Positions 1 through 37,445 of a stretch of 37,445 nt of DNA are shown here, piece after piece (position 1 is the first letter of the stretch; each line of letters begins with the position of its first letter). Source of the stretch: Gemmatimonadota bacterium (lineage in GTDB: Bacteria > GCA-2686955); the NCBI GenBank assembly GCA_002686955.1, contig NYZA01000239.1:1-37445 (forward strand), written 5' to 3'. The notes under the pieces were generated by a model that was not told the DNA's origin, ran no database searches, and saw only the letters and a list, made by a program, of their open reading frames with translations. Position numbers and translations under genes: made by a program.

Positions 1-80
1 ACGAGCGCTACCCGGCGAGCTACGCCCCGCTGGTTCGGGCCTACTTCCGGGCGCTCGCGGAGCGCGGAGGGCGACCGTGA
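1..80 (+). CDS. C-terminal fragment of an upstream protein (partial, truncated by window edge)
   Basis: Open frame from position 3 (ERYPASYAPLVRAYFRALAERGGRP*) with TGA at 78-80, overlapping the GTG start at 77 (GTGA). Confidence 0.55.
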   Translation, partial: ERYPASYAPLVRAYFRALAERGGRP

Positions 81-1792
81 CCGCCGGCGCCTGGCTGGTC
101 ATCGTGGCCTTGGGCATCCCGCCGGAATCTCCCGCTCTAGGTCTGCGGGAGGCCCGCGCGCTGGAGGTGAACGGCCGCCTCGAAGCTGCGGCGGCGCGGG
201 TCGAATCGCTCTTTGTCCACTTCGGTCCCGACAAAGGGGTTGGGGCCGCGTTGTTGCGAATTCACCGCGCCGCCGAAGACACGAAGGCGCAGTGGGATCT
301 GCTCCAGCGCTGGCTCGCGATCGATCCGTCGAACCCCACTGCATGCGACGCAATGGCGCAACTACAGATGCGGGCTGGCGATCCCGAGGCGGCGCTGAAG
401 ACGATCCGGGGCGTGGGGCGGCGCGGATCGGCCTCCGCCCAGGGACGGATGGCCCGCATCATGACGCGCCACGGCTTTTCCGATGACGCACTTCAGACCT
501 ATTTCAACGCACGCGGGGCTTTTGGCGACGACCGCCTCCATGCACGAGAGGTGGCGCGCTTGCTGGCGCGTCGCGGTGAGATCGAGGCGGCTGCATTGGA
601 GTTGGTCAACGCCTGGGATGAAAGGACCGCCTCGAGTCTTCGCTCGGAGCTCTTTGCTCTGGAACGGCAGTCGCCCGGTCGAATCGATCTGCCGGCGGTA
701 GCATCGATTCCGGGGGAGGGGGCGGCCCTCGCGGCACGATTGGCGCTGGGGCGAGGAGATGTGCAGGTGGCGCTCGGCCATCTGGAGAGCGTCGAATGGC
801 TGCCTCCCCATTCACTGGCCGCTCTGCTCGAGGCAGCGGAGGCGTATGCCCGCCGGGGCGGCGGGGAATGGGCGACGAAGGCAATGGAGCGGGCGCGATC
901 GTTTCTGCCGAGCGGCCCGAGAAGAAGAAATGTGTTGCTGCGTCATGCGCGCGTCATGCTCGATCTTGGCTGGATCGACGCCGCGAGCGACGCGCTCGAG
1001 GGGATCGTCGCCGCCAATAGAGAGATAAAGGGCGAGCATGCCGCTCTCGCCGGCCGACTCGCTCTCGAATCGGGTCGACCCTTCGATGCCCGGCCCCTTC
1101 TTCGCCGCGCGCGGGACAGTGCGGAGCTGCTCGCGAGAGCACGGGCCGAGGCCGTCCGAGATCTGATCGAATGCCATCTTGCGCTCGGCGAGCATGCCGA
1201 GGCTTTCGCGGAGGCGGAATCGTTGGCCTCCGCCGCCGACACAGCGCCCGAGTCGCGGGCAAACGCACTTCTGATGGCCGCCGAGGCGCGCCTGCACGCG
1301 GGCGATTCCGTCGACGCCGCCCGCCGCTTCCGCTCGCTCGTTCGCGTCTCCGCCGAGAGCGCCGCCGCCAACGATGCCCTCGAGCGCGCCTTCCTCTTGA
1401 CGCAGTTGGGATTCGCCTCCGCGCCCGACACCGCGGGCGTTCTCGAACCTTTCCTGGGCGCCGAGAGACACCGTCTCGCCCGCCGCCACGAAGAGGCGGC
1501 CGAACTCTACGAGAAGTGCGTCGAGACCTTGCCTGAGATTCGGATCGAAGCGGCGCTTCTCGGGGCGGAATCTCGCCGCGACTCGGGTGATCCCCTCGCG
1601 GGCGCTGCCCTGTTGGATCGGATCATCGGCACATTGGGTCCCGGTCCCGATCTGCCCCGTCTGCTCTACTCGCGCGCGCTCCTGCTTAACGACCCGGAGC
1701 AGCGGCAAGACGCTCTTCGCCGGCTGATCATCGATCATCCCGAGAGTCCGGCCGCCGAAGAGGCTCGCCTCCGGATCGAACGGGAGCCGTAG
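77..1792 (+). CDS. TPR-repeat protein, exported
   Basis: 571-aa ORF, GTG start, hydrophobic N-terminus, Ala/Leu/Arg-rich helical repeats typical of TPR. Confidence 0.8.
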   Translation: MTAGAWLVIVALGIPPESPALGLREARALEVNGRLEAAAARVESLFVHFGPDKGVGAALLRIHRAAEDTKAQWDLLQRWLAIDPSNPTACDAMAQLQMRAGDPEAALKTIRGVGRRGSASAQGRMARIMTRHGFSDDALQTYFNARGAFGDDRLHAREVARLLARRGEIEAAALELVNAWDERTASSLRSELFALERQSPGRIDLPAVASIPGEGAALAARLALGRGDVQVALGHLESVEWLPPHSLAALLEAAEAYARRGGGEWATKAMERARSFLPSGPRRRNVLLRHARVMLDLGWIDAASDALEGIVAANREIKGEHAALAGRLALESGRPFDARPLLRRARDSAELLARARAEAVRDLIECHLALGEHAEAFAEAESLASAADTAPESRANALLMAAEARLHAGDSVDAARRFRSLVRVSAESAAANDALERAFLLTQLGFASAPDTAGVLEPFLGAERHRLARRHEEAAELYEKCVETLPEIRIEAALLGAESRRDSGDPLAGAALLDRIIGTLGPGPDLPRLLYSRALLLNDPEQRQDALRRLIIDHPESPAAEEARLRIEREP

Positions 1793-4700
1793 CCGCAGGG
1801 AGCAGAACACGAAATACCGTACCCCGCTCCAACGCGGGCTCCACCAAGATCCGCCCTCCACACTCGTCCACGATCTTCTTCACGATCGAAAGCCCGAGCC
1901 CGGTCCCCGAGGTCTTGGTCGAGAAGTACGGCTCGAAGAGCTTCTGGCGAACCTCCGGCGATATGCCGGGACCGTCGTCCGAAACGCGCAGCTCCACGCC
2001 GGACACCTCACCGCCGATCTCCGTCGATCGCACCTCCACCCTCACCTGGCCGCCGCCTTGGGCGGCCATCGCGTCGCGGGCGTTCTCCACCAGGTTCAGC
2101 ACGAGGCGAGCAACGTCTTCACGCGCGATGCGAACCGGCGCGGTCTTCGCTTCGACCTTCACCGATAGGTCCACCACCTGCTCCGACGCGCCCTCATAGA
2201 TTCGCAGGGCATCCGACACAGCGTCACCAAGATCGATCGCGCTTCGGCCCACCGTCTCCGGCCGCGCCATTCGGCTGAATTCGCCGCTGATTCGGCGCAG
2301 GCGCTCGATCTGCTCCACTATCACGCCCACGCTCTCTCGAAGGGTGCGCCCGAAATCCTCGGAGCGCCGGTCATCGTCGTAGGCGTAAAGCAGATTCTGG
2401 GCCTGCAGCTTCATCGGGGTGAGTGGGTTCTTGATCTCATGGGCGACCTGCCGCGCCATCTGCGCCCAGGCGAGCATCCGTTGAGACTGGATCAAATCGG
2501 TGAGATCCTCGGCCACCAGCAGCACGCGACCCCCGGGTCCCGAGTCACCGATCCGAGTCAACGAGACACGCAGGGTGCTGTCCTCACCGAAGGGGATCTC
2601 CTTCGACACGGCTCCGGTGCGGCGAAAGGCCTCGATCAATGCGTCGACACCGGTGAGATCGCTGCGGCCGAGAGCGGCTTCGATCCCTCCCACGAGGGGC
2701 CGGCCCTGGCCTAGAAGGGTGTGCGCCGCGCGATTCGAGAGGCGGATCCGTCCTCCAGCGTCGGCCGAGACGACTCCCGCCTCGAGGTGCTCGATGATCG
2801 CCTCGAGGGCGCTACGCTGCGCCTCGAGCTCGTCGCGATTCTCGGCGAGCGATCGCGACATGCGGTTGAACGCCGTCACCAGGCGGGCCAGCTCGTCCCG
2901 GCCCTGCACCTCCACCTCTTCGCCCAAGGCGCCCGCGGAGATGCGCGCCGTCCCGTGGATGAGCCGTTGGAGGGGATCGCTGATTCTGCGAGAGAGGATC
3001 AGACCCGCGGAGACGGCGAGCCCGAGCCAGACGAGCGAGAGGCTGATGATGAGTGAGATCGAACGGGCGGCTTCGCGGCTCTCTCCGAGCTGGCCGGAGT
3101 GGGGCAATGAGACCGCCAATGCGCCCACGACGATGACGTCGTCGAGACGCAGCGCCCTGAAGACCGTCAGGCGCTCTCCGAGGCTCTCGAGCTCCGAGGT
3201 GATCAGCCCCGGTCGGCCGCGACCGAGCAGCGCCCGCCAGACCTTGCTCGGCAAAAGCTCCGGCACGAGGCGCGCCGCGACGAGCTCGGGTCGTGACGTG
3301 CCGGCCAAACCTTCTCGCCCGTAGACTCGCACTTCGTTGAGAACGAGGGCGTGCAGGCGCTCGCAGGTTTGACGCCCGAGGGCCCTGTAGCCGACCGTAC
3401 AGCCGGTCAGGCGGCCGTCGCGGGCGGGGAGGGGGCTGACGAGAACCAGCGCGGGTTCTCCGTCGAGCTCCTGATAGAAGGTGCGGCTTTCTCCGTTCTC
3501 CAAGACGGAGTTCAGCACTTCCCACGGCACGGACGCGGTTCTCCCGGAGCGGGCACGCTCGATGCCGCTGGCGTCGTAGATCCGCGAGCCGGCAAGTCGG
3601 GGCTGGCCGTTGGTGCCGGCCGGTAGCTCGCCCTCGACCATCCCCCAGGGAGCCGGGGCCTCCGCGCCCGCCGCGAGCCAATCGACCAGCGCTTCGCTTT
3701 CCTGCAAGAGGGAGCGGGCCAGCTCCAGCTCCAGATCGAGCTCAAGCGCTCCGAGGGCGAGAGAAGCCTGGTGCTCCAGATCTGTGCGCAGCGCGTCATC
3801 CCGCTCCCGGGTGAGCTGTTGCACGCCCGCCGTGCCCCAGAAGACGATCGGGAAGACAGCCACCGCAACGATCGCCAGCATCAGGCGAACGCGGAACTGG
3901 CCGAGCAGGTGCGGTATCCGCCGCGCCCAACCCCCGGCCAGAGCGATCAAAAGCCAAAAGGCGAAGAGCACGCAGCCGTGAACCGCCACGGCATCGAGGG
4001 CGAGGGCGGCAAGGTCGGGGTGCGGTCCGACCGGCAGACCGAGCCCCAGCACTTCGCCGCTCGGCTGCAGAGACCAGTGTAGGCGATAGGCTCGATCCCC
4101 GAGCATCGCGTCGCGCCATCCCCCCGGCAAAGCTCCGCCGCCGGTGAAGAGCCCTCGCGTCTCTTCCGGAAGCAGGTCGCCGATCGGAGCATCGGGTGCG
4201 TTCGAATCGACCAGAACACCGTTGCGGTAGCGGAGCACGACCGGATCGGCGCCCCAGCGAGAGAGTCGCCGGCTGAGCTCTCCCGTGCCGGTCCCAACCA
4301 ATGCGGGCCCATCCGGGAGGATTGTGACCGAGAGTCGCCCTTCCCCGACCGATGTCTCGATCGGAGCGGTCGCCACCAACATCTCCCATTCACGCGACCC
4401 GATCTTGCGGAGCACGCGGCGCACCGAGATCTCCTCTCCGGCGGCCGTGGCCGGCGAACCGATCGAGACGAGCCCAAGCGTTCCGGGCATATCGACCCGA
4501 AAACGGGACAACAGCCTGCCCTCCGGGTCGAGGATCTCGATCCTGCACGGGCGCCGGCCACCGCTCAGCCCGGAAGCGAGCCAGGCGTGGAATGCAGCCT
4601 GACCCCGGGCCGCAGTGCCCTCGATGACGCGCTGGATCCGGCCATCTGCCAGCATGTCGGACACGGCGGACTCGAGGATCGAGAGCTCGTACCCCTCCCG

Positions 4701-6326
4701 CTGGTGAGACCAGCGCCGCGCCTGTTCTTCGGCGAAAAACTGGAAGTCCTTTCGCTGCTGCTCCTTGAGAACCGCCGCGCTGGCCAGGCCGATCAATACG
4801 ACGACCGCGACCAGCCACGGTCCAACGACACTTCTCCGGCGCACGAAGGCATTGGCGCTGCCGGTCAAGGCGGCGGTGGTGGCCGCGAGCAGCCACCCCG
4901 CGGAGGAAAGCGGGGCGCATGCCAGGGCGACCAGGGCGGCTGGAACGAGGCGCGGCAGACGGCGCCTGGTTGCGCCCGGAAGGGCGGAGAGGAAGACGAC
5001 TCCACAGCCGGCTGTGGTCATGACGAACGCGGAACCGAGAAGCACCACCGAGACGGCGACCGAGAGCACCGCGGGATCGCCCAGGGTGGTCAGGTCGACG
5101 AAGGGAGGGTGACCGGCCGCCTCCGCGAACGCGGCGGTCCATTCAGTCCAAAGCACCGCGGCGACGACGGTCAAACCCGCGGCTGGGAGCGCCAGCAACG
5201 CCGGCAGTGCTCGATCCCGCCTGCGAATCCAGCGGGAGGAATTCCTGAATGCCAGGGCGAGCGCGAGATTCAGCGCGAGAAAGGTGAGTGCCGCGTCGCC
5301 TGGGCTGGCCAAGATCGTTGCCAAACCGGCCGGGAGCTCGGATGAGAGCAGAACGGCGAACTCGGCCGGATCGCGGGCCGCCTCCCCCAGGATCGGCACA
5401 TCGAGAAGCAGAAAACGGGCAACGAAGAGAATTCCGCAGCCGAGCATCCAGCCCCTCAGGCCGTCTCGGCGGCGAAGAGGGGGGATCGCCAGGCAGAGCG
5501 ACGCGATCAGTCCGACCGCCAACACGCCGACCCGGCGCGCGCCGCCCGGTAGTGGAGGGGCCGAGGGTGGGACATTGAGTGTGGCGAGGGGCGTCCCGGT
5601 TCCTCCGTCGAGATCGACGGCGATGGCGTTCGGATCGTAGGTCACGAGGGTATCGTGGAAGCGCAGACCCTCCACGGGAGGCACCGCCGGACGGATCCCC
5701 CCTCTGAGTAGAGGCTCCACCACCGCCAGGGGTCGGCCCACGACGACAGCCCCACCCCCTTCGATCGGAGCCACCGCGCGAACTAGTGTGTATGGCTCAT
5801 CCAGCCAAACGGCGATCTTAGTGCCCTCTTCGGGGATCGACTCGCCCCTACCGCCATAGGCCGCGGGGGTCCATCCCGCCCAGGCCACGAGCTCCCCATC
5901 CGCCGCCCTCACCACCGCCCCCACCGCGTCGTCGCGGGTCGCTGGCGGCATCAGCGCGTCCAGATGCTCGAAGGCGGCGATCCGAGAACCGGTCGCGACC
6001 GACTCACGCAGCCAGGGATCCGAGGCCACCCATTCGGCATCCTCGACGCACCGAAGAACGACATCTTCGAGGATCGGGTCGATCCGGTCGAGCGTGCTGG
6101 GCGACTCCGGCTCGGGCAACGCCACGCCCAATATGGCGAGCGCCAGCGCGGTCAGCGAAGTGGGCCGCGTCAAGCCGAGCCGATGGAGCGGACCGATCCA
6201 TCCCAGGGCGGCCACGAGGGCCAGGGCCACGGGGATCCCCATCGGCCATGCCGAGGGGAAGAGCGCCAAGAGCAGAAGCACGGCCCCGACGCCGTAGCCG
6301 GGACCGCGATCGGAGCGGTTTTCCAT
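1728..6326 (-). CDS. NtrY-like multi-TM sensor histidine kinase (HAMP, PAS, HisKA, HATPase_c)
   Basis: HAMP segment (LSRRISDPLQRLIHGTARISAG), H-box (ARQVAHEIKNPLTPMK), N-box (NLVENARDAM), G boxes (DDGPGIS, GTGLGLSIVKKIV); many TM segments. Confidence 0.93.
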   Translation of the reverse strand: MENRSDRGPGYGVGAVLLLLALFPSAWPMGIPVALALVAALGWIGPLHRLGLTRPTSLTALALAILGVALPEPESPSTLDRIDPILEDVVLRCVEDAEWVASDPWLRESVATGSRIAAFEHLDALMPPATRDDAVGAVVRAADGELVAWAGWTPAAYGGRGESIPEEGTKIAVWLDEPYTLVRAVAPIEGGGAVVVGRPLAVVEPLLRGGIRPAVPPVEGLRFHDTLVTYDPNAIAVDLDGGTGTPLATLNVPPSAPPLPGGARRVGVLAVGLIASLCLAIPPLRRRDGLRGWMLGCGILFVARFLLLDVPILGEAARDPAEFAVLLSSELPAGLATILASPGDAALTFLALNLALALAFRNSSRWIRRRDRALPALLALPAAGLTVVAAVLWTEWTAAFAEAAGHPPFVDLTTLGDPAVLSVAVSVVLLGSAFVMTTAGCGVVFLSALPGATRRRLPRLVPAALVALACAPLSSAGWLLAATTAALTGSANAFVRRRSVVGPWLVAVVVLIGLASAAVLKEQQRKDFQFFAEEQARRWSHQREGYELSILESAVSDMLADGRIQRVIEGTAARGQAAFHAWLASGLSGGRRPCRIEILDPEGRLLSRFRVDMPGTLGLVSIGSPATAAGEEISVRRVLRKIGSREWEMLVATAPIETSVGEGRLSVTILPDGPALVGTGTGELSRRLSRWGADPVVLRYRNGVLVDSNAPDAPIGDLLPEETRGLFTGGGALPGGWRDAMLGDRAYRLHWSLQPSGEVLGLGLPVGPHPDLAALALDAVAVHGCVLFAFWLLIALAGGWARRIPHLLGQFRVRLMLAIVAVAVFPIVFWGTAGVQQLTRERDDALRTDLEHQASLALGALELDLELELARSLLQESEALVDWLAAGAEAPAPWGMVEGELPAGTNGQPRLAGSRIYDASGIERARSGRTASVPWEVLNSVLENGESRTFYQELDGEPALVLVSPLPARDGRLTGCTVGYRALGRQTCERLHALVLNEVRVYGREGLAGTSRPELVAARLVPELLPSKVWRALLGRGRPGLITSELESLGERLTVFRALRLDDVIVVGALAVSLPHSGQLGESREAARSISLIISLSLVWLGLAVSAGLILSRRISDPLQRLIHGTARISAGALGEEVEVQGRDELARLVTAFNRMSRSLAENRDELEAQRSALEAIIEHLEAGVVSADAGGRIRLSNRAAHTLLGQGRPLVGGIEAALGRSDLTGVDALIEAFRRTGAVSKEIPFGEDSTLRVSLTRIGDSGPGGRVLLVAEDLTDLIQSQRMLAWAQMARQVAHEIKNPLTPMKLQAQNLLYAYDDDRRSEDFGRTLRESVGVIVEQIERLRRISGEFSRMARPETVGRSAIDLGDAVSDALRIYEGASEQVVDLSVKVEAKTAPVRIAREDVARLVLNLVENARDAMAAQGGGQVRVEVRSTEIGGEVSGVELRVSDDGPGISPEVRQKLFEPYFSTKTSGTGLGLSIVKKIVDECGGRILVEPALERGTVFRVLLPAATAPVRSGGEPLRRPDSRDDR

Positions 6327-6363
6327 AGAGCGGTTCAGCGATCGGCGCGCGAACGATCCGCGG

Positions 6364-6421
6364 GCACGATCGAAGCGATCATCCGATATCTGGCCGGAAA
6401 CCGCTACCGTACAGCAGGATC
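6364..6421 (+). repeat. 58-nt imperfect direct repeat, copy A
   Basis: Ungapped match to 14681-14738, 50/58 identical (gcacgatcgaagcg.tc.tccgata.c.ggccggaaaccgc..ccgtacagc.gga.c). Confidence 0.85.
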
Positions 6422-7225
6422 AGGATTCGCCGCCGAATGCGTGCCCGAGCCGTGCGAATCATGGGTTTCCATCCCCGGCCGAGCGACACCGAAGCGACGA
6501 TGCAAGGTGGGCTCGAGCCCAACGCGAAAAAGCTGCTCATGGCGTGCCCGGATGAACCTCCGCCATCCGGAATAGCGAAAACTCCGATTGCGCTCTCGAA
6601 ACTGAGCCAATTCCTCGCCGAGATCACCTCCGTACTCGCTGAGTTGGCGAGAGAAGCAGTCTTGTTTTGCGTGCTCATAGAGCGCCAGATCGAGGCGATT
6701 CACGGAGCGGACGCGCTCCAGCATCTCCTCCCCAAGGTCGGCGTGGCGAATGCGTGGGCACGCCTCTTCGTGGATGCCGGTGTAGCGCTCGTATTGGAAG
6801 CAGCGATCGTCGGCGCCCAGCCACCGCCGGAGCAGGATGAGAGACTCGTCGAAGCGCTCCGTGAGACCAACGAAGGCCAAGGGTCCCTCCAGGAAGCGTC
6901 GGGCCAGATCCAGGTCGGGTCCTCCCGCCAGGCGGGTGGTCTGGTAGTTCGCGAAACGCGGCTCGCCGAGAAAGCTCTCGAGGGTCCAGGGAACGCCCAT
7001 GCGCAAGCGCTGGTAGTTCAGATGCGAGAGGTAGCGCTGGACCGGATCGCGCAGGAAGGTCAGGTAGCGAGGCTGGCGACCAAGCACGCCGCCGTAATCG
7101 AGCCATGGGCGTGTGGTGTGGCCTCCGATCCCCGGCGTCTTGGGCAGCCAACGTAGGATTGCGCCAAGCTCCTCCGGGGGGAGGCAGTGCAGCGGATCGT
7201 TGGCCCAGTAGTACCAGGGGCGCAC
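6404..7225 (-). CDS. Sulfotransferase family protein (5' end disrupted or mis-started)
   Basis: Contains YLTFLRDPVQRYLSHLNYQR-type 3'-PSB region. The 5'-PSB motif (FFCLIHIERTGGSTLSGLLKNAFPG) lies upstream of the called ATG in the same frame (to ~7311), but that frame has no ATG/GTG/TTG before the next stop. Confidence 0.75.
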   Translation of the reverse strand: MRPWYYWANDPLHCLPPEELGAILRWLPKTPGIGGHTTRPWLDYGGVLGRQPRYLTFLRDPVQRYLSHLNYQRLRMGVPWTLESFLGEPRFANYQTTRLAGGPDLDLARRFLEGPLAFVGLTERFDESLILLRRWLGADDRCFQYERYTGIHEEACPRIRHADLGEEMLERVRSVNRLDLALYEHAKQDCFSRQLSEYGGDLGEELAQFRERNRSFRYSGWRRFIRARHEQLFRVGLEPTLHRRFGVARPGMETHDSHGSGTHSAANPDPAVR

Positions 7226-7516
7226 GGTCAGGAAGCCAGGGAAGGCGTTCTTGAGTAGGCCGCTGAGCGTGCTTCCTCCCGTGCGCTCGATATGGATCAG
7301 GCAAAAAAAGGGACGCGCGATCGTTGTCTTCTCTTTCTCACGTTGGTGTTGAAGTCGCTTTGCTGGTTGATCGGTCTTCGGGCGATGAACACGAGCCCGG
7401 ATTAACGTCGATCCCGGCGAAAGCCCTGCGTTGGCCGCTCAAGTTGTTGCTCGCGCGGTCGAATTCCCACCCATGTACAAAGGGAAGAGCGGCGTGCAGG
7501 CGCTACGGAATCACGC

Positions 7517-8677
7517 ATGAACCACGAACTGACAAAGCTCCTCCGAGAGCTCGACCAACGGCGCGAGAAGCTCCAGTCGGGTCCGGCTGTGATCTTTCTG
7601 CAGACGGTTCGAGGTTGCCCTCTGACCTGCGCGATGTGTCAGTTCGAGCCGAGCCGACCGGAGCGGATCTCCAGGGAGCTCTTGGCCAAGGTCGAGCCCG
7701 CATTTCCGAATCTCGAGGTTCTGGGGATTCACGGCTATGGCGCCCCCCTTCTGGGCGATCTCGACTACTTCGTGCGGCAGTCGTTGGAGCACGACTTCGT
7801 GATCCACATGAACACGACAGGGTTCTTCTTGACCCGTGAGCGAGCCGACTTGCTGGCCCGAACACGCCTTTCGATCCGCTTCTCTATTCCCGCAGGCACG
7901 GCGCCTACTTACGCCAACATTATGGGACGGGAATTCGGACGGGTGCTGGACAACGTCGCCTATCTCGTCGAGCGCACTCAGAGAACGGATCGCCCCGCCG
8001 ATCTCTGGTTCAGTTACATCGTAATGGAAGACAATCTGGACGAAATCGACGCCTTCCTGCATCGCGCTCACGACTGTGGCATCAGGATCGTCCAGTTCAT
8101 GCGCCTCAGGCCTCAGCCCCGAAAGCGCACTACGATTCGAGCCAAGGACCGAGACTACGGCTTCAACTACAGTCGGCAGGCGCATCCCAGTGTGCGAGAG
8201 AGGTTCATCGAACGCTTGCCGGAGATCCAAGCCATTGCCGCCGATCTCGGCATTGAGATCGAGCACGGCAGTTTGGTGGAGCGATTGGGCAACCCCAATG
8301 CGCTGGCGCAACTGGTCAACAACACCAGCTCACGCTACTTGCAGAGGAGAGTTCTCCCGTTCAAGACGGCCCGGGGGATATGTGTGGCGCCTTGGATCGG
8401 ACAGTTGAGCATCAACCAGAGCGGAATCGTATGCCTTTGCTGCGCCAGTGCCTTTCCGGTGGGAGATCTGAACCACTCCAGCCTGGACGAGATCTGGAAC
8501 TCGAAACACATGCGACGCGTTCGTCGCTCCTTCGCCCGGGAACGCTTTCCGCATCTCTGCGGATACTGCCGCGGGTTCGACCTCAAAGAGTACCCACGAA
8601 ACACTGTCTTCCGTAAGAGCTCGGAGAAACACCTGGAATGTACACAGAATCCGATCCAGGTCGCGTCTGCCTGGTAA
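7517..8677 (+). CDS. Radical SAM protein with SPASM-like C-terminus
   Basis: CxxxCxxC motif GCPLTCAMCQF; C-terminal Cys cluster (ICVAPW...GIVCLCC...LCGYCRGF). Confidence 0.93.
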   Translation: MNHELTKLLRELDQRREKLQSGPAVIFLQTVRGCPLTCAMCQFEPSRPERISRELLAKVEPAFPNLEVLGIHGYGAPLLGDLDYFVRQSLEHDFVIHMNTTGFFLTRERADLLARTRLSIRFSIPAGTAPTYANIMGREFGRVLDNVAYLVERTQRTDRPADLWFSYIVMEDNLDEIDAFLHRAHDCGIRIVQFMRLRPQPRKRTTIRAKDRDYGFNYSRQAHPSVRERFIERLPEIQAIAADLGIEIEHGSLVERLGNPNALAQLVNNTSSRYLQRRVLPFKTARGICVAPWIGQLSINQSGIVCLCCASAFPVGDLNHSSLDEIWNSKHMRRVRRSFARERFPHLCGYCRGFDLKEYPRNTVFRKSSEKHLECTQNPIQVASAW

Positions 8678-9840
8678 TCCCGTCGGTCAGGGAAGTTCGC
8701 GAAGACTACCTTCGCCACGTTCCAGCCGAGGTAGACCTCATCGTCGTCGAGGACCGGGCTCATGGGCGGATCGTGCCTTTTAGGCCCAACATGAAGGTGT
8801 TTGACCACCAGTCGCAAGATCGAATCATGGGCGCTGATCGGGATCTGATCCCGCGTGGCGGCGCGGCTTGTCGCAATTTCGGTTTCTATTTAGCATGGCG
8901 TGAGGAATATAAAGTCATCCTGACACTGGACGACGACTGCATCGTTCCGTCCGGTTATCTTCAGGCTCATGGTGGTCTCGGGCGCCATATCGATCTCCCG
9001 ACGGAGTCTTGTGCCGGATGGTACAACACCATTGCCGCTCTGGATCTACCTCCATCCCGCTATGCGCGGGGCTATCCCTACGAGGAGCGCTTCGAGAAGA
9101 GAATCCAACGCCGAATGACGCAAGGGCGAGTGGTGTGCAACCACGGGCTCTGGAGTCGACACCTCGATTTCAATGCCGTGGATCGCTACGCACAGCAACA
9201 CTATTCTGGCGAAGAGGCGATGGTGAGGCTGCGCGAGCCCACACTGCGGATCTAGGACAGCAAATTCCCGTTCTGCGGTATGAACTTCGGCTTCACACGC
9301 GAGATCGCGCCGATCGTTACACAAGTCCCACAGAATATCGAGATCATGGATCGGTATTCGCTCTGGCGCTTCGATGACATCTGGGGCGGCTACATCCTGC
9401 AGAGCCTTATCGCGCTCAAGGGTGATGCCATCACCATCGGCGATCCCGTAGTGGTGCACACCAAGGCCGGAGATTTGCGTCGCGAGGTCTCGGGGGAACA
9501 CTACGGACATCTCGTTTCGCCCTATTTCTACGATTTGGTGGACCGGGCCGTCGAAGACTGCTCGCCGATGGCACCGTACGCCGAGGCCTATGCTGCATTC
9601 GCTCAGGGGTTCCGCGGTGCCGTGGATCGGGGGGTTCCTAGTGGCTATCGCCCCCTGCTTCGTGCCTTGGGGCTCTTCTTCGAACGCTGGTCCGAGCTCT
9701 TCCTTAGCGACTCTGCCCTCGCCAGTGCTCCGTTCGCGCGCCCCGCCGACGCGAATATGTGGTCCATTCAGACAGGTCAAGCGGGGGGAACGGGGACGCT
9801 TCCCTTTTCTACGTCGGGCGACGGGACCGAATCCCCATGA
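8638..9840 (+). pseudogene. Reversibly glycosylated polypeptide (RGP / UDP-arabinopyranose mutase-like) gene interrupted by in-frame TAG at 9253-9255
   Basis: ORFs 8638-9255 and 9280-9840 share a frame and are separated only by TAG plus 8 sense codons (DSKFPFCG). Together they carry LDDDCIVP, RGYPY, HGLW, FPFCGMNFGFTRE, WRFDDIWGGYI and HTKA in the RGP family order. Confidence 0.85.
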
Positions 9841-10688
9841 GGCAGAGCACCCTCCCGAGCGCGGGCACCGATGGCTCCGTCACCGGGGCGCCGGCTTGCC
9901 GCAACGGGGAACCCGGCGGGCGCCGAGTTCGATCTTCCCCGAAGTTTCACATCGACGCACGGTGCTTCCCTCACAATCACTATCCTCTGCTCAAGGCCCT
10001 CTATCGCGCGCCCGCATACCGCCTGGCTCCTTATCTGCACCGCTGGGGATTCTCCGCCGACGCGATCAGTTGCATCGGCTTTCTCCTGGGGGCCGGGGCC
10101 GCCCTTGGTCTCGCGCTCGGGGAGGCATCGATCTCTCTGGTCGCGGTGTGTCTTCTGCACCTATCCATGCTGCTCGACTATGCGGACGGTGAAGTTGCGC
10201 GCCTCGCGGGGGAAGGGACGGTACACGGCGCGTGGCTCGAGATCGGGCTCGATCGACTGCAGTTCAATTTGATTGTGGTCGGACTGGCGATCGGGGCGAT
10301 TCGCACGGGCACGGCTCCCGACCAGGTCTGGCTGGCTGCTTTCGCCGCTCTCTCCGCCTTCATCTTTGGTCGCTACCTCACCCAATGGCGCCGAGAGCTG
10401 ATCAAAGACCCTCTGCGCGATCTCCGGCAAGGGATCGATGAGGCGCGACCACGCTGGTGGCGCACTTCAATCGTTGTTCTATGGCGCGAGCTCAATCTCT
10501 ACTACGAAGTTTGGTTGTGGGGCGTCTCGATTATTGTACTCGTCTGGGGTCCAGCGTGGGCGCTGTGGGCCACTGCAATCTATGGTTGGCCTCGTAGCCT
10601 CGCGCAGTGGTTTGTTGGTCTGAAGCGCGCGCTGGACATCGATCGGGCGCGCATTCATGGTCAGCTCAGCCGGAATACAAGGGAATGA
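9837..10688 (+). CDS. CDP-alcohol phosphatidyltransferase family protein
   Basis: Signature DYADGEVARLAGEGTVHGAWLEIGLD; multi-TM. ATG at 9837 overlaps the upstream TGA (ATGA); the ORF track uses 9759. Confidence 0.88.
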   Translation: MRQSTLPSAGTDGSVTGAPACRNGEPGGRRVRSSPKFHIDARCFPHNHYPLLKALYRAPAYRLAPYLHRWGFSADAISCIGFLLGAGAALGLALGEASISLVAVCLLHLSMLLDYADGEVARLAGEGTVHGAWLEIGLDRLQFNLIVVGLAIGAIRTGTAPDQVWLAAFAALSAFIFGRYLTQWRRELIKDPLRDLRQGIDEARPRWWRTSIVVLWRELNLYYEVWLWGVSIIVLVWGPAWALWATAIYGWPRSLAQWFVGLKRALDIDRARIHGQLSRNTRE

Positions 10689-12004
10689 TGATGAGATCCA
10701 AGCTCGAGCGACATTGTCGCCACCTGGTTATCGTGGGTCGGTCCGTTGCTGTCGAGAACGTCGACGGAAGCCTTCGGATCAAGGCAGAATGTCACGACTA
10801 TATTCGCGATATCTCCATCCCCTTCGAAAAGACGACGGTCATTCAGCCCGTATTGGGCTCGGGGGACCCGAGTCTGCGGGACCAACTCTCCGGCTACCGT
10901 CACCCTCTTCCACCCCGCGTCGATTTCGTCCCCATCCCCGATGACTTCACCAAACAAGATGGCTTCTTGCGCTCCGTACAGCGAGTCGCCCGCCAGCTGA
11001 ACACGATTCGCACGCATTTGCGTGTTGCCGACGCGGCGTTGATCAACACTCCCTCCTATCGAGGCTTTGGCGCGCTGGTCTGGGCCCGAATCCATGGTGT
11101 CCCCTTTGTCGCGCACTGCGCCGCGCGTCTTCATCGTCGCAGCTACGATCCGCTGGAACAGAAGGGGGTGCGCGCTCTGGCGACGTGGATCAAGGAGTTG
11201 GGGCAGAAGGTCTTTGAGCTGAGCGCACTCGCTTTCGCTCCAGCGCGAACCGTGGATGGTCCCGATCTACTGGCGACCTTCGGTCACCTGCCTGGGATCA
11301 CGAAACACTCTCCCCCCATCGTCAGTTTCGACTCCGAGAGAGTGCGGCAGCTACGTGCGAAGCGCGAGGAGCCGCCGCGGTCCTCCCCAACCATTCTGCA
11401 CGTCGGAGCCCTGGTGCCCCGCAAAAACATCGATACCATCATTGCCGCGGTGGCGGAGCTCAGAGCATCGCATGCCGGCGCTCGTCTCGTCCTGGTCGGG
11501 ACCTCCGCCTCCTCCCACAAAGAGGAGCTCGAGGAGTTGGCGAGGGGTCTCTTGCCTGCGCCCGGCGCATGCGAGTTCACCGGATACGTCGGCGATCCCG
11601 ACGAGAAGCACCAGCGTTTCGCCGGGGCCGATCTGCTGGTCTGCGCCAGCTACGCCGAAGGTTTTCCCCGCGTGATCTACGAAGCGTTGGCGGCGGACAT
11701 TCCGGTCGTGGCAACCGATCTGCCGGGCTACCGAGAAAACATGCCCGATGGTGCCATGGAGCTTCTGGAAGCTGGCAAGGATCCGGTGGCCTTGGCGGCG
11801 AGCATGCGTCGTGCGCTGACGCCCCCCCGGGTCAAGGAGATGCAGCTCCGGGGAGGAGCGCGGGCACGGGCGATGATGTCCCAGAGCTCTCCAGCATTGG
11901 CACTCGCGCTGCTCGCGGCCCAAGGAGTACCGGTCGATGTGGGGCCGGCCCCATGCACAGCTGCCGGCACGTCCAACTCCGGGCGCGCCGGATGCCGGGC
12001 GTGA
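10685..12004 (+). CDS. Glycosyltransferase family 4 (GT-B)
   Basis: GALVPRKNIDTIIAAV, EFTGYV, ADLLVCASYAEGFPRVIYEALAADIPVVATDLPG. ATG at 10685 overlaps the upstream stop. Confidence 0.92.
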   Translation: MMMRSKLERHCRHLVIVGRSVAVENVDGSLRIKAECHDYIRDISIPFEKTTVIQPVLGSGDPSLRDQLSGYRHPLPPRVDFVPIPDDFTKQDGFLRSVQRVARQLNTIRTHLRVADAALINTPSYRGFGALVWARIHGVPFVAHCAARLHRRSYDPLEQKGVRALATWIKELGQKVFELSALAFAPARTVDGPDLLATFGHLPGITKHSPPIVSFDSERVRQLRAKREEPPRSSPTILHVGALVPRKNIDTIIAAVAELRASHAGARLVLVGTSASSHKEELEELARGLLPAPGACEFTGYVGDPDEKHQRFAGADLLVCASYAEGFPRVIYEALAADIPVVATDLPGYRENMPDGAMELLEAGKDPVALAASMRRALTPPRVKEMQLRGGARARAMMSQSSPALALALLAAQGVPVDVGPAPCTAAGTSNSGRAGCRA

Positions 12005-12049
12005 ACGTGCGCGGAACCCCTCTCCCTTGAGCCGGTGCGACCCCACGCG

Positions 12050-13498
12050 ATGACCCACACGCTACGAGACCAGCGAGGAACTTCGCTGCTCTTGCTAGCA
12101 TCGGCGCTGCTCGGGTTTGGATTGTCGTCACCCATGGGCGGTCTTGTCGCTCTCGGCGTACTGTTCGTTTCGACCTACGCAGTCGCCCTTCTGTGCCCCG
12201 CCTGGTATCCGCTAGCACTGTGGTTCGCGGCAGCTCCCATTCTGCGCTTTTTCATCAAAGTGAACCTACCGGCCGGAGTGCCTGACCTCAACGCCGAGCG
12301 CATACTGCTGCTCTTCGCCATCGTCGCCATTGCTCCTCGCCTCTTCGAGTGCGGCGTCCGCCTCCGCTCGAATGCCACCTTCCTGCTGCCGACAGCCGGC
12401 TTGGCGCTCTACGTCCTACTACGAACACTATCGATCCGGGACTCTCCGGCGGGGATCGCTGAAGCAGGGCGGCTCGCGCTGAATGGGGTCTGGGTGCCCT
12501 TCTTCCTGTATCTCCTGACCCTTGCGACAGTGTGCCGGCGCGAGCAGATGGATGATCTCATGCGAGCGGTCATCGCCGTTCTGGCGTTGGGCGGGGCTTT
12601 GGGAATCGCGGAGGTCTTGCTCAACCTCGAGCAGAACATCATGGTTCATCTTGGCGGTGGCAACGATGAAACCTACCAGGTCTGGCATAGTGGCGGCCTG
12701 CGTCGGGCCGCCGGTCCCTTCGCCAATCCCGCCACACTTGGTGGCGTCGCCGGCCTGGCGTCCCTGTTCGCGCACCGCAGATTGCTCGAGGTGAAGACAG
12801 CCCCGGGCGCGACCGCCCTGATGACCTGGTCAGCGCTCTGTCTCTTCTTCTGCATGACCCGGGGGCCGTGGGTAGCGACGCTTGCCGGCCACCTCGTACT
12901 TCTGTCGGTCACGCGCCGCCTCTCCGTGATGGTCAAGGTATTGATGGTCGCGGTGCTCTTCGTCGGCCCCCTGCTCGTCGGAACGGCTAGGCATCTCGAG
13001 AAGGCCCAGCAACGCGTTCATGATCAGGGCACCATTTATGCTCGCCTCGCTCTGGCGGACAGAGGGCTACAGATGATCAGTGAGAGCCCGGGGCGCGGCC
13101 AGGGCATGGGCGCTTTCAACGCGCTGAACAACACCTATCACTCTGCGCTCGCCAACCCGCAACGGCTGATCAGCCACAACACCTACATCACCACGGCGGT
13201 GGATTCCGGCCTGGTTGCGTTGGCCCCTCTCTTCTTCGCGATCGGCTACTTGCTACGGCAGGGTTGGCAAAGAGCGAAACGCACGAACCGGTGGGGGCGG
13301 GGCCGGATTGCCTTTCTGATGGGAGGCATCACCCTTTTCCTGGTGCAAGGCATGTTTATCGACTTGACCCACGCAAACTACGACGGCGCGCTCTTGCTTT
13401 GTCTCATGGGCATGCTGATCATCGAATTGGGTTTGCCCCGCGACAAGCGTGCTACCAGTGCACCCAGGGTCCTGGCTCTGGAGCGCAAGGCGTGGTAG
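12050..13498 (+). CDS. O-antigen ligase/polymerase-like membrane protein
   Basis: About 10+ hydrophobic segments; RGPWVATLAGHLV and a late loop with GQGMGAFNALNNTYHSAL...SHNTYITTAVDSGLVAL typical of Wzy/WaaL. Start ambiguous (12035 or 12050). Confidence 0.85.
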   Translation: MTHTLRDQRGTSLLLLASALLGFGLSSPMGGLVALGVLFVSTYAVALLCPAWYPLALWFAAAPILRFFIKVNLPAGVPDLNAERILLLFAIVAIAPRLFECGVRLRSNATFLLPTAGLALYVLLRTLSIRDSPAGIAEAGRLALNGVWVPFFLYLLTLATVCRREQMDDLMRAVIAVLALGGALGIAEVLLNLEQNIMVHLGGGNDETYQVWHSGGLRRAAGPFANPATLGGVAGLASLFAHRRLLEVKTAPGATALMTWSALCLFFCMTRGPWVATLAGHLVLLSVTRRLSVMVKVLMVAVLFVGPLLVGTARHLEKAQQRVHDQGTIYARLALADRGLQMISESPGRGQGMGAFNALNNTYHSALANPQRLISHNTYITTAVDSGLVALAPLFFAIGYLLRQGWQRAKRTNRWGRGRIAFLMGGITLFLVQGMFIDLTHANYDGALLLCLMGMLIIELGLPRDKRATSAPRVLALERKAW

Positions 13499-14706
13499 CT
13501 CCACACCTGAGCGGACGAAGCTCCTTGCCGGAGTCTTGCCCTCGAAAACGAAGCGACGGCCCCCTGCGCTACGCGATCATCACGAATGACTTTCGGGCGG
13601 ATCGAGGGGCGGAGATCGTGGTTCAACGCCAAGCCCGAGAGCTCGAAAGACGCGGTGTCCAGGTCTATCTCGCCGGAGTTGGAGCCGACGGGCCCCTACC
13701 GCGACACTTGGGCCTGGCCGCCGAGCGAATTGCGCGCTTCGAGCGGGGGGGAGTCGGCGCCGTGATCGGCCTGGCTCGTTGGTTGCGCGGAAGCCGCTGC
13801 GAGGTGGTACACAGCCATTTGGATCGCGCGAACACCCTCGCCATTCCCGCCGCCTGGCTGGCGGGCGTGCGGACCATCCTCTCGACGCAGCACACCATCT
13901 GGCCCGTCCGTCGCCGGCGTCGTCTCTGGCTCAATCGAATCCTGGCGCGGTTCGCATCGAGAGTGGTGGTCGTCAGCGCCGCCATGGGAGAGTGGCTGGT
14001 GGCCGAGGAGGGGATTCCGGCTTCAAAGATCCTGCACGTGCCAAATCCCGTGTCGGTACAGGACGATCTACGCACACCGACCTTGGCTCGGGCGCAACTC
14101 GACTTGCCACCGCGCGTTCCGATCATCTCGAGTGTCGGGGCGTTGGTCCCGGAGAAGGACCCCTTCCTGCTGCTGCGGGCGTTTGCGCGGGTGCGCAAGG
14201 CGCTTCCTCGGGCCCTGCTCGTCGTGGCCGGCGATGGGCCTCTGCGCGCTTCGCTCGAGTCGGTTTCCCAGCGGAGGTTCCCCGCGGGCAGCGTGCGTTG
14301 GCTTGGCCATCTCGCGGATCCCTCTACCGTGTTGCGTGCCGCCGATCTCTTCGTCCTGTCGTCGAAGAGGGAAGGCTTGCCTCTGGTTCTTCTGGAGAGC
14401 GCGGTGCAAGGGGCGCCACGAATCGCCACCGCCGTGGGCGGAGTGCGTGACACCATTCGCGATGGCGAGACCGGCTTGCTGGTTGCGCCAGGAGATTGCG
14501 AAGCACTGGCGGGCGCCATGCTCGAGCTTCTGCGCAACCCGGACCGTGCCCGGGAGATTGCGCTGGCCGCTCGGGATGAAGTCTCGCGCAAGCACGACGT
14601 GCGCCACAGTGTCGACACAATCCTGCGCCTGCTGCGCGACGATGCGGGAGCTGCGATCGAGCATCGGTGGAAAGCGCGGCGCACGATCGAAGCGCTCCTC
14701 CGATAG
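13492..14706 (+). CDS. Glycosyltransferase family 4
   Basis: GALVPEKDPFLLLRAF, DLFVLSSKREGLPLVLLESAVQGAPRIATAVGGVRDTIRDGETGLLV. GTG at 13492 overlaps the upstream stop; the ORF track start 13264 lies inside the previous gene. Confidence 0.9.
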   Translation: MVAPHLSGRSSLPESCPRKRSDGPLRYAIITNDFRADRGAEIVVQRQARELERRGVQVYLAGVGADGPLPRHLGLAAERIARFERGGVGAVIGLARWLRGSRCEVVHSHLDRANTLAIPAAWLAGVRTILSTQHTIWPVRRRRRLWLNRILARFASRVVVVSAAMGEWLVAEEGIPASKILHVPNPVSVQDDLRTPTLARAQLDLPPRVPIISSVGALVPEKDPFLLLRAFARVRKALPRALLVVAGDGPLRASLESVSQRRFPAGSVRWLGHLADPSTVLRAADLFVLSSKREGLPLVLLESAVQGAPRIATAVGGVRDTIRDGETGLLVAPGDCEALAGAMLELLRNPDRAREIALAARDEVSRKHDVRHSVDTILRLLRDDAGAAIEHRWKARRTIEALLR

Positions 14707-14738
14707 CCGGCCGGAAACCGCCCCCGTACAGCGGGAGC
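14681..14738 (+). repeat. 58-nt imperfect direct repeat, copy B
   Basis: Ungapped 50/58 match to 6364-6421; contains the stop codon of the second GT4 gene. Confidence 0.85.
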
Positions 14739-14779
14739 CTCGCTTGCATCCGCACCGTAACGGCTGGCAGAATCGCGCG

Positions 14780-16423
14780 ATGTCGCCGCCCCGCTCCGTC
14801 CTGATCGGAATCCTGGTTATTCCCTGGCTCGCCACCGCGCTGGTCGCGACCGGCTGGATCGGGCTCCCCGAAGACCATGTCTTCTCCGGTTTCTGCCAGG
14901 GTGACGAGCTCGTCTACACCGCCAAGTCGCTCGAAATCATCGAGGGCGGGAACCGCTTTACCTACGGAAACCCCTTCTCGGAAGACCCCGATACGCCTGC
15001 CGTTTACGTCAGCCTGATTTTCACCGCGATCGGCTGGATCTGGCGGTGGACCGGGATCGAACCGGTCTGGATTCTGTGGGGGGGGCGGATCGTCGGAGGC
15101 TCGATTGCGCTGGCATTGGCGTGGCGACTGATTCGGCTCTGTGTCGGCGAGAACCCGAGCGCCGCCCGCTGGTGTTTCTATTGGGTGGCGCTGGGGAGCG
15201 GACTCGGGTGGATCTTCACATCGACACATGGCGCGATGCTGGAGCTACACCGTTCCTTCGATCCGATCTTCGCGGGAGGGGGCGGCGAGGGCCTGCAGCT
15301 CTTCGGATGGCTGGCGGACCGGGTCAGACCGACCGTCCCGAAGCACTACTCTCCAGGGATCTTCACGACGATCGTGCACTCCTACGCGGCGATATACCAG
15401 GCGTTCTTCATCGCCACCTGCCTCGCCCTCGCCGAGCGACGACGGACCGCCGCGGTAATCCTCTTCACCCTCACCTATTGGGCACACCCGTGGGCCGGAT
15501 CGATGCTGCTCTGCCTGGGGGGCACCTTCTTGGCGATCGAGCTGGCCCTCGAACGCGACAGGGCCGATCTCGTGGCTGGAGTGCTCTTCGCCCTGATCGG
15601 GTCTGTCTGGCTCTACTACTACACAGCCTTCCTCAACTCGATCCCGGAGGCGCGGCTGCACGCGGAACAGGTACGGAATCCCCCGTACGCATGGCGAACA
15701 CCGACCACCTACTTGCCCCAGTACATCGGAGTGTGGGGGACCGCGATCCTCGCGCCAATCGTGCTCCTCCCGATGCGGGGTACTTGGAGGCGCGTCTTGC
15801 GATCCCGCGCGGAGCGGCTAGTGGTCATCTGGGTCCTGATCTGCTTCATCATTCTGAACAACTTCCGCTTCCTCGACTCACCATTGCAGCCCGATCAACT
15901 CGGTGGGCGGTGGCTCTGGCTGCCTCTGGTGATTCTGGCGACGATGTCACTGATCCGGTTTCGGCCGACGCCGAGCCGGCGAGCTCTCGCTCTGATGGTG
16001 TTGGTTTCCCTTCCGGAAAGTGCGCGACTCTCATACGACTACTTCGTTCGCGGCGTCAGACACAGTCGCGTCCTGGTTCGGCCCACGAGCATGACCGCGG
16101 TCGTGCAAGCGGTCTCGGAGCTACCGGGGCGCCGATTCGTCTTCGCGGACGATCCCGACATAGCCAACGTCATCGTTGCCCACACACCTCATCGCGCCTA
16201 CTACAGCCACTGGAACGAGACCCCTCACCTGATCGAGCGGCAAGAGCTCCTGGCTCACTTCGCGAAGGCGCCATCGGTCTCGATCCCCGACAGCCTGGGT
16301 GCGGAACTCTGGGTCTTGAGCACCGAGTCGGCATCGCGCGTGAGCCCTAACATCGCGGAGCTCGGAACGGTCCTGCATCGATCGAACGACTACATCGTGC
16401 TCGAACGTCGTCCTGGACCCTGA
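14780..16423 (+). CDS. Multi-TM membrane protein, putative GT39/GT-C-like glycosyltransferase
   Basis: MSPPRSVLIGILVIPWLATAL... with many TM segments. The 14132 ORF start lies inside the preceding GT gene, so start 14780 is chosen. Confidence 0.65.
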   Translation: MSPPRSVLIGILVIPWLATALVATGWIGLPEDHVFSGFCQGDELVYTAKSLEIIEGGNRFTYGNPFSEDPDTPAVYVSLIFTAIGWIWRWTGIEPVWILWGGRIVGGSIALALAWRLIRLCVGENPSAARWCFYWVALGSGLGWIFTSTHGAMLELHRSFDPIFAGGGGEGLQLFGWLADRVRPTVPKHYSPGIFTTIVHSYAAIYQAFFIATCLALAERRRTAAVILFTLTYWAHPWAGSMLLCLGGTFLAIELALERDRADLVAGVLFALIGSVWLYYYTAFLNSIPEARLHAEQVRNPPYAWRTPTTYLPQYIGVWGTAILAPIVLLPMRGTWRRVLRSRAERLVVIWVLICFIILNNFRFLDSPLQPDQLGGRWLWLPLVILATMSLIRFRPTPSRRALALMVLVSLPESARLSYDYFVRGVRHSRVLVRPTSMTAVVQAVSELPGRRFVFADDPDIANVIVAHTPHRAYYSHWNETPHLIERQELLAHFAKAPSVSIPDSLGAELWVLSTESASRVSPNIAELGTVLHRSNDYIVLERRPGP

Positions 16424-16551
16424 TCAAGTACCCTCTTTTCGGGCCAGCGCGAAGCAAGACGATCCCACGGGCAGATCGATGCCGCGCCCTGGTCATGCGG
16501 GTCGGCGGATTCGCCGTGGCTGCGAAACGAGCGCCCGCGCGCCGGATCGAG

Positions 16552-17097
16552 TCAACGCCGAGAAGCCGCCCGAATCTCGTCGACGACCCAGGTACCCGCT
16601 TCACGCCTGAGCGAGATCACCAGGCGGGAACGGTGCACGCCTCCAGTTCGCTCATCCACATAGCGCCAGTCGAAAACGGCATGCGGGGCGTCTCCGCTCG
16701 CCCGATAGCGGTTGAGATCAAACTTCCGGGTCTGTGTACGGTCGAAGAGGCGTTTGAAGAAGAAGTAGCCCTGCGCCGGCCCGTACTCGCCCGCGCGGGC
16801 CGCGCCCCCCACATCGATCGCCACACGTCTGTCACCGAAGGCCCTGAGCAGCAACGAGAGATCCTCGGTCCGCCACGCCGTGGCGATCTGCTCCAGCAAT
16901 GCGCGCGGACTGAGCTCGCGGGTCGAGCTCTCCGCCGCGTCGGATCGACCGCGCGTGGGCGCGGCTGGCGTAACCGTACGGGCGGATCCGGGCGCCTGCG
17001 CGCTCGCAGCCAAGGCGCCCGTCAAAATGAGCAGCGATGAAAGTAGGGCCAGTCTCACGGTCGCTCCAAAGGGAAGGATCACCTTCCTCCCCCTCAA
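16552..17097 (-). CDS. DUF4783-like exported protein
   Basis: Signal peptide plus NTF2-like region (FFFKRLFDRTQTRKFDLNRYR...AVFDWRYVDERTG); located after secDF. Confidence 0.55.
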   Translation of the reverse strand: MRGRKVILPFGATVRLALLSSLLILTGALAASAQAPGSARTVTPAAPTRGRSDAAESSTRELSPRALLEQIATAWRTEDLSLLLRAFGDRRVAIDVGGAARAGEYGPAQGYFFFKRLFDRTQTRKFDLNRYRASGDAPHAVFDWRYVDERTGGVHRSRLVISLRREAGTWVVDEIRAASRR

Positions 17098-17143
17098 AGA
17101 TAAGCCACGGACGCCGCCAACTCAAAGCGGAACGACGTCGCGG

Positions 17144-18082
17144 TCACGCATTGGCCTTCACCCGCGGTGCCTTGACCGGTGCAACCGCGCGGGGCTTGCG
17201 CTCGTTCCATTCGAAGAGAACCGGAGAGGCGACGAAGATCGAGGAGTAGGTTCCGACCAACACGCCCATGAGCAGCGCGAGCGCGAAATCCTGGATCACC
17301 GAACCACCGAGGATCATCAGGGTCGTTACCGGGATCAAGGTGGTCACCGAGGTGATCACGGTTCTGCTGAGCGTTCGGTTGATGCTCGCGTTCAGAACCT
17401 CACCGTAAGGCCTGCGCCGCATGAGCTTGGTGTCTTCTCTGATCCGGTCGAACACGACGATCGTGTCGTTGAGGGAGTAGCCCACGATCGTGAGCAGGGC
17501 CGCGACGATCGGCAGACTCATCTCTCGGTTCAACAGCATCAGGAGGCCGACGACGACGAGCACGTCGTGGGTGAGTGTCACGATCGCCGCGATTCCGAAG
17601 CGAAACTCAAAACGGAGCGTGATGTAGGCCACGATGGCGAGCAGAGCCAGAACGATCGCCTTGATCGCCTGCCCCTTGAGCTCGGCCCCCACCTTCGGTC
17701 CGACCTTGTCGGCCGAGAGCACGGAGACGGTGGGATCGATCTGGGTCTTGAGGGAGCCGAGGATCTCATCGCTGCGGTCGTCGCCCCCTTCCACGCCCTC
17801 GACCGGCACGCGCACCAGAATCTCGGCACCGTCCCCGACCGTCTGGACTTCGGCGCCTGCGATATCGAGCGAAGAGATCGCCCCGCGCACCGATCCGATG
17901 GTCGGAGGTGATTCGAATCTCAGCCGAAGGGCCAGCCCTCCCGCGAAATCGATCCCGTACTTCAATCCTCCGTTCGAGACGATCGAGGCCATCCCGATCA
18001 GAATGACCAGCGCGGACAGGCCGTACGCAATACGTCGTTTCGCGATGAAGTCGATCGCGGTGTTCTTGAATATCTGCAGCAT
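17144..18082 (-). CDS. secF: Protein translocase subunit SecF
   Basis: IDFAGGLALRLRF, GYSLNDTIVVFDRIRED, NRTLSRTVITSVTTL. Confidence 0.97.
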   Translation of the reverse strand: MLQIFKNTAIDFIAKRRIAYGLSALVILIGMASIVSNGGLKYGIDFAGGLALRLRFESPPTIGSVRGAISSLDIAGAEVQTVGDGAEILVRVPVEGVEGGDDRSDEILGSLKTQIDPTVSVLSADKVGPKVGAELKGQAIKAIVLALLAIVAYITLRFEFRFGIAAIVTLTHDVLVVVGLLMLLNREMSLPIVAALLTIVGYSLNDTIVVFDRIREDTKLMRRRPYGEVLNASINRTLSRTVITSVTTLIPVTTLMILGGSVIQDFALALLMGVLVGTYSSIFVASPVLFEWNERKPRAVAPVKAPRVKANA

Positions 18083-18094
18083 GGATTGCTCTCT

Positions 18095-19819
18095 CTAGAT
18101 GCTCAAGCGCCGCATGCGCCCGGTGCTGTACAGGAAGTCGAAGGCGATACGCGAGCAGAACACGGCGGTGAACACACTCATGACGATTCCGATCATCAGA
18201 GTCACCGCGAAGCCTCGAATCGGCCCGCTGCCGTAGTAGAAGAGGATCAAACCGGTGAGGAATGTCGTGATGTTCGCGTCGAGAATCGTCTTGAAGGCGC
18301 GCTCGTACCCGGTCTGAATCGAGGCCACGATCGACTTGCCGGTTCGAAACTCTTCTCGAATCCGCTCGAAGATCAAGACGTTGGCGTCGACCGCCATCCC
18401 CATCGTAAGCACGATCCCCGCGATTCCGGGCAGAGTGAGCGTAGCCCCGAACATCGCTAGCGCCGAGAGGATCAGAACGACGTTCACGACCAGGACCGCG
18501 TTCGCGATCACACCGGAGACACGGTAGTAGACGAACATGAAGACGATCACGAAGGCCAGGCCGAAGAGACCCGCGCTCGCCCCCGCGTCGATCGAATCCT
18601 GGCCGAGTGTCGAGCCGACCGTGCGCTCCTCTACGATCTTGATCGGTGCGGGGAGCGCTCCGCTTCTCAGCACCACCGCGAGGTCGTTCGCCTCATCGGC
18701 GTTGAACGCACCTTCGATCTGGGCCCGGCCATCGGGGATCCGAACCCGCAGCACCGGAGCCGAACGCACCTTACCGTCGAGCACGATCGCCAACTGGCGC
18801 CCCGTGTTGTCGCCGGTGATCTGCGCGAACCGCTTCACGTAATCCGACTTGAAGGCCACCGAGACGATCGGCTCGTTGAATCGTCGCTGGTCGAAGGAGA
18901 GGTTGGCGCGCGAAACCGCGGCGCCGGTGATCTCAGCCTCTCGATTGAGCAGATAGAGGCGCGCGTAGCTCTCGAAGGGGTTGGAGCTGTTCTCCGATTC
19001 CTCGACCACGCCAAGCCGGAACTCCAGCTCATCCGGCATGATGTCGGTGACCTCGGGAAGAGCCAGGATCTCCTCGACCGCCGCGATATTCGGTTCCGGG
19101 ACCGCCAGATTCAGTCCCCCGTCTTCGGTATAGCCGAACGACTGCAAGAGGCTCAGGAAGGGGTGCTCTTCGGCTGAAGCCGCATCGACCGCCGGAGTTT
19201 CCGGTTCGAGATCGGCGAATAGGGCGGCCATGGCGGTATCGACGGCCGCGGTGTCGGCCTCGTCGCTCATCGCGACCATCGGAGGCTCATCGCTCTCGAC
19301 GGGCGCTTCATACTCGGTGGAGGACTCCCGCATCTCCTTGGCGATCTCGTCGATCACGGTCACCAGCTCGCTCGTTCTCGACGATAGGGCCACCAGCTTG
19401 AACTCGAGGAAGGCGGTGCGCCGAACGATGTTTTTGGCCCGCTCGGGGTCGTCGATTCCGGCGAGCTGAACCAGGATCCGCCCCTCGCCCAGAGGCTGAA
19501 TGATCGGCTCTTCGACGCCGAACTCGTCGATCCGATTCCGGATCACCTCGAGCGCCCGGCGGTGGGCGTCCCAGGCCTCCTCTTCGGTCATGTCGGTGGC
19601 GTCGATCTCGACCACCATGTGCATACCGCCCTGCAGGTCGAGCCCCAGCGAGATCGCTTTGGCTTGCAGCTCCTGAAAAGTCTCTGGAGCGGTGTCTTTC
19701 AGCTCGGCGCGGCCCTCCGGCCCCATCTCGATCAGGCGGATGGTGGACCAGAGCCCGGCGATCGCGATGATCAGCATCACGATCGTGGTCCCTAGGCGGC
19801 CAAGGAGTTTCCTGTCCAT
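18095..19819 (-). CDS. secD: Protein translocase subunit SecD
   Basis: LGLDLQGGMHMVVEID, VQLAGIDDPERAKNIV, LTLPGIAGIVLTMGMAVDANVLIFERIREE. Start at MDRKLLGR (19819). Confidence 0.97.
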   Translation of the reverse strand: MDRKLLGRLGTTIVMLIIAIAGLWSTIRLIEMGPEGRAELKDTAPETFQELQAKAISLGLDLQGGMHMVVEIDATDMTEEEAWDAHRRALEVIRNRIDEFGVEEPIIQPLGEGRILVQLAGIDDPERAKNIVRRTAFLEFKLVALSSRTSELVTVIDEIAKEMRESSTEYEAPVESDEPPMVAMSDEADTAAVDTAMAALFADLEPETPAVDAASAEEHPFLSLLQSFGYTEDGGLNLAVPEPNIAAVEEILALPEVTDIMPDELEFRLGVVEESENSSNPFESYARLYLLNREAEITGAAVSRANLSFDQRRFNEPIVSVAFKSDYVKRFAQITGDNTGRQLAIVLDGKVRSAPVLRVRIPDGRAQIEGAFNADEANDLAVVLRSGALPAPIKIVEERTVGSTLGQDSIDAGASAGLFGLAFVIVFMFVYYRVSGVIANAVLVVNVVLILSALAMFGATLTLPGIAGIVLTMGMAVDANVLIFERIREEFRTGKSIVASIQTGYERAFKTILDANITTFLTGLILFYYGSGPIRGFAVTLMIGIVMSVFTAVFCSRIAFDFLYSTGRMRRLSI

Positions 19820-19954
19820 ATCTGTTTTCCGCTTTCTGCTGCTCTTGGGACCGATTGCGGGCACTGCTCCCACTGGAGGCGGTCGTGCGGCTCGCGGGGC
19901 GACATCCAACTACCCGCGTCGGATTGCGGTCGGTGACCGCGCAAACCGAATCGG

Positions 19955-20698
19955 TCAGTCCGTCGCGGACCCTACCATATCCCCGGTGATCAAGCGCTTC
20001 ATGTGGCGCACGGCCCCGCCGAGGCCATCGAATAGTGCCCGAGCGATGATGGCGTGCCCGATGTTCAGCTCTTCCATCCCCTCGATCTGGGCGACGGGGA
20101 CCACGTTTCGATAATCGAGGCCGTGGCCCGCGTGGAGACGCAGCCGCAGCCCGCGGACCCTGAAGGCGGCGGAACCGATCCGTTCCATCTCCGCGCGCGC
20201 ATCGGCCGCCGTCGATGCATTGGCGTATGCGCCGGTGTGGATCTCCACGCCGTCGGCGCCGGCCCTGGCGCCAGCCTCCAACTGCTCCTCATCCGGATCT
20301 AGAAAGAGCTGCACCTTGATGCCCGCCGCTTGCAGCTCGGCAACGACCTCCCCGATCCGCTCCGGCGATCCGGCGACGTCCAGTCCGCCTTCGGTCGTGA
20401 GCTCCTTCCGCCGCTCCGGGACCAGACAGCAGTTCGCGGGCCCCACATCGACGGCGATCGCCACAACTTCCGGATCGACCGCCAGCTCGAGATTCACCGG
20501 CACCGAGGCCGCATCGACGATCGCGCGAAGATCGCTCTCCTGAACGTGGCGCCGATCCTCCCTCAGATGCAGAGTGATTCCGTCCGCGCCGGCTCCTTCG
20601 GCGATCACGGCCGCCCGCACAGGGTCGGGGCTCGATCCTCCCCGCGCCTGTCTGAGGGTGGCGACGTGGTCGATGTTCACTCCGAGGCGAGGTTTCAT
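19955..20698 (-). CDS. pdxJ: Pyridoxine 5'-phosphate synthase
   Basis: MKPRLGVNIDHVATLRQARGGSSPDPVRAA, GITLHLREDRRHVQ, HAGHGLDYRN. Confidence 0.97.
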   Translation of the reverse strand: MKPRLGVNIDHVATLRQARGGSSPDPVRAAVIAEGAGADGITLHLREDRRHVQESDLRAIVDAASVPVNLELAVDPEVVAIAVDVGPANCCLVPERRKELTTEGGLDVAGSPERIGEVVAELQAAGIKVQLFLDPDEEQLEAGARAGADGVEIHTGAYANASTAADARAEMERIGSAAFRVRGLRLRLHAGHGLDYRNVVPVAQIEGMEELNIGHAIIARALFDGLGGAVRHMKRLITGDMVGSATD

Positions 20699-21849
20699 AT
20701 CCGCTCCAATCCAAGCACGACCGAGGCGGGGACGAGATTCCAGACATCCCCTTCCATCTCGCCGAGCCGAGTCGCCAGAACTTCGTAGGTGTGGGGACGA
20801 GGATGCCCGATGCCGATCGCGTGCCCACGCCTCGCTGCCATCCGCCCCAGCTGTGAGAGTCCCTGAGCGATCGCCCCGGGCTCATCGACGGCATCGATGA
20901 AGACCGATGCGACCGAGCAGGGAAGATCGTGCTCTTCGGCGATCCTCCTTACGGAGGAGTGGGGCGTGGTGGCGCTATCGACGAAATAGAGCCCCCCCGC
21001 TTCGGCGACCGCATCGATCACGGCCGTCATCACCCGTGTGTCGGCCGTGGCCTTCGAGCCCATGTGGTTGTTCAGCCCAACGGCGCAGGGAACGCGGGCC
21101 AAATTGCAGTGGATCAGATCGCGGATCCGCGCGCCGCTCATCTCGGTCATGACGGCGAATGGCCCAGGGGCGAGACCGCTGATCGGCTCCATCGGCTGAT
21201 GAACGATCACTTCACGCCCAGTCTCGAAACAAAGCCGCGCCAGAGCGACGCTGTGCGGACGCCCCGGCAGCACTCCAAAGGTGAGGCGGTGGTCGAGCCC
21301 GATGAAATCGCGAACCATCGCTCTTTGGTTGTGGCCCAGATCGTCGATCAGGATCGCCACCTTAGGGAGCTCGGGCCGTGAGCCGAGCGACGCTTCGGGC
21401 CGTCGAATCCGAGCCCGCAGCTCCAGAAAATGCTGCCCTTCGTGAGAAACACGCATCTTCAGGGCGTGTCCCCGCTCCACCAGGCTGCGCTCGACGATCT
21501 CCGCCGAGAGGTCCTCGATCGATTCGGTCAGAGCGAGGTTCAACCGGGTCAGAGAGATCGAATCGGGCAGGGCGACGTCGATCCGTCGCGTCCCTCCGCC
21601 GTAGCGCAGAGGAAAGGAACGAACATCGCCGGCGCCATACTCGACGAGTACCTCGAGCACGCGAGCCTCCACCCGCTCCGGCACCGAGCGCTCCGGAGGG
21701 GGCGGCACCCGTGGAGCTCGCAGATAGCGAACCGCCGCGATTCCGCAGATCAGGAAGACGAGAAGGACGTAAATCAGCACCGCGACGCGAGGGCGCGGCC
21801 CTCTCCGCGCCTTCTTGCCGGATTGACCTTTGCGACGAGTCAAGCGCAT
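20695..21849 (-). CDS. Divergent polysaccharide deacetylase (YibQ/DUF610-like)
   Basis: KVAILIDDLGHNQ, ALNNHMGSKATAD-type motif (VGLNNHMGSKATADTRVM), YFVDSATTPHSS. ATGA overlap with pdxJ. Confidence 0.9.
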   Translation of the reverse strand: MRLTRRKGQSGKKARRGPRPRVAVLIYVLLVFLICGIAAVRYLRAPRVPPPPERSVPERVEARVLEVLVEYGAGDVRSFPLRYGGGTRRIDVALPDSISLTRLNLALTESIEDLSAEIVERSLVERGHALKMRVSHEGQHFLELRARIRRPEASLGSRPELPKVAILIDDLGHNQRAMVRDFIGLDHRLTFGVLPGRPHSVALARLCFETGREVIVHQPMEPISGLAPGPFAVMTEMSGARIRDLIHCNLARVPCAVGLNNHMGSKATADTRVMTAVIDAVAEAGGLYFVDSATTPHSSVRRIAEEHDLPCSVASVFIDAVDEPGAIAQGLSQLGRMAARRGHAIGIGHPRPHTYEVLATRLGEMEGDVWNLVPASVVLGLERI

Positions 21850-21913
21850 TGTCTCCTGATATCGATGACCGGCGCGAGTATACCGCCGCGGCGGCACGCG
21901 ATAGGATCTTGCC

Positions 21914-24124
21914 ATGAGTAGTTTCGAGTTCGATCCGAAGCACGATCCCGAGAACCCCTTCGATTTCGGCGTGAGGCCAAAGCAAGGTGGCGACCCGACC
22001 GAGGGGTTCGCGGATCGACTCAACGAGGCACAGCTCGATGCCGTGACGGCTGGAGACGGTCCGGCCTTGGTGATCGCCGGCGCCGGAACGGGTAAGACCC
22101 GCGTTCTCGTCCATCGGGTCGCCTATCTGGTGAGGCGGGGAGTAGCCCCTTCGGCCATTCTGCTGCTCACCTTCACCAGGCGCGCCGCATCGGAGATGTT
22201 GAGGCGGGCATCGGCGCTCGTAGATCGTCCCGTCGACGAGGTTTCAGGCGGCACATTTCACTCATTCGCCAACACGCTATTGCGGCGACACGGTAAGGTG
22301 CTCGGATTGCCGCCTAACTTCACGATTCTCGACTCCGCCGATTCCTCCGATATCATCGGACATATTCGCACCGGGCTCGGCGTCGGGGGGCGGGGGCAGC
22401 GCTTTCCGCAACGGCGCACCTGCCAATCGATCATCAGCGCGGCGATCAACCGCAACGTCGAACTCGCCGATGTCGTATTGGAGCGCTGGCCACATTTCGC
22501 GCATCACACCGAAGATCTGCAGCGCATCTACGAAGGGTACAGAGATTTCAAGGTCGAACGGGGCCTGGCGGACTACGACGATCTGCTTCTCTACGCCCGC
22601 GATCTGCTGGATCGAGAGGTCGCCGTACGCGACGAGATCGGCCGACGCTACGAGCATATCCTCGTGGACGAATACCAAGATACGAACCGAATCCAGGGCG
22701 ATCTCGTATCTCTGCTCGGGCAGAGCCACCACAACGTCATGGTGGTCGGAGACGATGCGCAATCGATCTATCGCTTCCGCGGTGCCACAATCGACAACAT
22801 ATTCGACTTCCCCAAGCTCTTCTCCGACTCGCGCCGCATTACGCTGGAGCAGAGCTACCGGTCCACTCAGCCTGTTCTCGATGTCGCGAACGAGATTCTG
22901 TCTCGTGCCGAACATGGGTACGAAAAACATCTGTTCTCTTCGATCGAAGGCGACGAGCGCCCGCGGCTGATTGCATGCGAGAACGAATCGGTGCAAACGC
23001 GCTGGATCGCCGACCGGATTCTGGAGCTCCATGAGGAAGGGCTGCCCCTGGGGGGCATCGCGGTTCTGTTCAGATCTTCATTCCATGCTTTCGACCTGGA
23101 GCTGGAGCTGGGCCGGCGAGAGATCCCATTCGTAAAGTACGGCGGCTTCAAGTTCATGGAGACCGCCCACGTCAAAGACATCGTGGCTCACCTGAGGATT
23201 CTCGACAATCCGAAAGACGCAGTCTCCTGGACGCGGGTCCTGACCTTGCTTCCCGGCATCGGCGAGGTGACCGCGCACCGCATCGCATCCTCGCTCGATG
23301 AGAAGAGCCCCTTCGATCTGTCGCGAGCGAAGGCACAGAAGCGAGCGAAGAACGCACTGACGCGATTGTCGGATCTACTCAATCGGTTCCGCGACACATT
23401 TCCCGGTCCGGCTCGAGCGATCGAAGAGCTGATCGAGTACTACGAGCCGCTGCTCACCGAGAAATACGACGACCACCCGAAACGCAGGGCCGAGCTCGAA
23501 CACGTGGCGGTCCTCGCCGGCAAGCACAAGAGCTTGCGTAGCCTGCTCGACGATTTCGCGATCGAACCTCCGAACCGCGCAACCGACAAGGGAGCACCGG
23601 CCCTCGATTCCGATGGCGAATCGAAGTTGATCCTGTCGACGATCCACTCGGCCAAGGGCCTCGAATGGGATGCGGTTTTCGTAATCTGGGTCGTCGAAGG
23701 TCGCTTCCCCACCTTCCAAGCGATCGATCGCGAAGAGGAGCTCGAAGAGGAGCGGAGGCTGATCTATGTAGCGACGACACGCGCCCGACAGGAGCTGACC
23801 TTCACCTATCCGAGCGGAAGTTGGGACAAGATGGGGCGCTATCTTTCGGCGCCCTCGCGCTTCGTATCGCAGATACCGGCCGATGTGCTCGAGCCGTGGC
23901 GAGCGACTTCGACCGGGCTGGGCCTGAACGACGAGGTCGACCTCTCGCCGATGATCATCCCGGAGGCGACCGGCCTTTTGGGTCATGATCACGGGATCGA
24001 CGATGTTGAATGGACCGAGGAGAGCAGATCTCGGCTTCGCTCACGACGCAAGAAGATCGACTCACGAATCCTCGGCGACCTTGGAAACGACGACTGGACC
24101 TATGAAGAAGAATGGCCGGATTGA
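21914..24124 (+). CDS. UvrD/Rep-family (SF1A) DNA helicase
   Basis: Walker A AGAGTGKTRVL, DEYQDTNRIQ, VVGDDAQSIYRFRGA, LSTIHSAKGLEWDAVFVI, RLIYVATTRARQEL. Confidence 0.96.
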   Translation: MSSFEFDPKHDPENPFDFGVRPKQGGDPTEGFADRLNEAQLDAVTAGDGPALVIAGAGTGKTRVLVHRVAYLVRRGVAPSAILLLTFTRRAASEMLRRASALVDRPVDEVSGGTFHSFANTLLRRHGKVLGLPPNFTILDSADSSDIIGHIRTGLGVGGRGQRFPQRRTCQSIISAAINRNVELADVVLERWPHFAHHTEDLQRIYEGYRDFKVERGLADYDDLLLYARDLLDREVAVRDEIGRRYEHILVDEYQDTNRIQGDLVSLLGQSHHNVMVVGDDAQSIYRFRGATIDNIFDFPKLFSDSRRITLEQSYRSTQPVLDVANEILSRAEHGYEKHLFSSIEGDERPRLIACENESVQTRWIADRILELHEEGLPLGGIAVLFRSSFHAFDLELELGRREIPFVKYGGFKFMETAHVKDIVAHLRILDNPKDAVSWTRVLTLLPGIGEVTAHRIASSLDEKSPFDLSRAKAQKRAKNALTRLSDLLNRFRDTFPGPARAIEELIEYYEPLLTEKYDDHPKRRAELEHVAVLAGKHKSLRSLLDDFAIEPPNRATDKGAPALDSDGESKLILSTIHSAKGLEWDAVFVIWVVEGRFPTFQAIDREEELEEERRLIYVATTRARQELTFTYPSGSWDKMGRYLSAPSRFVSQIPADVLEPWRATSTGLGLNDEVDLSPMIIPEATGLLGHDHGIDDVEWTEESRSRLRSRRKKIDSRILGDLGNDDWTYEEEWPD

Positions 24125-24155
24125 TCATCCCAAGACCGGCTCGGGAGTATCCCAA

Positions 24156-25412
24156 ATGACACGATTCTCACATATCTCGCTACTGTTGCTGCTCACGGCC
24201 TGCGGCGGCCGAGTCAACGGCCAACAACCGCCGACCGTCGCTCCTTCGGAGGTTCAGGTCGAAATATCGGCGCCCGCGAACATCGGAGTGAAGTGTTCGC
24301 TCATGCTCGATCGACCTCGCGGCAAGGATCTCACCGACGACGATCTGAAGAAGATCGCCCGCTACGCAGCTGTGAACGATCGCTTCTGTCGACTCTCGTC
24401 GGCACAGATCGCCAGGCTTCGTGAGCTTCACCCCGGTATCTTCATATTTCGCTACGTCAATGTGGCCTCTGGCGGGCCGATGGTAGGCCTGAGAGAAGTT
24501 CGAGCCCACCCCGAATGGGTAATCCTCGATCCAATTGGTAAGCCTGTACCTTCCGGGCCGGGAACGAGAGCTCCGCTCCTCGATTCGGCCAACGAAGAAT
24601 GGCGTACATTCCTGGCGGATCGCTGCCGCGCGATACTGGTGAAGGGTGGATACGACGGTGTCCTGCTCGACGTCGTTCAGATGGCCAACAAAAAGCCGTT
24701 CGCACTCAGGGGGATCGATCCCACGACTGGACGCAACTACACGTTGAAAGGGTGGCGAGATGCACAGTACGGCCTCGTCGCCCATATGCGCAAGACTCTA
24801 CCTGCCCACAAGCTAATCGTCGCCAACAGCGTCGGCCGGGGTCGGACCTATTTCGAAGAGGGCGCGAGCCGTTTTCTAGAGGTGGCCGACGGAATCGTCT
24901 CCGAAGGGTTCCGGGGGCCGATCGCGCGCCCACTGAATCAGCATCTTCACGAGCGGGATTGGCAGGCAACGGTCGACATGATTCGCGATGTCGAGAAACG
25001 GGGGAAGTACTTCGTCGGCTACACAAAATACCTGAAGGGGAAGTTCACGGATGGCGGGGACAAGCGCGATTCTGATCGGTTCTGGTTCGCGTCGTTCCTG
25101 CTCGGCATGGGACCGCGCTCCTATTATTCGGCCGTGGTGCACGACGACGCGAATATGCACCAGACAGCCGAGTCCTTCGATCCCCAGTGGTCGCTCGCTC
25201 TGGGCGCTCCGATCGCTGACTACAAAGAGAAGGGCGGACTCTATAGCAGGGAGTTCCAGCACGGGCGAGTGGTCGTCAACCCGAGCGACCGCGGGATCGA
25301 GCTCGACCTGCCCACCCCCCTCCGGCGAGTCGGCGCGCAAGGGGAGCCGACCGGCGCCCCGATCCGCAAGCTGAGGGTCGACGGCCATCGGGCCGAGCTC
25401 TTGCTAGAGTAG
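24156..25412 (+). CDS. Lipoprotein with glycoside hydrolase-like TIM barrel (GHL15/TM1410-like)
   Basis: Lipobox LLLLLTACGG; LDSANEEWRTFLADRCRAILVKGGYDGVLLDVVQM. ATG at 24156. Confidence 0.65.
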   Translation: MTRFSHISLLLLLTACGGRVNGQQPPTVAPSEVQVEISAPANIGVKCSLMLDRPRGKDLTDDDLKKIARYAAVNDRFCRLSSAQIARLRELHPGIFIFRYVNVASGGPMVGLREVRAHPEWVILDPIGKPVPSGPGTRAPLLDSANEEWRTFLADRCRAILVKGGYDGVLLDVVQMANKKPFALRGIDPTTGRNYTLKGWRDAQYGLVAHMRKTLPAHKLIVANSVGRGRTYFEEGASRFLEVADGIVSEGFRGPIARPLNQHLHERDWQATVDMIRDVEKRGKYFVGYTKYLKGKFTDGGDKRDSDRFWFASFLLGMGPRSYYSAVVHDDANMHQTAESFDPQWSLALGAPIADYKEKGGLYSREFQHGRVVVNPSDRGIELDLPTPLRRVGAQGEPTGAPIRKLRVDGHRAELLLE

Positions 25413-25449
25413 ACTCGACAGACCGGGGTTACGATGGCGCATAGTCCGC

Positions 25450-27153
25450 GTGAGTGGTAGATATCTCCGGAAGCGATCGATGAACCGGAAAAGGCGTTCT
25501 TTTGCCTCGGCGATGCAATGTCTGCTCGTCGCCGGCGCGGCCTCGTCGGCGACGATCGGTGTGCCGGGCCAGTTCGCACAGATCCAGAGCGCCATCGACG
25601 CTGCCTCGCCGGGAGACACGGTACTCGTAGCCTCGGGCACCTACGCTCCGGCGGACAGCAACGGCATCTCTTTTCGCGGCAAGGCACTGGTGGTCCGATC
25701 CGAGGAGGGTGCCGGCGCGACGGCCATCGACGCCATGGGCGCGGGCCGTGGGTTCCTCTTCAAGAACGGCGAGACGGTGACCTCGATCTTGAGAGGATTC
25801 ACGATCACGGGCGGTTCCGCCAGCCGAAGCGGAGGCATCTACTGCGAAGGGTCATCGCCGGCAATCTACGACTGTGAGATCAGCGGCAATACCAGCGTGG
25901 GATTGGACAATCGCGGAGGTGGCCTTTTCGCCTTGATCGCTTCCCCGACTCTGCAGGGTTGCACGATTTCGCAAAACGTCGCGCTCGGAGCCGAGGGCCA
26001 CGGCGGAGGCATTGTCTTCGTTCAGTCCGGCGGCTCGATTTCAGATTGCACGATCTCCGAGAATCTCGCTGTCTCGGCGAATGGACACGGTGGCGGCATC
26101 TATCTGGCCCAATCCTCTCCGTCGATCGACGGCTGCTTCATCATAGACAACCGGGCGTACTCTTCCGGCGGTCTGTATTGTGGCGACTCCTCCCCGCTGA
26201 TCACCAATTGCACAATTTCGAGGAATATCGCCGACAAGGGTGGCGGATTCCGCTGCAGAAACCTCGCGGCGCCGGTGCTGACCAACTGCGTCGTTTCCGC
26301 GAATCAGGCCACCGACCAGGCGGGTGGCGGTTTCAACTGTGACAGCAACTCGCATGTGACCATGTTCGATTGTGACGTAGTGGACAACACCGCCGTCCTC
26401 TGGGGCGGTGGGATGTATCTCTGGTCTGCCAATGCCACCCTGGTCGACTGTCGAATCGAGAACAACGAGACCTTGATGAAGGGTGGAGGACTGTACTTCT
26501 GGGGTTCATCGGCCACGGAGCTGCTCCGATGTGACGTATCGGACAACAGATCCACCGGCACCGGAGCAGGGATGTTCCTCACGATCGGCTCTTCGGTTTC
26601 AGTTCGGGCGAGCCGGATCAGCGGAAACGGCGCCGGATCTAGTGGCGGCGGTCTGCACTGCGAGGCAGCCTCATCAGCCCGGCTACAGAACTGCATCATC
26701 GCTGGAAACGACGCTCTTGCCGGTGGCGCGATCTCATGCATCGGCGCCGACACGCTTCATCTGTACAACTGCACCGTGGCGGGGAACACAGCCACACTCG
26801 GCGGAGATGGTCTTTACTTCAGTGGTGGCGTGGGCCGCGTCGAAAACAGCATCGTGTGGGAAGACGCACCCGACCCGATCGCCATCGACGCAGGTTCGTT
26901 GCTCGCGGAATGGTCCGACATCAAAGGCGGCTGGACCGGAGCCGGCAATATCGACGCTACCCCCGGTTTCGTCACATGGCGGGGGTACGATTTCCTGCTG
27001 CAGAACCGATCGCCATGCATCGACACGGGCAATCCCGGCACGCTCGATGCTCTTTACGACTCCCATCCCGCCTGGCCGGCGGCCCACAACGACGGCGAAC
27101 CGGCCGACATGGGGGCCTATGGCGGCCCGGGCAACGGCGACTGGATTCCCTGA
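25450..27153 (+). CDS. Right-handed beta-helix repeat protein, exported
   Basis: IQSAIDAASPGDTVLVASGTY plus many GGG(I/L)YC..SSP.I..C.I..N turns. Start may be 25480 (MNRKRRS). Confidence 0.9.
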   Translation: MSGRYLRKRSMNRKRRSFASAMQCLLVAGAASSATIGVPGQFAQIQSAIDAASPGDTVLVASGTYAPADSNGISFRGKALVVRSEEGAGATAIDAMGAGRGFLFKNGETVTSILRGFTITGGSASRSGGIYCEGSSPAIYDCEISGNTSVGLDNRGGGLFALIASPTLQGCTISQNVALGAEGHGGGIVFVQSGGSISDCTISENLAVSANGHGGGIYLAQSSPSIDGCFIIDNRAYSSGGLYCGDSSPLITNCTISRNIADKGGGFRCRNLAAPVLTNCVVSANQATDQAGGGFNCDSNSHVTMFDCDVVDNTAVLWGGGMYLWSANATLVDCRIENNETLMKGGGLYFWGSSATELLRCDVSDNRSTGTGAGMFLTIGSSVSVRASRISGNGAGSSGGGLHCEAASSARLQNCIIAGNDALAGGAISCIGADTLHLYNCTVAGNTATLGGDGLYFSGGVGRVENSIVWEDAPDPIAIDAGSLLAEWSDIKGGWTGAGNIDATPGFVTWRGYDFLLQNRSPCIDTGNPGTLDALYDSHPAWPAAHNDGEPADMGAYGGPGNGDWIP

Positions 27154-27195
27154 GCTCTGTTGCTCTTTCTTTGGGAACTAGTGCTGTGAAGAGCG

Positions 27196-27309
27196 CGGCG
27201 AAGAAGTCTCGCAGTAGATCCCAGCGCCGCCTTCATCGGTCGATCCGTTTCTGATCGTGAACCCCCTCACTACCGAGGCAACCGGCTCGCCGCTGTGGAA
27301 ACGGATACC
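27196..27309 (-). pseudogene. Relic fragment of a second beta-helix repeat gene
   Basis: Minus-strand RGIRFHSGEPVASVVRGFTIRNGSTDEGGAGIYCETSSP aligns with RGFLFKNGETVTSILRGFTITGGSASRSGGIYCEGSSP of the neighbouring gene. Confidence 0.75.
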
Positions 27310-27535
27310 CCGAGCGACTCGGTGGCGGGAAGCAATGCCGGCGTCCCGCTCGGCGCGGAGCGGGCCCGGGCAAAAGGCGAGGGGAAAGAATCCCGAAGGG
27401 GATGCCCAGTTGTCGTAAATGAGGAGGTGTAATTGTCGTCGAGCACCTTCGACCCCAGCGAGCAGGCTTGAACAACGGCTCACGATGAAGTTCAGTCATC
27501 AGAAGGGTCCGTGCAAGCGGAGCCACTGGGCATGC

Positions 27536-27559
27536 CTGGCTTCGAAATGCGGAAGCCAG
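27536..27559. other. Stem-loop (8-bp perfect stem CTGGCTTC/GAAGCCAG, 8-nt loop)
   Basis: Direct reading; lies upstream of the sahR-ahcY promoter, no U-tract. Confidence 0.4.
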
Positions 27560-27583
27560 CGGATCAATACTCAATCATCCCCC

Positions 27584-27612
27584 TTGCCTTTCCCTTCCGC
27601 CTCGACTAACAT
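27584..27612 (+). promoter_or_regulatory. Putative sigma70-type promoter of sahR-ahcY
   Basis: TTGCCT - 17 nt - TAACAT. Confidence 0.5.
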
Positions 27613-27632
27613 ATCTGCATATCGAGATACGT
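27609..27632. promoter_or_regulatory. Palindromic operator candidate for the ArsR/SahR-like regulator
   Basis: ACATATCTGCATATCGAGATACGT; core TATCT-GC-ATAT-CG-AGATA is 14/18 symmetric; overlaps the putative -10. Confidence 0.65.
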
Positions 27633-27634
27633 TG

Positions 27635-28575
27635 ATGAGTTCACCTGCCCCGCTCCTCCCGATTCTCAAGTCGCTGGCCGACCCGACGCGGCTCGCGCTC
27701 GTCGACGTGCTCTCGCGCGGCTCGTTCAACGTGTCGGAGCTCTGCTTCGCGCTCGAGTTGGGGCAATCGACCGTCTCTCGACATCTTAGGATTCTCCTCG
27801 ATGCGTCGGTCGTCGCCCTCAGAAAAGAGGGGCGAGAGGCGTACTACCGCCTGGAGACCGAGCCGGTCCCACCCCTGCTCACCGAGACGCTTCGGCACCT
27901 GAATCAAGATCGAGCACCCGATCGCGATGCGCGCCTGTCCGAAACGTGGGAGCGGCGGCGACGCAGATCCCGGGTCTTCTTCGACAACCTGGCTCCCGAG
28001 ACGGGGGAGGGGCGCGCTGACTATCTCGGCAGTCCCGATTGTGTGCCCCTGCTTCTTCGCCTACTGGAGCACGGCAATGTCGTGGCCGATGTCGGAACCG
28101 GCACCGGCCGCTTGCTTCCCGATCTCGCTCCGCACGCTCGCACGATCATCGCGGTCGACGCCAGTCAGTCGATGCTCGATCGGGCCAGAGAGACCGCGGG
28201 CTCGCTCGAAAGCGCCGATGTCGATTTCCGCCTCGGCGACATCGAGCACCTCCCCCTCGCCGACGGTGAAGCCGATCGGGCCGTCGCGCACATGGTTCTC
28301 CACCATGCTCCCGATCCGGGGCGCGCGGTCGCGGAATTGAGTCGCGCGCTCGCACCGGGTGGCATGGTCCTGGTGGGCGATTTTCTGCCGCACGAGAATC
28401 AGTGGATGAGGGAAGAGATGGCCGACCAGTGGCTCGGCCTCGATGAATCCGATATTCGTCTCTGGCTGGCCCGGGCCGGGCTTCGAGAGATCACCTTCGA
28501 GCGGGTTCAAAGCGAAGCGTCGTCGATGGGCGTCTTCGTAGCGACCGCCAAGAAACCAAACCTGAGGAATCAACA

Positions 28576-28579
<4 letters not shown>
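27635..28579 (+). CDS. sahR: ArsR-family regulator fused to SAM-methyltransferase-like domain (SahR-like)
   Basis: N-terminal [50 protein letters not shown] (ArsR wHTH); C-terminal [28 protein letters not shown] (class I MTase). ATGA overlap with ahcY. Confidence 0.88.
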
Positions 28580-29886
<1,307 letters not shown>

Positions 29887-29890
29887 CGCC

Positions 29891-31537
29891 GTGAGCCAAG
29901 GGAGCGTCCTCCGACCACGCGTCGCCTTTGCGGTCCTCTTTCTGGCGCTCTGCCTGCGCGCCAGCGGCATCGGGTTCGATATCGCGCTCGATCAGGGAGG
30001 GGTAGGTGCGTGGATTGGGGGGTGGAAGGGAGCGGATCTTCTCTGGCCCGCGCTCCACTCGGAGGGCGAGGGCGGCACTCCTCTCCACCACCTCATTCTG
30101 ACGGCGATCAACAGTCTCTGCTTCGGGATCGCCAAGCTGATCGGTGTCGCGAATGAGCTCGACTTTCGGGCGTTCCTGGACACCGCTCCGGCGCTTCGGA
30201 TTCTGGTGGCTCGCTCCGTGTCGGTGGTGACCGCGACCGGCACGGTTTGGGCTCTGATTCGATTCGGACCTGATCTCGCCGGCGGATTCACCCCCGCCCT
30301 CCTGGCGGCCGGCTTCCTTGCGATCGCGCCGCTCCATGTGCGCCTCGCCCACTACGGCACACCCGACGCCCTCTTCACTCTGCTCGCGACCGGTGCTCTT
30401 CTGGCCATAGTGAGGGTGGCGGAAGGAGGCTCCCGGCGAACCCACATCTGGGCGGGATTGCTGACCGGATCGGCACTGGCGGAGAGCAATCTGGCGATCC
30501 CCCTGATCCCGATCTACCTCTGGGCTTCGGCCCACGGGCGGCGGCGACCCCTCCCGGCGCTCCTGGGACTCGCGAGCGGCGCCACGGCCTTCGCCGCGAT
30601 CGAGCTCATCTCATCCGTGGCCGCCCCCCTCGAGAGCCCTCCCATGGCAACCCAGCTCGCGCCGCCGCAAGAGCTCGGATGGGGCTTCCTCATCCTGGCG
30701 GGCGTGGGCCTGGCGTCGCTGGCCAGGACGAAGCCGCGCACGGCCTTGCTCGGCGCCCTCTGGCTGGCCGGAACGCTCATCATGACAACGAGTTTCGGCG
30801 CCGCGCCCCAACTTGCCCTCGTCTCGGTCGCGCCGCTGCTGCTTCTGCTGGCTGCACGCGGCTGCACCGCCCCCTTCCAACGCTTCCGCCCCCGCCGCGC
30901 CCTGGCGGCCACCGCACTCGCCGCGCTCGTCCCGGCCGCCGAGCTCATGCCGGCCCTCGCGAAACTCCACCGCATCTACCACACGCCCGATTCCCGCACC
31001 GTGGCCGCCCAGTGGATCGCGGACATCCTCCCGCCGGGCTTCACCGTGACCGTCGAAGCCGAAACCCAGCCGAAACAAGAGAGCGCATCGACCGCCGCTT
31101 TCGACATCCTGATCTCCGAAGAGGCGCGCGCCCCCTCCCGCCCCGCAGCGGACCCCACGCTCATCGCCCACTTTCCATCGATCCCTGGGAGCCCCCAAAA
31201 TCACCACCCGGAGATCCGCGTCCACCACATTTCGGACCCCCCACCGCGCCGCGGCAGCGACCCGGACGGCTATTATCCCTTCGACGGCGGCGCATCGTAC
31301 ATCATGCAGATCCCGGCCGATGTCCCATCCAATGGACCGGAACGCCACGGCGTCTCGACGCTCGCCCTGCTGGAAAACGGTGTGCCCCTAGGTCCCGCGC
31401 ACCAGGGCCACGATGCGATCCGGCGCCAAGGAAAAGGGCGCTACAGCCACTGGAAAGGTCGGGTATTCTTTTCGTCCAGCGACGGCAGCAATCCGAACAC
31501 GAACGGCTACGACTACACATGGATCGAGATGAAATAG
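29891..31537 (+). CDS. Membrane GT39/PMT-like glycosyltransferase with C-terminal soluble extension
   Basis: Multi-TM protein, conserved-looking C-terminus LGPAHQGHDAIRRQGKGRYSHWKGRVFFSSSDGSNPNTNGYDY; GTG 29891 start preferred. Confidence 0.6.
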   Translation: MSQGSVLRPRVAFAVLFLALCLRASGIGFDIALDQGGVGAWIGGWKGADLLWPALHSEGEGGTPLHHLILTAINSLCFGIAKLIGVANELDFRAFLDTAPALRILVARSVSVVTATGTVWALIRFGPDLAGGFTPALLAAGFLAIAPLHVRLAHYGTPDALFTLLATGALLAIVRVAEGGSRRTHIWAGLLTGSALAESNLAIPLIPIYLWASAHGRRRPLPALLGLASGATAFAAIELISSVAAPLESPPMATQLAPPQELGWGFLILAGVGLASLARTKPRTALLGALWLAGTLIMTTSFGAAPQLALVSVAPLLLLLAARGCTAPFQRFRPRRALAATALAALVPAAELMPALAKLHRIYHTPDSRTVAAQWIADILPPGFTVTVEAETQPKQESASTAAFDILISEEARAPSRPAADPTLIAHFPSIPGSPQNHHPEIRVHHISDPPPRRGSDPDGYYPFDGGASYIMQIPADVPSNGPERHGVSTLALLENGVPLGPAHQGHDAIRRQGKGRYSHWKGRVFFSSSDGSNPNTNGYDYTWIEMK

Positions 31538-33285
31538 GGGACCGTCCGCTCCACATCCTAGGGGTCAACTGCCACATGCACGACTCCGCCGTATGCCTTC
31601 TGCGCGACGGCACGGTCGTCGGCTTCGCCGAGGAGGAACGCTTCTCCAGAAAGAAGCACACTTCCGCCTTTCCTCGCCTCGCCATCGCTCACGTGCTCGC
31701 CGACGCCGGTCTTTCGCTTCAGAACATCGATCATGTTGTATATTTCTGGAGACCTTGGAGAGGCCTGGCCAAGCGCGCCTGGATCACCGCCATCGCTAAA
31801 TTTGACGCTTGGCGCTCCGCATCGAATCGATCCGTTGAGCAAGCCTCGAATGCCGGCGTCGTGTGTCGAGGCCGCACCAACATCCTGTGCCAAATGCTCG
31901 GAGTCAAGCGACAATTTCGTGCTCTCGGCTTCCGAGGCAAATTTCACTACGCCGACCATCACGCGGCGCATCTGGCATCAGCTTTCTGCCCCTCCGGCTT
32001 CGATGAAGCCGCCGTACTGATCATCGACGCCAACGGCGAAGCGCATACGACCATCGCGGCCCGCGCGCGCGGCCACCGCTACGAGATACTGGAGCGCATC
32101 TCTTATCCCCACAGCCTCGGCCTCCTCTACCTATGCGTAACGGAGTATCTCGGCTTCAAAGAGAACTCCGGCGAAGGCAAGGTGATGGGCCTCGCTCCCT
32201 ACGGCCAACCAACCCGGGCCTCCGATTTCGCCGAGATCCTCTGCATCGGTCCCGGCTTTCGCCTTCATCTCGACACTCGCTACTTCGACGTTCATCTCGG
32301 ACGACACGACTACGTAACACAGCTCTTTATCGACCGATTCGGCCCGCGCAGAGCTCCGGATGGACCGATCGAGCCGCATCATCGAGATGTCGCGGCCTCA
32401 TTGCAGGCCCATACCGAGACAGTATTTCTAGAGCTCGCCCGCGAGTTGCAACGCCGCACCGGCCTGAGCCGCCTCTGCCTCGCGGGAGGTGTGGCGCTCA
32501 ACAGCGCCGCCAACGGACGCCTGAGACGCGAGGGCGCCTTCGACCAGATCTACGTCCAACCCGCCGCCAACGACGCCGGAACCTCGATGGGTGGCGCGCT
32601 CTTGCTACACCATTTTCGCCTGGAGCGCCCTGGAGCCCAGACTCGAATCGGCCATGCTTCCTGGGGACCTCGCTACGACCACGCCCAAATCGAAACCGCG
32701 ATCGAAGAGCTGCGAGCAGAGCTCGAAAGCGTCGAAACCTCTCAGGTCGAAATCCCTGCGGAACATGCGGCCCGCGACATCGCGGACGGTCGCATCGTCG
32801 GCTGGTTCCAGGGCCGCATGGAGGTCGGGCCACGAGCCCTCGGTCATCGCTCGATCCTGGCCGATCCCCGCGACGCCTCGATGAAAAACCATATCAACGC
32901 GCGAGTAAAGCACCGCGAAGGCTTCCGTCCCTTCGCGCCCGCCGTTATTGAGGAACGAGCGTCCGATTACTTCGAAGTGGTCGGCCCGTCTCCCTTCATG
33001 CTCGAAATCTGCCCCGTTCGCGCCGACAAGCGCGATGAGATCCCGGCCGTGACCCATATCGACGGAAGCGCCCGCCTTCAGACCATCACCGACGAGGACA
33101 CACCACATTTTCATCGCCTGATCTCGGCATTCGATGAGCTCACCGGCACGCCCGTCGTCCTCAACACCAGCTTCAATGTGCGCGGGGAGCCGATCGTCTG
33201 CACACCGGAGGACGCGATTCGCTGCTTTCTCGGCACCGGCATCGACGTTCTCTATCTCGAAGACCTGCGGCTGGCGAAAAAGTGA
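31519..33285 (+). CDS. Carbamoyltransferase (NodU/CmcH family)
   Basis: LGVNCHMHDSAVCLLRDGTVVGFAEEERFSRKKH, ADHHAAHLASAF, CLAGGVALNSAANGRL, MEVGPRALGHRSILADPR, FRPFAPAVIEE. The 30679 ORF start is artefactual. Confidence 0.95.
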   Translation: MDRDEIGDRPLHILGVNCHMHDSAVCLLRDGTVVGFAEEERFSRKKHTSAFPRLAIAHVLADAGLSLQNIDHVVYFWRPWRGLAKRAWITAIAKFDAWRSASNRSVEQASNAGVVCRGRTNILCQMLGVKRQFRALGFRGKFHYADHHAAHLASAFCPSGFDEAAVLIIDANGEAHTTIAARARGHRYEILERISYPHSLGLLYLCVTEYLGFKENSGEGKVMGLAPYGQPTRASDFAEILCIGPGFRLHLDTRYFDVHLGRHDYVTQLFIDRFGPRRAPDGPIEPHHRDVAASLQAHTETVFLELARELQRRTGLSRLCLAGGVALNSAANGRLRREGAFDQIYVQPAANDAGTSMGGALLLHHFRLERPGAQTRIGHASWGPRYDHAQIETAIEELRAELESVETSQVEIPAEHAARDIADGRIVGWFQGRMEVGPRALGHRSILADPRDASMKNHINARVKHREGFRPFAPAVIEERASDYFEVVGPSPFMLEICPVRADKRDEIPAVTHIDGSARLQTITDEDTPHFHRLISAFDELTGTPVVLNTSFNVRGEPIVCTPEDAIRCFLGTGIDVLYLEDLRLAKK

Positions 33286-34931
33286 GGCCACTGGCGAGAA
33301 TCTTGCTCGGCGCCGTACCGTCACCCGCCCTCTTCGTCGGTTGCAACTCTCCACAGAACACACAAGAGCAATTGGGAGACGGCCTCGAACAAGCGACAAT
33401 CGCCGCGATCGTCGAGCGGATCAAACGCATCTATCCCCCAAGCGACCGAGGACGCGAGTTCGTCTTGTGGAACGCACCCGATCGAATCGCCGATGCTTTG
33501 ACGCAAACCTACGCCGCGGATGACAACGAATCGCCCACGCTGTTCCACCGCCCCGACGACCAACTCCGCTTCGAAGACGGCGAGCCGGTTCACCTCTCGT
33601 CCCTCTTGCCAACTTTCGCCTCCCCCGCTTCGAAGCCGCCGCCATCCGGCACCACCATCCAGCTCCGACCCCCTAGGCGCCCTCCTACTTCTCCCCCGCC
33701 CCCCGACGACGAAACCACAATCCTGCTCTGGGAACAGGATATCAACGATTTCATCGACCTCACCTCAGCGCTGCCCGAGCTACTGAGAGCCCGGGCCTCT
33801 TGGAATACACGCAACCCCGCCCCTCGGTGGGGAGACGACGCCACTCGCTGGAAATGGCATCCAGGCGCACCCGGCGCCGATTTCGCCACCACTTCCACGA
33901 GCCCCTTCGATCCCGCGCGCCTCCACTGGCAAGGAGGAACCTACACACTGCTGCGTCGCTCACTCGATATCCTCCCGGTATCGGTCGGGTCGATACAAGT
34001 GTCGCTAGCCGACTTCGCGCCCTCCACCGAGCCGCCCCCGACCGCCCGCCTCTATTGGACCACGCGAAGCCACCCCTCCCGCCGACGAACCCACAGCCTC
34101 ATCTCGCCACTCATCGACAATCGATTCCACTTCCCGGTCGGCGAATCGCCGAGATGGCTCGCCGGCGGAGAGGTAACGACCATCAGCTTGATCCTCCGCA
34201 ACGCACCCGAAGGGCTCGTCGCCAACAAGATCGAGCTGCTGCCCCCGGCACCCGAGTCGTTCGATCTCCCGGCTCAGGTCGATCCGATCTTCATCCAGTC
34301 CGGCGCCCTCATCTGGGGAAGCGACGGCGCCGACCCCCTTCGCTACCCGAGCGAAGCCGAAAACGATACCATTCTCGTCCCGGGCTTCGGGATCGATCCC
34401 TACCCATGGCCGGGCCGCGCCGGCGTCTACCCGACCGTCAATGTGACGCTATTCGAGGCCCGCTACCTCTGCCGAATCCAAGGCAAACGTCTCTGCCGCG
34501 AAACCGAATGGGAGCGCGCCTGCAAAGGCCCGAGGAATCTGCCCTATCCCTACGGTCGACATTTCGACCCGAACCCCTGCTTCACAGCGGGCGATTTCGA
34601 CCGTTTCTCCGCCCGCCGCAATGGCGCCTTCCCCGGTTGCGTCTCCGGGTTCGGCATCGCCGACATGAGCGGAAACATCAACGAATGGACATCGTCGGTC
34701 ATCACCCGAGAAGAGGCGCAAGCGTCGCCTCGAGAAACAAGCTCCAGCATCTTCGATTCCGAATCGGAATTCCCCCCCGGAGCGCCGCCGATCGCGCAAG
34801 TTCCGATGCTGCGCGGAGGTGGCGACTGGGGCGAGAGCCAAAGCGAATGGCGCTGCGCCCACAGAGAGCATTTCCACCTGCCCACGGAACGCTACCGCGA
34901 CGACGGTTTCCGCTGCTGCAAGAGCCGCTGA
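33282..34931 (+). CDS. Lipoprotein with C-terminal SUMF1/formylglycine-generating-enzyme-like domain
   Basis: Lipobox-like LFVGCNS; YPTVNVTLFEARYLCRIQGKRLCRETEWERACKG, GNINEWTSS, LRGGGDWG...WRCAHRE...DDGFRCCKS. GTG start coupled to the previous stop. Confidence 0.82.
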   Translation: MRPLARILLGAVPSPALFVGCNSPQNTQEQLGDGLEQATIAAIVERIKRIYPPSDRGREFVLWNAPDRIADALTQTYAADDNESPTLFHRPDDQLRFEDGEPVHLSSLLPTFASPASKPPPSGTTIQLRPPRRPPTSPPPPDDETTILLWEQDINDFIDLTSALPELLRARASWNTRNPAPRWGDDATRWKWHPGAPGADFATTSTSPFDPARLHWQGGTYTLLRRSLDILPVSVGSIQVSLADFAPSTEPPPTARLYWTTRSHPSRRRTHSLISPLIDNRFHFPVGESPRWLAGGEVTTISLILRNAPEGLVANKIELLPPAPESFDLPAQVDPIFIQSGALIWGSDGADPLRYPSEAENDTILVPGFGIDPYPWPGRAGVYPTVNVTLFEARYLCRIQGKRLCRETEWERACKGPRNLPYPYGRHFDPNPCFTAGDFDRFSARRNGAFPGCVSGFGIADMSGNINEWTSSVITREEAQASPRETSSSIFDSESEFPPGAPPIAQVPMLRGGGDWGESQSEWRCAHREHFHLPTERYRDDGFRCCKSR

Positions 34932-34935
34932 CGAA

Positions 34936-35104
34936 CTAGGAGCCTGTTGCACATAGAGTTCGCTTCGCCCGGCATCCGCCTTCGTTCCGATCTCTGCGTC
35001 GCCAAGCCCTTGAAAGGCAACCAGCCTTTCCGCGGACTCGGCTCCTTGATCTCGAAACGAACTCGAATACCGGGCTCGAAAGTCTATGCCCAACAGGCTC
35101 CTAG
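34936..35104. mobile_element. MITE-like foldback element with terminal inverted repeats, bounded by CTAG
   Basis: CTAGGAGCCTGTTGcaCATAGA... / ...TCTATGccCAACAGGCTCCTAG, central hairpin GAAAGGC-AACCA-GCCTTTC at 35012-35030. Confidence 0.65.
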
Positions 35105-35685
35105 CTCATAACAACAACAGTCACCCGCCGGTTCATCGCCCGGCCATCCTCGGTGTCGTTGTCCGCCACCGGCATACCCTCGCCGTATGAGAACAAAGAG
35201 ATTCGGTGCAACGGAATCTGCAAATCGGTATGCAGATAGGCGACCACCGCCTCGGCCCGCTCCTCACCGAGCTCCATGTTGTAGTTCTCCGGCCCGCTAG
35301 CGTCGGTATGCCCTTGCACCTCGATATAGACACCCTTGTTCTTGCTCTTCAGCTCGCCGATCAAACCGGCCAGCGCCGATCGAGCATCGTCGCCCAAAAC
35401 GTAGCTGTCGACATCGAAACGCACATCGTCGTTCGTCATGATCGTCTGCGCCAAGAGCCGCCCCTCGGCGAGCTTCCCGGCCTCGGTCGCCCGCATCAAA
35501 GCCTCGTCCGCGGTCTTCTTGTTCGCCTCGATCCGCGCCTCGTAGGCAGCCAGACTCTCGCTCATAGTGCCGTTCATCCGCGCCTCGAACGCCGCGATTT
35601 CATCGCTCACATACCCCTTCGTCGCGCAACCCGCGCAAAAAAGAGACACCGTCGCGACGGAGAGAAGATATCGATTCAGTCTCAT
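35101..35685 (-). CDS. OmpA-family peptidoglycan-binding lipoprotein
   Basis: Lipobox FCAGCAT; coiled region; VYIEVQGHTDASGPENYNMELGEERAEAVVAYL, NRRVTVVV. Start MRLNRYLL at 35685. Confidence 0.92.
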   Translation of the reverse strand: MRLNRYLLSVATVSLFCAGCATKGYVSDEIAAFEARMNGTMSESLAAYEARIEANKKTADEALMRATEAGKLAEGRLLAQTIMTNDDVRFDVDSYVLGDDARSALAGLIGELKSKNKGVYIEVQGHTDASGPENYNMELGEERAEAVVAYLHTDLQIPLHRISLFSYGEGMPVADNDTEDGRAMNRRVTVVVMS

Positions 35686-35793
35686 TTGTCGTCCTTTCGA
35701 GCCCGCCGCCCCGCGATCGGACCGGCTTTTCGTCCAAGATGACGCGCAACCTACCACAAGCCGCGGCGTGATAGAGTTCGCGCGAGGCACCCC

Positions 35794-35916
35794 ATGTCGA
35801 TCTACTTCTACTACACCCTCGTCGGACTCCTCGGAATCCTCTTCGTCCTGGTCATCGTCGAGGCGTTCCGATCTCTGGGCGACGTCGAGGAGCAGGAGCC
35901 CAGGGAACCGGAGTGA
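35794..35916 (+). CDS. 40-aa single-TM small protein
   Basis: MSIYFYYTLVGLLGILFVLVIVEAFRSLGDVEEQEPREPE*, GAGG 6 nt upstream of ATG, stop overlaps the next GTG start. Not in the ORF track. Confidence 0.65.
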   Translation: MSIYFYYTLVGLLGILFVLVIVEAFRSLGDVEEQEPREPE

Positions 35917-37445
35917 CCGCCCCGCGCGCACTCGTTCTGTCGAGCTTCCTCCTCGCCTCCTTGCCCGCATTGTGTTCAGGATTTGGGGAGGAGCGCGCGG
36001 AATCGCCCCCTTCCGCGAAGCAAGCGGAGCCCGCCCTTCGGGCTGATGCCGAGCCGTCCCCCTCTCCCTTCGCCGTCGAGGGGTTCGTTGAATTGGCCTC
36101 CCGGGAGCTGGAGAGAGGAAGAAGCGCCCGAGCCGCCGAGCTGGTCGATCTCGCATTCGGTCTCCCGATCGACGATCCCGCCCTGCTCCGCCGGTTGGCC
36201 GATACCGCATTGAGAAGCGGCGCCGTCGACCAAGGGCAGCGGGCCGCCCGCCGACTCCTGCGCGAAAAGCCGAACGATGCTCGCCACGAAGCGCTCATGG
36301 CCGACGCCTATCGAGCGCGGGGCAACCTGAAAGGGAGCCTCGCCAGCTCCGGTCGCGCCCTCGATCTGGACGATCTCTCCCCGGAAGCCCACGCGTCGAA
36401 AGGAGCGACCCTTCTCGCCGCAGGAAACCAGGAGCATGCGACCCGATCGTTCCGCCGCGCGCTCGCGCTCGACCCCTTCCATGCACCGGCGCTCCGCGGC
36501 TGGGCCGAGCTGCTTCTGAAACGCCCGCTCCCCCCCGCCGCGGCCGATCTGGCCCTGCTCGATACCGCCTCGGAGCGGATCTCCCGCGACTGCCCGCTCT
36601 CCGAGAGCTACGCCCGGCTCCTGGTGGCGGCCGACCGTGCCGAAGAGGCCGAGCGAAACCTGAAGGCGTTGCTGCGCACCCATCCGTCGCGCTTCGAGGC
36701 GCGCCTCGTGCTGGCCGAGGCCGCGGCGAACCCCATGGACGCCCTCGCCCAGCTCGACACCCTGCGCCGGCAGGCCCTGCCGGCCGCCCGCGCGATCGCT
36801 GCTCTGTCCCTATCGAGCGATGACCCGATTCCCGAGCTGCTGCGCGCCCACCGCCTCGCGCCCGGCGACCGCGCGATCGTTCGAAAGCTCGTTCAGGCGC
36901 AGATGCGCGCCGGAGATCTCGCCGCCGCCCGATCGACGCTCGCCGGCACCGACACCGTCTCGGTGGAGCACACCGAGCTCCTCTTGGCCGCCGGCGCGAT
37001 CGGCCCGGCCACGGACGCGCTCCGCTCACTCGCTCCCACCCTGAACGAATCGGGCCGTGAGCGGATCGCCAAGGCCTTCGGGGAAGCAGGTCAAGGCGGG
37101 CGCATCGTCCTCGATTCGCTCGTCGTCACCTGGCCCGAATCTGCGGCGCCATTGGCCGCCCGGGCCGCGATCGCCCATCGCAAAAAGCGCTACGGAGCAG
37201 CGGCGGACGACCTGCGGGCCGCGCTGCGCCGATCGCGGGGAGACTGCACCCTGACGGCGAGGTTGATGTCGGCTCTTCGCCACGACGGCGATCCGCACGC
37301 AGCCTGGCGGGTGACCCGCGGCGCCGTACCCCTCGCCTGCGAAGAGGCGGCGCTCACCCATCAGTCGGCGCTGACCGCGCTCGCCGTGGGGGACAGCGCC
37401 GCCGCCGACTCGATGTGGTGGGCTCTTGGCGCGGAAGCCGAGTTC
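35913..37445 (+). CDS. TPR-repeat exported protein (partial, runs off the window)
   Basis: Frame open from GTG 35913 (VTAPRALVLSSFLLASLPALCSG...) to the end; TPR-like repeats (SLASSGRALDLDDLSPEAHASKGATLLAAGNQEHATRSFRRALALDPFHAPA). Not in the ORF track. Confidence 0.8.
   Translation, partial: MTAPRALVLSSFLLASLPALCSGFGEERAESPPSAKQAEPALRADAEPSPSPFAVEGFVELASRELERGRSARAAELVDLAFGLPIDDPALLRRLADTALRSGAVDQGQRAARRLLREKPNDARHEALMADAYRARGNLKGSLASSGRALDLDDLSPEAHASKGATLLAAGNQEHATRSFRRALALDPFHAPALRGWAELLLKRPLPPAAADLALLDTASERISRDCPLSESYARLLVAADRAEEAERNLKALLRTHPSRFEARLVLAEAAANPMDALAQLDTLRRQALPAARAIAALSLSSDDPIPELLRAHRLAPGDRAIVRKLVQAQMRAGDLAAARSTLAGTDTVSVEHTELLLAAGAIGPATDALRSLAPTLNESGRERIAKAFGEAGQGGRIVLDSLVVTWPESAAPLAARAAIAHRKKRYGAAADDLRAALRRSRGDCTLTARLMSALRHDGDPHAAWRVTRGAVPLACEEAALTHQSALTALAVGDSAAADSMWWALGAEAEF

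Follow-up and report, generated by a model that had tools for sequence, protein, structure and literature searches.

Do the two imperfect direct repeats on either side of a glycan gene cluster mark the ends of a mobile island? The question is raised by a stretch of 37,445 nucleotides from a Gemmatimonadota bacterium (contig NYZA01000239.1; hereafter the window), in which genes for a sulfotransferase, glycosyltransferases and a Wzy-like ligase lie between two copies, A and B, of the repeat. We consider it likely that they do not, and that A and B stem from an old segmental duplication within an insertion that is itself derived, because synteny shows the inserted block to be larger than the region bounded by the repeats. 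The features concerned are the following.

1728-6326, minus strand: NtrY-like sensor kinase, a large protein with HAMP, HisKA and HATPase_c domains; it flanks the insertion on the left and is conserved in the sister genome
6327-16551, no strand: segment absent at the sister's syntenic position (maximal limits; right edge within 16424-16551)
6364-6421 (gapped match 6359-6419), plus strand: repeat copy A, from repeat comparison and BLAST
6404-7225, minus strand: sulfotransferase (Gal-3-O-sulfotransferase family), its C-terminus passing through the palindromic element into copy A
6420-6464, plus strand: left end only of an element of MITE-like family 1, 91% over 44 nt, abutting copy A and cut at about 6464
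7517-8677, plus strand: radical SAM/SPASM protein (Pfam)
8638-9840, plus strand: RGP-like protein, its gene interrupted by an in-frame stop codon (9253-9255)
9759-10688, plus strand: CDP-alcohol phosphatidyltransferase-like protein (Pfam)
10607-12004, plus strand: first GT4 glycosyltransferase (Pfam)
12035-13498, plus strand: O-antigen ligase/polymerase (Wzy_C; Pfam)
13264-14706, plus strand: second GT4 glycosyltransferase, stop inside copy B, true start probably nearer 13560
14681-14738 (gapped match 14675-14736), plus strand: repeat copy B, from repeat comparison and BLAST, internal to the insertion by synteny
14780-16423, plus strand: multi-spanning membrane protein of 547 aa without a Pfam match, part of the insertion (the 14780 gene)
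16552-17097, minus strand: small DUF gene, the first gene past the right edge of the insertion that is conserved
17144-18082, minus strand: secF, adjoining the kinase in the outgroup
18095-19909, minus strand: secD, conserved in the sister and the outgroup

When recomputed, the ungapped identity of copies A and B was 50/58, exactly as the original prediction had it. In a BLAST search of the organism's own 4.28-Mb draft genome, the match became 62 nt at 87% identity when one gap was allowed (6359-6419 against 14675-14736; E 6e-14 to 8e-14 with the whole draft genome searched), and no third copy was found there. Within the window A and B are the sole strong direct repeat, the runner-up being 40 nt at 70%. 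In the sister genome, the best match to the region 6327-6421 had an E value of only 0.015, which is at chance level. The repeat is clearly real, low-copy and above chance, and the dispersed family of unrelated copies that would have spoken against the island is not seen, with two copies in the own genome and none convincing in the sister. It was also correctly predicted that the outermost genes of the cluster end within the repeats (the sulfotransferase stop is at 6404-6406 in A, the GT4 stop at 14704-14706 in B), and the reading frames then quoted for the two copies are right. As for the genes between the copies, the frame of the RGP-like gene is open on both sides of its stop, which may reflect a pseudogene, a sequencing error or two genes.

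The borders of the insertion were determined by synteny. The phylum was represented by two genomes, the own draft and one relative, with no genome of the same genus among them; the relative, here called the sister (G001, 'Gemmatimonadetes bacterium isolate T2_metabat2_scaf2bin.146'), is a fragmented MAG of 900 contigs that is 83% complete. At the corresponding locus of the sister (L022), the N-terminal part of the kinase (40-2637, minus strand) is followed after a spacer of about 200 nt by the DUF gene (2843-3514, minus strand), secF, secD, pdxJ and a deacetylase gene, in the same order and orientation as in the window, where pdxJ lies beyond secD on the minus strand (the names secF, secD and pdxJ were assigned from the sequences themselves). 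In an outgroup from another phylum (G238), the kinase (4531-9270, minus strand) is separated by about 156 nt from secF (9427-10356, minus strand), with secD next and all three co-directional. In the window, a block of 10.2 kb that contains the glycan genes and the 14780 gene parts the kinase from DUF-secF-secD, and most of its genes are oriented opposite to the flanking gene run. Since both the sister and the outgroup show the contiguous kinase-secF-secD arrangement, this is most simply read as ancestral, and the segment from 6327 to about 16551 as a gain in the lineage of the window. Searches of the sister genome gave no match to the sulfotransferase and no homologue of the 14780 gene, and no relative of the latter was found among the genome contigs searched.

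These borders agree only in part with the repeats. The original prediction that the glycan genes form a lineage-specific insertion beside the kinase holds, as the sister has no such block at the syntenic position. The further claim that the repeats bracket the whole island holds on the left, where copy A is at the edge of the insertion; on the right, the insertion extends about 1.8 kb past copy B, which is internal to it because the gained block includes the 14780 gene. No repeats were detected at the right border of the insertion in either genome. The prediction had also proposed an ancestral locus with the kinase divergent from the 14780 gene, and a relative with an empty site carrying a single repeat. 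The former was not seen: the sister is without the 14780 gene, and its kinase stands beside DUF-secF-secD-pdxJ on the same strand. Nor does the kinase-DUF spacer of the sister, which is not of the same genus, or the rest of its genome hold a convincing copy of the repeat. With one fragmented relative and one outgroup, stepwise states between these arrangements would be invisible.

The right end of copy A probably has another origin than recombination between the copies. The sequence at 6421-6464 is dispersed, with eight further copies at 87-91% identity in the own genome. The full element is palindromic, 176 nt in length (117 nt in one case), with inverted ends CCAGGATCC...GGATCCTGG; it occurs at about 20 places in the own genome, including four complete copies, and was not found in the sister genome. 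Four of the five copies examined have 4-bp target duplications (TCCC, GAGG, TCAT and GAGC, read by eye from the flanks). The full copies combine the terminal inverted repeats and the target duplication of a MITE, and the latter shows that the element is mobile. The last base of the alignment of A and B is 6419, and the first base of the element consensus is 6420. Judged from this juxtaposition, the right end of copy A is probably an element junction and not a recombination site, so that a mobile element would account for the boundary with no recombination between A and B. The duplication may once have been longer on the element side, or the element may have landed at its end.

A matching end of the element was also sought before B and at 16424-16552, where scores remained within those of shuffled sequences. 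Weak matches to a right-hand partner after B (reached by 14/300 and 16/300 shuffles) fail across the approximately 20 comparisons made. This led us to reject a composite transposon bounded by copies of the 176-nt family: the left end alone was found, and there is no partner end near B or the right border. Signals of a second element family to the right of 6464 were reached by 1 to 13 of 200 shuffles over many tests and were not accepted. Elsewhere in the own genome, a phytoene-desaturase-like open reading frame (L016, 1964-3388) ends inside the 176-nt element, like the sulfotransferase of the window; the element thus supplies C-termini. A further palindromic family of about 180 nt with GCGCAAGAATAACTT-like ends (L012 102-280, also in L011 and L015) lies within the 176-nt element, inserted after position 47-51.

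The locus resembles three known systems, each incompletely. As in islands flanked by att repeats, a block of genes is enclosed by direct repeats some tens of base pairs long and is lacking in a relative; unlike such islands, the locus has no integrase or tRNA, its repeats have diverged by 13%, and one copy lies inside the block. No integrase or recombinase gene was recognised among the open reading frames of the block or their Pfam matches, and no tRNA was found in the window. Direct repeats are not present at both ends of the insertion, the right edge of which (16424-16551) is beyond copy B. A contrast in composition between inside and outside had been suggested as a further test; the GC content of the block (0.625 and 0.635) falls inside the range of the surroundings (0.626-0.684) or at its lower limit and shows none. 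The family at 6420-6464 is similar to MITEs and other short palindromic transposable elements in its inverted ends, its length of about 176 nt, its non-coding and dispersed nature, its short target duplication and its nested insertions, although the copy in the window is reduced to its first 45 nt. Variable surface-polysaccharide clusters of the O-antigen or capsule type share with the block the GT4 genes, the Wzy-like ligase, the sulfotransferase and the gain of a block beside housekeeping genes. However, the pathway in the block is incomplete, and initiating transferase, flippase and export genes were not recognised.

Among other explanations of the repeat, a two-step history would keep its copies as insertion borders. 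The 14780 gene would have been inserted between the kinase and the DUF gene, and the glycan cluster (6422-14680) later, duplicating a target of about 60 bp in an att-like manner or as a very long target duplication. Such an event leaves just the observed succession of A, cluster and B, and the end of a mobile element is indeed found just inside A on the cluster side. However, there is no element end just inside B, no tRNA and no integrase-like open reading frame in the block, the target duplication of the element itself is 4 bp rather than 60, and the intermediate is seen in no relative; we regard this history as unlikely. Still more doubtful, and scarcely credible to us, is a reading in which the cluster is a present or past mobile unit that produces unusually long target duplications of about 60 bp and is terminated on the left by the end of the 176-nt palindromic element at 6420. 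It is also improbable, somewhat more so than the two-step history, that copy A is the relic of a GT4 C-terminus, the end of the GT4 gene and its downstream sequence having once been beside the kinase. This alternative of the original prediction draws on the open GT4 frame in A and on the overlap of B with the final 8 codons of the GT4 gene, but the best paralogue aligns no further than query residue 444-446, short of the tail that extends into B, and the alignments of other homologues do not reach the last few residues. Furthermore, the sequences preceding B and A have no clear similarity (score reached by 155/300 shuffles), the two substitutions found before the stop both fall on first codon positions and change the amino acid, and the repeat is for the most part situated beyond the stop.

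A regulatory or structural role of A and B upstream of the kinase and the 14780 gene, to which the position of each copy about 40 nt before a start codon (the kinase for A, the 14780 gene for B) might point, is very unlikely in our opinion. The copies are oppositely oriented relative to their two genes, and no Rfam match was obtained for either. Predicted folding is unremarkable for both strands of B and the plus strand of A; the minus strand of A is slightly stable (z -2.4), a property that B does not share. We give equally little weight to an ancestral block that was lost in the sister genome. Two genomes are compatible with either polarity within the phylum, but the outgroup from another phylum has the kinase beside secF-secD on the same strand, and most genes of the block run against the flanking run.

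The explanation that we favour as likely, an old duplication within the derived insertion, can be outlined as follows. The ancestral locus would have had the kinase, (the DUF gene), secF and secD in one direction, and a block of about 10 kb with the sulfotransferase, radical SAM, glycosyltransferase, Wzy-like ligase and 14780 genes was inserted between the kinase and the DUF gene, as synteny shows. Inside this block about 60 bp are duplicated, in two old copies that are now 87% identical, A at the left edge and B about 1.8 kb short of the right edge. A small palindromic element would have landed exactly at the present right end of A, where the junction is observed, and another rearrangement would have cut it short at 6464; this order of events is our reconstruction. 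The duplication was probably a by-product of the assembly or insertion of the block by illegitimate recombination with no dedicated integrase, and the repeat itself is most likely without function. Besides the single fragmented relative, two points weigh against this explanation: the exact junction of A and the element might be a coincidence, and the longer original duplication is conjectural, as the sequence after B has no clear homology to that right of the element (score reached by 25/300 shuffles).

Palindromic elements are not limited to the block. At 34936-35105 the window contains a near-palindrome of about 170 nt, CTAGGAGCCTGTTG...CAACAGGCTCCTAG, most copies of which have TA at either flank. 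The matches listed number 53 in the own genome, a few of them being the inverted arms of the element itself, and the sister has 40, at 76-85% identity; its end pattern, that of the element, gave 62 matches against 1 in a reversed control. Many copies are located at contig ends, and the element probably breaks the assemblies. In L035 (300-641; G000 C167 5599-5940), it is inserted into the 176-nt element near position 93, and the filled and empty site that this provides shows that the TA-flanked element is mobile as well. The kinase-DUF spacer of the sister contains a degraded copy (L022 2759-2842, 75% over 84 nt), and thus the spacer carries different palindromic families in the two genomes. 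A literature search for such elements in Gemmatimonadota returned nothing relevant among its matches. Apart from these families, a short open reading frame in the window (27233-27574, minus strand) resembles part of a repeat-rich protein (25450-27153) through an inverted repeat, I1, of 61 nt at 74%, and is probably a gene fragment.

In the phylum as sampled here by two draft genomes, the locus represents a lineage-specific gain of surface-sugar genes within an otherwise conserved kinase-secF-secD neighbourhood. It is also a warning that direct repeats flanking a gene cluster need not be its borders, as synteny gave others. Furthermore, the abundant palindromic elements may be a main cause of assembly breaks and of rearrangement in this phylum.
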